Assembly (NCBI GenBank): GCA_003116875.1
Contig: BCKT01000008.1
Location: 1,138,322 to 1,202,321, forward strand
From: Takashimella koratensis
Lineage: Eukaryota; Basidiomycota; Tremellomycetes; Trichosporonales; Tetragoniomycetaceae
Reading direction: 5' to 3'
DNA: 64,000 bases
Part shown: positions 1 through 64,000 of the stretch, piece after piece
How positions within the stretch are numbered: position 1 is the stretch's first letter
Layout: each line of letters starts with the position of its first letter
Position numbers and translations under genes: made by a program
Notes under the pieces: model-generated
Database searches by the model: none
What the model saw: only the letters and a program-made list of their open reading frames with translations
What the model was told of the DNA's origin: nothing

Positions 1-1451
1 GGGGCTGTGGGATCCATTGACCTATCGACGATGAACATGAGACCACGCGGTCGGCCCGAGGCGGATGGGAACTCGGGATTGTTGGCCATGTACTCGTCGA
101 GGTCGACCTGGAGCTGGGCGGCGAGCTTGCGACACAGGTGCCACGGCTGCTCAGCTCGCCCAGGCGCGGCAGATGGACCGCCCGCCTGATTGTTCATCGC
201 CGACCGCCATCGGAGACTCGTAGGCTGAGCCTCTCTCTGCGTGGGAGCGGCTAGAGTTGACTGCTGGAGCACCGCGAGAGGTCCGAGAGGCGCATGGTGC
301 GCTGGCTGGTAGTAGCGGATGTAGGGGTTTTCGTTGATCGTCGCAAGCATGCTGAGAAGCTGGAGACGAGGATCAGCTCGTATCCTACGCCTTGTCATCC
401 ATAAGCGAGCTTACCGTCTTCCCTGTGACCTTGACATCGTCCTCAAACATCTCCTGCGCCAAGTCTCCCGAGACACCCCCGCCATGCGCACCAAACATGG
501 TGTAGAACGACCACGGCGTCTTGGTCGAGAAAACGCGTTCCTCCAGGGCTGCAAAGGACGTCCAAAATCAGCTGAGACCCGTTCCAACCAGAACTCGAGA
601 GAATCCCAGCTCACCCCAAAAGTTGCAGTAAAGCTCGGTGAAAGCCGCGAGGACACCTTGGAGCGTCGACGTGAGTTTCTCCGCTAACCGATCGTCTATG
701 CCTGTGTATTGTAAGTAGCGCCCCACATCGCTTCATCACAGCACAGCAAAGACGATTCGTGGGTCTTCACGCACCGTCGATGAAGAACAGATGAGCAGCA
801 CGGTACGTTCTCCGGCCCTGGAAATCCGCAATAATTCGATCTACATTCTGTGCCGTCGGAGTGAGGAGGTAGATGGCATCGACGTCCGCTGGTGTGCGAG
901 GAGAGTAGAGTGGTTCCACCGCTGTTTATTGGAGAGTAAGTCAACATCGTGGTCTGTCAGCTTTGTTCCAGTACCCTTGGGGTGCACTCCTTTGCCAAGA
1001 GGGTTACTCGGTGAAGGGGCAAGGAGGGAGGGGAGGGGGCAAGGCCCACTCGTCTGAAAGTAGAGGGTCAACTCACATCGGACGTTCTGCTGGAGGATGT
1101 CATCGAGACTATAAACGGTCTCGAGGAGTGAGTGAGAGTGATCGTCGGTGATGAGGATCTTCCAAGCGCCGGGAGGCACGGACTGGAGTGCGGTGTCGAA
1201 GCCTGTACAGGTCGGTGGGATTCATTTTCGTCACAAGCGCAAGTAAGAGCGAGTCAGCGCGTGTACACTACTCTAGGCAGTGATGAGTCGATCACAGAGT
1301 TTTGGATACGAGCAGTGTCGTGAAGGATACGTAGAGGGTTGAGAGAGATGAGGATCCCGGCCTCGGTCATGTGCCGACCGACTGGTGTTTGTGCGTTTTG
1401 CCTGGCTCAAGTTGACTCACGAGCTTTGAGGAGTTCTTTGAGGAGCGGCAT
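1..1451 (-). CDS. SEC1: Sec1/Munc18-family protein, partial at the window edge
   Basis: Sec1/Munc18 proteins clamp SNARE complexes; Sec1 does this for exocytosis at the plasma membrane. The minus strand shows the usual N-terminal order: PPGAWKILITDDHS, then SLLETVYSLDDILQQNV, then DVDAIYLLTPTAQNVDRII. Near the window edge it gives RGLMFIVDRSMDPTAP, the hallmark of the family where the domain-3 region starts. The C-terminal half lies outside the window. Exons are broken by short GTGAGT/GTAAGT introns, for example about 360-407 and a longer one near 950-1070. The start at 1451 (MPLLKELLK) is the best candidate, but the first two small exons (1260-1451) are hard to join, so the N-terminus is uncertain. 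The gene is divergent from the importin gene. SEC1 is more likely than SLY1 or VPS45, but paralogues were not formally excluded. Confidence 0.8.
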
Positions 1452-2109
1452 GACGGAGTAAGATACACGTCCGCTCGCTCGGAGTATGTGATAGGTGGGT
1501 GTGTTCCTTGTGACGGTGGAGTAGAGTCTTGTCGATGGTGGGTAGTGGGTAGGGGTTGTGAGAAGAGAGAGAGATGGATGGAGCAGATGAGAGATAGCCA
1601 TCCCATCCATTCCCCCTCGGCAAACGTCATTTTCCCTTCTCGGCCATTTACTAATGCCGCCAATTAGGATCCGGTCAGGTGGGGATTAGGAATGGACAAG
1701 GGCTGTATTACCCGGATCTGAGGGAAGGGTAATCCTCGACGCTGAGGGCAGTGTATAGCCGAGGTTGAGCACGGACTGCTCGGCCTGGGTGGAGATGACC
1801 GCACACAGCCTCACCGTCACACAGAGCGCAGTACGACGGCCACAACAACGCACGTCACGACCTAGTTTCCCTGTCGCCTACTCGCCCAGTATAGCACTCC
1901 TATACTCTCCTCTTCTATACTTTGACTTGCCGCTGCTGTTATTGTACACCCCCTTCCGCCAGCGCACAGGACCGACCCTTCGCGTGTCATCTGTTGACGT
2001 TGCTTTTTTCATATCCGTTTTTTTTTTGGTTTGTTTTGTTTTTTGGTTCAAAATTTCCGGTTTCAACCTCCTTCAACCACCCCACTTTGTCGTTATCAAC
2101 GCGCTTAGA
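1452..2109. promoter_or_regulatory. Divergent intergenic region between SEC1 and the importin gene
   Basis: It must hold both promoters. The sense strand before the importin ATG has a long T-rich run with GTTT steps (about 2005-2045), which looks like a transcribed leader. No clear TATA box and no further gene were seen. Confidence 0.5.
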
Positions 2110-5100
2110 ATGGAGCAGCAAGTCGTTCAGTGTCTCGAGGCCACGCTGTCGCCTGTCGAGGCTACCCGCCGGGCGGCAGAGGAGCAGTTGGCTCAGCTTT
2201 TTCTTCACCCGGGTACGTGGGGCGTCAGTCCAAGCTCATTTCCTTACCCGCGACGTCCTCGCGTCACATCGCGTTGACTGGCCCGTTTCGGTAGAAAGAA
2301 TGGTCGCTGACATGCTTTACGCTTCATGATCCATATCTATCCCAATGTGCCGGTCGTACTACCACCTGACTCATCTCCTGGCGGCATTCAGAGGGCGGGC
2401 TGAGCTTGGCCCGAATCTTCGTCGAGAAACAAGTCCCTCTCCCTCAACGACAGATAAGTGGACTCTCTCAACCTCTACTCCACCATCGTTCTTATCCTTC
2501 TCCCTTCCTCGCCACCATGTCCAGTTTCACCACTCTATATACCTCGGCTGACTCGCCCTTCTCTACTCAGCCGGTGTCTTGCTCCAGAAATACGTCACGA
2601 AGCACTGGTCTTCGTCCTATGACGAGTACGACGAGCCCGTCACTGCTCCCGAGGTGAGTCCCGCCTTGCCTCGAGAGTCCGAGATTTGTCATTGGAAACG
2701 TTGAGCTCTGCGGCCTATCACTCACACCTCTTCCAGGTCAAAGCGCAAATACGGCCTCTGATCATCAGCGGCTTGTCAGACCCCGAGAGCAAGATCCGGC
2801 TTGCAGCAGTACGTCTCCTCTCTCCCTCTCTCCCTCTCTCCCTCTCTCCCTCTCTCCCTCTCTCTTCGTGCATCGACCCCACCTCCGGCCTCTCCACTTA
2901 TTTTATATTTAACAACGCCGACTCACCCTTTTACAGGCATTCGCGGCCTCCTCGATCGCGCGCTACGACTGGCCCGAACAATGGCCTGACCTCTTGACCA
3001 CACTCATCTCTTTACTTCACGGCGACGCGGCTGCCGTGCACGGTGCGATGCGTGTGGTTTCCGAGTTCTTCAAAGAGGAGATTAGCGAGGACCAGTTGTC
3101 GCCAATCGTTCGGGACCTCGTACCAGTTTTACTCTCCATCCTTGCGGACCCTCACGTACGTTGTAATCTCGTACCAAGCCTGCACTCGCTCCGTTTTTTG
3201 TCATGCCTTGTCACTTTGACACCGGAGCAACTCGTCACCGCGTATTGACCAGACTCAAATCAGACACACTCGTTCGCTACCCGCGCGTCCACTGTCAACG
3301 TCTATCGCCACATCCTCACGATGCTAGGCATGGTCCGGGCTTCGCACCCAGGACCTGTCCGACAAGCGTTGGACCAAATCGCGCCTGTCTGGTTTGACGC
3401 GTTCACTCAACTTCTCTCTGTTGACGCTGCGTCTGACGTCGCTGTCAGCTGGGAGAGCTTGGCACTGCGTATCCAGATTTTCCGCGTGAGTTGACCGTCG
3501 ACACATTCCGGCTCTCCTCTCCGCTCGCACACTTCTGCTCTACTCTATGTTTATTTGTCTCGCTGAACTTACCTTTCCAGGTCCTTCTCCACATCCACGC
3601 GAGCTTTCCGAAATACCTCACTCCTCACATCCCGACTTACCTCCGCCTCTCCGTTCTCACACTCACCTCCCTCCTCCCTACTTTCCACAGCCATTACATC
3701 TCCACAGCCGCCGATGCGCCTCAGCCTCCCGAACCCGCAGCCGACGCCCCGCTCTCCGAGCCCAAAATGGACCTCGACGACCTCGCATGCGCAGTCATCG
3801 AGTTCCTCGATGCGATCGTCCGGACTAATGCGGCTAAACCGCTGTTGGTGGAGGCAGAGAGACCGACAGCTGTCTTGGAAACGTTGATGAGTCTGGTTCT
3901 GGCGTACACCCAGATCACCCGGGAAAACGTAAGTGTCATGGATGAGGTGGATGGCGACGCAAAGAAAGAAACTGATACTGTGAATAGGAGGAGGAATGGC
4001 TCGAGGACATGAACGCTTTTGTCGAAGACGGCGACGAGGAGAATGTCCCGTACGGCGTGCGATTCATCGGCTACGACCTGCTTGGTGTGAGTCTGAACTA
4101 CCATCCCTTGATACGAGGTAACTGACCAACTTTTCTCAGTCACTCATCGACATGTGGCCCCAGATCACCGGAAGGTTGCTCGCTGACCAAGGCAGCAAAC
4201 GTGTCCAAGAGTCTCTCACTGCCAGACAATCAGGTAACCAAGATTGGTAAGTTTTCCTTCTTGTATCTTTTGGGTATGGCAAAAAGAGGTTGCTCAAGCT
4301 GACCTTTGGGTACAGGTGGAAGCCACTGGAAGCTGTGTTGGCACTTATCGGAGCGGTGGCGGACGATGTGCGCAACCTTGCGGACGAGGATAAGAAAGCG
4401 GGTCGAGCCCCGACGTTCCCATTAGCGTCTTACTTTGACCAGATCGTTCCGGGTCTCCTCGACCAGTCCGGTGAGTTCAACTGACCGTGAAGCATATGAT
4501 CGCTTTGTCATGTAAGACGGGGAACACTATAGCTGACCAGATGGACATCGTAGAAACGCCGTTCCTTCAAGGTCGCGCGTTCGTGTTTGCCGGAGACTTT
4601 GCACAGCAGCTGGGTGACCAGTTGGCGTCGCAGTACCTCGGCGCGGCGGTACATGCTCTCAAGGGCGCAGACGTCAGTGTCCCTGTCCGTATCTCTGCCG
4701 TGAAAACTGTCAAAAGGTAAGTCCAGCTAAACACCCAACACCACCAAGTCACTGTGTACTCGTGCATGGGCGACGCTATCATTTTGCTCTTGAAAAGCGT
4801 GACGAGTCGGTACTGATCATTGCCGATATCTAGTTTCTGCCGATTCATTAGCGCCGAAGTCCTCCGGCCCCAGGCGGGACAAGTCCTCTCAGTCATCTTA
4901 CCTCTTCTCGCAGAGACCTCGGACGAGACGCTCTACCTCTTCCTGGAGACGGTTCATGCTGTCATCACGCTCGACAAGGAGTTATTGACGGAGAGTAATG
5001 TGACGCCGCTTTGTCAAGTGATTTACGACGAGTGGTTGAAGAATTCCACAGGTGAGTAGACATTTTTTTCAATCAAGCTCACGTGCCCTCCTACTCCCTC

Positions 5101-7382
5101 CTGCTGACGTCGTACACTCTTGTCGCTGACCCCCTGTGATTTTACAGACCCTGTAGCGACGGCGGTTTGCGAAGAGATCTGTGAATCTATCACTTCCTCA
5201 CCTAACCCCTCTGTCGTCCTGACAGCTATCAAATTCTTCGGCCCGCGCCTCGCGACATTAATTACTTCAGCTACAACCGACGAAACCATCCATATCCCTG
5301 GGGAAGCGGTACAGCTTGCCAATTCCCTGCTCAGGCGCCGATCAGGTCCGCTCGAGGTTGAGCTTGTCGCAACTGTCTCAGCGGCTGTGATGAGCTGTTT
5401 GCAGACTGCAGATGATATGGATGTAATTCAACATGGGATGATTCATCTCACTTTGGTCGTGCGCAAAGATTGCGAGAAACTTGTTCAGTGGTGAGTCTGG
5501 GAACCGTCTTGTCACCTCTGTCTCCAACATTCTCCCTCATCTTCACAATCCCTATGTTACTCATTGCTTGGCCGTTGGACGAACTGCTTATCGCTGACAC
5601 TTCTAGGCACGATCCGACCGGGACCGATGGACTTACTTGCACTTTCCACATCATTGCTCGATGCCTTCAACCCACTTTCTCCGAATCTGGAGGTATCTTC
5701 GTCGGTGAACTCATCATGCACTTGTTCCGAAAAGCGACCAATGCAATGGGTCCAATCTTGGGTGATTTGTTACGTGCAATTGTGAATCGGATCGCTATTG
5801 CCGAACTTCCTTTCTTCAAAGAGGTAAGCACAATCAAAGATTATCACCACCTTCTCTGGAACTATCGTGGCTACTGGGGTCAGAGTTTGACATGATACTG
5901 ACGATCTTTTCCAATTCAGTCCCTCATCGTTCCATTCGCCTACTTGTTTGGGACCGAACATACGGAGAACACACTCCAGCTCTTGTCCGGATTCACCGTT
6001 CAGACCAAAGACGGATCGACTAAACCTGCGCTCGACGTGGTTTTGGAGACATGGTGTGAAGCTGCCGAGACCTTGTCTGGAGCATGGAACACTCGAGTCA
6101 AGTGAGTGAACCAGTGCCGCGGTGCCGCGGTGCCGCCGTGCCGATTTAAAGCCCAATACCAAGCGAGCAAGAATAAAAGTGGGAGAGGAAAAGGAACTGA
6201 TTAAGCTCTCTTTATAGTGATATTGGACTCGCCAAGTTGTTTGCACTCCCGTCACCTGCGTTGCAACAGGTTTTGGTGAAAGGTGATCTGATCGTGGATG
6301 AGACAAACCGGAACAGTGAGTGGGAAATGGGACTGTGAAACTATTTGTGTTGTGCTGAGTATGGGATCAGCAATCATGACCCGATCACGAACCAAGAAGC
6401 GTAAGAGTCCACCGTCTCACTCCCAAGCGTCCCCCCCCCCCCCCCCCTTTCTCTCCCATCTATCTGTTGAAACGAATGTCTAAAGTCTCTTAACTGACAC
6501 TACTTTTTCATTTCTGTAACTTTCTATCGATCCACACATAGACCCTAATCGGTACACTCGCGTTCCGTTCCCCGTGAAAGCGCTCAAGTTGTTGCTCAAG
6601 ACGACTGAGAAGAAAGGGAAAGGGACCGCGGCGGAAGCGGACGATCTGGATATCGAAGATGATGATGGGGTGAGTATTGGATCTGGATTTGAACCAAGGT
6701 GAAGGTGGAGGAGGATTGGAGTTGGATTTGGGTTTGGACGTGTAGGGAAAGATGGTGATAATGGCGATGATGGCGAGATGGCTACGTGGAGGCTGAAGGA
6801 GAGGGGGAGTGTCGAGGTGGACTGATATGTGCGAAGTGGATAAGAGCAGATGGCGAGATGAGTTGAACTGACTCGGATTCAGGACGACGAATGGGACGAC
6901 GACGACCCGCTTGGCCAGACCGACGAAGTTGGCGAATTCGGATTCTTGTCAGGTAAGTCGACTGCCGCACAGACTGTCACTCGAACATCTGTCCCACTTG
7001 GCGTTGGATATGATGCTGACTTTGAGGTGTTGCTGCGTAGATTGGTTGGACGAAGGGAATGGAGATTCGACGATGGAGGACGACGATGAGGATCTGAGAG
7101 CGGACCCGTTGGCACAGGTTGACCTTGGCGTGAGTGCAGCAAAGACCATGGCTCGAACCCTGCATTATCCCAGCTTGGTGCCCATTGATATGGCCTGCTG
7201 ACAAAGCTATCCAACCATCGTATTAACACATTGACTCAACTTCACCCAACCGCGTCACACAGCAATATATCGGGGATGTGATCCGAAGAGCGTACGCGTC
7301 CAACGATAATGGGATCCACGAAATGGTCGAAACCCTCACAGACGCCGAGAAAGGCAGTCTCCGCTCCGTCCTCACGGTTTAG
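2110..7382 (+). CDS. KAP114: Importin-9 / Kap114-type karyopherin beta
   Basis: A HEAT-repeat nuclear import receptor; Kap114/importin-9 carries cargo such as histones H2A-H2B and TBP. About 21 exons can be joined in frame into a protein of roughly 1,000 residues, typical for the family. The N-terminus (MEQQVVQCLEATLSP) followed by VLLQKYVTKHW is the importin-beta N-terminal domain. Near the C-terminus a 30-base microexon (6371-6400) encodes a basic TIMTRSRTKK segment. It is followed by VPFPVKALKLLLK and a very acidic loop (DDDGDDEWDDDDPLG), the order seen in importin-9. The last residues are SLRSVLTV before a TAG. Cargo is inferred from the family, not from this sequence. Other large karyopherins are less likely because of the basic-then-acidic C-terminal arrangement. 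Confidence 0.85.
6431..6447 (+). repeat. C17 homopolymer in an importin intron
   Basis: Seventeen consecutive C bases lie in the intron that follows the 30-base microexon. Confidence 0.95.
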
Positions 7383-7405
7383 TCTTGCAGACTTCCACTT
7401 GTTTT

Positions 7406-7479
<74 letters not shown>

Positions 7480-7745
7480 GTGTCGGCCTCGTGGGGTTGA
7501 TGATGAGATGTTCTTGTTGATAGAGACTGGCGCAGTATATGCATACATACATTGTTTCATCAAATTATGACTAGATCGAGGTCGCGATCGAGGCGTGAGG
7601 AGAGAAGAAAGAGTACAACAGACAATGGTACAGTCGATAGATGTAACAAAACAGATACAGTTGACGAAAAAGGTCACTCAAAAGCAAGAGAGACTAGGTG
7701 GTGGGTTAAGTTATGGTGGAGAACGATCCAGCGTACAGACAGGTA
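7383..7745. other. Convergent 3' region with a (GA)n microsatellite
   Basis: Lies between the importin stop and the SEN15 stop. Apart from the microsatellite at 7409-7476 it shows no gene-like reading frame; open frames through the repeat are artefacts of its two-base period. Confidence 0.7.
7409..7476. repeat. (AG)34 dinucleotide microsatellite
   Basis: About 68 uninterrupted bases of AG repeat in the 3' untranslated region of the importin gene. Confidence 0.97.
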
Positions 7746-8701
7746 TCACTCGTCTGGGATATCGGCCGGTTTCTTGATCCCCCTTGAGAGTTTGTAATAA
7801 ACCACTGTGGAATCTGGTGTCGTGATTCCCATATACCAAGTCTCCCTATCGACCTCTGTACTTGGCTCCACTTCTATCTTCTCTGCCCGCTTTTCCGCGC
7901 TCTCGCCTTCGACACCCTCAACAACGACAGCCTTACCCCCCTGGGCAACACGTTGCGCTTCATGTGCTCGTCGTTGAGCCTCAACAACCCGACGCAGTTC
8001 TTCCATGCTCGCTGCGGGTGGAGAGATGGACGTCACTGTGGATAAAGAGAGAGAACGAAGGGCAGAGAAGATGGCGGAGAGAGAAGATGGGCGAAGAGAG
8101 GTGGTGTGGATCGGAAGGGGAAGAACGGCGCGAAGTGGGTCCTAGGCATGTCAGTGGAGGATAAAGAGACCAGCAAAGGCTCAGAGTGGGAGGGGACATT
8201 TCAGGCGACTTTAAAGGTAGACGAAGAAGTGGAAAGGGGTAAGTAAGAGCTCACCTCAGGTCGTTTGTGACCAATTATCACTACCCAGTTGGTGTTCTCA
8301 AGCACTACCAGACTAAGATCACGCCATCCAACAGCTAATCGCCATTGAATCAGCACGACCTTGACGATAACTCCCTACAGCCGCCCGAGATCTTGGGGTG
8401 TTGAGAGAACGACAGAACGACCATAGAAACAGAGAGGTAGATCTGATACGTACATAGGCTGAGGTCGTTGAAGACGGTGTAGAGCGGACCGGCTTGGTCT
8501 GGGTTTGCAGCGAGGAAAGGGGCAAGGGCGGTGCGCTGGGGTAGAGGTCAGTATGGACCATGAGGCAAAGGAGCAGGGGAGCAGGGGAGCAGGAGAGAAG
8601 GAGAGAAGGAGAAGACGTACGAGTGGGTCTGAGATCGCTGGGTTCGACGTGGATGAGGTCGGGATTGCCGATGTGGACGCGGAAGCGATTGTCGCTGCCA
8701 T
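7746..8701 (-). CDS. SEN15: tRNA-splicing endonuclease subunit Sen15-like
   Basis: Sen15 is a non-catalytic subunit of the four-protein endonuclease that removes introns from pre-tRNA. After the ATG at 8701 the exons read a Ser/Thr-rich leader, then LAPFLAANPDQAGPLYTVFNDL, then AVGWRDLSLVVLENTNWVV, then a charged region beginning MEELRRVVEAQRR. The C-terminal strand is STVVYYKLSRGIKKP. The W-x-D-L-x-x-V-x-L-E-N element and the YYKL..G..KP ending fit the small Sen15 fold. Upstream in-frame codons do not include an earlier ATG. At least three short introns are needed. The gene is convergent with the importin gene and divergent from PDB1. Sen15 is poorly conserved, so the name rests on a few motifs. 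Confidence 0.7.
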
Positions 8702-9154
8702 TGTTGCTACGAGCTGGGCGACTGACAAGGATGATGAGTGAGGAGAATCGTGACAGATCACTTGGTTGACCGGAACTCTTGAGTGAATCGAAATTTTGGG
8801 AGAAAATCGGGGTGCCTCTGCAAACCAAAAAAGATTAATAAATAATATAACAACAAAACAAACAGCACAAAGAACCGGCGGTTCCCGTGGGTTAATCTCC
8901 CACTTCCGAGGGGATTACAAATCCTCCTATCGGGCCGAAGGGATTCCTAATGCGGATCGTAATAGGTGTCCTGTGGACGGGATCAAAATGGGATTGGGTG
9001 GACGGAGACGGAACGACGGCAACGGCACCCCAACGAAAAATCATCCCTCAGCCTCACTCACTCCCTCCCTTCTTCACCTCCCATCCTCACTCCTAACCTA
9101 CCTTCCCGCTTCCCACCTCCCCTACCCCTCACTCCCCACCCCTCGCAATCCACA
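8702..9154. promoter_or_regulatory. Divergent intergenic region between SEN15 and PDB1
   Basis: Contains an A-rich stretch near 8823-8872 and a strongly pyrimidine-rich block (about 9050-9150) directly before the PDB1 ATG, typical of fungal highly expressed genes. No other gene seen. Confidence 0.5.
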
Positions 9155-11436
9155 ATGGCCTCGCGCGCCGCCTCCCGCCTCGCCACCGCCGTCCGCGCGG
9201 CGTCTGTCCCCGTCGCTTCTGCAGCCCGGGCCCCGCTCTCCACTTCCTCCCACAGCAAGCTCGTGGGCCGCGCCGCGCTCGCGTCCACCCCAATCGCCCG
9301 TGTCGCCCGTTCCGAGGCTAGGTTCCTTGTTGGCGCCGAGCAGAGGCGCGCCGCGTCCTCCGACGAGGGTGCGACCACTATGGTAGGTCCCGGTGCGGAA
9401 GGGATGGGCTCAGTGCGATGGAAATGGGGATCGAGATGGGTTCGGCGTGGCCTGGGGATAGTGGATGAGGATGATCGCGCGAATGGAAAGATGCAGTGTT
9501 GGGGCCAGGAGGACGTCCAGGGAGGTGATATCATCTTGCGCATGAGAGCCGCCATGCCAAGTAGCGATCGGTCAGAGGGGGAGCCAGAGAGCAATTAGGT
9601 GCATCGTGGTGTCGAGACCGCGATGCTCGCCATGGACGAATGAAGACCGCCCTTCTCCACAACCCTACATACAAGCAAGACCACCGCTGACACCCCGCTA
9701 GACCGTCCGTGAGGCCCTCAACGCCGCCATGGAGGAGGAGATGCTCCGTGACGAGACCGTCTTTGTCATGGGTGAGGAAGTTGCGCGATACAACGGTGCC
9801 TACAAGGTGAGTTTTGCTTTCATTGCCTGATCCCCATCGGCATCGTCTCGGCGATTGGTCCACCCGTAGTGCAAGCCTGTCTGCATTCATCGGACAGGGA
9901 TTGGTGCCTGTTGTGCGATGCGAGGGGGCTGCGATCCAACGATCGAGGATTGGTAGCTGACGATATCGTTCAGGTTACCAAGGGCTTGTTGGACAAGTTC
10001 GGAGAGGACCGTGTTATCGACGTGAGTAATCTTTTGTCTCCTTGTAGACCGCAAACATCGGACCATCTGCACCACCATCTGCACCTATCGACAGACTCTC
10101 CCAACCACCGCAGATAAACAAATCGGTGCGAGCGTTTGCTGACATGACTTGTACAGACCCCGATCACTGAGCACGGTTTCGCTGGTATTGCCGTCGGTGC
10201 CGCTCTTGCTGGTCTCCGTCCCGTCTGCGAGTTCAGTAAGTATCAATCTTCTTTGCCTTTAATCGCCCGCTTTCCATCCAACGCCCGCATCCTCGCTCCT
10301 GCCTCGCTATATCTCTCGCATCCCAACACCTGCTAACCCTCCCCAGTGACCTGGAACTTTGCCATGCAGGCCATTGACCAGATCGTCAACTCGGGTGGTA
10401 AGACCTACTACATGTCTGGTGGCAACGTTCCTTGCCCCGTCGTCTTCCGTGGTCCCAACGGTGCCGCCGCTGGTGTCGCTGCTCAGCACTCGCAGGACTA
10501 CTGTGCCTGGTACGGCTCGATCCCGGGTCTCAAGGTCGTCTCTCCCTGGTCGGCTGCGGACTGCAAGGGTCTCCTCAAGGCGGCCATCCGGGATCCCAAC
10601 CCGGTAAGTCTAGCGTATTGAGACTGTCCCTCCATATCCTGCTCTACCTTAGCACCCAATCTCAGTTGGCATTTTCTCTTTAAGCTGACCTTGCTGACCC
10701 ACTCAGGTCTGTGTTCTTGAGAACGAGCTTTTGTACGGTGTTTCCTTCCCGATGACCAAGGAGGAGATGTCTTCCGACTTCCTCATCCCGATTGGCAAGG
10801 CCAAGGTTGAGAAGCAGGGTACCGACGTCACCATTGTTGCCCACTCGAAGATGGTCACTCACTCTCTCGAGGCCGCTGAGATCCTCGAGAAAGAGGACGG
10901 GATCAAGGTTGAGGTTATCAACCTCCGCTCGATCCGCCCTCTCGACATTGAGACTATCATCGCCTCGGTCAAGAAGACCAACCACCTCATCACCGTTGAG
11001 GGTGGCTTCCCTGGTGAGTGAGATGGTCAGGTGTTTATGACCCCTTCCTGGAGAGGGCATTCGGCAGGGGAATCGAGGACAAGCGACTAACACACCTCAG
11101 CCTTCGGTGTCGGCTCTGAGATCCTCGCCCAGATCTGCGAGTCCAACGCGTTCGACTACCTTGACGCTCCCCCCGAGCGTATCACCGGTGCCGACGTTCC
11201 TACTCCGGTAAGTCTAGCATTGTCCCATCCCGATCGCTTCACCCAAGCTAATGCCATACTCTAGTACGCCGAGACTCTCGAGTCGCTTGCGTTCCCGGAC
11301 ACCCCGCTCATTGCCAAGACCATCAAGCGCCACCTCTGTGAGTCTACCTGCTTGTCTTATCCTGCAGCTTGTCATCCTCACGCCGCTCGTGATTAGACGT
11401 AGCTGACCATGTTGCCACTTTGCAGACCGCCAATAG
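9155..11436 (+). CDS. PDB1: Pyruvate dehydrogenase E1 component beta subunit, mitochondrial
   Basis: Forms the alpha2beta2 E1 enzyme that decarboxylates pyruvate with thiamine diphosphate, feeding acetyl-CoA to the TCA cycle in the mitochondrial matrix. The N-terminus ([16 protein letters not shown]) is rich in Arg, Ala and Ser with no acidic residues, a typical presequence. The mature part starts near [14 protein letters not shown], followed by [57 protein letters not shown] and the transketolase C-terminal domain with [15 protein letters not shown]. It ends HLYRQ. The family core is complete and about the expected length. Several introns (for example after the presequence exon) have clear donors and CTGAC branch sites. 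The alternative, a branched-chain E1 beta, is less likely given the close match to PDH E1 beta. Confidence 0.95.
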
Positions 11437-12270
11437 ATACCCGGGCAGGGTTGAGTGTGCTTGAGATATGACATGGGTCAGGATTGGTTATGGCAAGGAT
11501 GTAGCTAGGGAGAGAGGGGTGTGTAGGAGCGGTAGCAACGCAGACGAGACGCGAGTGGGGATTGGTACGGATTGAGAATAGGTGAACAAGATCACCTGTA
11601 CTAGATCTATACCTCAATCCTATGTCTCGTATTATTCTTCTTCTTCTCTTTCTCCTCTCTACTCACGACCGCGCCCCTTTCTCTGGCGTAAAGTACAAAG
11701 GAGGGCGTGTAGTGAAGGAAGCTTGGAGACTCTAAAAAGGTTGAATCTGTAATGCATTTCATTGGGATCTATCAGACGTGTCGGGTATGGGTGGGGCAAT
11801 GGATAATGACTTTGTTGACAGGTCGTGTGGATACGGCAAAGTTGGTCACTACGTGTCTAGGTGTGCGCGTGAAGGATTGAGGATGGGGATAGGCTAGGTG
11901 GTGAGGTAGAGTTTGAAAGAATGAATTGAGGTGAAGTCTTGGTGGATGAGGACCCGGGTAATGGCGAATGCTGACTCTTTTCTTTAACTGACGCTTTTCT
12001 GTATCGCCCTGCCGTCATCCTCCGTCCTCTGTCCCATCCATCCACCATCCACCATCCACCATCCACCATCCATCTCCCTCCCTTCACATCCATCCACAAC
12101 CTTGCCTACTGCATTCACCTACCTCACCCCCTATATCCGAACCTCGTCCTCGCTCCTGCCCTTGCCTCTTCACCTGACCTCGACCACTTTCTGCCCCCCC
12201 CCTCACTTTTCCATCCACCCTTCGTCGCTCGGCTTTCACTTCACACGCCACCCGCTATTTCTCATCGGGG
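11437..12270. promoter_or_regulatory. Intergenic region with short TCCACCA tandem repeats
   Basis: Holds the PDB1 3' end and the promoter of the RING gene. Around 12030-12075 a (CATCCAC) type repeat recurs five or so times, and 12080-12270 is pyrimidine-rich. No gene seen. Confidence 0.5.
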
Positions 12271-14831
12271 ATGCGTCCCCTCGCATCCACCTCTCGGTCC
12301 CCGTCCCTCTCTACCTTCTCTACCGTCCCCACCCTCCCCCACTCCCCTCTGCGCCTCACTCTTTTACCCTTCCTCTCACTCCTCTTCCTTCTCCTCGTCC
12401 GGCCCGTCGCTTCCTCACCCGTCCGCGTTTCTCCAGACACCTCTGACTCCGGGTCTGTCGACATCACGCAGCCAAGCCTGCCTCTCCACAATGTCAACAC
12501 CGACACCGACGCAATCGATCCCATCGGTGCATTTGGGTCTCGATCCACAGGATCACCAGCGCAGGTCGTGATGACACCCGAACCCGCGCCGACACCCACG
12601 GATACCCAGGGCTGGCTAGCGCGGTGGTTAAGTCTCGGCGGCGAAGGTACCGTCACCGTTCTCGTATGTCGTCTGCCTCCACTTTATCTTTCATCAGGTC
12701 CTCCTCTTCCACATTTACTCCTGAGCCATGAATCCACTCTCACCTCTTCACCACCCTTTTGACACTCACTTCTCCTGCCTTACTCACCCTAATCGCGCCT
12801 GGGCTTCATTACATTACCCCTTCTGCTTAGCTGACACCCCTAGCTTGGCGAGACCAACCTCTCCCTTCCTCATCGTCCCGCCGCTTTTCCAAGCCACTTC
12901 GACCCGTATTTCGCTCTTCCTGTATCTGGCAAGCTCGTACACTTTGCTCTCCTCTCTCCTCATTACCATCCTTCCGACCCATCTCACCCATCGCACCTCT
13001 CCAACCCCACTGCTCCTTCTTCCTCTCCTGCCCCTCCTGCTTCCGAAGCCGTGTCTGATCTTCGCCCTACTTGGCCTCCAAGTTTCGCGTGTGATCCCCT
13101 TCCTCGTATCCCTTACCCCCCACTCGCAATCACCACCGTCGCGCTCATCGAGAGGGGCGGGTGCGACTTTGCGACGAAAGTGAGGAACGCAAGGGTCCGA
13201 GGCGCACGGGCAGTGATTGTAGGCGATGGAGTGGCGAGGGATGGAGAGACGGATGAGGAAGGGATGAAGAGGGAGACATTGATCACCATGTTCTCACCCG
13301 GTAAGTCGTTGCCCCGCCCTTGGTCTTTGGAATAGAAGGAGTGCGAGGGGTATCACGATGGGTTTGCAAACTGACAAGTATGACGATATCTTTTTTGATC
13401 TGCGCAGAGGACACACTTGGGATCGATATCCCATCTGTATTCGTATCCCGCGCGAGCTACTTGGTCCTCCGTGACATGCTCAACAACCACACGCACTCGG
13501 GAACCAACACGGGACTCTGGGTCGATATCAGCGAAGGCATCGACGAGGGCAAGTGAGTAATGTTTGTGGGCGACCAAACCTTTTTCACCTTGTGTTATTG
13601 TATAAAGTGATGTTCATTGCTGACACCTCTGCAGCGCACTAAGCAGCCTTCTCTCATTTGCACTACTTATGCCTACGCTCATCCTCCTAGTCACGATCGG
13701 TATCCATCGTCTCCGTGTTGCGAGGTGAGTGGACTCGTACTCCCTGTACCTCTACCCCCACCCCCTCGCTCACTCTCTTCAGACAACGCGAGGCGGACCG
13801 CGCGCCACCGCTCGTCGTACTCTCCCTTCCTGAACGCATCTGGACACCCGATATCGTCTGGGAGAAAGAAGACGACTCGGATGATTCCTCTAATGGCGAC
13901 AAGGACGCGACAACGCCAACTAATGCGACTGGTCGGTCCAAATCCAAGTCTAAATCCAAAGATAAATCGACGTCCCCTTCTTCTGCAACTCGCGATGTAA
14001 ACCCAGCCTCTGGTGCCGCTACTGGATCTCAGACGGGTACTTTGCTCCACCCTCTGAACCCTTCTTTGCCTCTCCCGCCGCCCATCTCGCCCGCCGAGGT
14101 TCGAACGCCCCCGCCAACTCTCACCCAGCTGGCGGAGGACGACGCGGCCAGGGAAGCCGTTGCGCCCTCCTCTACTACCCCGCCCACAGCACCCGCTCAG
14201 CCCGTCACAGGTATCGATGGACCCAGCCTCACTGCGCCCGTCGCGTCCACTTCGCAGAAGAAGAAACGCACTCGGTCCTCAGGGAAACGGTATTTCTCCA
14301 AAGACGAATGCGCAATCTGTATGGACAGTTTTAAACGAGGAGAAATCGTTAGGATTTTGCCGTGTGGTCATGTTTTCCATAAAGACGAGTGCGACGAATG
14401 GTTGCTCAAGTGGCGCAAGCTTGTGAGTGAGATCTGGGATCGCTACGATACCTAAATCCTCAACCTCTTCTTACCTCTGTATGCTTGAATGGCTCACTGA
14501 TACTTCTTCACTTTAGTGCCCAACGTGCCGAGCCGACGTAACGGTACCTAATACCGACATGTCAAGCTCGACCGTACTCACTCCTCTTGGTCCTATTCCT
14601 GGTCCAGCCGCGGCTGGTGCCGCCGGTCCTGGTGTTGGTGGTGATGCTGTTAGGGCAGGAGCTGGAGGGATGGGTAACTGGCGCGAAAGGTTTTCACGGA
14701 CCGTCCAGGCGTTCAGAGAAGCGGTGGTTGGTGTCGGCGTCGACGGGGCGACAGTTGACGAACGGACGCCCTTGGTTCGACACGATGCGCAGACCCCAGT
14801 CCGAGGTCGACAGCTCGAAGGTAGTGTGTGA
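12271..14831 (+). CDS. PA-TM-RING type E3 ubiquitin ligase
   Basis: Members of this family (RNF13/GRAIL/Goliath type) are single-pass endomembrane ubiquitin ligases. The reading frame has a hydrophobic N-terminal signal (LTLLPFLSLLFLLLVRPVAS), then a protease-associated domain with IALIERGGCDFATKVRNA-like sequence (here TTVALIERGGCDFATKVR). A transmembrane helix near LLSFALLMPTLILLVTIG follows. The cytosolic part has a long Ser/Pro-rich linker and a RING-H2 finger: CAICMDSFKRGE, LPCGHVFHKDECDEWLL, CPTCRADV. All eight metal ligands are visible. The tail is Gly/Ala-rich. Introns are at about 12664-12841, 13302-13407 and others. Substrates cannot be read from the sequence. Confidence 0.88.
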
Positions 14832-15661
14832 GGTCATCACCCGTCAGGGCTCGATCCTTGACACTCAATTCTGTTCATCGTTGTCCGCACCGGCTCTTTC
14901 GTCACTTCATCGTCTATCCGAGCTGGTCTCTCTCGTCTTTCTTTATTCGTTTTATAAATATTGTATATCGGTACAAGGACCAGTGTACGACGGCATCTAA
15001 CGACGCCTGTCACGTTGCTCGTAATCACCTTGCCCAATGACCCAGACCACTCAGACCCTGCAGATCATCTACAAATCTACAATCTCCAGTCATTCGCCCA
15101 TACCAACCCATCTCATACTCCATGTTGTCCTCTTGCGCTAGCGTACCAGTTGTTCAGTTGTCCCCTCATGACTCCGCCTCCCGCCTCCCGCCTCCTGCTT
15201 CCCACCTCTTACGTCCCGCTCTCCCCTTCCTTGTCCGGATTCTTGTTCACTCCCACCTCTCATTGATGAGCATGTTGTGCAGTAGTCCCCAAACCCCGTT
15301 GTTCAGGTGTACGTAACCCATCTCATGCAAATGTATGTCTCTGAAAGTTGGTATGCGGTATTTGGTGTGAATGGTATTATATCTCGATCATACACACACT
15401 TATATATGGGTCTAGATGTGGTCTAGCGGTATGGACCTGGTAGGGGTCATGTAGCGGTTGAGTGACGATCCGAGGTATGTACAAATGGGGTGTGGAGAAC
15501 TGTGGCGAGCGAGAAACGCGGGTATCTTCAAGCACGACTAGCCTCGCCTATCGCCTAAGCCGCCACCTGCCTAGGTGGGACAACCAGTGGTCTGTACTTT
15601 ATCAGCTTCTACCCTTCTCTTTCTCCCTCTCCCTATCCATATCTCATTCACTCGACCAAAC
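14832..15661. other. Convergent intergenic region
   Basis: Between the RING gene and the first PPxY gene. Includes an A/T-rich stretch near 14930-14970 that may be the RING gene polyadenylation zone. No gene-like frame seen. Confidence 0.5.
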
Positions 15662-16242
15662 TCACACCCAAGGACAGGCTAGGGCAGCATACGCCACTGC
15701 CTGATCATGACTCTGCCTCATTGCGTTCGGGACGACGGGTGCGACGTAAGGATCCAGATCCTCTTCATTCTCCGGTATCGTGGAGAGCTGGAGCAAGTTT
15801 GCGTGACCGTTCAAGTGCGCCGAAAGGAGTTGAGAGGCAGCGTAGGTGTGTGTATCGCGCTTGGAGGGGAAAGGGAGGTGGAGCCGCCGAGGAGCGCGGG
15901 AGGAGGCGGAGGCGCAGGCCGAGGAAGAGGAGTGGGTTGTGAAGTGAGACGAGGAAGAGCGAGGAGAGGAGGTATCGGTATCGGTGTTGGTGCAGATGAC
16001 GAGACTTGGATCGAAAGTTAGAGATTCCTCATAAGTCGGTGGTTCGGGGTACTGCGAACTGATTAGCCGTTTGGATACAGAGTAGTCTTTTTTTTTTTTT
16101 TTTTTCATGAAAAAGAGTGCGACTGTGGACTGTAAGTACTTACTAGTCGGCATTCAGGGAGGACACGCATAAGTCGCTGTTTCTGAGCTTCGGTAAGTCG
16201 TTCGCGTTCGATACGGTGAGGGTGCGAGGTCTGGTTTCCCAT
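15662..16242 (-). CDS. Small PPxY protein with predicted N-myristoylation site (PPxY cluster member 1)
   Basis: Not recognised. Two exons (16144-16242 and 15662-16051) join in phase 0 to give 162 residues. The N-terminus MGNQTS fits an N-myristoylation signal (Gly2, Ser6). The second exon opens with YPEPPTYEES, so a PPTY motif lies at the exon start. The rest is Ser/Thr-rich with SAHLNGHANLLQLSTIPE and a short acidic stretch, and there is no membrane helix or known domain. PPxY motifs are bound by WW domains of Nedd4/Rsp5-type ligases; that link is inference here. A possible TATA sequence lies on the minus strand at 16484-16490. The intron contains a run of about 21 A bases (sense strand). 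Confidence 0.75.
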
Positions 16243-18084
16243 GGTGGCTGTGTGGTGAGGCGAGGGAAAGATTGGCGGGAAGAGTGTGGCTATGGCTGTG
16301 GGAGTCGGAAGTCGGGAGTTGGGAGTGGGTGTGGGTTTGGGTGGGGTTTTGGGTGTGGGTGGGGAGGGTTGCGGTAGTGGTGTAAAGCTTGTCGAGCAAC
16401 TGAGGTATTGGTCAAGTTGTGTGAGTGGTTTGTTCTGTTGTAGGTTGAAGGGGGGTTTGACATCAAGATCTCGACCTGTCCATTATATAGACTGAAAGTT
16501 TTGACCCGAGGCAAGGTGGTGAGGTGGTGAGGGGTGAGCTACGGAGGTGGTGAGGTCACACCGCCACAAAGTCCATGCTGAGACCCATGGATCCGATCTA
16601 CATTGTCGGTCGTCGGCGCGTCGGCCCCTGAATCCGTCCGTCCGTGGATGCGGGTACTATGGGTCCGGTGTATGAGCGTGTGGTGTGGTCGGCGCGTGTT
16701 TATGAGTCAATGTGAGGGCGAGAAAGGGTGAGTCCAAAGGGGTGAGCGGTGAATGGTGAGTGCAGGTGTAAGGGTGAAGGGGGTCGGTTGAGAGTCAGCC
16801 TGACCAGCCGCCAGCCGCGATCTCCGTCTTCGTCCACGGGCTACGTCGGTTGTCGGTTTCGGTGGACGCATGTTGGAGTCATGCGCGGATACGGTGGCGT
16901 TTCAGACGAAACTTGAGAGGGAGGGGCTGGGGGGTTGGGGGTTGGGGGCTGGGGAAGATGGAAGGAGGGAAGTGGGTAAGGGCGTGGAAGGTTATGCATG
17001 TCTGCATGTCTCGAAGCGATGTGATCTCGCTTGGCAAGAGCGCGTAAGAGCGCGAGCATGGGCAGGGTCGTAGAGCAGAGTGTAGACGGCAGGAAGCAGA
17101 GGGCAGAGACTAGAGGGGAGAGGGGAGAGGGTAGGGGGCAGAGGCAGAGGGAAGAGAAGGATCGAGGGAGGTCTCGGCAGGCCCGGCAGGAACGACAAGT
17201 GACGGACGAGTGACGAGTGACGAGTGACGAATGACGAATGACGGACGGACGGACGGAGGCACGTCGGGGAGTCCGGGTCGTTCGGATGCGTGGATCAGGG
17301 CTTACGCCCGTCGTCGTTGTCGTCGTTGTCGTCGGTGTCCTCCCTGCCAAGGGATGGGTACGAGCGTGGACACAGATGGGAGTTGAGGAGGGAAAGGGGG
17401 CAAAAGGGAGGGGGGACGTGGGTCGGAGCCACGGACGGCGGACGGCGGACGGCGGACGGCGGACGTAGGCTGTAGGTTCGGTGAATCTTTTTGAATTTAT
17501 CGGCCGCGGAGAAATTAGACGGGATTTTTAGTACAGTACTCCCCACCACGACGTAGATGATCACTCACGCGATAACCTACGACCTACACAGACCACGTGT
17601 ACGTTCAATCCAAGGTTACTGGTTTACTGTGGTGTGGTTCGGATAGTCGGATCAATGTACTTTGCGATGCGCTGGTTCACCGGGAGGGATGATCATGGTT
17701 CTGCCAACCTAGCCAGAACTTGGAATAAGAGTAAACGTACGTCAGACTCTGACGTGAGGGTCTCCTTTCCCCGGAGTCTGAAACGGGGCACATATAGTAT
17801 ACATAGACATCTGTCAAAAATCTCACCATCTTGCTCTTTGAACCATCTTGATCTGCCGAGTCTGCCCAGTCGGTTCAATCTGATCCCAGGACACCAACCA
17901 AACCGAAGAAGTACAAGTACATTACCAAATCGAAGAAAACTGTCCAAGTAGAAGAAATACCAACTAGAAACCCTATCACACACCTGAACTGAACCAGACA
18001 AATCCGACTACTTTGTACACACACGATTATCGAGCATCCTTAATCGTTGAAAAGTTGGATATACCACCACCTGCAAGTTATCCA
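16243..18084. other. Long intergenic region with tandem short repeats
   Basis: Upstream of PPxY member 1 and downstream of member 2. It holds a TATA-like site (16484-16490, minus), GTGACGA-type repeats (about 17200-17255), GTCGTC repeats (about 17307-17340) and a GGACGGC 7-mer repeat (about 17437-17466). No convincing gene was found. Confidence 0.6.
17437..17466. repeat. Tandem 7-bp GGACGGC repeat
   Basis: About four copies of GGACGGC in tandem; a similar GACGGACG run precedes it at 17240-17255. Confidence 0.8.
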
Positions 18085-19363
18085 CTACTCCCTTCCCTTT
18101 TTATCCTTCTTCTCCTTCTTCTCCTTCTTCTCTCTCTCCTTATCCTTCCCCTTGTCCTTATCCTTCCCCTTCCTCCTACTTCCACTCGACCCTTCACCCG
18201 ACCCCTCTCCCTCCCCTTCCACCTCGTACCCTCTCCCTCCCACCCTCTCTCCCTGCGCTCTCGCTCTTGCTCTCCTCACCTCCTCTCTCGCCGCTTCTCT
18301 CGGATCCATCCTCTCTTCCCCTCTCGCGATCGCTTCCGCATACCTCCTATCCCTCTCCTCCATCTCCCTATCGTACGCAACATCCCTACCCTCTTGGGCT
18401 CGATCATACGCTCTATCCCTATCCGCCTGGGCTCGGGCGTACGCCGCGTTCCGCTCTGTCATTGCCTGCTCGTACGCCATATCCCTAGCCAAAGCCGCGT
18501 CCCTCTCCGCTAAGATCTGGGTGTACCCCGCTTCCCTCCTTGCTGCCGCACTAATTTGAGCCGCTTGAACTCTCGCTGCCGCACTGATCTCCGCAGCACT
18601 CATCCTCGCCCTCGCCGCTTCCGTTCGTGCAACCGTCTCTGCTCGAGCAGCATCCACACGCGCCATCGCTACCGCCCTCAACGCCTCGACCTCGGCTTCT
18701 CCTCCTGCCCGACCAGCTTCAGCACGAGCAGCGGCGCGTTCGGCTTTTCGGTTGAGTTTGTCGACTTTACGATCAGCTTTGCGTTGCGCGCGCCGAGCTT
18801 TGCGTTCGGCTTTGCGGACTCGTTTCTCAGCTTTACGTGCGGCTCGTAGAGCGCGGTGTTCAGGTCGAGACAGGGTTTCCTGTCGAGTGTGAAAGCGAAG
18901 TTGCCAGAGGGAGTAGATAGAGAGCAAGGATCAGCTCTGACAAGGTTGGTTGATGGCACTTGGGAGAGCGTAGAGAAAGACCTACATCTGAGGATGAAGA
19001 GGAAGATGGACTCGAGCTTGACGACGAGCTCGAGGAACCGCTCTGTTGGCGGGATCGATTCTTCTTGCGAGGGTCGGGACGACCGGTTACCGCTTCGTTA
19101 TAGGTCGGCGGCTATAGTCACGAGGTCAGCATTCTCGCTCAGAGCTAGATGGGTGTTCGATCAAGCAGTCCCCAAAAGGAGGGAGAGGTCCGGTTGAGAT
19201 GAAGATACGGCGGGAAGATGGGGTGTAGACTCACGGCATCTTCGTCGGTCGGGAGACGGTTGACTTGCCGGTTAGGCGGGCCCTGAGGACAAGATGGTTA
19301 GCAGTGAGCGTAAACGAGGGAGTGGAGACAACTAACCTGGTCGCGAGACTGCGTCGATCCCAT
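18085..19363 (-). CDS. PPxY protein with predicted myristoylation site and hendecad-repeat coiled region (cluster member 2)
   Basis: Not recognised. Four exons (19337-19363, 19235-19282, 18986-19111, 18085-18879) join in phase 0 to give 331 residues. The start MGSTQS fits N-myristoylation. The third exon opens with PPTYNEAV, then a run of serines. The last exon begins with Arg/Ala/Lys-rich helix, followed by about eight 11-residue repeats ending in AYxRA-like sequence (TERNAAYARA, DRDRAYDRA, GRDVAYDRE) at about 18331-18594. The tail is Glu/Gly-rich, then a lysine-rich KDKDKGKDKE end. Eleven-residue amphipathic helical repeats often lie on membranes, which would suit a lipid-anchored protein; this is inference. 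Confidence 0.72.
18331..18594 (-). repeat. Eight tandem 33-bp repeats encoding an 11-residue helical unit
   Basis: Translated repeats follow an 11-residue period with Ala-Tyr or Ala-Ala at fixed positions and R/E/D elsewhere. They are visible in the protein more than in the DNA. Confidence 0.7.
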
Positions 19364-20350
19364 GGCGGGTCGTAGTCGAGAGCAGAGAGCAATGAGAGTG
19401 ATGTAGAAGATCAGCAATGGAATGTAGGGTTGTAAGAGGCAAGCAGAGGATTGAGGGTTGTGGGAATCTGAGCGAGGCGGTGCTTGAATGACTTTCCGCT
19501 CTTGCCGACTTGTACCCCGCGCTTATCCGCCGAAACCTAGTCAAATCTTATCGGCATCGTGCCAAGCTGTGGCTTGATAGGTAGGTCTGGACCTTTGTAC
19601 ATCCCCTCCCCACTCCAAAGCCCCAGAATCCAACACCCTGGTCATTCGACCTCGTTCTCCGCCCGACTAGTCCGCACCAGTCGGTCGGTTCTGTCCCATG
19701 CGATAGCCACATGGGATCCACGTTTTCCCTCGGTTGCAGTGGATTTTTGGTTCCGCGACGTCGACTGGTTCTCGCTTCCCATTCCGCTTCCAGTTGATCG
19801 TGGGCACTCCACCGTCGTACTCGACCGTTTGACTCGACCGTCCATAGCCTGGCCCACGATAGTTGATAGTTGCTTGTTTCAGCCTAGCACCGCTATAGTC
19901 GAGGTACAGGAGGGAACCATGACACCACTAGAGCCATGGCCAGGCGGGCTCGTGTCACCGAGATCAGGCAAGGACCACCAGCAGCCAGGAGAAGAGGAGG
20001 CCGGCTGCCGGAGCTATCTTTGGAATATCCAGAATCGCCTTGAAACAGGAAGCGAGCCCGGGAACCGAGCGATACCGCGATCACAGAGGTGGGCAAGTGG
20101 AATCTCCACTGATACAGATCTCTCGGCCGCCGTGTTGCAGAGACCATGGACGGTATAAATAACCAGCATCGTCGAGGTGGAGTTGATCACCATCATCACC
20201 ACCATTTCCCCAACCCAAGCTACCAGCTACTCCACACTCTTACCAACTACTTGAGACTTTTCTCACTTCAACACATACCCACGCCCACCCAGCTTAGCCC
20301 CAACCACCAACCACCAACCACCAACCACCAACCACCAACCACCAACCACC
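19364..20350. promoter_or_regulatory. Divergent promoter region between PPxY members 2 and 3
   Basis: Includes TATAAATA at 20154-20161 upstream of member 3, the 11-mer GGAACCGAGCG at 20061-20071 (also found upstream of member 6) and a tandem CCAACCA repeat (about 20299-20350) in the leader of member 3. No other gene seen. Confidence 0.6.
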
Positions 20351-20821
20351 ATGGCATTCCTCGCAGTTCGTGCTATCCGCGGCGGCATCACTGGCGCTGT
20401 TCACGCCTACCAAGACGGGAAAAACCCAGACGGTCCTCAACCTCATCTCAACCGCCGTGGCAAGCCACAGCGGGGTCTCCTCTACTCGGGGATGTACGGT
20501 CTTGTCTCTGCCGTTGACCAACATGGCAAGGGCAAAGGGAAAGCTACCCCTGTCCAGCTCGACCCAGATCACCGCACAGTCTCTCCCGTAAGTCCGGTCG
20601 TCGATCACCTCGAAGAACTGAAGGGGCTGATATTTGTAGTCGGAGTCGCCCAACCCTAAAGCCCCCTACGCTGTCCCGCCTAACGGCGACGCGTCGACCT
20701 ACTCTCACCGTGACGGGAACCTCCAAGACCCGTTCGACGAGGAGCACGAGCACGACGAGGAGGAGGAAGAGGAGCAAAAGCGCCTTGCTAGTGGGGTAAG
20801 TTGACATACCATTCCCTCTCC

Positions 20822-20867
<46 letters not shown>

Positions 20868-21293
20868 CCTCCCTCTCGTTTTTTTCAACCCATCATTTCA
20901 GCTCCGCCCGGTCCAGCTCCTACACATTGGGCCGCCACTGACAATCTTCAGACATCGGATGCTCCGCCGCCTTACCCCGGTCCCCCCCAGTCATCGTCCC
21001 GCTCCCTAGGCTCCACCCCATCGCCCTCTGCTACCCCGCCCGCACTGCCTCCTCGTAACCCCTCGCCCCCTGCAAGCTACCCGCACGAGGTCAACGCATA
21101 CCCCGTTAACGGCGGCTACAACAACTACAGAACCTACGGCCCCGGTGGGATCGGTGGACCCCGAGGGTACGGGTACTATGACAGCCGTCCCCACGGTCGC
21201 TTGAATCGACGAGACCGCCGAGATCTGGCGCTCCTCGAACGCCAGGCCGCCCTCGACCAGCGCCAGGCGATGGCTTATGGTGGGAGGTACTGA
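20351..21293 (+). CDS. Gly/Tyr-rich PPxY protein (cluster member 3)
   Basis: Not recognised. Three exons (20351-20587, 20640-20795, 20952-21293), all phase 0, give 244 residues. The N-terminus (MAFLAVRAIRGGITGAV) and the segment RRGKPQRGLLYSGMYGLVSAV recur in member 4. Exon 2 is very acidic (EEHEHDEEEEEEQ). Exon 3 opens TSDAPPPYPGPP, giving the PPxY motif, then a Pro/Ser region. It ends with GYGYYDSRPHGRLNRRDRR and a charged helix. No transmembrane segment or catalytic motif was seen. An alternative acceptor at 20901 exists, but the one at 20951 has the CTGAC branch site. A TATA box lies 190 bases upstream. Confidence 0.78.
20823..20865 (+). repeat. C43 homopolymer in intron 2 of PPxY member 3
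   Basis: Forty-three consecutive C bases lie between the donor at 20796 and the acceptor at 20951. Assembly of such a tract is error-prone, so its true length may differ. Confidence 0.95.
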
Positions 21294-21901
21294 AGAGTGT
21301 TGAGAGAGAACAAGGGAGAGACGCATAGACCGAGTAGATGTAGAGAAGAATAGATTCTCCAGTTAATCTTGTATCTGTACTTGTAGGTATTGTCAACTTT
21401 GTTAGTCCCCAGACACGAATGCCATGATGTCTCCATCAGAATGAGCAAAGTGTGAGGGCAGGCTGAGCATGTGAGCCGGACTGTCCCACCCAGACGATGG
21501 ATAGAAGAATATGGGAGATTAATTGCTGATGAGATCAGCCCAGAGACGTCCGAAAGGTGAAGAATGAGCGCTTCGAAAGAACGGACTCGCATGCGATGCT
21601 CTTAGGGGGTATCCTTTGCCATCCGCCGTGCAGTCAACAACATTGGATGACATGGGTTTGACCCGCCATGCATCATATCCGACGTCTGGGTGGTCAGTGG
21701 CGATCGCACGTGTTGGGAACGGCCGGGTCCGAAGTCGGGCCCCACTTGTGGCTGTAGCGGTAACTTTGATCGAAACAAGCCGGGTCACCGGGGCGGGGAG
21801 TGATGACCTCCTCGTAGCGATGTCCTAGCGGGTGGGTATATCTCTCCCTCTTCCCACGCTTCATCTCCACCTCCCCCACCACCACCACCACCACCACCAC
21901 C
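21294..21901. promoter_or_regulatory. Intergenic region and promoter of PPxY member 4
   Basis: A TATA-like sequence (about 21837-21842) lies 65 bases before the ATG and a (CAC)n run (about 21877-21901) lies directly before it. Nothing else seen. Confidence 0.55.
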
Positions 21902-23077
21902 ATGGCCTTCCTCACTCGGGGTATCTCCGACGCCATCCTTGACCGTAACGACCCCGCCGCGGCCCAGTACGGTCATCCGATGGGCTACGACCGATGGGGT
22001 CGGCCTCGTCGTCGAGGACTCCTCTACACTGGCGTATACGAAGTAACGTCCGCGATCGCTCGAAGTGGGAAAGGAAAGGGCAAGGACAAGGACAAGGACA
22101 AGGACAAGCACCAGGCGGTGCATGACCCAGCTCACCCGGCCCACCCGGCCCAACCGGGGCAAAGCTCGACGACACCCACCCAATCTCGAGGAACGCCTGT
22201 GCAGCATGACCAAGTAAGTGGACGCCAGATCAAGTCCTCTCGCTCTCCGCTCTCCGCTGTTCTGGGTGATGGTGTACAAGCCACTCTCGGGCATTGGAAT
22301 CGGTAGCGAGGCAGCAAGTCGTCGCTAACATACCCAGCACCCACACACCGATCTCAAGTCGTACCGCAGCCCGCCGGAGGACGACGAGGACAGCGACGAA
22401 GAGGCTGCTCTCGCTGGAGTTAAGAAAGACCGAGCGGCCCATACCACCCGCGACGAAGAGGACGACGACGTGAGCTTATCGTCTTATTTGAGACCCACCC
22501 TCGTCTCCTACATCCATCCACTGATTTCTCCCTCCCTCCTGCCCTTCTCCCCTCTCTTCTTTGATACCACCGCTGACACCTCATTTCTCCCCAGCCGAAC
22601 GCACCCCCTCCTTACGTTCAACACGAGGGCTCCTCCTCTCACCCAACCCAGAGTGACATTGAGCACCCCGAGACCTACCCTTCTCACGTGACCCGATCCG
22701 CTCCCGACCGTCAACCCGTCGCTACCGACCCTGCGGCCCCTTCTCCTCCCTTGGACAACAACGTTACTCGCGGTATCCCTCGCGTAGGGATGCCGCTCGA
22801 CCCACGTCTTCGTGGTGGACCAGGATTCATGGGTCGAGGTCGGTTCGGCATGAACGATCCTTACGCTATGGGTGACCCTTACGCTTATGGACCGGGGTAC
22901 CCCGTGCCCGGAATGGGCCCGGGGATCGGCATGGGCATGGACCCGTATGTAGGAGGGTACGGGTACTATGACGCAAGGCCGTATGGGCGCCTCAATCGGA
23001 TGGATCGCAGGATCGCAAGGGACGAAAGCAGGTTGATGAGGGACGAGGCGAGAGCGGTGCGCAGAGGGTACTACTGA
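21902..23077 (+). CDS. Gly/Tyr-rich PPxY protein (cluster member 4)
   Basis: Not recognised; a clear paralogue of member 3. Three phase-0 exons (21902-22213, 22338-22469, 22595-23077) give 308 residues. The start MAFLTRGISDAIL and the segment DRWGRPRRRGLLYTGVYEV match member 3 in order and spacing. A Lys/Asp run (KGKGKDKDKDKDK) follows. Exon 2 is acidic (DDEDSDEE and DEEDDD). Exon 3 opens PNAPPPYVQHEG, so the PPxY is again at the exon start, then a Gly/Met/Pro/Tyr-rich stretch with GYGYYDARPYGRLNRMDRR and a charged C-terminal helix ending RRGYY. No membrane helix seen. Confidence 0.8.
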
Positions 23078-23726
23078 TCGGCCTGGTCCTCGATCCGAAT
23101 CGATGTTTTTTAAGGTGGCCGACGTGACCATGACTCGTGAGCAGAGCGTGGAGGTGGAGGTTGAGTCTGATGGTTTTCGAAGGGGTTTCACACTGTGTAT
23201 AGTAGGACAACAAAAGCGTGTGTGAAAGCGTGTACCCGCCGGGCAGGGCAAGCTCAGGTGAGAGAGTGAGAGAGAGCGTGGTCAGTACATGTCAATGATT
23301 CTCATGAACCCCTTTTTGTCTCGGCACAGCCAGAGTGCGTTTGCTGATCGCTCACCGATACTGATTGAACGTGGCACTGTTCGCTTGCAGCTTGCACTGA
23401 CAGACAATGCCCGCCTACCCCTCTTGTCGCAGCGCCTCGCACCTTGCCGCTCCTCCCTGGCGACATGTTGGATGATATCGTCAGCCTCGCTCCGTCGCGT
23501 CGCGAGCCAGGGGAACTGAGCGAAGTGGAAACTGTTGGATGTACGCCCCACGCCCTCTCACCTCAGCCGCGTCTGAGACAAACATTGATAACATCCTCAC
23601 TCACGATATCTTCTTCTCTCTTCCCTCAACCCTCTGATTTTGAAGATTCAAGCATATCAGCTCTGTTCCCTGCTCACTTTTTCTCTCTCGACTCATCTTG
23701 TCCTCTGCTTGGCGCAGTCGCGAGCC
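23078..23726. other. Intergenic region
   Basis: Between PPxY member 4 and the helicase gene. An upstream pyrimidine-rich part (about 23590-23710) precedes the helicase start. No gene or repeat recognised. Confidence 0.5.
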
Positions 23727-26700
23727 ATGTCGAAGTATAAAGTGTGAGTTTCCGTCGTCCCTTGTTTGCCGTCAGCATCTACCTCTGCCGAGCTTTCTTC
23801 AAGCTGACGGTATCCCTTTGCGAGGGTGACGGCAGAACACCATGTCGCCACTTTCTGCAAGGTCAATGTGCCTACGGGGACCGCTGCACCTTCATCCATG
23901 ATGGTGCCAGCCCCGGTTCGGCCTCTGTCAACCCCACACGCCAGCTTCCGTGTCATGCCCTAATGCGCGGGTCGTGCAACTTCGGCAGCACCTGCAAGTT
24001 CTCTCACGACCTCTCGGACCCAGCTGTACTGGCCAATGCCAACCCCGACGACTCTGCCAACGGCATCCCCAGGGGCAAAGTGCGCGAATGGGAACGCCTC
24101 GTCGACATCGAGCACCGCCGACCAATCAAGGATATCTCCAGCATCCGTCAATTCTTCGACCTTGGACTCGATCTCGTCAGCGGCGATATCGGTACCGCCC
24201 AACAGACCTTCAAGACCATCGGGTCAGACAAAGGACTTCCATTCATTATGCAGCTGATCGATCGCCTGCTGCCTACCCTCTCAAACACCGGCGAGAAATT
24301 TGATGCATGGACGCATATGGTCCGACCATTGTTTCTTATCGTGACCAAACCCGACATCATCGACTCGGCGGTGCTCGAACAACCGGTCAGCGCAGTCTTC
24401 ACTATGCTCTACGGCGTTGGCGGACAGAGGCTCGACAAGGCGTTCGACTTTGTCACAGTGCTTCTCCCACACTGGCCGAGCCTCGCTCGCGCCGGCTGCT
24501 CTCGAGTCTCAGCTGTGCACTTGTCGCTCAACGTCCTCTCCAAGATCCTCGAGTGCAGTACCGCCAACATCGTCGACGACAGGTTCCGCCGAATCGCCGA
24601 CAAGCTCGCAACCTACGTCGTGCAAACGGTTCTTGACGAGGACGAGTTGGACAGGCTCCAAGCCCAAAAGTACCTTGCATACATCCGCCGAAAGTTGGAT
24701 ATCGGCAACGCCATTCCACACACGAGCACCACCAGCAACCTTTCCGTCATCCGAGAGACGTTCGTGCTACGTCGAGACTTCCCGGGCCACCTATCCACGC
24801 AAGGACCGCGGCACACCAACGATCACGTCGAGATCACCAACATTGCGATTATGCCGACCTACGACGAAATCATGGCAGAGCGAGCCGAGTACCTCCCTAC
24901 CACCGACACGTCCCAGTGGCACATCCCCGGTCTCCGCGGTCGACTTGACAGAGAGTTTCGCTTGCTTCGCGAAGATGCAGTCGGTCAGCTTCGCGACGCC
25001 CTCCGTGAGGTGCTCAAGCACCTCCTCCAGCCAAACACCGCCATCGATCAGCCTCGTGATCAAGCTCGCACATACACATACGACCTGCCTGCGCTCTCTC
25101 ACCTCAAGTACAACAAGTACGGTGATCTCGAGATCCTCGTCCGCTGCATGCAGCCACCGGCCGTCCAGGATCTTTCAATCAGGGACCGACGAGACTGGTG
25201 GAAACACTCCAAGAGGCTTCAAGAAGGTTCCCTCGTCTGCCTCACCGACGACACCGAAGCGATTCTCTTCTGCGTGGTCTCTCGCGCAACGCTCCGGACG
25301 GGAGACGACAAGAAACACGCTACGAACGACGATCAAGATGACTCCTCAGAGGACGAGGACCTCCCTCCACCCTCACTTGCTGAAGATGCGACTCATCTCT
25401 GGGTCGTACTCACCCCCGTCGATCCCTCCGAGGCCAACATTCGCCTGGTGCTTCATTGGTACAAGGAACTTGCGACCTCGGCGTCCCGCAGCCTTGTCGA
25501 ATTTCCAGGCGTCATGCTTGCGTCATTCAAGTACACGCTCGAGGCGCTTCAGAAGAACTACCGCCGAGCCGACCTACCATTTGCCGATCTTATAGCCCCC
25601 GTGGAGGCCCACGGTGAAGTCCTCCCCATTGCCCTCCCTCGGTACAGTCGTCGAGCCGAATTCAGCTTCGATCTCTCTTGCATCACCCAGGATCGCGAAC
25701 TCTTCGACTTCTCGCCCCACCATCCACCCAGCCCAGAGACCATTTCCAGCCGGACTTCATTGGATCCCACGCAGGCGCAAGCACTCCATGACGCACTTCG
25801 AAGTGAGCTCGCTCTCATCCAGGGCCCACCGGGGACTGGGAAGAGCTTCACTGGGGAGAGCATCATCAGAGTGCTTGTGGCGAACAAGGCAGATCACGGA
25901 CTCGGCCCCGTCCTCTGTGTATGTTACACCAACCACGCCCTCGATCAGCTCCTCGAACATCTTCTCGACGCTGGGATCAAGCAAATCATTCGAATCGGCT
26001 CGCGATCCAAAGTCGACAGAATTCGAGACCTCAACCTCCGTGTCGTGGCGATGGCCGCAGAACGGACGAGGTCGGAGAAAATCGACCTGAAGAAACTCGA
26101 TAGCTCTCTTCACCAAGCGATCACGGAGACTAGAGAAATCCTATTCAACCTCTCGGTTTCGGACTCGCGAGCCATCAAGAACTATCTCAAGCGTCACAAC
26201 ATTGCACACTTCCAGCAGCTGTATGGCGACGACAACGACGAGTGGAAGCTCGTGACAAGTCGATCCGGATCGGTCCTTCGCGACTGGCTCCGTCGCGATG
26301 TGGTCTCGGAGTTCGAGGCACGTTCTGTCACCGAGCTCCAACTGGCTCGTGTTCACGAGATGACCAACGAAGAGCGACAAATGTTGTGTCGGCACTGGCT
26401 GGACCGGATCGCCGCGCCACTCATCGACGATCTCGTGGCGACGCAGCAAGAAATCACGGACAAGAAACGATCAAGGGACCTTGTTCGCCAAGACCTCGAC
26501 CTTCGCTGCCTTAACGACGCCGACGTGATCGGTGTAACAACGACCGGTCTGGCCCAGAACCTCGAGCTTCTTCGTAAACTCCGCTGCAAGATCATGTTGT
26601 GCGAAGAAGCCGGTGAAGTCCTCGAGCCCCATGTTCTCACTGCGCTTCTTCCCAACGTCGAGCACGCCATCTTGATCGGGGACCACCTGCAGCTCAAACC

Positions 26701-29700
26701 ACAGATCCAGAACTACGACCTTCAGAGCAACAATCCGAGGGGCAAGCAGTACTCGCTCGACGTGTCCCTGTTTGAGCGCCTGGTGGAACCGCACCACCCG
26801 TCCGATCCACGGGTGCCTTTCAATATTCTCGAGACCCAGCGCCGAATGCACCCCTCGATCTCAGCCCTGGTCCGCACGACGCTTTACCCACAGCTCAAAG
26901 ACGCCGACAACGTCACAAAGTATCCAAAAGTCGCGGGGATGCGCAATCGATTGTTCTGGTTCCACCACGAGCAGCTCGAGGACAGCGTTGCGGGGGACGA
27001 AGGGATGGTGACTTCTCGGTCCAACGCCTTCGAAGTCGAGATGACCGTCGCCCTCGTCTCGTACCTCGTCCGTCAGGGCACCTACGGGTCAGAGGATATT
27101 GCGGTCCTCACCCCGTACCTGGGACAGTTGCAAAAGCTCCGGAAGCGCATGGAGGGGATGTTTGAGATCGCCCTCAGCGACCGAGACCGCGCGGACCTCG
27201 AGGCGTTGGATACTGAAACCTCAACCGCAACAAACACGGTTCTTGGCCTAGCGCCGGTCACGAAGACGACTCTGTTGAGTAGCCTCCGCGTCGCTACGGT
27301 GGACAATTTCCAAGGCGAAGAGGCTAAAGTCATCGTCATTTCTCTCGTCCGAAGCAACTTGGACAACAGGTGCGGTTTTCTCAACACCCCCAATCGGATC
27401 AATGTCCTTCTCTCTCGAGCCAAACACGGGATGTACCTTCTCGGCAACGCGAATACGTACGATCCCGTGCCCATGTGGGGTACTGTGATCGACCTGTGCA
27501 AAGAAGGCGATAACTTTGGTACCCATCTGCAACTGCAGTGTTCTCGTCACCCGGACGTCTTGCTCCCGGTGAGCCAGCCCGACGACTTCGGTCGCGTCGC
27601 TCCAGAGAGCGGATGTACCCTTCGATGTGCATTGCGACTCGCTTGTGGTCATCAGTGCACCGGCAAGTGTCACTCGGATATGCTGCACAATACCGTCAAG
27701 TGCATCGAAGATTGTCATCGCGGTTTCCAAGGATGCGACCACCCGTGTCCGAACCGCTGCGGCGAGAGGTGCCCTCCTCGTTGCAAGCAGGTGCTGGTTG
27801 ATGATCGCCTCGTCCTACCCTGTGGTCACGACAAGTTCTCTCCCCTTTGCTGGGAATCTCAAGCCCTCGACACCGTCATCTGCTTCGAATTGGTCGAACG
27901 CGTCGTCCCGGGCTGCGAGCACACGGTCCAAGTCCCATGCCACGTCGATGTCACCGACCCAGCTTATCGATGCACCTCCACTTGCGGGACTATCAACACG
28001 GTCTGCGGACACCCTTGCAGAAGCAAGTGTCACGAGTGCCGACCCCGGATCGACGGCAAGATCGTTGAAAACCACGGGTTCTGTCAAGAGCCATGCGGTC
28101 GGGGCTTCAACACCTGTTAACATAACTGCACACGACCTTGTCATGGCGAATCGCCATGCGCTCCATGTGACGCCCCCTGCGAAACCCATTGCAGTCACTC
28201 AACCTGTAGCAAAAAGTGCCATGAACCGTGTGCACCGTGCGCAGAGGAAGACTGCGCGTCTCACTGCGCGCACTCAAAGTGCACAATGCCGTGAGTGGTT
28301 GTTCACTTGCTATAAGCTTGAATGTTGACCAAGAGAACACAGTTGTGCCGCCCCCTGCGACTGGGTTCCATGCTCGTATCGTTGCGACAAAATGCTTGAT
28401 TGTGGTCACCAGTGTGAGTTTGTGAACGGGTTTGATACTTCCTTGCAATCACCTACTGATTGGCTGTTGTTAGGTCCATCGCTGTGTGGTGAGACCTGCC
28501 CCGACCAAAAGTTCTGCCAGATCTGCTGTACCGACGATATCAAGAACAAAGTCGTCGACGTCATCGAATCGTTGACCTATGACACCGTCGATCTGAACGC
28601 GGATCCGTGCGTCTTCCCTCGGTGCGGCCACTTTTTCAACGTCACCACGATGGACGGGATGATGGACATGTCGGCGTACTACGACCTTGACGATAGGGGC
28701 TTTCCACGAGCTGTAAAGAACACAGCGTTGCCGTTCTCCATGGACGAAATCAAGGTTTGCCCGACCTGCCGAGCTTCGCTGCGAGATCTCTCTCGATACG
28801 GTCGGATCGTCCGCCGGGCGATGCTGGACGAAGCGACCAAGAGGTTTGTGGCGTCCTCTTACTCAAAATACATCAAGCTAAACGACCAGCTCATTTTCGA
28901 ACGGACCAAGCTCGAAGAGCAACCCCGAAAGGACGTGATGCTTGTTCGATCCGGCAACGGGACGTTGCGACTCTCCGGATCTCGCGAAAACAATCTCGTG
29001 CGCCTGAAACCAAGGGTCAACAAGCGGTACCACGGGCTCATCAAGCTGTGGAAGCAAATCAACGACTACACCAACCAAGTCAAGATCGAGGAGCAGCCGT
29101 TCCAGCGAGTCGCAGAAATTGTCAAGGATGCGAACCGACGACGCAAGACGGACGGTCAGTTCCACTACGACGAATCGCTCATTCAGATGGGCTGCTACCT
29201 CCGCGCGACGTTGTTGCTGCTTCATTGCGAGCACATCATCTACTCGGATCTCCTGGAACTCGTCCGAGACGGCCTGTTCGTCGAAACGTTGGGGATCAAC
29301 TTTACGCCTCAGCTCAAAGATTGTGAGGGTCTGATCAAGGGCTCGCAGGCGTCGTTGCGCCCTCGCGAAGAGGTCGACGGCCATTTGTACTACGCCCGGT
29401 TTTGCGTTCTTGCCCGCGCTTTCGAAGAAACGTCTCTTCACACCACCCTCACCTCTCCCCAGCCGTCGCCGTCGGCAAATCACAAACGATCCTCTCGAGA
29501 TGCTTGGAGGGACAAGGGACTCAGACACCTGGACTACGCCCGTGCGAGGCTCGACAGAAAATCATCGACAAAGAGAGCCAAGGACGATGTCAAGGCGATC
29601 GAGAATGCCCTCAAACACGAGACGTTTTATACTTCGTTCACTACCTCCGAGATGAAGCTTGTCGTCGCAGCGATGCGCAAAGAGTTTCGGGGAACAGGCC

Positions 29701-29885
29701 ACTGGTACACATGTGCCAAGGGCCACCCTTTCACCATCGGGGAGTGCGGTATGCCAGTAGAAACGGCTAGATGCCCAGATTGCGGGGCGTCGATCGGCGG
29801 AGAGAACCTCAGGCTCGACAGCGGTGTTAAACACGCGAGGGAGATCGAGACGCTCACGAGGGACACGGAATCGGTTCGGCTCTGA
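23727..29885 (+). CDS. ZNFX1/NFX1-type UPF1-like RNA helicase, interrupted by an in-frame TAA
   Basis: Homologues (ZNFX1; Hrr1 in fission yeast) act in small-RNA silencing and, in animals, antiviral sensing. A short first exon (MSKYK) leads to two CCCH fingers (PCRHFLQGQCAYGDRC, PCHALMRGSCNFGSTC). The superfamily 1 helicase core shows GPPGTGKS, NHALDQLLEHL, LCEEAGEVLEP, GDHLQLKPQ, QRRMHPSI, VDNFQGEEAKVIV and RINVLLSRAKHGMYLLGN. A cysteine-rich NFX1-type zinc-finger array follows (CGHQCTGKCHSD and similar). At 28118-28120 a TAA stops the frame inside this array, but the same frame continues with CHGESPCAPCDAPC and more fingers. After two introns (donors at 28291 and 28413) comes a long C-terminal domain ending in a CxxC pair (CPDCGAS). 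Very few introns compared with neighbours. Confidence 0.9.
28118..28120 (+). other. In-frame TAA inside the helicase zinc-finger array
   Basis: The codon follows ...RGFNTC and precedes HNCTRPCHG in the same frame. Cysteine and histidine spacing stays regular on both sides, so the stop interrupts otherwise intact coding sequence. Confidence 0.9.
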
Positions 29886-30746
29886 CGAGTCGACATCGAT
29901 AGTCACTTGGTCGACAACGAGGGAAGCGATTTTGCGCAAAAGATTGTGAAAGTGATGTGGGAGGGAAGAATGAAGGGTTGGCGTAGGCGATGAGAGGGTC
30001 AATGTTGGACGAAAGTCAAGATGTGACTATCAATGCGGCGAGAGGAGAAACCGAGGACACGCTAACATACACCATCATTCATCGATTCTTGATACGCGAG
30101 GCGCGAGGCGTGGATGCTGTGCTCGAAAAGACGACCAGCAGCCGAGGAAGCTGCCGTTGCTGCCATCATATCTATTTATTTTTTCGACCATCTGGTGCTT
30201 GCTGAGAGCGGAGAGCTGAGCGGAGACGGAACACAGCGTGGCGGTTCAAATACCATCTACCCATAACCTATTCCTAGTGCTAATTACCTATCGACCGTCG
30301 GCCTTGTCTATGCATTCCCATATTGTGTGTACCCTCTGCGTGGAATCGAGCTAGTCAAGTGGCACTGACCTCCCCATGGAGCAACGTCCAAGCTGCGGGG
30401 CTTGACCTCATTGCCACACCCAGGGACGCCATTAGCGTAACGGAGTACCCGGATCGCTCGCTTGATACCCAAGGACCATAGCGCCGTTCGGTCCCGTTGT
30501 CGCTCACGTATCGTCTCCGTCTCGGGTTCACACGGCGCTAAGCTCACCGAGTCCGAGGACGCCGATACTGTGTATGCAAAACGAGAGGCTGAGTCAAGCG
30601 ACTCCGAGTCACCATGAAAGCCTATATAAATCCACTTGACCATCTCACTTCTGGGACCCTCAGCAATCCAACCCAATCATATCAGTTTCTTCACCACGGT
30701 ATTCTCACAACTCTTACCTACCAGACCTAAAGGACCAACAGAAACC
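29886..30746. promoter_or_regulatory. Intergenic region and promoter of PPxY member 5
   Basis: TATATAAA at 30623-30630 lies 117 bases before the ATG. CCGAGTCCG at 30547-30555 also occurs upstream of member 6. No gene seen. Confidence 0.55.
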
Positions 30747-31535
30747 ATGGCCTTGGCTCGAGGACTACTTGACGCCCAGAACCCACCGGTTCGATACGAC
30801 GCTTATGGTAGCCCGTACGGTTACGCGCCTCCACGCAGTCTCTTGACTTCTGCCGTGACGTCGATCGCGTCCTCTGCTGGGGTCGGAAAGAACAAGTCAA
30901 ACACGAGTTCCAATGCCCAAGCGGCGAACAACTACACGCAGCCCGCTCAGCAGCAGCAGGCGTCGTACGTCGACCAGCCAAACACGTACGAAGAGAGAAG
31001 CGAGTCCGATTCTGAGGACGAGAGGGATATGAAGAAAGGAAGCAACAGGCGTCAGTACGATTCGGTAAGTTGATGATATTCTATAATAAGGCTCCTTCCC
31101 CCATTCTTGCTGACAGTTTTCTTCAACTCTATGTAGCCTCCTTCAGCACCCCCTGCGTACTCGGACCCAGCCCAGACCTCGTCTCGCAACGTGAACCCTC
31201 GGCCTTCTCCTCAACCCGTTCCCGACAACATGTACTCCCCGCGATACGCGGCGCCTCAGCAGAACGTGCGTTACGCCACTCCTGCACCGCCGCCCCCGCC
31301 GCCTCCGAGCGCTGCGTACGGCCCTGGTCCGTACTACGACAACCGCGACTACTATGGAAACGGACCATACGACCCGCGCGACCCATACGGACCCGGACCT
31401 TACCCGGGTCCTTACGCCGGTGGATACGCTGGTGGTCTCGGGTACTACGACCGCCGCTACGGAGGCGGGTATTATGGTCGCCGAGGACTAGGTATCGCCG
31501 GTCGTCGTGCAATGTTGTACGACAGGAGGTTCTGA
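30747..31535 (+). CDS. Gly/Tyr-rich protein with adjacent PSAP and PPxY motifs (cluster member 5)
   Basis: Not recognised; related to members 3 and 4. Two phase-0 exons (30747-31064, 31137-31535) give 238 residues. The first exon starts MALARGLLDAQNPP, has SLLTSAVTSIASSAGVGKNK, and ends in a Gln/Ser/Glu/Asp-rich part. The second exon opens PPSAPPAYSDP, which holds both a PSAP motif and an overlapping PPAY. In other proteins these short motifs recruit Tsg101/Vps23 (ESCRT-I) and Nedd4-type ligases. The rest is Pro/Tyr/Gly-rich (GPGPYPGPYAGGYAGG) with GLGYYDRRY near the end. No membrane helix or enzyme motif. Confidence 0.8.
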
Positions 31536-32229
31536 GTGCATCCGGGAGGAGAGAAGGTTTAGATGGTTTCAGATGTATAGATAGACTTCTTTTTCCATGT
31601 GTATACTGTAGGGTTTTAGAGTAGAGGAGAAGAGATGTACGATTTATTCTGTTCAAGGTGTTTGCACCTAAGGGCTTGCTGAGGATTATCTGCGAAGAAC
31701 GACTTGGGACTGGAAGCTGCATGCATGAAGAGGCTTGGATGTGACCAACAGGGGTCCTAGCATGCATTCCAGAGGGGAGGAACAGCCCCGAGTGAGTAAA
31801 GTCGAGCGGGTGAATGATGTCATTAACATTCCAGGCGCTCGGCGGAGTGGCACTGGTCGTCTTGGTCGGTAGGTCGGGTTTCCCGAGGACCGCCATACAA
31901 AAGGCGTCGGGGAAACCTGGCGGAGGTCGGGGGAGAGGGGAAGTGGCGCTAAGCCATCAGCGGTGCATCGGAACCGAGCGTTAGGTGATCCGGAGCTACT
32001 ACTAGTAGAGGTACGAGAGAGGCGGTGGAGCCCGATTGATACATGCATACCGCCGAGTCCGTCCCCTCGTGAAGGTATATAAAACCCAGCACGAGACCAT
32101 CCCAACAAGACCTAACCAACCGTTCTCAAGTCTCAGTGAACGCAACGACTACCCCTCTCAGCACATACCCACAAGACCAAACACTCCCTCTCAATTGCCC
32201 ACAACCCAACCACACGACCACGACCCACC
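31536..32229. promoter_or_regulatory. Intergenic region and promoter of PPxY member 6
   Basis: TATATAAAA at 32076-32084 lies 146 bases before the ATG. GGAACCGAGCG at 31970-31980 and CCGAGTCCG at 32053-32061 are shared with other promoters of the cluster. No gene seen. Confidence 0.55.
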
Positions 32230-32617
32230 ATGTCGACCGTCTCTACTATTACAGCTATCGCGCACCGCCATGCTCGTGCCGACGCACATCAATTCGGCCA
32301 GCCCCAGGCTCATCCAGACTTGTGGGGTCGTCCTCGACACGGGGAATTGTATCACCGACACTATGCCCAGGCATTTCGACAGGAGATGGCGGTGATCGAC
32401 CGTCAAGGTGGCTGGGTGAGTGCTTATTTTAAGTCAGAGACGAGTCTGGCGGAGAAAAAGTAATGGAAAGAGTAGGGATAGTAGAGGGAAGAAGTAGGGT
32501 ATCCGAAATTGAGATACTGACTGGGGATAGAATCCGTCATTGCAGGGTTCAGCCGGAGCGTATGGTGATTCAGTTTCATCTGGCGGGAAACTCGCTCGGC
32601 TCTTCAGACGCGGATAG
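32230..32617 (+). CDS. Short paralogue lacking the PPxY exon (cluster member 6)
   Basis: Not recognised. Two phase-0 exons (32230-32415, 32546-32617) give 85 residues. DLWGRPRHGELYHRHYAQAF matches the WGRPRRRGLLYTGVYE segment of member 4, which supports common ancestry. The second exon encodes only GSAGAYGDSVSSGG and a basic end (KLARLFRRG), with no PPxY and no Gly/Tyr-rich tail. It may be a truncated relative or a distinct small protein. The strong TATA box suggests it is transcribed. Confidence 0.65.
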
Positions 32618-32733
32618 AGAAGCACGCTTTTAGTTCAAATCGAGAGCCACACTACCTTCGTTGTATGTATGTAACTATATGATCAGATACCATGTATATG
32701 CTCATGGTATGGCGCTCAACCAGCAGGTTACGT

Positions 32734-34995
32734 CTATGCCCACTGCCCTCTGACCTCACCCTGCCCGACCATAGTCCACCCCCACCTCTCCTCTCCAACT
32801 TCCCACTTCTCCTCCTCTCCCTCGCTATCCTTTACCTTATGTTTCTCTTCTTTAGCCTCATCATTCACTTCAGCCCCAAAGAACGGCGCCACGCTCGTTC
32901 TCACCACCCCTCGAAACATCTCTGCCAACTGTGGTCGTAATTTCATCCCACTTTGATGAAAGTCTGGCGAAGCGTTAAATTCGAGCAGTGTCACCCGGGG
33001 CGAAGGAAGCGATGTTGATGTCTTGACATCAGGTGGGAAGGATAGCATCAAATCCACGCCAAAGATCTGGGTGAGGTATGAGCTTCGCACTTTTGTCTCT
33101 AGCGATGAAGCTCCGTATGAACCGACTCACCTCGAAAGCATTGGGAACAAGTTGCAATCCGAAACTTCCACATTCTGCACCGGCTTTTACAGCCTCCGCA
33201 ACGACCTCTCCCACTTTCCTATACGTCTCCTCTAACCACTCATTGTCCACTTTCCCAACCTCCTCGTACTTCCCCTCCCCGCTGTCACTCTCTCCTTCCC
33301 CAGACGCTAGTGTCAACGCCGTCTCACCTTCCAAGTCCCAGAAGAGCCGAACTAGGTGTTCTGGGGGTGCAAGCGCGCCGTACGCGTCTGTCTGGAGACA
33401 AGTGTTGGTCAAATGTGGCCGGAGGTCAAGACCGTTGATACCCGAGGTAAGTTCAGAGTCGGACGCAGAATTGAAAGTAAGGTGGGAAGAAGAGGAAGGA
33501 GAACGAGGAGAGGTGTATGCGGACCCAGAGAAGAGAGCGAGCATGGTATGTGCCAGGTGCACGGTGTACCCGCCTGTTACGAGGACGTATGCGCGGAGGT
33601 GGAACTGTTCGTTTCGAATCAGCAGCCAGGCAAGTAAAATATTGGTCTGGTCGAGAATAAACAAGATGGATATTGAAAGAGACATACTTTGTATCCTTGA
33701 AGAGAAGAAGTCGAGGGATCAATATCGAACAACATTGGATGAGGGAGGTACTCCTACCGCCCAGTCAATAGAGCTCATATCATTTCAACGCAGAGCGGGA
33801 CAACTCACTTGAATGACAAAATGGCGAAGGTGGGAAGTCATCACACCTGTCCCTTCGTCCTCGTCCTCATCATTTTCGTGATCAGCCATAGCTACAGCAG
33901 CTAACTTGGCGGATATCCGCGACTCCATTGCGTCTCCATCTTCGTCGTTCTCTTCCTCGTCGTCATCCTCATCATCCTCTTCGTCGTCCGAAGGCGGCTC
34001 AAAACTCTCAAAGATTGCTCGCCTACTGATCAGCACCTCTCTAGCACCCAGTCCCGCAGATCGACTTCCACCTCTGTTTAACAACCCTAAAACACAACCC
34101 TAAAACAACCAACTCACAGTTCCTCCTCTGTCGAGAACATCCTAATCCCCTGCGCTCTATCCGCAAAACCCGGTTTCAAGATAAACCACCTGTGTTTGGT
34201 TATTTTCAGCTATATTTTCCCTCGTCAGGTGGGTTTCAGCTTACCTCTTCTCCTCCTCGTTTAAATCGAGGTTGGACGAAAGCGCATCGGCAAGTTCGTA
34301 TAGGTCATCTAAGAGAAGTTCGTCGAGTTCATCTGCGAATTGAATATCGACAACCCAACCTTCTGGAACTCCACCTCCTTCCCACTTCCCAATCCCTTCT
34401 CCACTTCCCTGACCAACTGCCTCCCCTAGCTCCCCCGCTCCTGCGGCAGGCACCCAGCGGTACCTCTCCAACACCGTCTTCGCGCCCCTGTGCCGCGCCT
34501 TGGCGACGTACTCGGCAATAGTCGTGTGTAATTGATGTTTCCGGATCAAAGCCTTTCGGTAGACGTATGAGCTCGTGAGGAAGTCTGACGGGCGGGCATG
34601 GGGTAAAGTGAAAGTCAGGAGGTCGTAGTCGGCCCTATGTGGGTGTTCAGCTTTGGGTCAACGTTAGATATACAGATGGAGTTGTAGAGAATAGAGAAGA
34701 GCTGAGACCTGGAGACGGAGAGAGAAGAGGATGACTATTTGTAGGGTATCGTGATGACAGTTGAGATGATCGCCGACTGGGTTAGGACTCACCATTGTAG
34801 CTGCGGCGGGGCGTCTTCTTCAGGCGGCACGAGCGTGATCGAGATACTCGGCAAGACAGCGACGAGGGCAGAGACAAGCAAGGTTTGGGTATATGGGGAC
34901 GGGAAAGAGACGAACGCCGTGAGTGGGCCAGAGGAGACGGACGGCGCGGACGGCGCGGACGGTCTCGAGGCAGTAGCTGTCAAAGACTCGGTCAT
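32734..34995 (-). CDS. Tubulin-tyrosine ligase (TTL) domain protein, Pby1-like
   Basis: TTL-domain proteins have an ATP-grasp fold. In yeasts one such protein, Pby1, associates with mRNA decay bodies. From the ATG at 34995 the exons read a Ser/Pro/Thr-rich start, then a region with WFILKPGFADRAQGIR (ATP-binding loop), an acidic insert (DDEEDDEDDDEEENDEDGD) and HLRAYVLVTGGYTVHLAHTM. HLTNTCLQTDAY and IFGVDLMLSFPPDVKTS follow, then VTLLEFNASPDFHQSG. These are the standard TTL core motifs in order. The C-terminus after 33000 is Glu/Lys-rich. Short introns break it in several places. Substrate is unknown; the Pby1-like name is inferred from the overall layout, not proven. Confidence 0.82.
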
Positions 34996-35233
34996 GCTCG
35001 TATCTGACCTTTGTAGGGGTTTGGTAAGTGTATCGAGGCGAGAGTAACCAGCTTAAAAAAGCGATCATGAAAAGTGGAGGCGAGGACCAACTTGGTTTGA
35101 TTTCAGCCACACCCCGTGTTCCGTTCCTCCCCTCGCTTTCTATTCGATTTCAGGCTCAGTTTGTCAATGTAAACGCCTTTGCTTGATTCGCTTTGCCCAT
35201 GTCCATCCATCCTCACTTTGCTCATTCATCACC

Positions 35234-36021
35234 ATGTCCGGCGTCTACCGATACTTGGTGAGCACCTTGTCTTATCCCTCTTTAACCTTGATCCACTGCG
35301 GATCGGCCTCCATTTGAGTCTTGTGTTGGAGTCGCTGTCTACGATGGGTGTTTTTGCTGACTTTTGGTTCTAGCAACGCTCGGCTCACGAGTCGCCCGTC
35401 ATCTTCTGGTCCCTCGCTATCGGCTTCCTCGGTAAGCCTCTTTTCCCCCTTGTCCTCTGACTTGCTCCCTACACCTTACCCATGACCACCACCTGATGCG
35501 TTCCTTCCCCCCCCCCCCCCCCCCCCCCCCCGCCCCCCCTCTCCTCCTGGCTCCGTTTTCCGGTCTCCCTCTTGGCGCGGCGGTCCAACTCCCCTCGTTT
35601 GTCCAAGAGAGACCACCAACCATCCGCTCGTCTCCTGCCTCTCTTCTGGTCTCTCCTGTGTAACGATGGATCAACTAACGTACACAGGCCCCGTGATGGT
35701 CGTTACCGTTCCCCCTATTCGCAAGTCGCTAGGCTGGAAGCCGGACGAGCGGATCCCTACTACCTTCCCTCGTACGTCAATCTCCTGTTCTTCTACCAAA
35801 CCTCTCCTTCCTCCCTGCCCCTGTCTTAGTCCACCAGCAAGTCAAATTTGACCGCATGTTCAAACCTCATACCCCTCTCTTATCAAACTCATCATTCTCT
35901 TCACTCTATCTTTACTGATCACCCATCTCTTGCCTTGTCTTTCTATTCCGCTCTCTACCAAACCCCCGCCCACACAGTGCCCCAGCGCGCTCGCCGACCA
36001 GTGCAGGGATACGAAGACTAG
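35234..36021 (+). CDS. NADH:ubiquinone oxidoreductase 9.5 kDa subunit (complex I, NDUFA3/NI9M-like)
   Basis: A small accessory subunit of mitochondrial respiratory complex I. Four exons (35234-35257, 35374-35431, 35688-35771, 35978-36021) give 69 residues. SAHESPVIFWSLAIGFLGP with a membrane span and GPVMVVTVPPIRKS fit the family, as does the C-terminal RRPVQGYED. The whole protein is the expected length. It marks a respiring fungus with complex I. Exon 3 follows an intron that contains a run of C bases. Little doubt about the family. Confidence 0.9.
35507..35531 (+). repeat. C25 homopolymer in an intron of the complex I subunit gene
   Basis: Twenty-five consecutive C bases in intron 2, followed by G and more C. 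Confidence 0.95.
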
Positions 36022-36391
36022 CCCGCCCTTCCTTCCCCTTTGTAGACCGTTTGCATGCAACCTCATAAGAGATCACCCCTAAGGTTCTTGTTCTCGAACC
36101 CCTGCCTCTACTCTTGTCTCGATTCTTGATCCTAGACGGGTCGGAGCACTGAAAATGAGCCATCAGCCCATCAGCCAGGGTAGGTGCGATTTGGTTCCGT
36201 CCTTTGCTTGGTGGTTGATTCGCGAAATCGAGATCAGCAATTCCATTTCCATTTCCACATCCTAACTTGCAATCCACACCCACAAACACCTGCACCTCTT
36301 CCCGTGAATCCATCTCCCTCCTACCCCTGTTCTCACCCCCTCCACCCCCTTTCCCCTTCCTCAGCCATCTTGCCCTCCGGAAAAGCTCAAG
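36022..36391. other. Intergenic region
   Basis: Between the complex I gene and LSM1. No gene or repeat recognised. Confidence 0.5.
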
Positions 36392-37418
36392 ATGGACGCG
36401 TTGATCCCATTCACGACCTCGGGATCCCTCGTTGACCTCGTCGACAGTAAGTCGAGATTATCTCAGCTTGGACCCTTTCCTTTCCGCACTCCTTGGACCA
36501 CCCAAATCAAAAGAAGACTATTGCCCTTGCCCTTGTGCATAGTCGAGCGGCTTGTTAACTCGTATCAGAAAAAGTCCTCGTCGTGCTTCGAGATGGACGG
36601 AAACTCATCGGCGTGTTGAGAAGCTACGACCAGTTTGGTGAGTCCTTGCTCCACTTGCACCGCTGCCTTCCCCCTTCCCTTTTCCCGCTACGCCTATCCA
36701 AGGCTCTATCCACCTTCAAGATCCATGCTACTCGTACCAACCAGAAGAGCTGGAAGGCTGATTTTTGCTCTTCATCTAGCCAACTTTCTCCTCGAATCCA
36801 CGGTTGAGCGGTTACATCACAAGTTTGACTATAGCGACGTAGATATCGGTGCGTCCTTCACTTCCTTCCCTTCTTCCACCCTCGGGCCCACTCAGGAGGA
36901 CCCTAAAGAAGAACCTGGTGGGCAGAGGGACAAAGGGCGAGCTGTACTGACGAGTTTAGGCATCCTCCTGATCCGAGGAGAGAACGTCGTGGCACTAGGC
37001 GAGATCGTAAGTTCAGCTGCTGACATATTTGGATGTCTTAGCTGAGACCAATGACAGGACTTGGTTGCGGAGGACCAAATCCCATTGCGAGAGATACCGG
37101 TGGAACAGATGCGCGCGTTGATCAAGGATGACGAGGTGGGTTTGGGCGGGGTGCATTTTATCTTCCTTGGATCCCATTCGCCGTCCACCTTTTTTCTGAT
37201 CTTCTCCATTCACGCCTTCACCTTCTCCCCCCTCTCTGCACTTCTTCTGGTCCACTTGACCGTCATTGTTCCTCTCGTACTACCCTTCCCACCTCGAACA
37301 ATATGCTGATCCACCTTTCTCGACGCAGAAACGGAGAGAACGAGACACGGCCGCACGGGACAAAGTCCTGACTACGCTCGGGTACGTGGTAGATCATCAA
37401 GAAGGCGACGCGTACTAG
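36392..37418 (+). CDS. LSM1: LSm1 protein of the mRNA decapping complex
   Basis: Lsm1 is part of the cytoplasmic Lsm1-7 ring that binds mRNA 3' ends and promotes decapping. From MDALIPFTTSGSLVDLVD the Sm1 motif continues VLVVLRDGRKLIGVLRSYDQF. The Sm2 part reads DIGILLIRGENVVALGEI. The C-terminal extension (AEDQIPLREIPVEQM) and tail are typical of Lsm1 rather than other Lsm proteins. Four or more short introns with clear GTGAGT/GTAAGT donors are needed. The length is about 130 residues, as expected. Start supported by the conserved MDxLxPFTTSG opening. Confidence 0.92.
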
Positions 37419-38095
37419 GCGTTCTTAGGCAGCGTGAAAGCGGGGAGCGGGAGTGCGGGGGGATTGGGCCCGGCCTTGGTATGCGATGAAGACGTTGAAA
37501 GGTTGGAGAAGGTTGATCAATGAAGGTACGGTAGAGGAGTGGTCGTGATGAACCGAGGGAAGTGAGGGGAATGAGGTTATATGTTTGTCACATCCACGAA
37601 GAGGGGTGCGAGAGTCGGAAGTGTATGGGAGAGTCAGAGTGCGCGAGTGGGAGAGTGGGAGAGACTGAGAGGGTGAGGTGGGGCAGCAAGACAGAGCAGA
37701 GTTGGCACTTTGCATATGCATCGATAAACTGTACATTGGGGGTACAGTCTGAGAGAAGACCAGGAGGTGAGAAGAGGGAGGAGATGGACAAGGAGAGGAA
37801 GAAGAGGAAGGTGTACATATACACACACACGTACCGATCATTATGGGCGCATCACCTTCCATCTGCCTTGTGATGACCTTCCATCTCACGTCTTCTCATC
37901 CACCTTCCCCGCCACCTTGACCACCTTGACCACTTTCACCACCCACGTTGCCCTCTCTTCACCTCCTGATTCCTCCTTGTTCTCTCCACCTTCTCCCTCC
38001 ATCTCCCTCCCTCCTATCCACGCGCTCTTCACCACTCACCGCGTTCTCACAACTCACATCTGACACCTCACATCTCTCACCTCACACCCCAGCCC
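37419..38095. other. Intergenic region
   Basis: A GAG-rich block (about 37520-37810) and a pyrimidine-rich block just before 38096 are the only visible structures. No gene seen. Confidence 0.5.
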
Positions 38096-39997
38096 ATGGC
38101 CCTTCCTCTCGTCCCTGTTCCTCGATCCCCACGTCCCTCTCACCACTCTGACCCCACCCACCACCCCCATCCCCAACCACACACCCACACCCACACCCAC
38201 ACCCACCCTAGCTCTACTGCCCAGCCCACTCAGCTCGCTATGCCTGCTATACCAGCCACTCCTAACGGCCATAACCCATTCAACGGCCACTTCGCCTTCC
38301 AGTCCCACCCCGCCACTGGATCCTCTCACCGTCCCCCCGCCGTGCCCACTTACAACCCCACCTACCCGACAGCATCTACCCCTCACAACAACAACCACCA
38401 CCACTGCCACCTGACCGGCGTACCAGCTCCAACAGGCCACTCCATCCCCATCCCGCCCGGGTCCGACCAGAGAGCGTTCGGAACCTCGTCCCCCGATCCG
38501 AGCTTGGGAGATCCCAGAACAGATGGAGACGAGTATGGGTTCCTCAAGTTCCTCGCTTGTTCATGTTGGTGAGTACCCCGGCTCCAGACGGAGTCGAAAG
38601 AGAACGGGGGAGAAGAGGGGGGAGAGTGAATCGGAAGAACCGAGATCAAGCTGATCCATTGCCTAGTGATTTCCCTTTCGTCGGCAGAGGCCAGGAAAAG
38701 AGAAGTTTCTGGATGACATCGTGTGGCCACGTCCTATGCAGCGGCGGAGACGACCACAAGAGTGAGCTTGATTATGCTCGAATGGCAGGATGAGCTCACT
38801 GATTCATGATATCAGATCGGACGGGGATATGTACAGCTTGCGGCAAGTCGATGTCGGTTGTTCAGATCGATGGTAGTGTGCGTCAGCTAGGATCGCCGCT
38901 AAATCGGATAGAGCTGATCGTCCACAGCTTCCACCACAGATGAAGATGTGGTTTCAGTCCATGCAACAGGTGGTCGACGAAGCATCGCAAGGGGTTCATT
39001 CGATTCGCAGTGACGTTGAGCGAGTCGAAACCACCCTCCGGATCTTCAGAGTAGGGTTACATGCCGTTCGCTTCCATGCTGACGCCATTCGCAGTTCCAG
39101 AACAGCCAGTTGACAAAGACCGCAACGAGGTTGACCAGGAGGAACAATGAGTTAGAGGTGAGTTACTAGTAACTAGTACAGCATTAGCAGCTGACAAGCC
39201 CAGGTCAATCTTGACAACCTACAGAAGCAAATCCACACCGCCACCCAGTGAGTGACTTGCAGCCGCCCAGCTAACACCAAGGGAACGCGATAACGCCGTG
39301 CGCCAGCTTGCCGACTCCCGAGCTCGACTCACCGCCCTCGAAGAAGAGAATCGACAGCTCCAGGCGCCTTCGCCCATCGCATTCCAGCCGATGACCCCGC
39401 AGCACCAGTCACACCAACGCAACGATTGGCCAGGCTGGGCTCCAGCGTCAGATCTCAACGTCGTACTGGAAGAGGAAGAAGAGGACGGCTTCCAGGTTGC
39501 AGAAAGCAGCCGAAAGCGATTCAGGCCGAACGACTTCCAGCATCCCCAGCTAGGTATGCGCCCCAGCTCGGCGATGCACCATCGTACGCGCGACACCCCG
39601 AGCAGAGTCGGCTACCATACGGCGCGACCGTCCACCGCGGCCCCGTTTCATCACAAGCAATCCCACGGAACGCTGGAGTGAGTCTCGTCGCCAAGATTCA
39701 AGGACGGTTCCTTTTTGATCCAGTCCATTGCTGATGGTCATGTGAAGCCGGTTCCGGTTCGAGTCTGATCCCAAGGACGACTTCGTGCGCCCTTCCTCTG
39801 TCCAACCAGGACTTCACTCGCCCCTAGCGTCTACACCCTTCCCGCTGGAACAGATACGAGGTGCCATGGCTTCCAAGCCTGTCCAGGTGACTACGACGCC
39901 CTTGTCGACGTATGGCCAAGCCTTGGAAGGCCCAGAACAAAGGAGTGGTGGGAATTTCACAGACCAGCTGAGGGTTAATGGTCTGCATCGTGAGTAG
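38096..39997 (+). CDS. RING-like meiotic crossover protein, HEI10/Zip3-like
   Basis: HEI10/Zip3/RNF212 proteins are RING-domain SUMO or ubiquitin ligases that select meiotic crossover sites. A His/Pro/Thr-rich N-terminus leads to FLACSC, WMTSCGHVLCSG, ICTACGKSM and then a coiled coil (QKQIHTATQERDNAVRQLA and ARLTALEEENRQL). The order C..C, then C-x-H-x2-C, then C-x2-C next to a coiled coil fits HEI10. Intron joins (for example GGTAGT|GTGCGT at about 38874, then CTTCCACC) give a clean frame. The C-terminus is Ser/Thr/His-rich and of unknown function. The N-terminal low-complexity region is unusual for the family, so confidence is moderate. Confidence 0.6.
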
Positions 39998-40502
39998 TAA
40001 GGATGGGAGGGTAGGGAGAGGGGCCAAGGAAGGGCCTAGAAGGATGCAAGGATGCGAGAATGACGCTGACGGTAAATCCGTAGGCCCAGCTAGCGTGATG
40101 CTTGCGCGCGGAATCGGCAGTCGCCGTGATCCTGTGATGTGACGCGTGGGTGATGATGATCGATGAAGGGGCAAGGTGAGACGACTGCGGAGGTCGGTCC
40201 AGGTGTCGGTCCCCTATCGGTAACCTTGTGCGGGGGCCGAGCATGTGCCTAATGCCAAGAATGAGGGTCATGCTGTGTAGTACCAGACGGTGTGCTGTGT
40301 TTATGTAGCCCCCCCGTTTACGCCGCAGTGTAATAGAATTGCCCGACCTGTTTGTACATAAGACCTTTCCCCTAATTTGGTATTTGGTCTCCCCGTCTTC
40401 CCCTTTCGTCCATCCATCGTACAACCGTACACCAAAACACTCAACACCACCACCACCACCACCACCACCACCACCCACAGGCCACCGCCCGCCCCCACTC
40501 CG
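39998..40502. promoter_or_regulatory. Intergenic region and MAM3 promoter
   Basis: A (CAC)n run lies at 40448-40474, just before the likely MAM3 ATG at 40503, and is probably 5' leader. No gene seen. Confidence 0.5.
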
Positions 40503-43500
40503 ATGGTCGAAGAAGGAACAGAACCGCCTCCCCCAGATATACGAAACCAACTCCCACACCCTCGTCACCATGTCGCCCCTCGCGTAAACCACTCCTCCTC
40601 GGCCTCTATTTGTGAAATAGACGACGACACGACAGTCACCGCCACCACCCCTGCTCCCCCTACCCCTGACTACCTCTCGTGGTCTCTCCGTGGTCCACTC
40701 CGCTTCGTCTCTCTTCCTCTTATCCTCTTCATCGTCGGGCTATCTTACCTACCTGCATCTCTCGCGAGCCATGTATCCTCCGAATCCTACACAGAGTACG
40801 ATGCCTACACCTCTGCCGTCGCGTCCGCAGCTTCGGACCCGTTCACCTCGGGGCCTCAGCTGAGGCGGATCCGACCTACGCCAATCTTGTCCTTTTTATC
40901 CAACGCAATCGTATTCATCCTACGACACGCGTCAAAGGCAGCAGGGTTTGAACTCGTCCCTGCTGACCAGGTGCAAAATGTCTTTGTAAAGCGCCTCTCA
41001 AGCGAGCAGAAAGTAGAGGCGGCGATGATCCCCGTCCTCGTCTTGCTCTCTGGTGTCTTTGCAGGTCTCACCCTTGGGTACGTTGTCTCTCTCCCCTCTC
41101 TCATCTCTCACGTCACCCCCCATCCCCCTTCCATCCCCTTCCACCTCTTTCCACCCTCATCGCAACTCCGACCCATGCATACTTTGGCCCTCGACCGACG
41201 CTTAGGTCATCCCTCCTTTTTACCCACCTCCCATTGGTCAAAACCCAAAATCCGACCCAGGCTTGTGCTCACACGACCACCACTCTAGCTACTTCTCGGT
41301 CGACCCGACGCAGCTGCAGGTCCTGTCCATCTCGGGTACGCCCAAGCAGCAGGAGTACGCCCGACGTATCCTCCCTATCAGGTATGTCTGCACGAACGTT
41401 TGTGGCAATCGATCCCTGAGCTGACAATCCCTCCCTCCGGCCCTCCCCCACCTTCTCCACCCCACAGGCGAGACTCGCATCTCCTCTTGACCACGCTCAT
41501 TCTTGCCAACATGATCGTCAACGAGGCTCTTCCCGTCATTGCCGACCCGGTACTCGGTGGCGGCATCCAGGCCGTCGTCATTTCCACCGCTCTCGTCGTC
41601 ATCTTCGCTGAAATCATCCCGCAGTCCATCTGCTCCCGTTACGGTCTCCTCATCGGCGCCACCATGGCCAAACCCGTCCGTGTCCTTACATGGATCTTCT
41701 TCCCGATCGGCTGGCCAGTCGCCAAGTTGCTCGAGTACATCCTCGGCGCTCACCACGGTATCATCTACCGCCGGTCCGAGCTTCGCGAGTTGATCAAGAT
41801 GCACGCTGTCGGAGGCGAAGGCGGCGGTGATCTCGACTTTGATACCGTCACCATGGCCCAGGGTGCTCTCGATCTTGCGGGCAAGACGGTCAAGGACGCC
41901 ATGACCCCGATCGACAGCGTCTTCATGCTCCCGATTGAGGCAAAGCTCGACTATGAAACTCTTGGCGAGGTTGTCCGTTCCGGCCACTCGCGTATTCCAG
42001 TCTACCAAATGGTCGAAGTCCCCGATATCAACTTGAGCGCTCCCCAGCTCGGGTCCACCAAGACCAAGCTGGTGAAAAAGGTCCTCGGAAGTCTTCTCGT
42101 CAAGAGCTGTGTCCTTCTCGACCCGGAGGACGCCACCCCGCTCGCCACGATCCCGATCAACGCGATCCCCTCGGTTCCATGGAACGAGCCGCTGACCAAC
42201 ATGCTCAACGCCTTCCAAGAGGGTCGATCGCACATGGCCATTGTCTCTCGCCGTAACCGCAAGATCGAGAACGACCCCGAGGACGCCGAGTCCGTCATGA
42301 CTGCCGCGGCTGGTGGTCTTCGTCAACGTTTGATGCGCAAGGTCGCCGAGATCTCTCACGGCAAGAACGGCAGCGGCAGCGACTCGGACTCTGACGAGGA
42401 CCTCGAGTCGGGCAAACGCGGCCACCGCAAGCGTTCTCACGGATCGAGCAACAGCGCCGGCACTTCCCCTACGTCGGGCTCCGGCCCTTCCGCCGCCGAC
42501 AAGGTCAAGGCCGACGCCAAGGCCGCCGAGGTCGAAGCTGAGAAGAAGAAGCGCTCCACACTCGCCCAGGCAGCCAAGCTCAATTCGCTCGAGCAGTCTG
42601 TACCCGCGGACGCCGAGCTGCCAGCCGAGCGCGTCGAGATGTTCTTCGACGGCCTTGAGGGCGCACCTCTCGGTATCATCACTCTCGAGGACGTGCTTGA
42701 GGAGTTGATCGGTGAAGAAATCTACGACGAGTACGACGAGCACGGCGGACCACGTAACGCCGCGTCAGCGTTCGTCCCTCGTGAAGCGGCGTTGGCGGCG
42801 CGCAAGGCGGCTTTAGATCGCGAGAAGGAGAAACTCCGACTTGCCGAGACCACCCCACTGCCCGCTACCAACGACGCGGATATCGAGACCCCGGCCCCGG
42901 CTCCGGCTCCGGGCGCCAAGCGAACCATGCCCAAGCTGCCGTTAGCTATCCCCAAGTTCTCGCTCAAGCGCCCCGCTTCGGGTCCCGGCAAGTCCCGCAC
43001 TGAGCCCGCGGCACTCACCGAGGCCGACAAGGAGAAGGCTGCGCTTGCTACCGCTGCGGCCGCGGGAAGCACCGCCCCAAGCGCCGCGCCGACCCGCCAG
43101 GCCACTCCTGGCGTCGACACTGGTTCCGCACCCACCTCTGCACTGCCAATGACGTCCGCACCCGCCGTCGAGTCGCCGGGCGAGATTGACCTCGCCGACC
43201 CGCGCCTCCCTCGATCGGGTTCAGGCATCCTTGACCCGTCCAAGACCGTGTCATTCGCCATCACCCCGGCCTCCCCTCCTACCGCCACACCCGCTGCTGC
43301 TGCCCCCGCCGCTGCTGGAACCACCAAGACCTCGCCGGTAGTGACTTCGTCCGCGACGTTGCCTGCGATCCCTGGGGCGCCGACGCCTGCGCCCGCCCCG
43401 CCCCTCCTCGCAGAGGCATTGATGATCGAGCGTGGCCGCCGCCGCCTCGCCGCAGCTGGCGGTGGACCCGCCCCTCCTGCCCTGGCCGCGCTCCGCACCG

Positions 43501-43799
43501 CCAGCGTCTCGGGCACTCCCAGGGCGCCCTCTCGCCAGCCTACTCCGCCTATCGGAGCAACCACACCTGCCCCTGGGGCAGCTGTACCCGCGGGTCCCGT
43601 GCCGATCCCGTCCGTCCCCAACCCAGCGGGACAGGGAGCCATCGTGAGCCCCATGCCGCGCCGCACGCCCAAGTTCAAGTCGGTCCCCACGCCGCTCGCT
43701 GCGACGCCAGTGCCAAGTGCGGAGGCTGTCGTCCCGACTGCTCCGGCGGCCCCGGCGACGGAGAAGGAAGCCACCTCACAGGCTAAGGAGACGAAGTAA
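40503..43799 (+). CDS. MAM3: CNNM/Mam3-family metal homeostasis protein (DUF21 + CBS domains)
   Basis: Vacuolar Mam3 and CNNM proteins move or sense divalent metals. Three exons (40503-41077, 41289-41381, 41468-43799) give 999 residues. The membrane part shows MIPVLVLLSGVFAGLTLGYF, LLLTTLILANMIVNEAL and VVISTALVVIFAEIIPQSI, the DUF21 pattern. Paired CBS modules follow: VKDAMTPIDSVFMLPI and HSRIPVY, then VLEELIGEEIYDEYDE. The C-terminal third is Pro/Ala/Thr-rich and disordered, longer than in most homologues. An ATG at 40377 is open but lies in the repeat-rich leader, so 40503 was chosen. Signal-peptide-like stretch near LFIVGLSYLPASLAS. Confidence 0.9.
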
Positions 43800-44407
43800 T
43801 GGGTGGAATAGCAAGGATCCGGAGGTAGAAAGTCGCAAGATGTTTTATACAACTTGTATCTCGTACGGGTCAAAATTCGCTATTGTATCATTTTACCTCT
43901 TCACTCGAAAGAAAGTTCTGAAAAGTCTCAAAGTCTCGAATAGTCTAATGTGCGATGTGAAAAAAAAACTGAGTCGTGCATCGTGTGTACCTGTTTCGTT
44001 CTGGTGGAGCTTGGAACGAGGAAAGGCAAGGGAAGTGAAGCACGAGACAATGAAAGGCAAAAAACAAAGGTAAGAGAGAAAGGCAGGTTTGAGAAAGTGG
44101 CGATGATGGCGACAGTCGAGGATCAAGGAGTAAGGACGGACTGTATGTATGTACAAGAAAATGGAAAGAAGTATGGAATGTGTCGTGGTACAATCGAGGT
44201 AGGCAGGTGACCGGTTGAGCGGATCGAGAGGGATCGTCGAGGGAACGAAATGAAGGAAACGAATCGAGATGACGAACGGACGGTGTTTCGAGGACGGTGG
44301 CCGGTTGAACGGAGGCGAGAAACATAGACGAAGACGGAAACGGAACCGAAACGGATGCTGATCGAAGATCGTGGCGAGGAGCGACGCGTAGAACAAATCG
44401 TCGCGAC
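43800..44407. other. 3' region between MAM3 and array gene A
   Basis: Convergent. The part near 44200-44400 resembles the 3' flanks of the other array genes (shared pyrimidine-rich sense strand). It is one of the duplicated segments. Confidence 0.5.
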
Positions 44408-45318
44408 TCAAGTCCTCGTACTGGAAGTGGTACCGACCCGGGCAGGGAGCGGGGTAATGTTGTCCTTGTGCAGCACGAGGAGCTGCCGGAAGGAGGAGCG
44501 GTCATCAGCGTTGTCCGAGAGCTGGGTGATGGGGTGGTCCGAACCAGAGTTGTTCTTCGGTCCGTACTTGCTCCAGAATGTTTCCGAGCTGGTCGGCACG
44601 ACGAAGACTTCGTCATTTGTGGCAGTCCGGATCTCCTCGCCAATCAAACTCGCTTTGGCTTTGGCTTCGCTTTGGAGCATTCCGGCAGTGCGTTTGCCTT
44701 TGAGGATGGACGAATGCTCCTCGAATTTGCAAGGGCGAGATTTGAAGTCCCTCGAATGGCCGAAGACGACGATCTGGATGGCAGATTCGGAGGTGTCTAC
44801 GCCCTCGGTATCTGAGCCCTCGGTGTCTGCACCCTCGGTCAGTTTGTCTTTGGTGTCTTCAGCCTCGCCGCTGTCGGTTTTGGTGTCGTCGGTTTTGGCA
44901 AAGGAGCGACAGAAGACGTAGGGGGTGCGGCTGTACCAACGGAGAAGGTCTTCCATGTAGCTTCGAGAAGCGCGGTCTCCCAATCCCGGTTTGACTGGTT
45001 GTTCAGGGATGGAAAGAGCCGAAAGAATTTGACGGACCTGATTGTTGTTGTTCGATTGTAGTCTTGACCAAGCCTCTGGGACGTTGTTGATGAGCAAACA
45101 CTTCACCCTTGCCGACGGAGCGAAGACATGGATTGTCGAGATCGCAATATCTGTGATGAGTTTCACAGCCTGGGGGCAGGAAAAGAACAGGCACTCTGTT
45201 GCCGAGTGAGCCCAAGTCCGTGACTTCCCGTAGGCGGAACCACAATGATGGCGTCAGCACTCGAGTCATGGCAACCCGAGAGAACGTAAAACCGCTGGTT
45301 ATCGAAAAGATCCGACAT
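44408..45318 (-). CDS. Array gene A, unrecognised module family (frame join uncertain)
   Basis: Not recognised. Begins MSDLFDNQRFYVLSGCHD, then AIIVVPPTGSH. Continuing to VKLITDIAISTIHVFAPS requires a frame change near 45165-45230, which may be an odd intron or a frameshift. Later parts read NNVPEAWSRL, SYMEDLLRWYS, IQIVVFGHSRDFKSRPCKFEE and DEVFVVPTSSETFWSKY, which match the other array genes in order. The GPTNG core is altered to GHSRD and the CPIKL core to RPCKF. A Glu/Asp/Thr-rich insert (EAEDTKDKL and following) is unique to this copy. No known domain. Confidence 0.6.
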
Positions 45319-46340
45319 GATTTGAGGCCGCAAATGCGGATGTGAAAGAGTCAAAGTGGGTGCAAAGTCAATGAGGAGTTGGTGATAGAAGGGCAAGAGG
45401 GTGGGGGGGAGTCACAACTTCAAAATTGTCGAATTTTATATGCAGGCAATGGGGACCTTCGTACACCACCCCAACACTCAAAAAAAAAAAAAACTAACTC
45501 GCACGGGTTTATCTTTCAAAAGAGGAACCGCAGCGAGATGTTTTGTCACCCAGTTCTCGCACTCTCCCCCACCTCTCTTTTCAAACCAGGTCAACAAGAA
45601 GCCTTCTGGCAAAACCACTCTTGCTTGCCCCAACCTCAACCTCACTCAACCTCCAGATCTCTGTTCGTTCTAACTCGCCTTCTGCCGAAAAGGGTGGACA
45701 CAAGTTGGCTCTTGACAAGGCCTCAACTTTCAGGAGTTACTTGTGTCTTTTGCGTTTCATCATCCCCAAAAGAGTAGTTGAGAATGAAAGGTTCTTCTGG
45801 GACTGCTTCAAAAACGCATAAATTGTGAGGGGCTCACATGCTTTCGTGCTGACTCAGCAAACGACAAAGGGCACGAAAGGAGAGGTGTACCAGCAGAGGC
45901 GGGGAAATGCTTGGCTCGCGACCAGTAGTTCGCAAGTCTCGTGTAGCTTCTACGATGACTCCACTCTAATCGGTGCGGGGGATTTGCCGCTACAGCGTCG
46001 AATTTGCCACATTTCCAAAAGTGAAGGTACTGTAGGTGCGCTGCGCTCCACATGATGTCTAAGTATGTGAGCGAGATTAAGGGGACGAAATGAGCAAGCA
46101 GTTTGTCAAGGTAGAGACGACAAATTGTGTGAATCTGAGAACACAAATTTTGAGATGAATACATGGACCATTATGGATCGCATGGGGTAGGGTACTGTCA
46201 GACGGCTCAAGAGAGAAAATCGTTGCCTTGTCAGCTATAAGATCTGGAACGACAGGTCTAACTAGGTCGTCCCCGTACACTGGCTGATCTTCAAAGTAAT
46301 CAGGAGTATCACGCTTGCATCTCCCTCCAAATACCGATCG
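45319..46340. repeat. Duplicated intergenic segment, copy 1
   Basis: Shares long stretches with 47586-49219, notably CTCAGCAAAC.ACAAAGGGCACGAAAGG (45857-45881 against 48097-48121), GAGGTG.ACCAGCAGAG and TTGAGAACAAGTA. Also has A-runs at 45480-45493 and a TATA-like site at 45437 on the minus strand. No extra gene seen. Confidence 0.75.
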
Positions 46341-47585
46341 CTAGAGCCTCACGCAACAAAACTCATTGAGAACAAGTATTGAGGATGAAGAGGAAGAGAA
46401 GATGAAGCAAATGAAAACAAGAGCAAGAGTAATCACAAGTGGAAAACGAGAGAAAAGAGAAAGATAGTTTGAGTATAAGACGGGGGTAAGCAAGTATGGA
46501 ACCAAGAAGGTGGAATCGAAGAGGTGATCGGTTGAGCGAATCGAGAGGATCGTCGAGGGAACGAATCGAGGGAACGAATCGAAGGAACGAATCGAATGAC
46601 GAACGGATGGTGTATCGAGGAGACAGTGGCCGGTTGAGTGGACGAGAAAAACAGCAGACGAAGACGGAAACGAAACGGAAATTGATCGAAGGCTGATGCG
46701 ATGTTGGCAGATGTCGACGCGCGAATGTGCCTTGTCGCCTAAAGCCGGGTTGAACTCAAGTGTCTTTGGATCGAAATTGATCGTGGCCTGCGTAGCCCAT
46801 CGGGACTGAAGGACTGAACGGAAGGTAGATCGGGTGTTGTCGTTGTCGAGAGTCGTTGTGGTTTTTTCTCCTGAAGCGGGGTCGATCACAGTAGCGTCAG
46901 AGGCCAAAGCGTTCCAAATGTCCTGCACGTGCGGGGTGAACACAACGCAGACTTTGCCGAGGTGGAAGTCTTGCTCCTCCAGAGCAATGGAACGCAACTT
47001 GGCATCGAGCGACTCGGCGTCGTAACCGGCTTTACCAGTCGAAGGGTGCTCAGCGAGTTTGATGGGGCAGGATGTTTAGCCGTTCGTGGGGCCGACGATG
47101 ACTGTCTGGATGCAGTTCGTCGGACGCATGAAGACGTCTCGTGGGCGGACTGGGTCCATGTACCGAAAGAAAATGTGGGTGGTTGTCGCCTTGGAGCGCT
47201 GCAGGAGGCCCTCCATGAAACTGTGAGATTCGGGAGTGTCCAATCCTTTGCCGGCAGCGCCAAGCCAGGCTTTGTCGGAGAGCTCGAATCCCTCGACATC
47301 ACCCCAGGGGCCGCTCGCCAGCTCGTCCCAGGCTGCTTCGACGTCGTCGACTGGCAGGAGCCGTATCGTCGCCGAAGGAACCTGTGATTTGGCCTCTTTG
47401 CACCAATCCCTTGCCATGGAAGCAGCTGTGTCAGCGAAGGCAAGACTGGACGAAGACATCAACCCCGTAGTCCTCAAACAATGCTCGGTCATTGATTCAG
47501 TGGGGTGGGCCAAGAGGAGCTGTGCCATGTCCTCCTTGTGCCCATAAATCATATAAAAGTGCGTGGAGTTGAATTCCTTGGGCAT
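46341..47585 (-). pseudogene. Array gene B with a premature stop codon
   Basis: Not recognised. The frame starts MPKEFNSTHFYMIYGHKED, then LLPVDDVEAAWDEL, HIFFRYMDPV and IQTVIVGPTNG. A TAA at 47076-47078 replaces the Glu that follows GPTNG in copy C. The same frame then continues TSCPIKLAEHP, VCVVFTPHVQDIWNAL and RSTFRSVLQS. The tail after about 46700 is hydrophobic (LVITLALVFICFIFSS). If the stop were read through, the protein would be about 413 residues, close to copy D (377). Expression is unknown. The second half is otherwise intact, so inactivation looks recent, or the base call is wrong. Confidence 0.7.
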
Positions 47586-49219
47586 GAGGTGAGTAATCGA
47601 TGGTCAATGTCGGCTGGGTGTCGGGAGAGAAATGGTGGTGGTTTGAAGGATGAAGGAAGGAGGATGGGGTGGGGTGTTTGTAGTGATATATGCGGGAAAA
47701 GGGGTTTCTCTTCACCAAGTTTTTCATCACCTCGATGGTACAGAAAAAGTCTGTCCAGGGGTTGACTCTCAAAAGAGTGTCATAGTAAAGTGTTTACACA
47801 GTCCTCATTGGATCGACTGCCTCTGAGCCATTGACAAAGGTCTCTGCACAGCTGGTCTCGCTCTCAGCAAACTCGACCATGAAGCGACACCCAGATCTCT
47901 GGTCGTTCTAACCCGCCTTCTGCCGAAAAGTGTTGACATGGTCTCTACTCTTGACAAGGGCCTTCGACTTTCAGGGGTTAGTTGTGTTTTTTTGGCGTTT
48001 CATCATCCCCCCAAAAACAGTTGGGAATGAAATGTTCTTTGGAGTTCTTCAAGAGCGCATAAATTGTGAAGTGCTCACATGTTTTTGTGCTTACTCAGCA
48101 AACAACAAAGGGCACGAAAGGAGAGGTGCACCAGCAGAGTCGTGAAAGTGTCTGGCTCGCGACAAATAGTTGCGCCGGTCAGCCCAGTCGTTTCTTGTTA
48201 GGTTTCAACCGGGTTGGGGATTCATCTCTCGACGCTACCGACTGCTATTTAAGTGCAACAGGTCGGCCTCGACCGCTTGCGCGTCGTTCATGCATCCCCG
48301 TCNTTCTCCGCGGCCGCAACCGCTTTTGGGCCCGTGCGCCGCAGCGCTGCATCGCCTTCACTAGTGGTCTTATTGTTCTCCATGGTCTCGGCCTGCGCCA
48401 CCTGCGCCACCCCGCTCGGTCTTATTGTTCTCCATGGTCTCTCGGCATCCAGGTACCTCGGGACCGCTCGGACCGCCTCAGACGCCCTCCGACGTCATAC
48501 CTGACATTTCTCTCATCGATGTGGGGAGCAGCTATAACTGGTCTCGTATTCGCCACATTTCTGTAAGTAAAGACTTGTTATTGATGAACCATGCTCCACA
48601 TGATGTTTATGTCGGGTGCATATTGGGGCTGAGCCGGCGATTTGTTGTCGTATTGTTGTTATAGAGATAGTAGAGCGCCGGAGTTTGAAAACACGAATTT
48701 TCAATATGAATACAGTACAATGATTCTGGTGAAAAGCTTTTGACGCCATTAGACGCGCCAAGAGATAAAGTGGTCACCTCTTAAGTCGCTTTCAAGACGT
48801 GGAACGACCAGATTCGTTCCCTCATTGCGCTATCATTCAGAGCATGGGGCTTGTATCCCCATTCACTGATCTATGAAGCCTCAGTTTACAACAGCCCGTT
48901 GAGAACAAGTACTTAGGATCAAAAAGTGGGTATCTTAGGCACGAGAAGAAAAGTGGAAATCGAGAAAAAAGGTAGCAGTACAGGATTGGGGACGCAAGTA
49001 TGAAACGAAGAAGTTGTAATCAAGGAGGCAGTCGGTTGAGCGGATCCATAGTACGTCGGGCGAAAGAGGTGGGGCGGCGGCGGGATGGTGTATCGAGACG
49101 GTAGCTGGCTGAATGGACGTGAAAAACGCAGACGAAAACGGAAACTGACTGGAAGTCGATCGGAGATTGTGGGCGTGGATAGCGAGTGCGTTCGCAAAGA
49201 AACCACGTGTGTATACGTC
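47586..49219. repeat. Duplicated intergenic segment, copy 2, with an extra GC-rich stretch and one N
   Basis: Matches 45319-46340 and parts of 50104-51111. Relative to copy 1, an extra stretch of about 300 bases lies at about 48180-48530; it is GC-rich, includes an N at 48303 and repeats GGTCTTATTGTTCTCCATGG (48366-48385 and 48418-48437). No gene-like frame. Confidence 0.75.
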
Positions 49220-50103
49220 TCAAACGTCTTCGAATCCAGAGTCGTCATATTCCAGACTGATTGTGCCGCTCTTGATGTCATCGTTTTCAAGAAGCGCTCG
49301 GAAGCTCGCTTTTAAGGCCTCGCTATGCAGAGTCGTCGTCACGTATGCGAAACCGTGGTCGTGGTACTCATTGCCGCATGTGAAGTTATCCCAGATTTCC
49401 TTTACGCGTTGGGTGTTCACAAAGGAAATCTTGCCGATATTGGTGTCTTGCACATCCACGGCAATGTCGTGCGCCATAGTCGTGGGTGTGAATGATTTGT
49501 CCTTGGCCATCGGGAAAATTGTGAGTTTGATCGGGCAGGATGTCTCACCGTTGGTGGGACCGATGATGACGGCTTGAACCTCGTGATCGATGTGTTCTCG
49601 GGAGCAATCGGCAAAGACATGAGTGGTGAAGCACTTGGCACGATGCAGGAGGTCCAGAGTGCTCAGTCCTGCAGCGAATAAGCGGTCGGACGACGGAGCA
49701 GAAGAAGCATCCGGATGGCCGAAATTCTTGGTTTCTCCTTCGCTGAGGTCGTCAAAGTAGCCTTTGACATTGTTCACAGGTAGGATCTCCACCTTTGTCC
49801 CAGGACAGTCCTTTAGATTCTCTTGCGAGCGTCCCTAGCCATAGAGGCTGCGTACTGCGCAACGTTGAATTGCGAAGCCGGATCGTCTTGCGAAGACGGA
49901 TCGTCTCGCGAAGGAGTCATGTATCCGTACCAGAGGCTATGCCCTTCATCGTTTCCGTCCCGCATCGCCAACAGAATCTCTGACTTGTCACCTTGGTAAC
50001 CGTGGAGAATGCAGCCAGTGTCGAGGTCGAAGTACTTGAAATTCCGAGAACTTGTTCGTTCTTGATGCGTGGGCGAGGCAAGTTCAGCCAGTGGGATGTC
50101 CAT
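49220..50103 (-). pseudogene. Array gene C, with a frameshift
   Basis: Not recognised. The upstream part (50103-49813) runs MDIPLAELASPTHQ to ASMARDARKRI and then a TAA. The downstream part is open in another frame and reads VEILPVNNVKGYFDDL, CFTTHVFADC, VQAVIIGPTNGETSCPIKL, KISFVNTQRVKEIWDNF and LKASFRALLENDDIK. The frame change falls at about 49811-49820. Similarity to copy B (AASMARD, then LLPVDDVEAAW) shows both parts belong to one former gene. The downstream frame keeps the complete core. Confidence 0.7.
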
Positions 50104-51111
50104 GGGGAATTGAGTGATCGGTGTCTACTGAGAAGAGTATGATGTGGGATGCAGACCACATTTTTCTCATTTATGAACAGGGATGGGGCACCTTCTCCTC
50201 TATTTTGTGCACGACTTCCGCAACATGAGAAAAAAGTGGAACGGGCTTATAATTCTTCCGAAAGGATAGACGGCCGTGACGTGTTTCGTCACCCGATTTG
50301 TGCACTTTGACCTGCCTCTCGTTCAAAATTGAATAGTCGACAAGCCTTTGGGAAAAGCTAAGCAAGAGCACATTCGCTCTCAGTAAGTTCGACCACGACC
50401 AACCTCCATACTTCCGCTCGTCTGAGCTCGCCTTGCGCTGAGACCGTCGACGAGGCCTCGACTTTCAGGAGTTGCTTGAGTCTTTGATATGGTTTTTGGC
50501 GTTTCATTGCCCCCAAAGAAAAATTTGGGATGAAAGGTCGTTCTGGGATTGCGCGCTGAAGTATACAAGTTGAGTTTCCGCTTTTGTTCTTACTCAGCAG
50601 CTGACAAGGGCACGAAAGGAGAGGTGGGTGAGTCTCACTCACAACACCGCCTGGTCGTTCATCCAAGCTGCTACATGCAGCGACCAGGCAGCGGGGATGT
50701 CCTCAATGCCGAAACGTTCACAGCGCGACTGGTCTAGAGTTTGCTTGGACTCTGCAAACAAACGATCAGAGTAGTAGACACTATAGGGTCCTTTGAGGCT
50801 TGCACATGGGTGCCTATGGGTACTGAGGTGGCGTGTTGAGGGAGAGGAGGTAGTGGATGAGTCAGAATCAGCGAGACTTTACTGACGGATACAAGCATTA
50901 AGTCGGAAAACATAGACTTGTTGGAGGAGGTATCTGAACAACTGATGGGGCCCTAAACTGTCACTCAAGACGTCAAAGTAAATGCCGAGAAATCCCGCTC
51001 CTTCCCCGTAGCATGCAAAGGCGAAAGTGGCTTGCATATCCCTATTCCAGTCTGTACAGCTTCACATGAAGAAGGTAGTTGGGAACATGTGAGGAGGAAG
51101 AAAAGGTTGTG
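50104..51111. repeat. Duplicated intergenic segment, copy 3 (more diverged)
   Basis: Includes CTCAGCAGCTGACAAGGGCA (50595-50614) and the GGCACGAAAGGAGAGGTG element (50610-50627) shared with copies 1 and 2, and a TTTCAGGAGTTGCTTG stretch like 45729. No gene seen. Confidence 0.7.
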
Positions 51112-52245
51112 CTAAGCGCAAGAATTGAGAGCAAAATGAAAAAAAGAAGTTGGAAGTTGAGGAGAAGAAAGAGAGAGCAAGGATAGTACAAGAAAGTGGA
51201 TGAAAGTCTGGAATGGGGAATGTAAGATAGACGAAGTGACCGGTTGAGCACATCGAGTGGATCGAGACGACGAGGGGCCGAGTGAGCGAACCGAGGCGAC
51301 GATTGAGTGAACGATACGGGGACTGTGATGGGTCAAACGGACGAGAAAAACGCAAATGAAGACGGAACGGATTCGGCGGAAGATCGTGCCGAGGCCGAAG
51401 GGTGCCGACGCACGAGGAGTCGGGATGTCTCGAATTGGATTGAGGGTGTTTGTTGCCGCATCGTACTGTCGCCTGGCGTTCCTGAGGTCTGGTCTGTTGA
51501 GAAACGTATTGAAGTCGGACTGCGACTTGACACTGTTCAGCACCGTCGCCGTGCGACCCGTTCCATTGTTGTAGGAAATTCCGCCGGGAACGAGGACTCC
51601 CCAGATGGTCTGGGCATCCGGCGCGAGCGTGAGGAACACTGAGCCGCTTCTGGCTTGTTCTGTCTGAGCGATGGACAACAGCATGGTATCAAAACCTCCC
51701 GTTGAGTACGGATGCTGGGTGAGCTTGACCGGGCACAAGGTATTCCCGTCCGTGGGGCCGATTGTGACGGCCTGTATGCGGTTTGGCGGAAGCTCTCGGA
51801 CGTAAATGTGAGTTTTGAAGCTGGGATCGAACTTCTTCAGCCTGCCCTCACGCTCTGCCTTCGAGAGTAGATCCTTGAAGCGGTTCGTGGTTTCTTCGTT
51901 GTCGAGACCTGTCCCCGACTCGTGTTCGAAACGCATGGAGCCAATGGAACTCGCATGTCTGAGGATTTGCCCTGTTTGCATTTGCTCCCAGTCCCGTAGG
52001 ACGTCGGAGCTTTCCACCAGCCAAATTTCTGAACCCCTGCCTAGGGATTTGAAATCACCCGCCGCGTCGTACGCGATCTGAGGTGCCTCAGTAGCCCCGA
52101 CACTTGGCGTGAGGTGGGAAGCCTTGTTGAGTGCGAGGAAATGCCTGTTTTCCCCATCGGCTGGATCCACAACAAACATTTGGTTCGTGTTCTGCTGAGT
52201 ACCGTACACGATGTAGAGATGAGTGCGGTCGAAGAAGGCGGACAT
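51112..52245 (-). CDS. Array gene D, intact two-module family member
   Basis: Not recognised, but the best intact member: 377 residues in one exon from ATG at 52245. Module 1 reads THLYIVYGTQQN, QMFVVDPADGEN, IWLVESSDVLRDWEQM and RFKDLLSKAERE. Module 2 reads THIYVRELPPNR, IQAVTIGPTDGNTLCPVKL, VFLTLAPDAQTIWGVL and FNTFLNRPDL. The two modules share strand-loop-strand-helix order, which suggests an internal duplication. The C-terminal part after about residue 290 is hydrophobic and Ser/Phe-rich (FQTFIHFLVLSLLSL), and may be a membrane tail or simply read-through of a duplicated flank. No catalytic motif. A TATA-like site lies at about 52350 on the minus strand. Confidence 0.7.
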   Translation of the reverse strand: MSAFFDRTHLYIVYGTQQNTNQMFVVDPADGENRHFLALNKASHLTPSVGATEAPQIAYDAAGDFKSLGRGSEIWLVESSDVLRDWEQMQTGQILRHASSIGSMRFEHESGTGLDNEETTNRFKDLLSKAEREGRLKKFDPSFKTHIYVRELPPNRIQAVTIGPTDGNTLCPVKLTQHPYSTGGFDTMLLSIAQTEQARSGSVFLTLAPDAQTIWGVLVPGGISYNNGTGRTATVLNSVKSQSDFNTFLNRPDLRNARRQYDAATNTLNPIRDIPTPRASAPFGLGTIFRRIRSVFICVFLVRLTHHSPRIVHSIVASVRSLGPSSSRSTRCAQPVTSSILHSPFQTFIHFLVLSLLSLSSPQLPTSFFHFALNSCA

Positions 52246-53233
52246 GATGCGTGACGAAAAGCAAAGGTGGTGTACTGGAAAGTTAAGAAGAGGCCATGAA
52301 GAACTGACTTTGGAGAGGTAGTGTTGTCGGAAAATGATGTAAAAGACAACGCTCTTATAAATCATGCTCCTATGGCGCAGACGGGTGGGTGGAGGATAAC
52401 CGTTCATCAGCGGGGGACTGCCTCCGAGCGGGGACTCAAACGGAGACTGTTGACTACCTTTCAATAAAGATATCTGCCGGCTAAATGTCCCCGAGGCTGA
52501 TAGCGGGGGCTTTTGGCGAAGCGTTTCCTTTATACATACCAACCGTCTTGAAAGGTGATACCAGCCGCTGACAATTGGACCGGAAAAAAGGAGAGACCTT
52601 GGCTTTCGGGATCAAAGAGCATCATGATGTTTCCGATGAGTGTAGCAAAGGAGGCGACTATGAGCTAAGCAAGCGCATCGGGCTATCGGTGACCTTCCTT
52701 GCTTCTGCTTTTCTCTCCCATTTTTGATCCCGCGTCTGGTCAGCGCAGAAGGCGAAAGAGTCCGTCTCGAAGGCGAGCGGGCATGCAGGTGGTGGAGACG
52801 TCAAAAGACCGAGACATGGCACCTTTCGGAAGTAAACAGCGTCGACTTGGTACCGGGGTGGTGAACGAAGGAAGTCTATACTCGGCCGCGCCAGCGGTGC
52901 TCATGAAAAGAGGCCACCTCGGTCACAAATATCGATGTCTAATTCGACTGCATCACCGGCGACGTCGGACACGGGAGTCGGGTCAGAGTCGACGCAGACG
53001 AATGAGGTCTAAGAGACGTCTGAGCTGTCGCCTGCCGTCAAGAGATTCATGGTGAATCATTTCATCTCATTCTCACATCAAACGTTAGAACTCGGAAAAC
53101 GAGAGGAATCTGGGAAAGTTGTTTACGAAGAGGGAATGATGAATACCCAGGACGGCCCCAAGAAGAGTGCTCCTAGGATATGTTTGACCAAGTCCAGGTT
53201 TTACCGACACCCGCAATCCCCATCACGGGCAGT
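52246..53233. other. Intergenic region between array genes D and E
   Basis: Contains a short minus-strand open stretch (about 52880-53050) with a coding-like look, but it has stops and no recognisable product. It may be a remnant. Otherwise nothing seen. Confidence 0.4.
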
Positions 53234-53713
53234 CTAGTCCAAATTGTCTGTCTGAGCCTTGTGCTCAGTCAAAAACTTCTCAAAGTACGTCCTGGTTTTG
53301 TCGTCATTGAGACCCCCTCCAACCTGAACGAGCTTCGTAACCGTCGGAATCGTCGACACGTTGATCGGTTCTCCGACAATGCTGTTGGTGCAGTTCGTCC
53401 ACACGTCTTTGACAGCCTCACTTGACAAGATCCAGACATCGGTGTTTCGGTGGGGCATTTGCTTTTGGAGTTCGTTCCCGTATTCAACCGCTGTTTTCTT
53501 CGCATCTTGAGGACCGAGGAGGAGAGTGAGTTTCGAGAGCTCCTCGTACGTCAGAGTATGCTTGTACTCTGACTCGCTGCGCGATTCATCGAAGGGATGC
53601 ACTATGCAAGTTTGTATGGTCTTGCTAGCACGGTCGAAGTTGTAAATGATGTAGAAATCGCGGGGACAGAACTTGACGGTAGCGTCAGAGCTCGAAAATA
53701 TTTCCAACCCCAT
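53234..53713 (-). CDS. Array gene E, single-module relative
   Basis: Not recognised. One exon, 159 residues. DFYIIYNFDRASKTIQT and CIVHPFDESRSE are followed by TDVWILSSEAVKDVWTNC and RTYFEKFLTEHK, matching one module of genes B and D in order. It lacks the GPTNG/CPIKL half. It could be a single-module ancestor form or a truncated copy; no stop or frameshift is seen in it. Confidence 0.6.
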   Translation of the reverse strand: MGLEIFSSSDATVKFCPRDFYIIYNFDRASKTIQTCIVHPFDESRSESEYKHTLTYEELSKLTLLLGPQDAKKTAVEYGNELQKQMPHRNTDVWILSSEAVKDVWTNCTNSIVGEPINVSTIPTVTKLVQVGGGLNDDKTRTYFEKFLTEHKAQTDNLD

Positions 53714-54259
53714 GAGTAGTGCGCAAGGTCATTTGAAGATTGAACTTGAAGATTGAAGGGGAGTCGACTAGTGGGTGATACCGAGCTCATTTGTATTGCT
53801 GTGATAAGCTGCCTTCCGTAACATGACGTTTTTGCAGCCGAAGAGAGTGCTGCGGACGGCGCCTTCCACTTATCCCCCTACATTTTGAAAGTGCGGGGGG
53901 CGGGTACTCGAAGGCATAAAGCCGTCAGCAATCGGTAGCAATCTCAGCAAACTTGTCGCCGATGCCGATACCAAGGGATCTCCAATCTGCCAAACAGCGG
54001 CAGACAGGTGAGAGTTAGACCGAGAGTGTTCCCTTGTGTGAGGACATTTTACTCCCGGCTTCAGCGGCCACCGTTGTTCCCACTACAAACACCGACCCTT
54101 TTGTTGGGAGTCGGCGCCTAACGAGCATTGGTGCCCTATCATATTTGAGCGGCGAACTGCATCATATCACTAATGGATCTACTGCAATGTCCAAAGACGA
54201 GACTTATTCTCCCCAGCGCTCACTCATAACGAGATTGTCCTCGCTGGAACCAATTGGTC
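53714..54259. other. Intergenic region
   Basis: Between array genes E and F. No gene or clear repeat recognised. Confidence 0.4.
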
Positions 54260-54946
54260 TCACAGATCTTCCAAATTCAAGAACTCGAAGCCAAGATAGC
54301 CCTCGATGGAAGGTGTGGCAGCCGCTTGGGTTCCGAGGTCTTTGATGTACAGGTAGCCCTGCTCTGACGCTGAGTCTTCCCATTCGGTAGTGGAGCCTGG
54401 AGACTCAGCCGTGCTAGCCGGGGTGGGCGCGCCTGCACTTGAAGGAGTCGTGGGAGGGTCCTGGGCCCTAATGACTTTCTCGTAATATATGACATTGCTC
54501 GCTCCCGGGGGTTGTCCCAGCCTCGACGTCACCTTCTTGTTCGATTCGATGTGTTGGAGAAACGCATGCATCGAGCCTTTGCCAGTAGCTGTTGTCGATA
54601 GCTCGATCTCGAGACCTTGGTCATCGAGTTCTCCTATACCTTTGCCAGTGGTGGCGGTAAAGCTGTCCCCCAAGTTTTCAACTCGATGAAAGACAGGTCC
54701 CAGTCCGCCTTGTTGCCATTGATGGTACCATTTCTCGTGAAACGACTTGCTCCACTGATGGAGAGAAGTTGTACCCAGTGGGTATCTCTTGAACATAACG
54801 GTTCCCTTGGTTGCTGAGTGGTGGATCCCAAACGATCCTCGTACCATCGAATCATTCACTTGGCCCCAAAAGAAGAATCCATTGGGATCAGGCAACGGTC
54901 GAGAGTCCAAGGACGCCATGAGCAATTCGATAGACTCTTGAGACAT
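54260..54946 (-). CDS. Unrecognised protein at the end of the array (gene F)
   Basis: Not recognised. 228 residues from the first ATG at 54946 (MSQESIELLMASLDS); an earlier apparent start is a TTG codon. Features seen: GFFFWGQVNDSMVRG, a Trp-rich part (WSKSFHEKWYHQWQQGG), GSMHAFLQHIESNKK and a Ser/Thr/Pro-rich stretch ending GYLYIKDLGTQ and FEFLNLEDL. It lacks the GPTNG/CPIKL core, so membership in the array family is uncertain. Confidence 0.55.
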   Translation of the reverse strand: MSQESIELLMASLDSRPLPDPNGFFFWGQVNDSMVRGSFGIHHSATKGTVMFKRYPLGTTSLHQWSKSFHEKWYHQWQQGGLGPVFHRVENLGDSFTATTGKGIGELDDQGLEIELSTTATGKGSMHAFLQHIESNKKVTSRLGQPPGASNVIYYEKVIRAQDPPTTPSSAGAPTPASTAESPGSTTEWEDSASEQGYLYIKDLGTQAAATPSIEGYLGFEFLNLEDL

Positions 54947-55485
54947 GTTATATGCTGACGTGATTGTCTGGTTGAAAGTCAATGTTACTAAAGATAAGTT
55001 TGATTGGGGGGGTGAAGAGTCAACTCTTACGGGGATGCTTATAACTTGGTCAGCGAGCCCGCAAGTTTGATCCTATGAAGTGCGCTTTCCGTTGGGGGTG
55101 ATATTGACAAGGGGTCTTCAGCGGCTGCTTATGTATCGCGGACCAAGGTAGAGGAGCAGAGCGACTACGTTCTTTTCAAATACTGTCTCACCTTTTCTGG
55201 GGAGGGAGCTCCTTTTCAACAAACGTACGGGTCCAGTCCAGTTGGTATCCGCCTACGGACGCCTTGACACGCCTTCGAGTGAGCGTGCTCACCTTTCTTG
55301 CTGGCATTTGGACCATGAAAAAAAGAATGCAAATACTAAATCCCGTCCCTCCGATTTCTGAATGTGCCAAACAGTAAAATCGTGGTTGAACCAAACACAA
55401 CAACAACCCGCGCCTGCTTTTCATTTTCTTTCGTTTGTTGTTTTTCCATCTCTCAACATCCCCCCTTTCCCCCTCCCCATTCGTC
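54947..55485. promoter_or_regulatory. Divergent region between array gene F and the Cdc14 homologue
   Basis: Holds both promoters. Shows A-rich (about 55316-55340) and pyrimidine-rich (about 55420-55480) blocks. No gene seen. Confidence 0.4.
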
Positions 55486-58351
55486 ATGTCCCGCGGCCAC
55501 CATCGCAAGTCCCAATCGACGTCTGCGCTGTCCATCATCGCGCAGGGCCAGGAGCGGCATATCGCTATCACCCCTGCGCTAGGGAAGAGCGTTGGTCTCG
55601 GTATCGGTATGGGCGTGAACCCGAGCGGCGGAGTTGGTCCATCGTCAACACCAGTCACGGGTCGGAATGAGATCGCGCGCCGGAGTCTAGCGGCAGTAGA
55701 AGAGGCGCCGGGGAGTAGTGAGCGGAGACAAAGACGGTCCAAGTCGAGTGATAGAGATAAAGGGAAGGAGAGGGAGAAGGAGAGGCGTGCAGATGAGCCA
55801 AGTAGTGGTAAAGATCGCGCAGAGACGGTTGACGACGTAAAACTGTGGCTAGGAGAGGTGAGTAATAGTGCTTTTAGCGATCCGATCTACGGCTCAAGGT
55901 GACTGGAAGGTGTGGAAGAATGATCAGAGCTGACGCCGAGGTGTAGTTGCGGAGCCTACGGAGCTCGACACGGCGAAGAGGTGCAGCGATGAGGAGGCTG
56001 GAACGTTCTCTTCTCGATTCATGCGAGGGTACAAGGGGTGTCCCACTGTCAACCTTTATCGACCTCAAACGTAAGTCTCGACTCCTCTCAATTCTCCAAC
56101 CATGGATATCACTGACATCACCCCTATACAGCCCACGACACCCTTCTATCACTCCTATCTAGACACACTGCAACACTCACGCGTCGCGCGCCGACGACTT
56201 CCTTGCCTACGGGTGACGAAGCGGCCGTCGCGCTCTCACCCGAGATCGAGGGGGCTTGTTCGGTCCTACAGGGGCTGTGTTTACTCAGCCGGCGGACGAA
56301 GGAGGAAGTGGGCGAGAGATGGGTCATCGAGGTGAGTGGACGAGTGCTTCGACCATTCATCCATCCATCGAGGTGATGGTGTTTCGCTGGGTGCCGCTTC
56401 TGGCTCGAGCCCAAAACACACCGACTGACCCATTGTAGATGTTTATCGACCTTTTGTTGCTACTACGGACGCAGCCGGGCTTAGGCGAACGCCGACCTGT
56501 CACGTACGGGATCCTTGACTTGCTCTTCTGCGTGCTCGTTGATCGACCCGACCACGCGAGGACATTCGAGATCGTCGGCGGGCTGGAAGCTGTCACGCGT
56601 GTACTCAAGGGGTCGGGCGTTGCCAAGGAGATCAGGTAGGCAGTGAAGGCAGCAACGCAGCAACGCAGCAACGCAGCATAGAGTGCTTGCTGACGCGTTT
56701 GACCCACAGAATGAAGTGCATCGAGTTTCTCTACTTCTACCTCTTGCCTGAAAACTCTGGCAAGCGCTCCGCGTCCGGCTCGTCGACTTCATCAGCTTCT
56801 TCGTCTGGCTCTTCGGTGCTGTACCCTTCGTCCCCGCTCAACGCCTCGGTCAGCGAGCTCCCAACCGCACTTGGCGTGCCGGGTTTCGTCTCATCCGCAG
56901 AGAGCGAAAAGCCGCGAGCTCGATCACCCACGTCTCAGCCATGGAGCGACCTCGACTTGCCGTTTGTCCCCCAGACACCAAGGAAACCCGTCAAGCCTGC
57001 TCTGGGTTTCCTCACCCCGTCAACCCGACGCGTCTCGACCGCCTCATCATCGGCGACCCCTGTCCTCCCGTCGCCTGCCAACGCCTCGCATCGATTGTCC
57101 ATGGGCCCACCGACGGACAGACGCGAGTCATACCACCTTCCGTCTACGCGTGCCGAGGCGGGCGTCGGACTGGGCTTTGGCCTTCCTCGCGACGACCCCA
57201 GTTTCTCGGACCCGTTCGCAAAGGCCATGACACGGACAAGTTCATCTCAATCAGCATCCACGACGGGCTCTGGTTCTGGCTCTGGGGGCTCGATCTCTGG
57301 TGCAGAGGGCGTTTCAGCCGGCGACGCGAGATCGACTTCTTCTGGGTCTGGGTCTGCTTCGGGTTCTGGTTCCGGCTCGGCAAACTCGTCTGTCACCGTC
57401 GTCCCTGCCTCGCCAAATGCTCAGCTTCCTCGCCTGCCCACGCCGACGTCAGGGGAGACGCCAGGCTCGTCCCGCCTCTCGCGGTCGTCAACTCAGCCCT
57501 CGCTTGCTGGTGCGTTGGGAGGGCGGGGCAGACAGACATCACGACGAGTCAGCAGGTCTCCGTTGGTCAACAGTATCACGGCCACCCCCGAGTCGCCCGA
57601 GTCACGCATGTCGACCCCTGACGCGGGCATAGAGGCTGCTACGGGCTCCGAACGTCGGCGCATTCACCATTCGCGTACCCAGTCGGCACTTTCAGCTCTC
57701 GCTCACCCCTCGCCGGCCCCAGTCGCCTCGACATCTTCTAGCCAAGAGGCTCTTGGCGTGCGTCGACCGTCAACTAAACCGCGTGGGTTCCCGTCCGAGT
57801 TGACTAGGGGGATCCTCCCCTCCGCCTCGTCTCCGTCTCTCGCGAGCATGGCATCCTCCCCTTCTCTCTCTTCGGTATCCGTCATTTCATCTTCGATGTC
57901 TTCGCGTCCGGTGCCGCGTACCGGGGAACGCAACATCACGCCGACTCCAATGCCGAAGGGCGTGAACGGGGTGAATGGGGCAGGCGGGGTAGGAATGGGG
58001 CCGACACCGCTGGGCGCGACGAGGGTCGTCTCAGGGAGTCAAAGTATGAGGAACGTATCAGTCTCGTCAGTCGTCAAGGATAAAGGGAAACAACGCGCCG
58101 TCGAGCGGGTCGATAGTCGGGGAAGTCAAGGCGAGCGCAGCGTGGCAGAGAAGAAAGAGATGGTGAGTTTGGGTGCTGGACTAGATGTGGACTCTGAGCG
58201 AGTGGATTCACATGGCGCTGACGATTCGTGTCTTCTCTTTGATCTGTGACAGCTCGGAATCTGGCTTGGGAACGTGGACCAGCTTGTCCAGGGAGTTGAA
58301 CGGACCGGGTTCTGGGGGTCTCTTGGGAAGAAAGAGCGAGGCGAGGTATGA
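55486..58351 (+). CDS. CDC14: Cdc14-like component of the septation initiation network
   Basis: This is the fission-yeast-type Cdc14, partner of the Sid1 kinase in septation signalling, not the Cdc14 phosphatase. From MSRGHHRKSQSTSAL the first exon is basic and Ser-rich. Later exons give LRSLRSSTRRRGAAMRRLER, LLSLLSRHTATLTRRAP and MFIDLLLLLRTQPGLGERRP. The conserved FLYFYLLPE follows MKCIE at about 56711. A very long Ser/Pro/Thr-rich region then runs to about 58150, longer than in most homologues. The last exon (after an intron at about 58160) reads LGIWLGNVDQLVQGVERTGF and ends at 58351. Short introns split the N-terminal third. Confidence 0.85.
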
Positions 58352-59259
58352 GTCGTTAGGTTTGGGCAAGAGTGTTACGTGTAACAAACAGGCATTGAGC
58401 ATGGGCTGTGATTAAGGCTGCGACTGTTTGCATGCATTGTTGAGGCTGGCAATGAGGGAGACTGGGAGAGGGCGAGGACCAAGCTTAATGGGGAGAAGCA
58501 TATTCGGGAGTCAACTCTGCGCCACAGCATCACCTGATGAACGAAACGGTCTCCTCTGCTCTCTTCCCTACCTCACATCTCCTGTGGCTTCGCACTCCTC
58601 GCCCCAATCCCCCAAGGTGTTGCACGTTCGCTGGTATCCCTCTCGTCGCTTGCTTTGTCTGTTCGGATACAAAATGACCGCTTCGACCCGGTCGGTACCA
58701 GGCACTGTACCCGGCCTGCAATTGACTTTCGGGCTCTCGGCGCGGGTCTTGAGCTTGGATCATGACCCCAAAAGGGAGGGGTGATAATGGTTGAGGGAAA
58801 AGCCGAAGAACTGATGCTGTTTGTTTTCCCGTTCCCACAGATCTTCTGCTTTGCGCTCCACACATCTGGTCTGCCCTCCCTGCCTGCCTTTAATCTTGCT
58901 TTGGGGATGAAACGTCGACTCCACCAGATCAGCATGTCGGCCCGGGGCCCTGCGCAGCGTGGAGACGGGGACAACCACCACGCAGCAACCGGCTGTGGGC
59001 GAGCCAAAAGTCCCATGATATACACAGACACTGACGAGTCGTCGCTTGCTGCGCCCCAGGCCTCTCCCACGCTTCACAGGTCAGATCTGGGCGGCATGTC
59101 TCTAGGCGCAACACACACGCGTTGCACGGCACGAGATTACCTAGGCAGAGACGCAGTATATCACCTACTCCTTGTCTCGCCATCACCCATCCTATCCTTT
59201 CAGCACCTCTTCCCCCTCTCTTCAGCTTCACCACACTCCCTCACCCCTCAAACATCACC
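58352..59259. other. Intergenic region
   Basis: Between the Cdc14 homologue and the first NmrA-like gene. A pyrimidine-rich block lies just before 59260. No gene seen. Confidence 0.5.
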
Positions 59260-60636
59260 ATGAGCAAGAAAATCTTCGTGTTTGGCGCTACCGGGACCCA
59301 AGGGAAGAGCGTCTGCCAGGCCCTTGTTGGGAGCGGGTACGAGGTCTACGGGATGACCCGAAACAAGACCAGCGCTTCGGCTCAAGGTAAGTTGAGGTGT
59401 GCTCGTGAACCCGCTGGTCTTGTGCATCTGCAAGAGGGTGAGATAATGCTGATCGCATACCTTAATAGAGCTCGAGAAGATCGGGGTCCACCTCGTTCAG
59501 GGTGACCTCGAGGATGTGAGCTCGTATGAGCACGCTCTCAAGGGGATGTACGGCGCCTACCTGAACGTTGATTGTGAGCGGGCTCCTCTCCCTGATCAAC
59601 TCACCTCGCCGGCCACTTCAAAGTACAATGGCTGACACCCATCCCCTCTGCCCTTTCGCCGTATCTACTTCCTCTCACCCCCTTCCCACCCCAGTCTGGG
59701 CTTACTACAAGGGCAACAACTCTGCCGAGGCCAAAGCCACCGAGATCCGTCAAGCCAAGTCGGCCGTCGACGCTCTTCGTCGCCAAGGGATCCAACACCT
59801 GGTCTACTCCACTCTTGAATCTTTCCACCCTCGTCAGGAGATGCCCCACTTTGACTCCAAGGCCGAAGTCACCGCGTACATCAGGTCCCAGGACATACCG
59901 GCTACCCAGTTCTTCACGTCCGCGTATTACGGAAACGTGATGGAGACGCCGCAGATTGACAAGGAAGGTGGAGTCAAGGCGATCACGTTTGCGGTGCCCG
60001 ACGATACCGTGGTACCCAGTTTTGCGCCGGAGCAGTCAGGGCTGTGGGTGAAGGTCGCACTGGACAACCCGGACAAGTGGATCGGTGAGTGCAGGCTGAA
60101 GCGGGCGTGGTCGTGATGTCGCGCGGGAAGGTGGTGAGGGAATCTGGAGCCGGGCTAGGGTGATCAAATGCAGTGAGAGAGCGTCGAGCGGAAGAGAGAG
60201 AGTGACAAGCGTTGACATAACCTCCAGGCAAAGACATGTACGCCTGCGGTGAGAACATCACCGTTGGTGAGATCTGCAAAACCCTCTCCGACCTGTCGGG
60301 GAAGAAATACGAGTCTCTCCATCTGGCTCGTGACGATTTCTTCGGTGACCAAGTCAAGGGGAAGATGCCTGAAGAGCTGTGGCTCAACTGGCTCGCTTTC
60401 CTCAACGGGTGAGTGCAAGGTTGGGTTGCTCTATCTCCCTGGACCGCTGGGTGGTTTGGTCGGTTCGGTTGAGCAAGTCGTTGTTTCTCCGAAGAGTGAG
60501 GAGCTAACGGTAAACGGATGAACGTAGCGAGCTCAAGCGAGACGTTGCAGAAAGCAAGGCGATCGTCCCCGAACAGTGGACCTTCAAGGAATGGGCCCAG
60601 AACACGCCCGCCGTTGGCAAGAAGTTTGGTTTCTAG
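59260..60636 (+). CDS. NmrA-like NAD(P)-binding reductase family protein, copy 1
   Basis: NmrA-like proteins are Rossmann-fold, atypical short-chain dehydrogenases that often act as redox sensors. From MSKKIFVFGATGTQGKSV the glycine motif GxxGxxG is complete. HLVQGDLEDVSSYEHAL and GMYGAYLNVDF follow, then HLVYSTLESFHP. The C-terminal half continues TQFFTSAYYGNVMETPQI and GENITVGEICKTLSDL and ends VGKKFGF. Three introns interrupt it. Length about 300 residues, typical. Substrate is unknown. A paralogue follows directly downstream. Confidence 0.88.
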
Positions 60637-61197
60637 TCTGCCCAGGCTGGACTAGGGGGGCCGTCTGGTTAGCCAGACGGGCGGTCTATAACCAGTGGCG
60701 AGATTAGCGTGACCAGGACCGGAAGTACCGAAGCAGAAAGCAGAGCAGACAAAAATCGTAGTCATACCATTATGCAGAACCGAGGTTGTAGTGTCTAGCG
60801 GTCGGTCGACCGAGGCGAGCTAGGAGTGATTCTGATTCCCCAGAGTTTGTACGACGAAGGCTATTTCTGGTTTTTCATGGATGAGATGACGGCAGCTTCA
60901 ATCTGGGTGCAGCCCGTGTCCATGTTGCGAGGCCCTAATGGCGAAAGCGAAAGACGTGGACGTCTACAGTGGGTGGTGGAGTATGGGGTGGAGGTGCTCC
61001 ACTCGGTCATCGCTTACCCGGATCCCCGATCGGGCTGTTGACTTTGAGATCCACTTCGTAACTTTAAGAACCAACATCCACATTTGATTCTCACTCTTTG
61101 AGCCTCCACTTGTTCTTTCCCATTTCAAGATCGTATCTCACTGATACCCTCTATCTACTGAGATCTACCCTACGACGGACTCCGACTTCCTCCCTTC
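60637..61197. other. Intergenic region between the two NmrA-like genes
   Basis: No gene or repeat recognised; holds the promoter of copy 2. Confidence 0.45.
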
Positions 61198-62576
61198 ATG
61201 TGGCGAATCGATAACCTCCTGGGCCCACTCAACCCCAACCGCCAAGCGGCATCCACAGCCCCCGATCCTCGCAGGATTGTCGTCTTCCACGCTACAGGCG
61301 AACGCGGATCGTCTGTGTGTCGGGCGTTTGTAGGGGCCGGGGTGTGGTATGTTACTGCTTTGACAAGGGATACCGAAGGCGAGGTCGCGCAAGGTACGTG
61401 AATTTGTGTTCCCTCGAAGACGGACTCGGACAGTGACCTCAAAGTGGGAAGAGGAATGTTCGTCCCCAGAAGTAGCTGAGGTGCTCTTGGCTCATCTCGA
61501 TTTCTTAGAGCTGCGGGGACTACAAGTCGACGTTCTCAACGTCGACTACGATCGAGAATCGACATTCGAGAAACACGTTCAATCCGCTGACGTCGTCTTC
61601 ATTACATCTGACGGTGAGCCCGAATTCTGACTGCAACCTGCGGGGCAAACCGAAGGCCTAAGATACACTCGCTGACACTCATACTCCATTTACGATTCCC
61701 TCCGTAGTGTGTGCAATTCACGACGCGTTAAGAGGGGAAGAACCCCAGCGAACCACTTGTGCTCGTCAAGCTGCCAAGATCCAGCTCTGTAAAGCTATCA
61801 AAGCCTGTTCCGGCTCTCAATCCATCTCGCATGTCGTCGTCTGTGCCGAAGAAGGAGAAGGTACGTTCACGCCAAATCTTGCATTTTGACAAGTATACGT
61901 CGTTCCGTTCCCTAACGATTTACAGACCTTGCTGGGCTCGAGCAAGCTTGTGAGAAATGGACAATCATACGTGCTTCTAGCGCTTTCTCGTCCGTTCTCC
62001 GCTGGATCCGATCTTCAGAGACTGGGGAAGACACATTCATATTGGACTCACCTGTCCCTCCGGACGTGGTCATCCCTTCGTTCGCAGGTGAACAAGTTGG
62101 GGCGTTTGTTCTTGCCTCTGTATCCAAGCCCTCCAAATGGGCCGGTAAGTCTTTCGACCCGACACCAAGAGCATGACGGAGCTAATGAACCCACCAGGTA
62201 AAGAAATTCATGCGGTATCGCAACCGCTCACACCGAGGCAAATGGCCGAATCGCTCTCCAAGTTCTCAGGAAAACGAGTATTGGCTTCCGACCTGAGTCA
62301 AGAGATGTTTAACTCGGATGAACACCGTGGGAAGCTTGGTGGGCGATGGGGGTGGTACGAGACCATGATCAAAGGGTGAGTCTACACCGGTCTCCACTTG
62401 TGTCTCAAGTAAGAGAGCCCTAGAAGAGGGCCTTGGTTGACACGTTGATTGGATTCTGGGGCGGTAGAGAATACGCACCCGATTCTAAAGCGAGCGAGAA
62501 GGTCGTGCCTGAGCAATGGGACTTTCTTCAATGGGCGGGGCAGAGTAAGCCCCTCAAAGCCGTTCTTGGTACGTGA
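61198..62576 (+). CDS. NmrA-like protein, copy 2, with an altered glycine motif
   Basis: A tandem paralogue of the gene at 59260. The reading frame begins MWRIDNLLGPLNPN, and the nucleotide-binding loop reads VVFHATGERGSSV, so the first Gly of GxxGxxG is His. The middle reads GLQVDVLNVDYDRESTFEKH and VVFITSD, and the C-terminal half reads SPVPPDVVIPSFAGEQVG and VVPEQWDFLQWA, which parallel copy 1. Introns join with G|AG, G|TG and G|AC phase 1 junctions and a phase 2 junction (GG|A). The altered loop may reduce NAD(P) binding; this is inference. Confidence 0.85.
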
Positions 62577-63215
62577 CCAAATCGACAAGTTCCCACTCAA
62601 CTACTCGAGCCTTGTGAGAGTCTGAATTTGGATTGTCTTTACCTTGGTGGTGTGTTGTGTTATACTCCATGTTCATGTATGCAATATGATTGTATCTCAT
62701 CCGGACTAAAGAAACTTGGTGCAAAGGTCAATCGCAACAGCGGGATGCGTCTAGCTCGTCGACACAACTTTTGAACAGCTCCTGAGATGTCGCAGGTTGC
62801 ACGGCGATACCGTTGAGGCTAGGGATACTTTGTTGAATTTCTGACTATTGGCTACTGGCTACGTCGGGATCAATGTTATGAGCGAATGTGAACCACAGGA
62901 AGAACAGAACAGAGCTATCAAGACGCAAGTGAATGAAAAGACAAGGAGCCAAAGAGAGATGCCTAAAGAAATGGGCATCACAGATAGAGAGAGAAAAAGA
63001 TGGTTTAGCCGGTGGGCAAGCGTGTATGAACCACCCAGGCGTGCGTGTCTAATATAAACGAAGTAAAGGGAGTCAAACCTGTCTACCATCATCATGATTG
63101 GGTATACCTCTTCCTTCCTATTCGACTTTCAACACTATCACCCACTTTTTACCCTCTCCACCCCTCACACTGCCACATCGTCACAACAACGAGGACCCAT
63201 GACCACTCTAGGTCG
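62577..63215. other. Intergenic region
   Basis: Convergent region between the NmrA-like gene and the CRAL-TRIO gene. No gene or repeat recognised. Confidence 0.45.
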
Positions 63216-64000
63216 TTAGTTCACAGCCTGCTTCTCAGCTTCGGTAGGCGGGTGATCAAACTTTGCTTCGCTCTCTGGTGGACCTGGTTTCGTCGTCGTC
63301 GCTGGGGGCTCTTCCAGCGATACCACGTTCAATCCATTCGCAATAACCTCGACCCCATTTGTCCCATTGGCCTCCTTGGCCTCGGCCGCGTCCTCCTTTG
63401 CGTCGCCATTGACAAGTGTCTCGCGGTGAGCCTCTGCAAAGTCCTGCGCGTGGCTCGTAGGCGCTCCACTCGTCGCGTCCGGCGCGCCATTCGCGGTCAG
63501 CTGACCCGTGGCCACAGCTCCTGATTTGGGGACGAGGTTCTCGAACGCCGCTTTGGCACCGTTGCCCGCTGGAGGGACACAGCTCTTTCCCTCGGCGTCG
63601 AGCCGGCCGCCATCCTGCGCGAGGTGACAAAATCTAAACATGGTCAGCCGATCGAAACTTCCGAGGAGGAGTGTAGTGCTTTATCATGAATATGATGATG
63701 ATTATAATGAAGCAGGGTGACCAGTCTTTGGCACTCACTCAACAAGAGTCTTCCAGTAGACCTTGTGGTCAAATTCAAAGTTGTACTCGCCGCCGTACTC
63801 GTGGTCGACCTGGTTGGGCGGGATGAGGTCGGTGAGCTTGGGGTTGAAGCGGATCTGTAAGAGTGAGATGGGACCGGTCAGCTTGGTTTTTCAACATCAA
63901 ACATGAGCTGACCCACCTTGTCGCGCGTAATGGGGTCCATGAGGGGTCCGATACCCGAGAAGAACGCATTGATCCACCACGGCATGTTGATGACGAGACC
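63216..64000 (-). CDS. CRAL-TRIO/Sec14-like lipid transfer protein, partial at the window edge
   Basis: Sec14-like proteins exchange phosphatidylinositol and other lipids between membranes. Three exons at the 3' end (>63917, 63739-63854, 63216-63633) join in frame. They read INMPWWINAFFSGIGPLMD and PITRDK, then IRFNPKLTDLIPPNQVD and EYGGEYNFEFDHKVYWK. The tail FCHLAQDGGRLDAEG continues into a Glu/Ala/Thr-rich end. The NMPWWINAFF and IPP..L..E.GG elements fit the C-terminal half of the CRAL-TRIO domain. The N-terminal part and start lie beyond the window. Which Sec14 class (for example a PITP) cannot be told from this part. Confidence 0.82.

What the first reader, a model, noticed from the sequence alone, without database searches (positions are those of the whole stretch)
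15662..32617. A cluster of six small PPxY-type proteins, five with the PPxY at an exon start
Members at 15662-16242, 18085-19363, 20351-21293, 21902-23077 and 30747-31535 each carry one PPTY, PPPY or PPAY, and 32230-32617 is a related short copy. In all five the motif lies within the first ten residues of the exon. All ten introns I placed in the six genes are phase 0. Members 3-6 share N-terminal segments, so they are paralogues; members 1 and 2 resemble each other in having MG(N/S)..S starts and PPTY(E/N)E. WW-domain ligases (Nedd4/Rsp5) bind PPxY, so these may be adaptor or cargo proteins of a local ubiquitin system. The function is unknown and the link between the two subgroups is inference.
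Basis: partly seen in the sequence, partly recalled or inferred. Interest (0 to 1): 0.82.

Follow-up and report, generated by a model that had tools for sequence, protein, structure and literature searches.

The report
Fungal gene cluster with ligase-docking motifs
A stretch of an unnamed, apparently fungal genome holds five small genes that each carry one short docking motif for a ubiquitin-tagging enzyme, always just after an intron, and three of them have no lysine after that motif, so they look more like recruiters of the enzyme than its targets.

Summary
All six gene models, their coordinates and ten phase-0 GT-AG introns were rebuilt. Five genes (g1-g5) carry one PPxY each, 0-4 residues into an exon; g6 has none. 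PPxY within 4 codons of an acceptor-like site: 5 of 15 sites in the cluster, 0 of 256 in 200 kb of another contig plus the rest of the window. g3-g6 form one paralogous family; no further copy was found, though the same searches also missed g5 and g6. g1 and g2 are another kind (myristoylation-type starts), and their link to g3-g6 is unproven. One Rsp5-type ligase with three WW domains was found. New: g3-g5 have 0 lysines in 382 residues after the PPxY but 21 in 396 before it, and yeast Rsp5 prefers lysines after the motif (PMC3738095); g2 carries a predicted helical rod of 11-residue repeats; g5 overlaps PSAP with PPAY. Best reading: membrane-side Rsp5 recruiters, g3-g5 poor targets of their own ligase. 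Binding is untested. No relatives were found, without a positive control. New variant of a known kind.

The parts
15662..16242 (-). g1, 2 exons (16144-16242, 15662-16051), 162 aa, N-terminus MGNQTS (myristoylation-type)
   Evidence: gene model; the myristoylation consensus is recalled
16031..16042 (-). PPTY of g1 (residues 37-40), 3 residues into exon 2
18085..19363 (-). g2, 4 exons (19337-19363, 19235-19282, 18986-19111, 18085-18879), 331 aa, N-terminus MGSTQSR (myristoylation-type)
   Evidence: consensus recalled
19100..19111 (-). PPTY of g2 (residues 26-29), first residues of exon 3; lysines at +12 and +13
18313..18675 (-). 11-residue repeats of g2 (residues 136-256), within a predicted long helix
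   Evidence: residues 130-256: lag-11 identities 48, z 9.0, 0 of 500 shuffles; helix 60-185 of exon 4
20351..21293 (+). g3, 3 exons (20351-20587, 20640-20795, 20952-21293), 244 aa
   Evidence: rival acceptor for exon 3 at 20902
20964..20975 (+). PPPY of g3, 4 residues into exon 3
20976..21290 (+). lysine-free tail of g3 (105 aa, 0 K, 13 R)
21902..23077 (+). g4, 3 exons (21902-22213, 22338-22469, 22595-23077), 308 aa
22604..22615 (+). PPPY of g4, 3 residues into exon 3
22616..23074 (+). lysine-free tail of g4 (153 aa, 0 K, 19 R)
30747..31535 (+). g5, 2 exons (30747-31064, 31137-31535), 238 aa
31149..31160 (+). PPAY of g5, 4 residues into exon 2; overlaps PSAP at 31140-31151
31161..31532 (+). 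lysine-free tail of g5 (124 aa, 0 K, 14 R)
32230..32617 (+). g6, 2 exons (32230-32415, 32546-32617), 85 aa, N-terminal module of the g3/g4 kind without PPxY
20351..20542 (+). shared N-terminal module of g3 (two hydrophobic stretches, then GKGKGK); also g4 21902-22084 and, weaker, g5 30747-30896
   Evidence: alignments A1, A2

Best explanation
The cluster encodes small soluble proteins that dock the cell's Rsp5/Nedd4-type ligase through one PPxY each and hold it at membranes. g1 and g2 would be held by an N-terminal myristoyl group, g3-g5 perhaps by N-terminal hydrophobic stretches followed by a lysine patch. g3-g5 act as recruiters or titrators of the ligase rather than as its main targets, because no lysine follows their PPxY; g2, with lysines 12 and 13 residues after PPTY, may itself be modified. 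Shown here: genes, motifs, exon placement, lysine distribution, presence of an Rsp5-type ligase and of N-myristoyltransferase. Inferred: binding, membrane attachment, recruiter role.
For: One PPxY per gene, 0-4 residues into an exon in 5 of 5; 5 of 15 against 0 of 256 acceptor-like sites. A-P-P-x-Y are invariant columns of g3-g5 in last exons 36-40% identical to g4's. One Rsp5-type gene with three WW domains found. Lysines in g3-g5: 21 of 396 residues before, 0 of 382 after the PPxY, with 46 Arg after it (Fisher 8e-7). In yeast, Rsp5 modification of Sna3 dropped sharply when the spacer between PPxY and acceptor lysine fell below 10 residues, and a lysine before the motif was used poorly (PMC3738095, passages). 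Starts MGNQTS and MGSTQS (consensus recalled) and an N-myristoyltransferase in the genome. Helical moments in the first exons: 14, 11 and 24 of 500 shuffles reach that of g3, g4, g6.
Against: No binding data. The structure model of the g4 N-terminal exon shows no fold (mean pLDDT 51.6); g5's helical moment is ordinary (107 of 500 shuffles), and the best helices of g3 (residues 5-18), g4 (44-57) and g6 (4-17) do not lie at one shared place. The same yeast paper reports that, with the preferred lysine removed, ubiquitin went to the N-terminal MBP fusion and to Rsp5 itself, and that one lysine placed after the motif worked poorly, so the upstream lysines of g3-g5 could still be used. Lysine-free runs of 107, 127 and 149 residues occur in 3 of 5 reference frames of the window (97 and 56 in the others) and 191 in g2; g3-g5 are paralogues of biased composition, so the lysine test is not three independent events, and it was made after the fact. 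PPxY alone is unsurprising in Pro/Tyr-rich tails. No relative outside this genome was found to show conservation.
Confidence: 0.45

Rival explanations
1. They are ordinary Rsp5 substrates: the PPxY brings the ligase, which tags the protein itself for sorting or breakdown (as for yeast Sna3).
For: g2 has lysines 12 and 13 residues after the Tyr, which fits the spacing of PMC3738095 (passages); g3-g5 keep 4-10 lysines before the PPxY, and the paper saw some transfer to an N-terminal fusion when the preferred lysine was missing.
Against: g3, g4, g5 have no lysine after the PPxY and g1 has one, at +57.
Confidence: 0.2
2. Fast-evolving low-complexity tandem genes in which PPxY is a by-product of Pro/Tyr-rich composition.
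For: Shuffles give PPxY in 25%, 23% and 47% for g3, g4, g5; no Pfam family over its cut-off for g1-g6; no relatives found.
Against: Shuffles give it in 3.8% and 0.7% for g1 and g2; the position at exon starts (5 of 15 against 0 of 256).
Confidence: 0.2
3. A splicing-controlled switch: the intron just before the PPxY is kept or removed to make ligase-blind or ligase-binding forms; g6 is the fixed ligase-blind form.
For: PPxY follows a phase-0 intron in all five; retaining that intron removes PPxY in 5 of 5, and skipping exon 3 of g2 removes PPTY in frame leaving 289 aa; g6 is an N-terminal module with no PPxY.
Against: Loss on retention is expected for almost any downstream motif; no RNA evidence.
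Confidence: 0.1
4. A selfish toxin-antidote gene family like the wtf drivers of fission yeast, whose antidote form carries the PY motifs.
For: Tandem, multi-exon genes, no relatives found, PY motif confined to one exon; wtf antidotes use PY motifs to bind Rsp5-family ligases (PMC10721834, passages).
Against: wtf products are multi-transmembrane; here the highest 19-residue hydropathy mean is 1.09, so no membrane span.
Confidence: 0.03

Closest known systems
RNF11 (human)
   Same: Gly2 myristoylation, one PPxY whose Tyr is residue 40, binds and regulates Nedd4-family ligases (PMC7697665, passages); g1 has MGNQTS and PPTY at 37-40.
   Different: RNF11 has a RING-H2 domain and a palmitoylated Cys4; g1 matches no RING model and has Gln at position 4.
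Sna3 (S. cerevisiae)
   Same: Protein with a PPxY bound by WW3 of Rsp5 (PMC3738095, passages).
   Different: Sna3 keeps an acceptor lysine after the PPxY (PPxY 106-109, Lys125); g3-g5 have none. Sna3 is membrane-embedded (recalled); g1-g6 show no span.
CNAG_05520 of Cryptococcus neoformans (functional analogue of Rim8)
   Same: A non-arrestin Rsp5 partner with PxY motifs, without clear ascomycete homologues (PMC12345238, passages and section 10).
   Different: Two predicted membrane spans, four PxY motifs, a C-terminal lysine predicted to be ubiquitinated and an SxP motif.
wtf antidotes (S. pombe)
   Same: PY motifs in one part of the product bind Rsp5-family ligases (PMC10721834, passages).
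   Different: Multi-transmembrane; ubiquitination of their own lysines is needed.

Membership tests
PPxY-type Rsp5 adaptors (broad) | at least one PPxY | tested here: met
   g1-g5, one each; g6 none
PPxY-type Rsp5 adaptors (broad) | cognate WW-HECT ligase in the genome | tested here: met
PPxY-type Rsp5 adaptors (broad) | WW binding and transfer of ubiquitin to a third protein | not testable with these tools
   needs pull-down and ubiquitination assay
alpha-arrestins (ART) | arrestin fold | tested here: not met
   no arrestin model among Pfam matches up to E 1 for g1-g6; a Bul1_N match to g2 (11.3 bits, cut-off 28.7) is over its low-complexity part
Bsd2/Ndfip/Sna3-type membrane adaptors | transmembrane segments (recalled) | tested here: not met
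   highest Kyte-Doolittle 19-residue mean 1.09
RNF11 | RING-H2 domain | tested here: not met
RNF11 | N-terminal Gly2 myristoylation signal plus PPxY | tested here: met
   sequence of g1 and g2; the consensus is recalled, the modification itself untested
wtf drivers | multi-transmembrane toxin and antidote forms | tested here: not met
11-residue-repeat membrane helices (perilipin, LEA, synuclein types; recalled), for g2 only | 11-residue periodicity in one long helix | tested here: met
   stretch chosen by eye
11-residue-repeat membrane helices (perilipin, LEA, synuclein types; recalled), for g2 only | sequence match to a described family | tested here: not met
   no such model for g2 among Pfam matches up to E 1

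The most novel reading that the evidence does not exclude
Two unrelated gene families (lipid-tailed g1, g2 and the lysine-free g3-g5) have been gathered at one locus as switchable tethers for Rsp5: the ligase-docking motif is always encoded just after an intron, so splicing decides whether the tether can hold the ligase, lysine loss keeps the tether from being tagged, and g6 is a permanent ligase-blind competitor.
Probability: 0.1. Interest if true: 0.75.

Novelty: new variant of a known kind. Interest (0 to 1): 0.5.

Why it matters
Most fungi have one or a few RSP5 genes (PMC5913265, passages) and get specificity from partner proteins; in C. neoformans both arrestin-like and non-arrestin adaptors are reported (PMC12345238, passages). 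A cluster of soluble, lysine-poor PPxY proteins would add a kind of recruiter that is not consumed by its own ligase, and gives a direct test of the published preference of Rsp5 for lysines after the PPxY.

Tried and rejected
Relatives outside the genome: three protein searches (g4: 5214 candidates, none at E 0.01; alignment of g4, g3, g5, g6: the 7990 candidates sharing most words scored, none at 0.1; g1: 86 candidates, none at 1). No positive control was run, so coverage of fungi in that database is unknown and the null is weak. g2 was not searched; g3, g5, g6 only within the alignment.

More copies in the genome: exon searches with g4 exons 1 and 3, g5 exon 2, g3 exon 1, g1 exons 1 and 2, g2 exon 4 gave no further PPxY paralogue. 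Their sensitivity is low: g4 and g3 exon 1 found each other but not g5 or g6, and the last exons of g4 and g5 found only themselves besides weak matches, so diverged copies could be missed. g1 exon 2 has a 40%-identical stretch at C1:2394145 (E 2e-4) with no PPxY in any frame of L018. Dropped as weak: three matches at E 0.06-0.6 and L019 (E 0.0076).

One ancestral family for all six: unproven. g1-g2 (z 8.1), g2-g4 (z 3.4) and g1-g4 (z 3.9) score above shuffles, but the alignments are PPTY plus a Ser run, a Lys/Gly run and low complexity.

Shared promoter: TATAWA lies 122-197 bp upstream of g3, g5, g6 and 247 bp upstream of g1, not within 250 bp of g2 or g4. In 450 bp upstream of g3-g6, two 8-mers (and their complements) occur in three of four genes, no 9-mer. 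Not pursued.

Recalled ascomycete proteins with an N-terminal helix, acidic stretch and PPPY, like g3, could not be tested.

Full report
What was checked. The six genes were rebuilt from the DNA. Coordinates, strands, exon counts and phases agree with the finding: ten introns, all GT-AG and phase 0. Nine of ten have a CTRAY branch-like site ending 8-24 nt before the intron end; g2 intron 3 does not. g1 (162 aa) and g2 (331 aa) lie on the minus strand, g3 (244), g4 (308), g5 (238) and g6 (85) on the plus strand. Between g4 and g5 lie two long frames (23741-28120, 28329-29885) of a helicase with AAA_11/AAA_12, CCCH and RZ-type zinc-finger matches (the ZNFX1 model stayed below its cut-off). The window lies on contig C8 of a 25.1-Mb, 24-contig genome. 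The organism was not identified; introns and ligase fit a fungus (inference).

Is it more than chance? Shuffling residues gives PPxY in 3.8, 0.7, 25, 23 and 47% of cases for g1-g5; in 2 of 20,000 sets five of the six genes had it. The motif starts 3, 0, 4, 3 and 4 residues into an exon. As a background I took acceptor-like sites on both strands (CTRAY ending 7-26 nt before the end of YAG, 40 open codons after). PPxY within 0-4 codons follows 5 of 15 such sites in 15601-32700 and 0 of 256 in 200 kb of contig C1 plus 46.9 kb of the window. With the 19 other last letters, the background gave one hit each for PPxL, PPxE, PPxP and PPxM, the cluster one each for PPxA, PPxV and PPxR, and the rest none. 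The test was made after seeing the genes and uses predicted sites. Outside the cluster 7 PPxY occur in open frames of 60 or more codons of the window; I judged by eye that none is clearly in a gene, but built no gene models there. For g3 an upstream acceptor (exon start 20902) would change frame and lose PPPY; the chosen one has CTGAC ending 9 nt before the intron end.

Relations. g3, g4, g5 are clear paralogues (z 10.7-15.9; none of 200 shuffles as good), and g6 matches g3 and g4 (z 5.3, 5.5) but not g5 (21 of 200 shuffles reach it). In first exons alone g3-g5 is weak (26 of 500 shuffles reach it), g5-g6 absent (255 of 500), g4-g5 strong (0 of 500). g1 and g2 share the start type and PPTY(E/N)E; their alignment beats all 200 shuffles (z 8.1), but beyond the PPTY it is a Ser run. 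No other copy of g3-g5 was found, but those searches also failed to find g5 and g6 from g3 or g4, so diverged copies elsewhere are not excluded. g1 exon 2 resembles a stretch on C1 (40% over 74 aa) that has no PPxY.

Who reads the motif? The HECT family search gave 11 pieces on four contigs; only the one at C9:337916-338872 has WW domains just before it (3 of 6 WW matches). Both searches score only the best candidates. Its frame shows three WW domains with Y(Y/F)VDHNTxTTTW and its best PDB matches are RSP5 (3olm, 1.7e-146; 4lcd). One RSP5 gene is the count listed for C. neoformans and U. maydis, two for Laccaria bicolor (PMC5913265, passages). Matches to a UEV domain (ESCRT-I type) and to N-myristoyltransferase are present.

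(a) Lysines: after the PPxY g3, g4, g5 have 0 in 105, 153 and 124 residues, with 13, 19 and 14 arginines; before it 7, 10 and 4 lysines. Fisher 8e-7 by residue, 6e-8 for Lys against Arg. In the alignment of these last exons 32 columns hold an Arg and none a Lys. In yeast, Rsp5 modifies Sna3 at Lys125 after PPxY 106-109; a spacer below 10 residues, or a lysine placed before the motif, worked poorly (PMC3738095, passages). So g3-g5 lack the preferred acceptor. Against this: with Lys125 removed, ubiquitin went to the N-terminal fusion and to Rsp5, and one lysine placed after the motif worked poorly too; paralogues are not independent; composition is biased; lysine-free runs of 107, 127 and 149 residues occur in 3 of 5 reference frames and 191 in g2. 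(b) g2 has lysines at +12 and +13 and its last exon is predicted as long helices (49 and 126 residues among four; mean pLDDT 82, single sequence) with an 11-residue period (48 identities at lag 11, z 9.0; lag 22 z 5.4; stretch chosen by eye). The resemblance to perilipin, LEA or synuclein repeats is recalled. (c) g5 reads PPSAPPAY: a P(S/T)xP motif overlaps the PPxY, the ESCRT-I-type and ligase motifs side by side; P(S/T)xP occurs once each in g3 and g4 too, away from the PPxY, so chance is not excluded. (d) g1 matches human RNF11 in layout: Gly2, and a PPxY with Tyr at residue 40 (PMC7697665, passages), but lacks the RING and Cys4. (e) Retaining the intron before the PPxY would remove it in 5 of 5; skipping g2 exon 3 removes PPTY in frame.

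Mechanism. Most likely these proteins bring Rsp5 to membranes and to partners. Shown: motifs, ligase, gene structure, lysine distribution. Inferred: binding, anchoring and recruiter role. The structure model of the g4 N-terminal exon is uninformative (mean pLDDT 51.6); helical moments are high in g3, g4 and g6 but not g5, and at different places. g6 may compete through the shared module (inference).

Known or new? No relatives were found in a database whose fungal content I did not test. Seven paper searches in an open-access library (listed of found: 20 of 103, 11 of 11, 10 of 10, 2 of 2, 8 of 13, 10 of 85, 8 of 108) listed no paper that, by title and start of abstract, describes such a cluster; unlisted papers were not seen. 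PPxY partners of Rsp5 are a known kind; soluble ones with lysine-free tails, in a paralogous cluster with exon-start motifs, look like a new variant.

Noticed in passing
window 28118-28120: An in-frame TAA interrupts the zinc-finger array of the helicase frame between g4 and g5; Cys/His repeats go on in the same frame after it.
   Followed up: partly
window 46341-52611 (-), perhaps also 44408-45253: A second run of tandem relatives: frames at 46341-47075 and 47076-47603 each match those at 49220-49834 and 51112-52611, and these two match each other (24-31% identity, E 4e-8 to 6e-14); 44408-45253 matches one weakly (4e-4). Frames at 53234 and 54260 did not match; none of the seven has PPxY.
   Followed up: partly
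window 20823-20865: A run of 43 C within intron 2 of g3, a possible assembly or length-variable site.
   Followed up: no
window 12844-14452 (+): Frames with PA-domain and RING matches beside g1: perhaps one membrane RING ligase gene; no gene model was built.
   Followed up: partly
upstream of g3, g5, g6 (and g1): TATAWA boxes 122-197 bp before the ATG of g3, g5, g6 (247 bp for g1), against 0.06 expected per 250 bp per strand: perhaps regulated expression.
   Followed up: partly
L018 (C1:2394145-2394366): A stretch 40% identical to part of g1 exon 2 in a frame without PPxY.
   Followed up: partly
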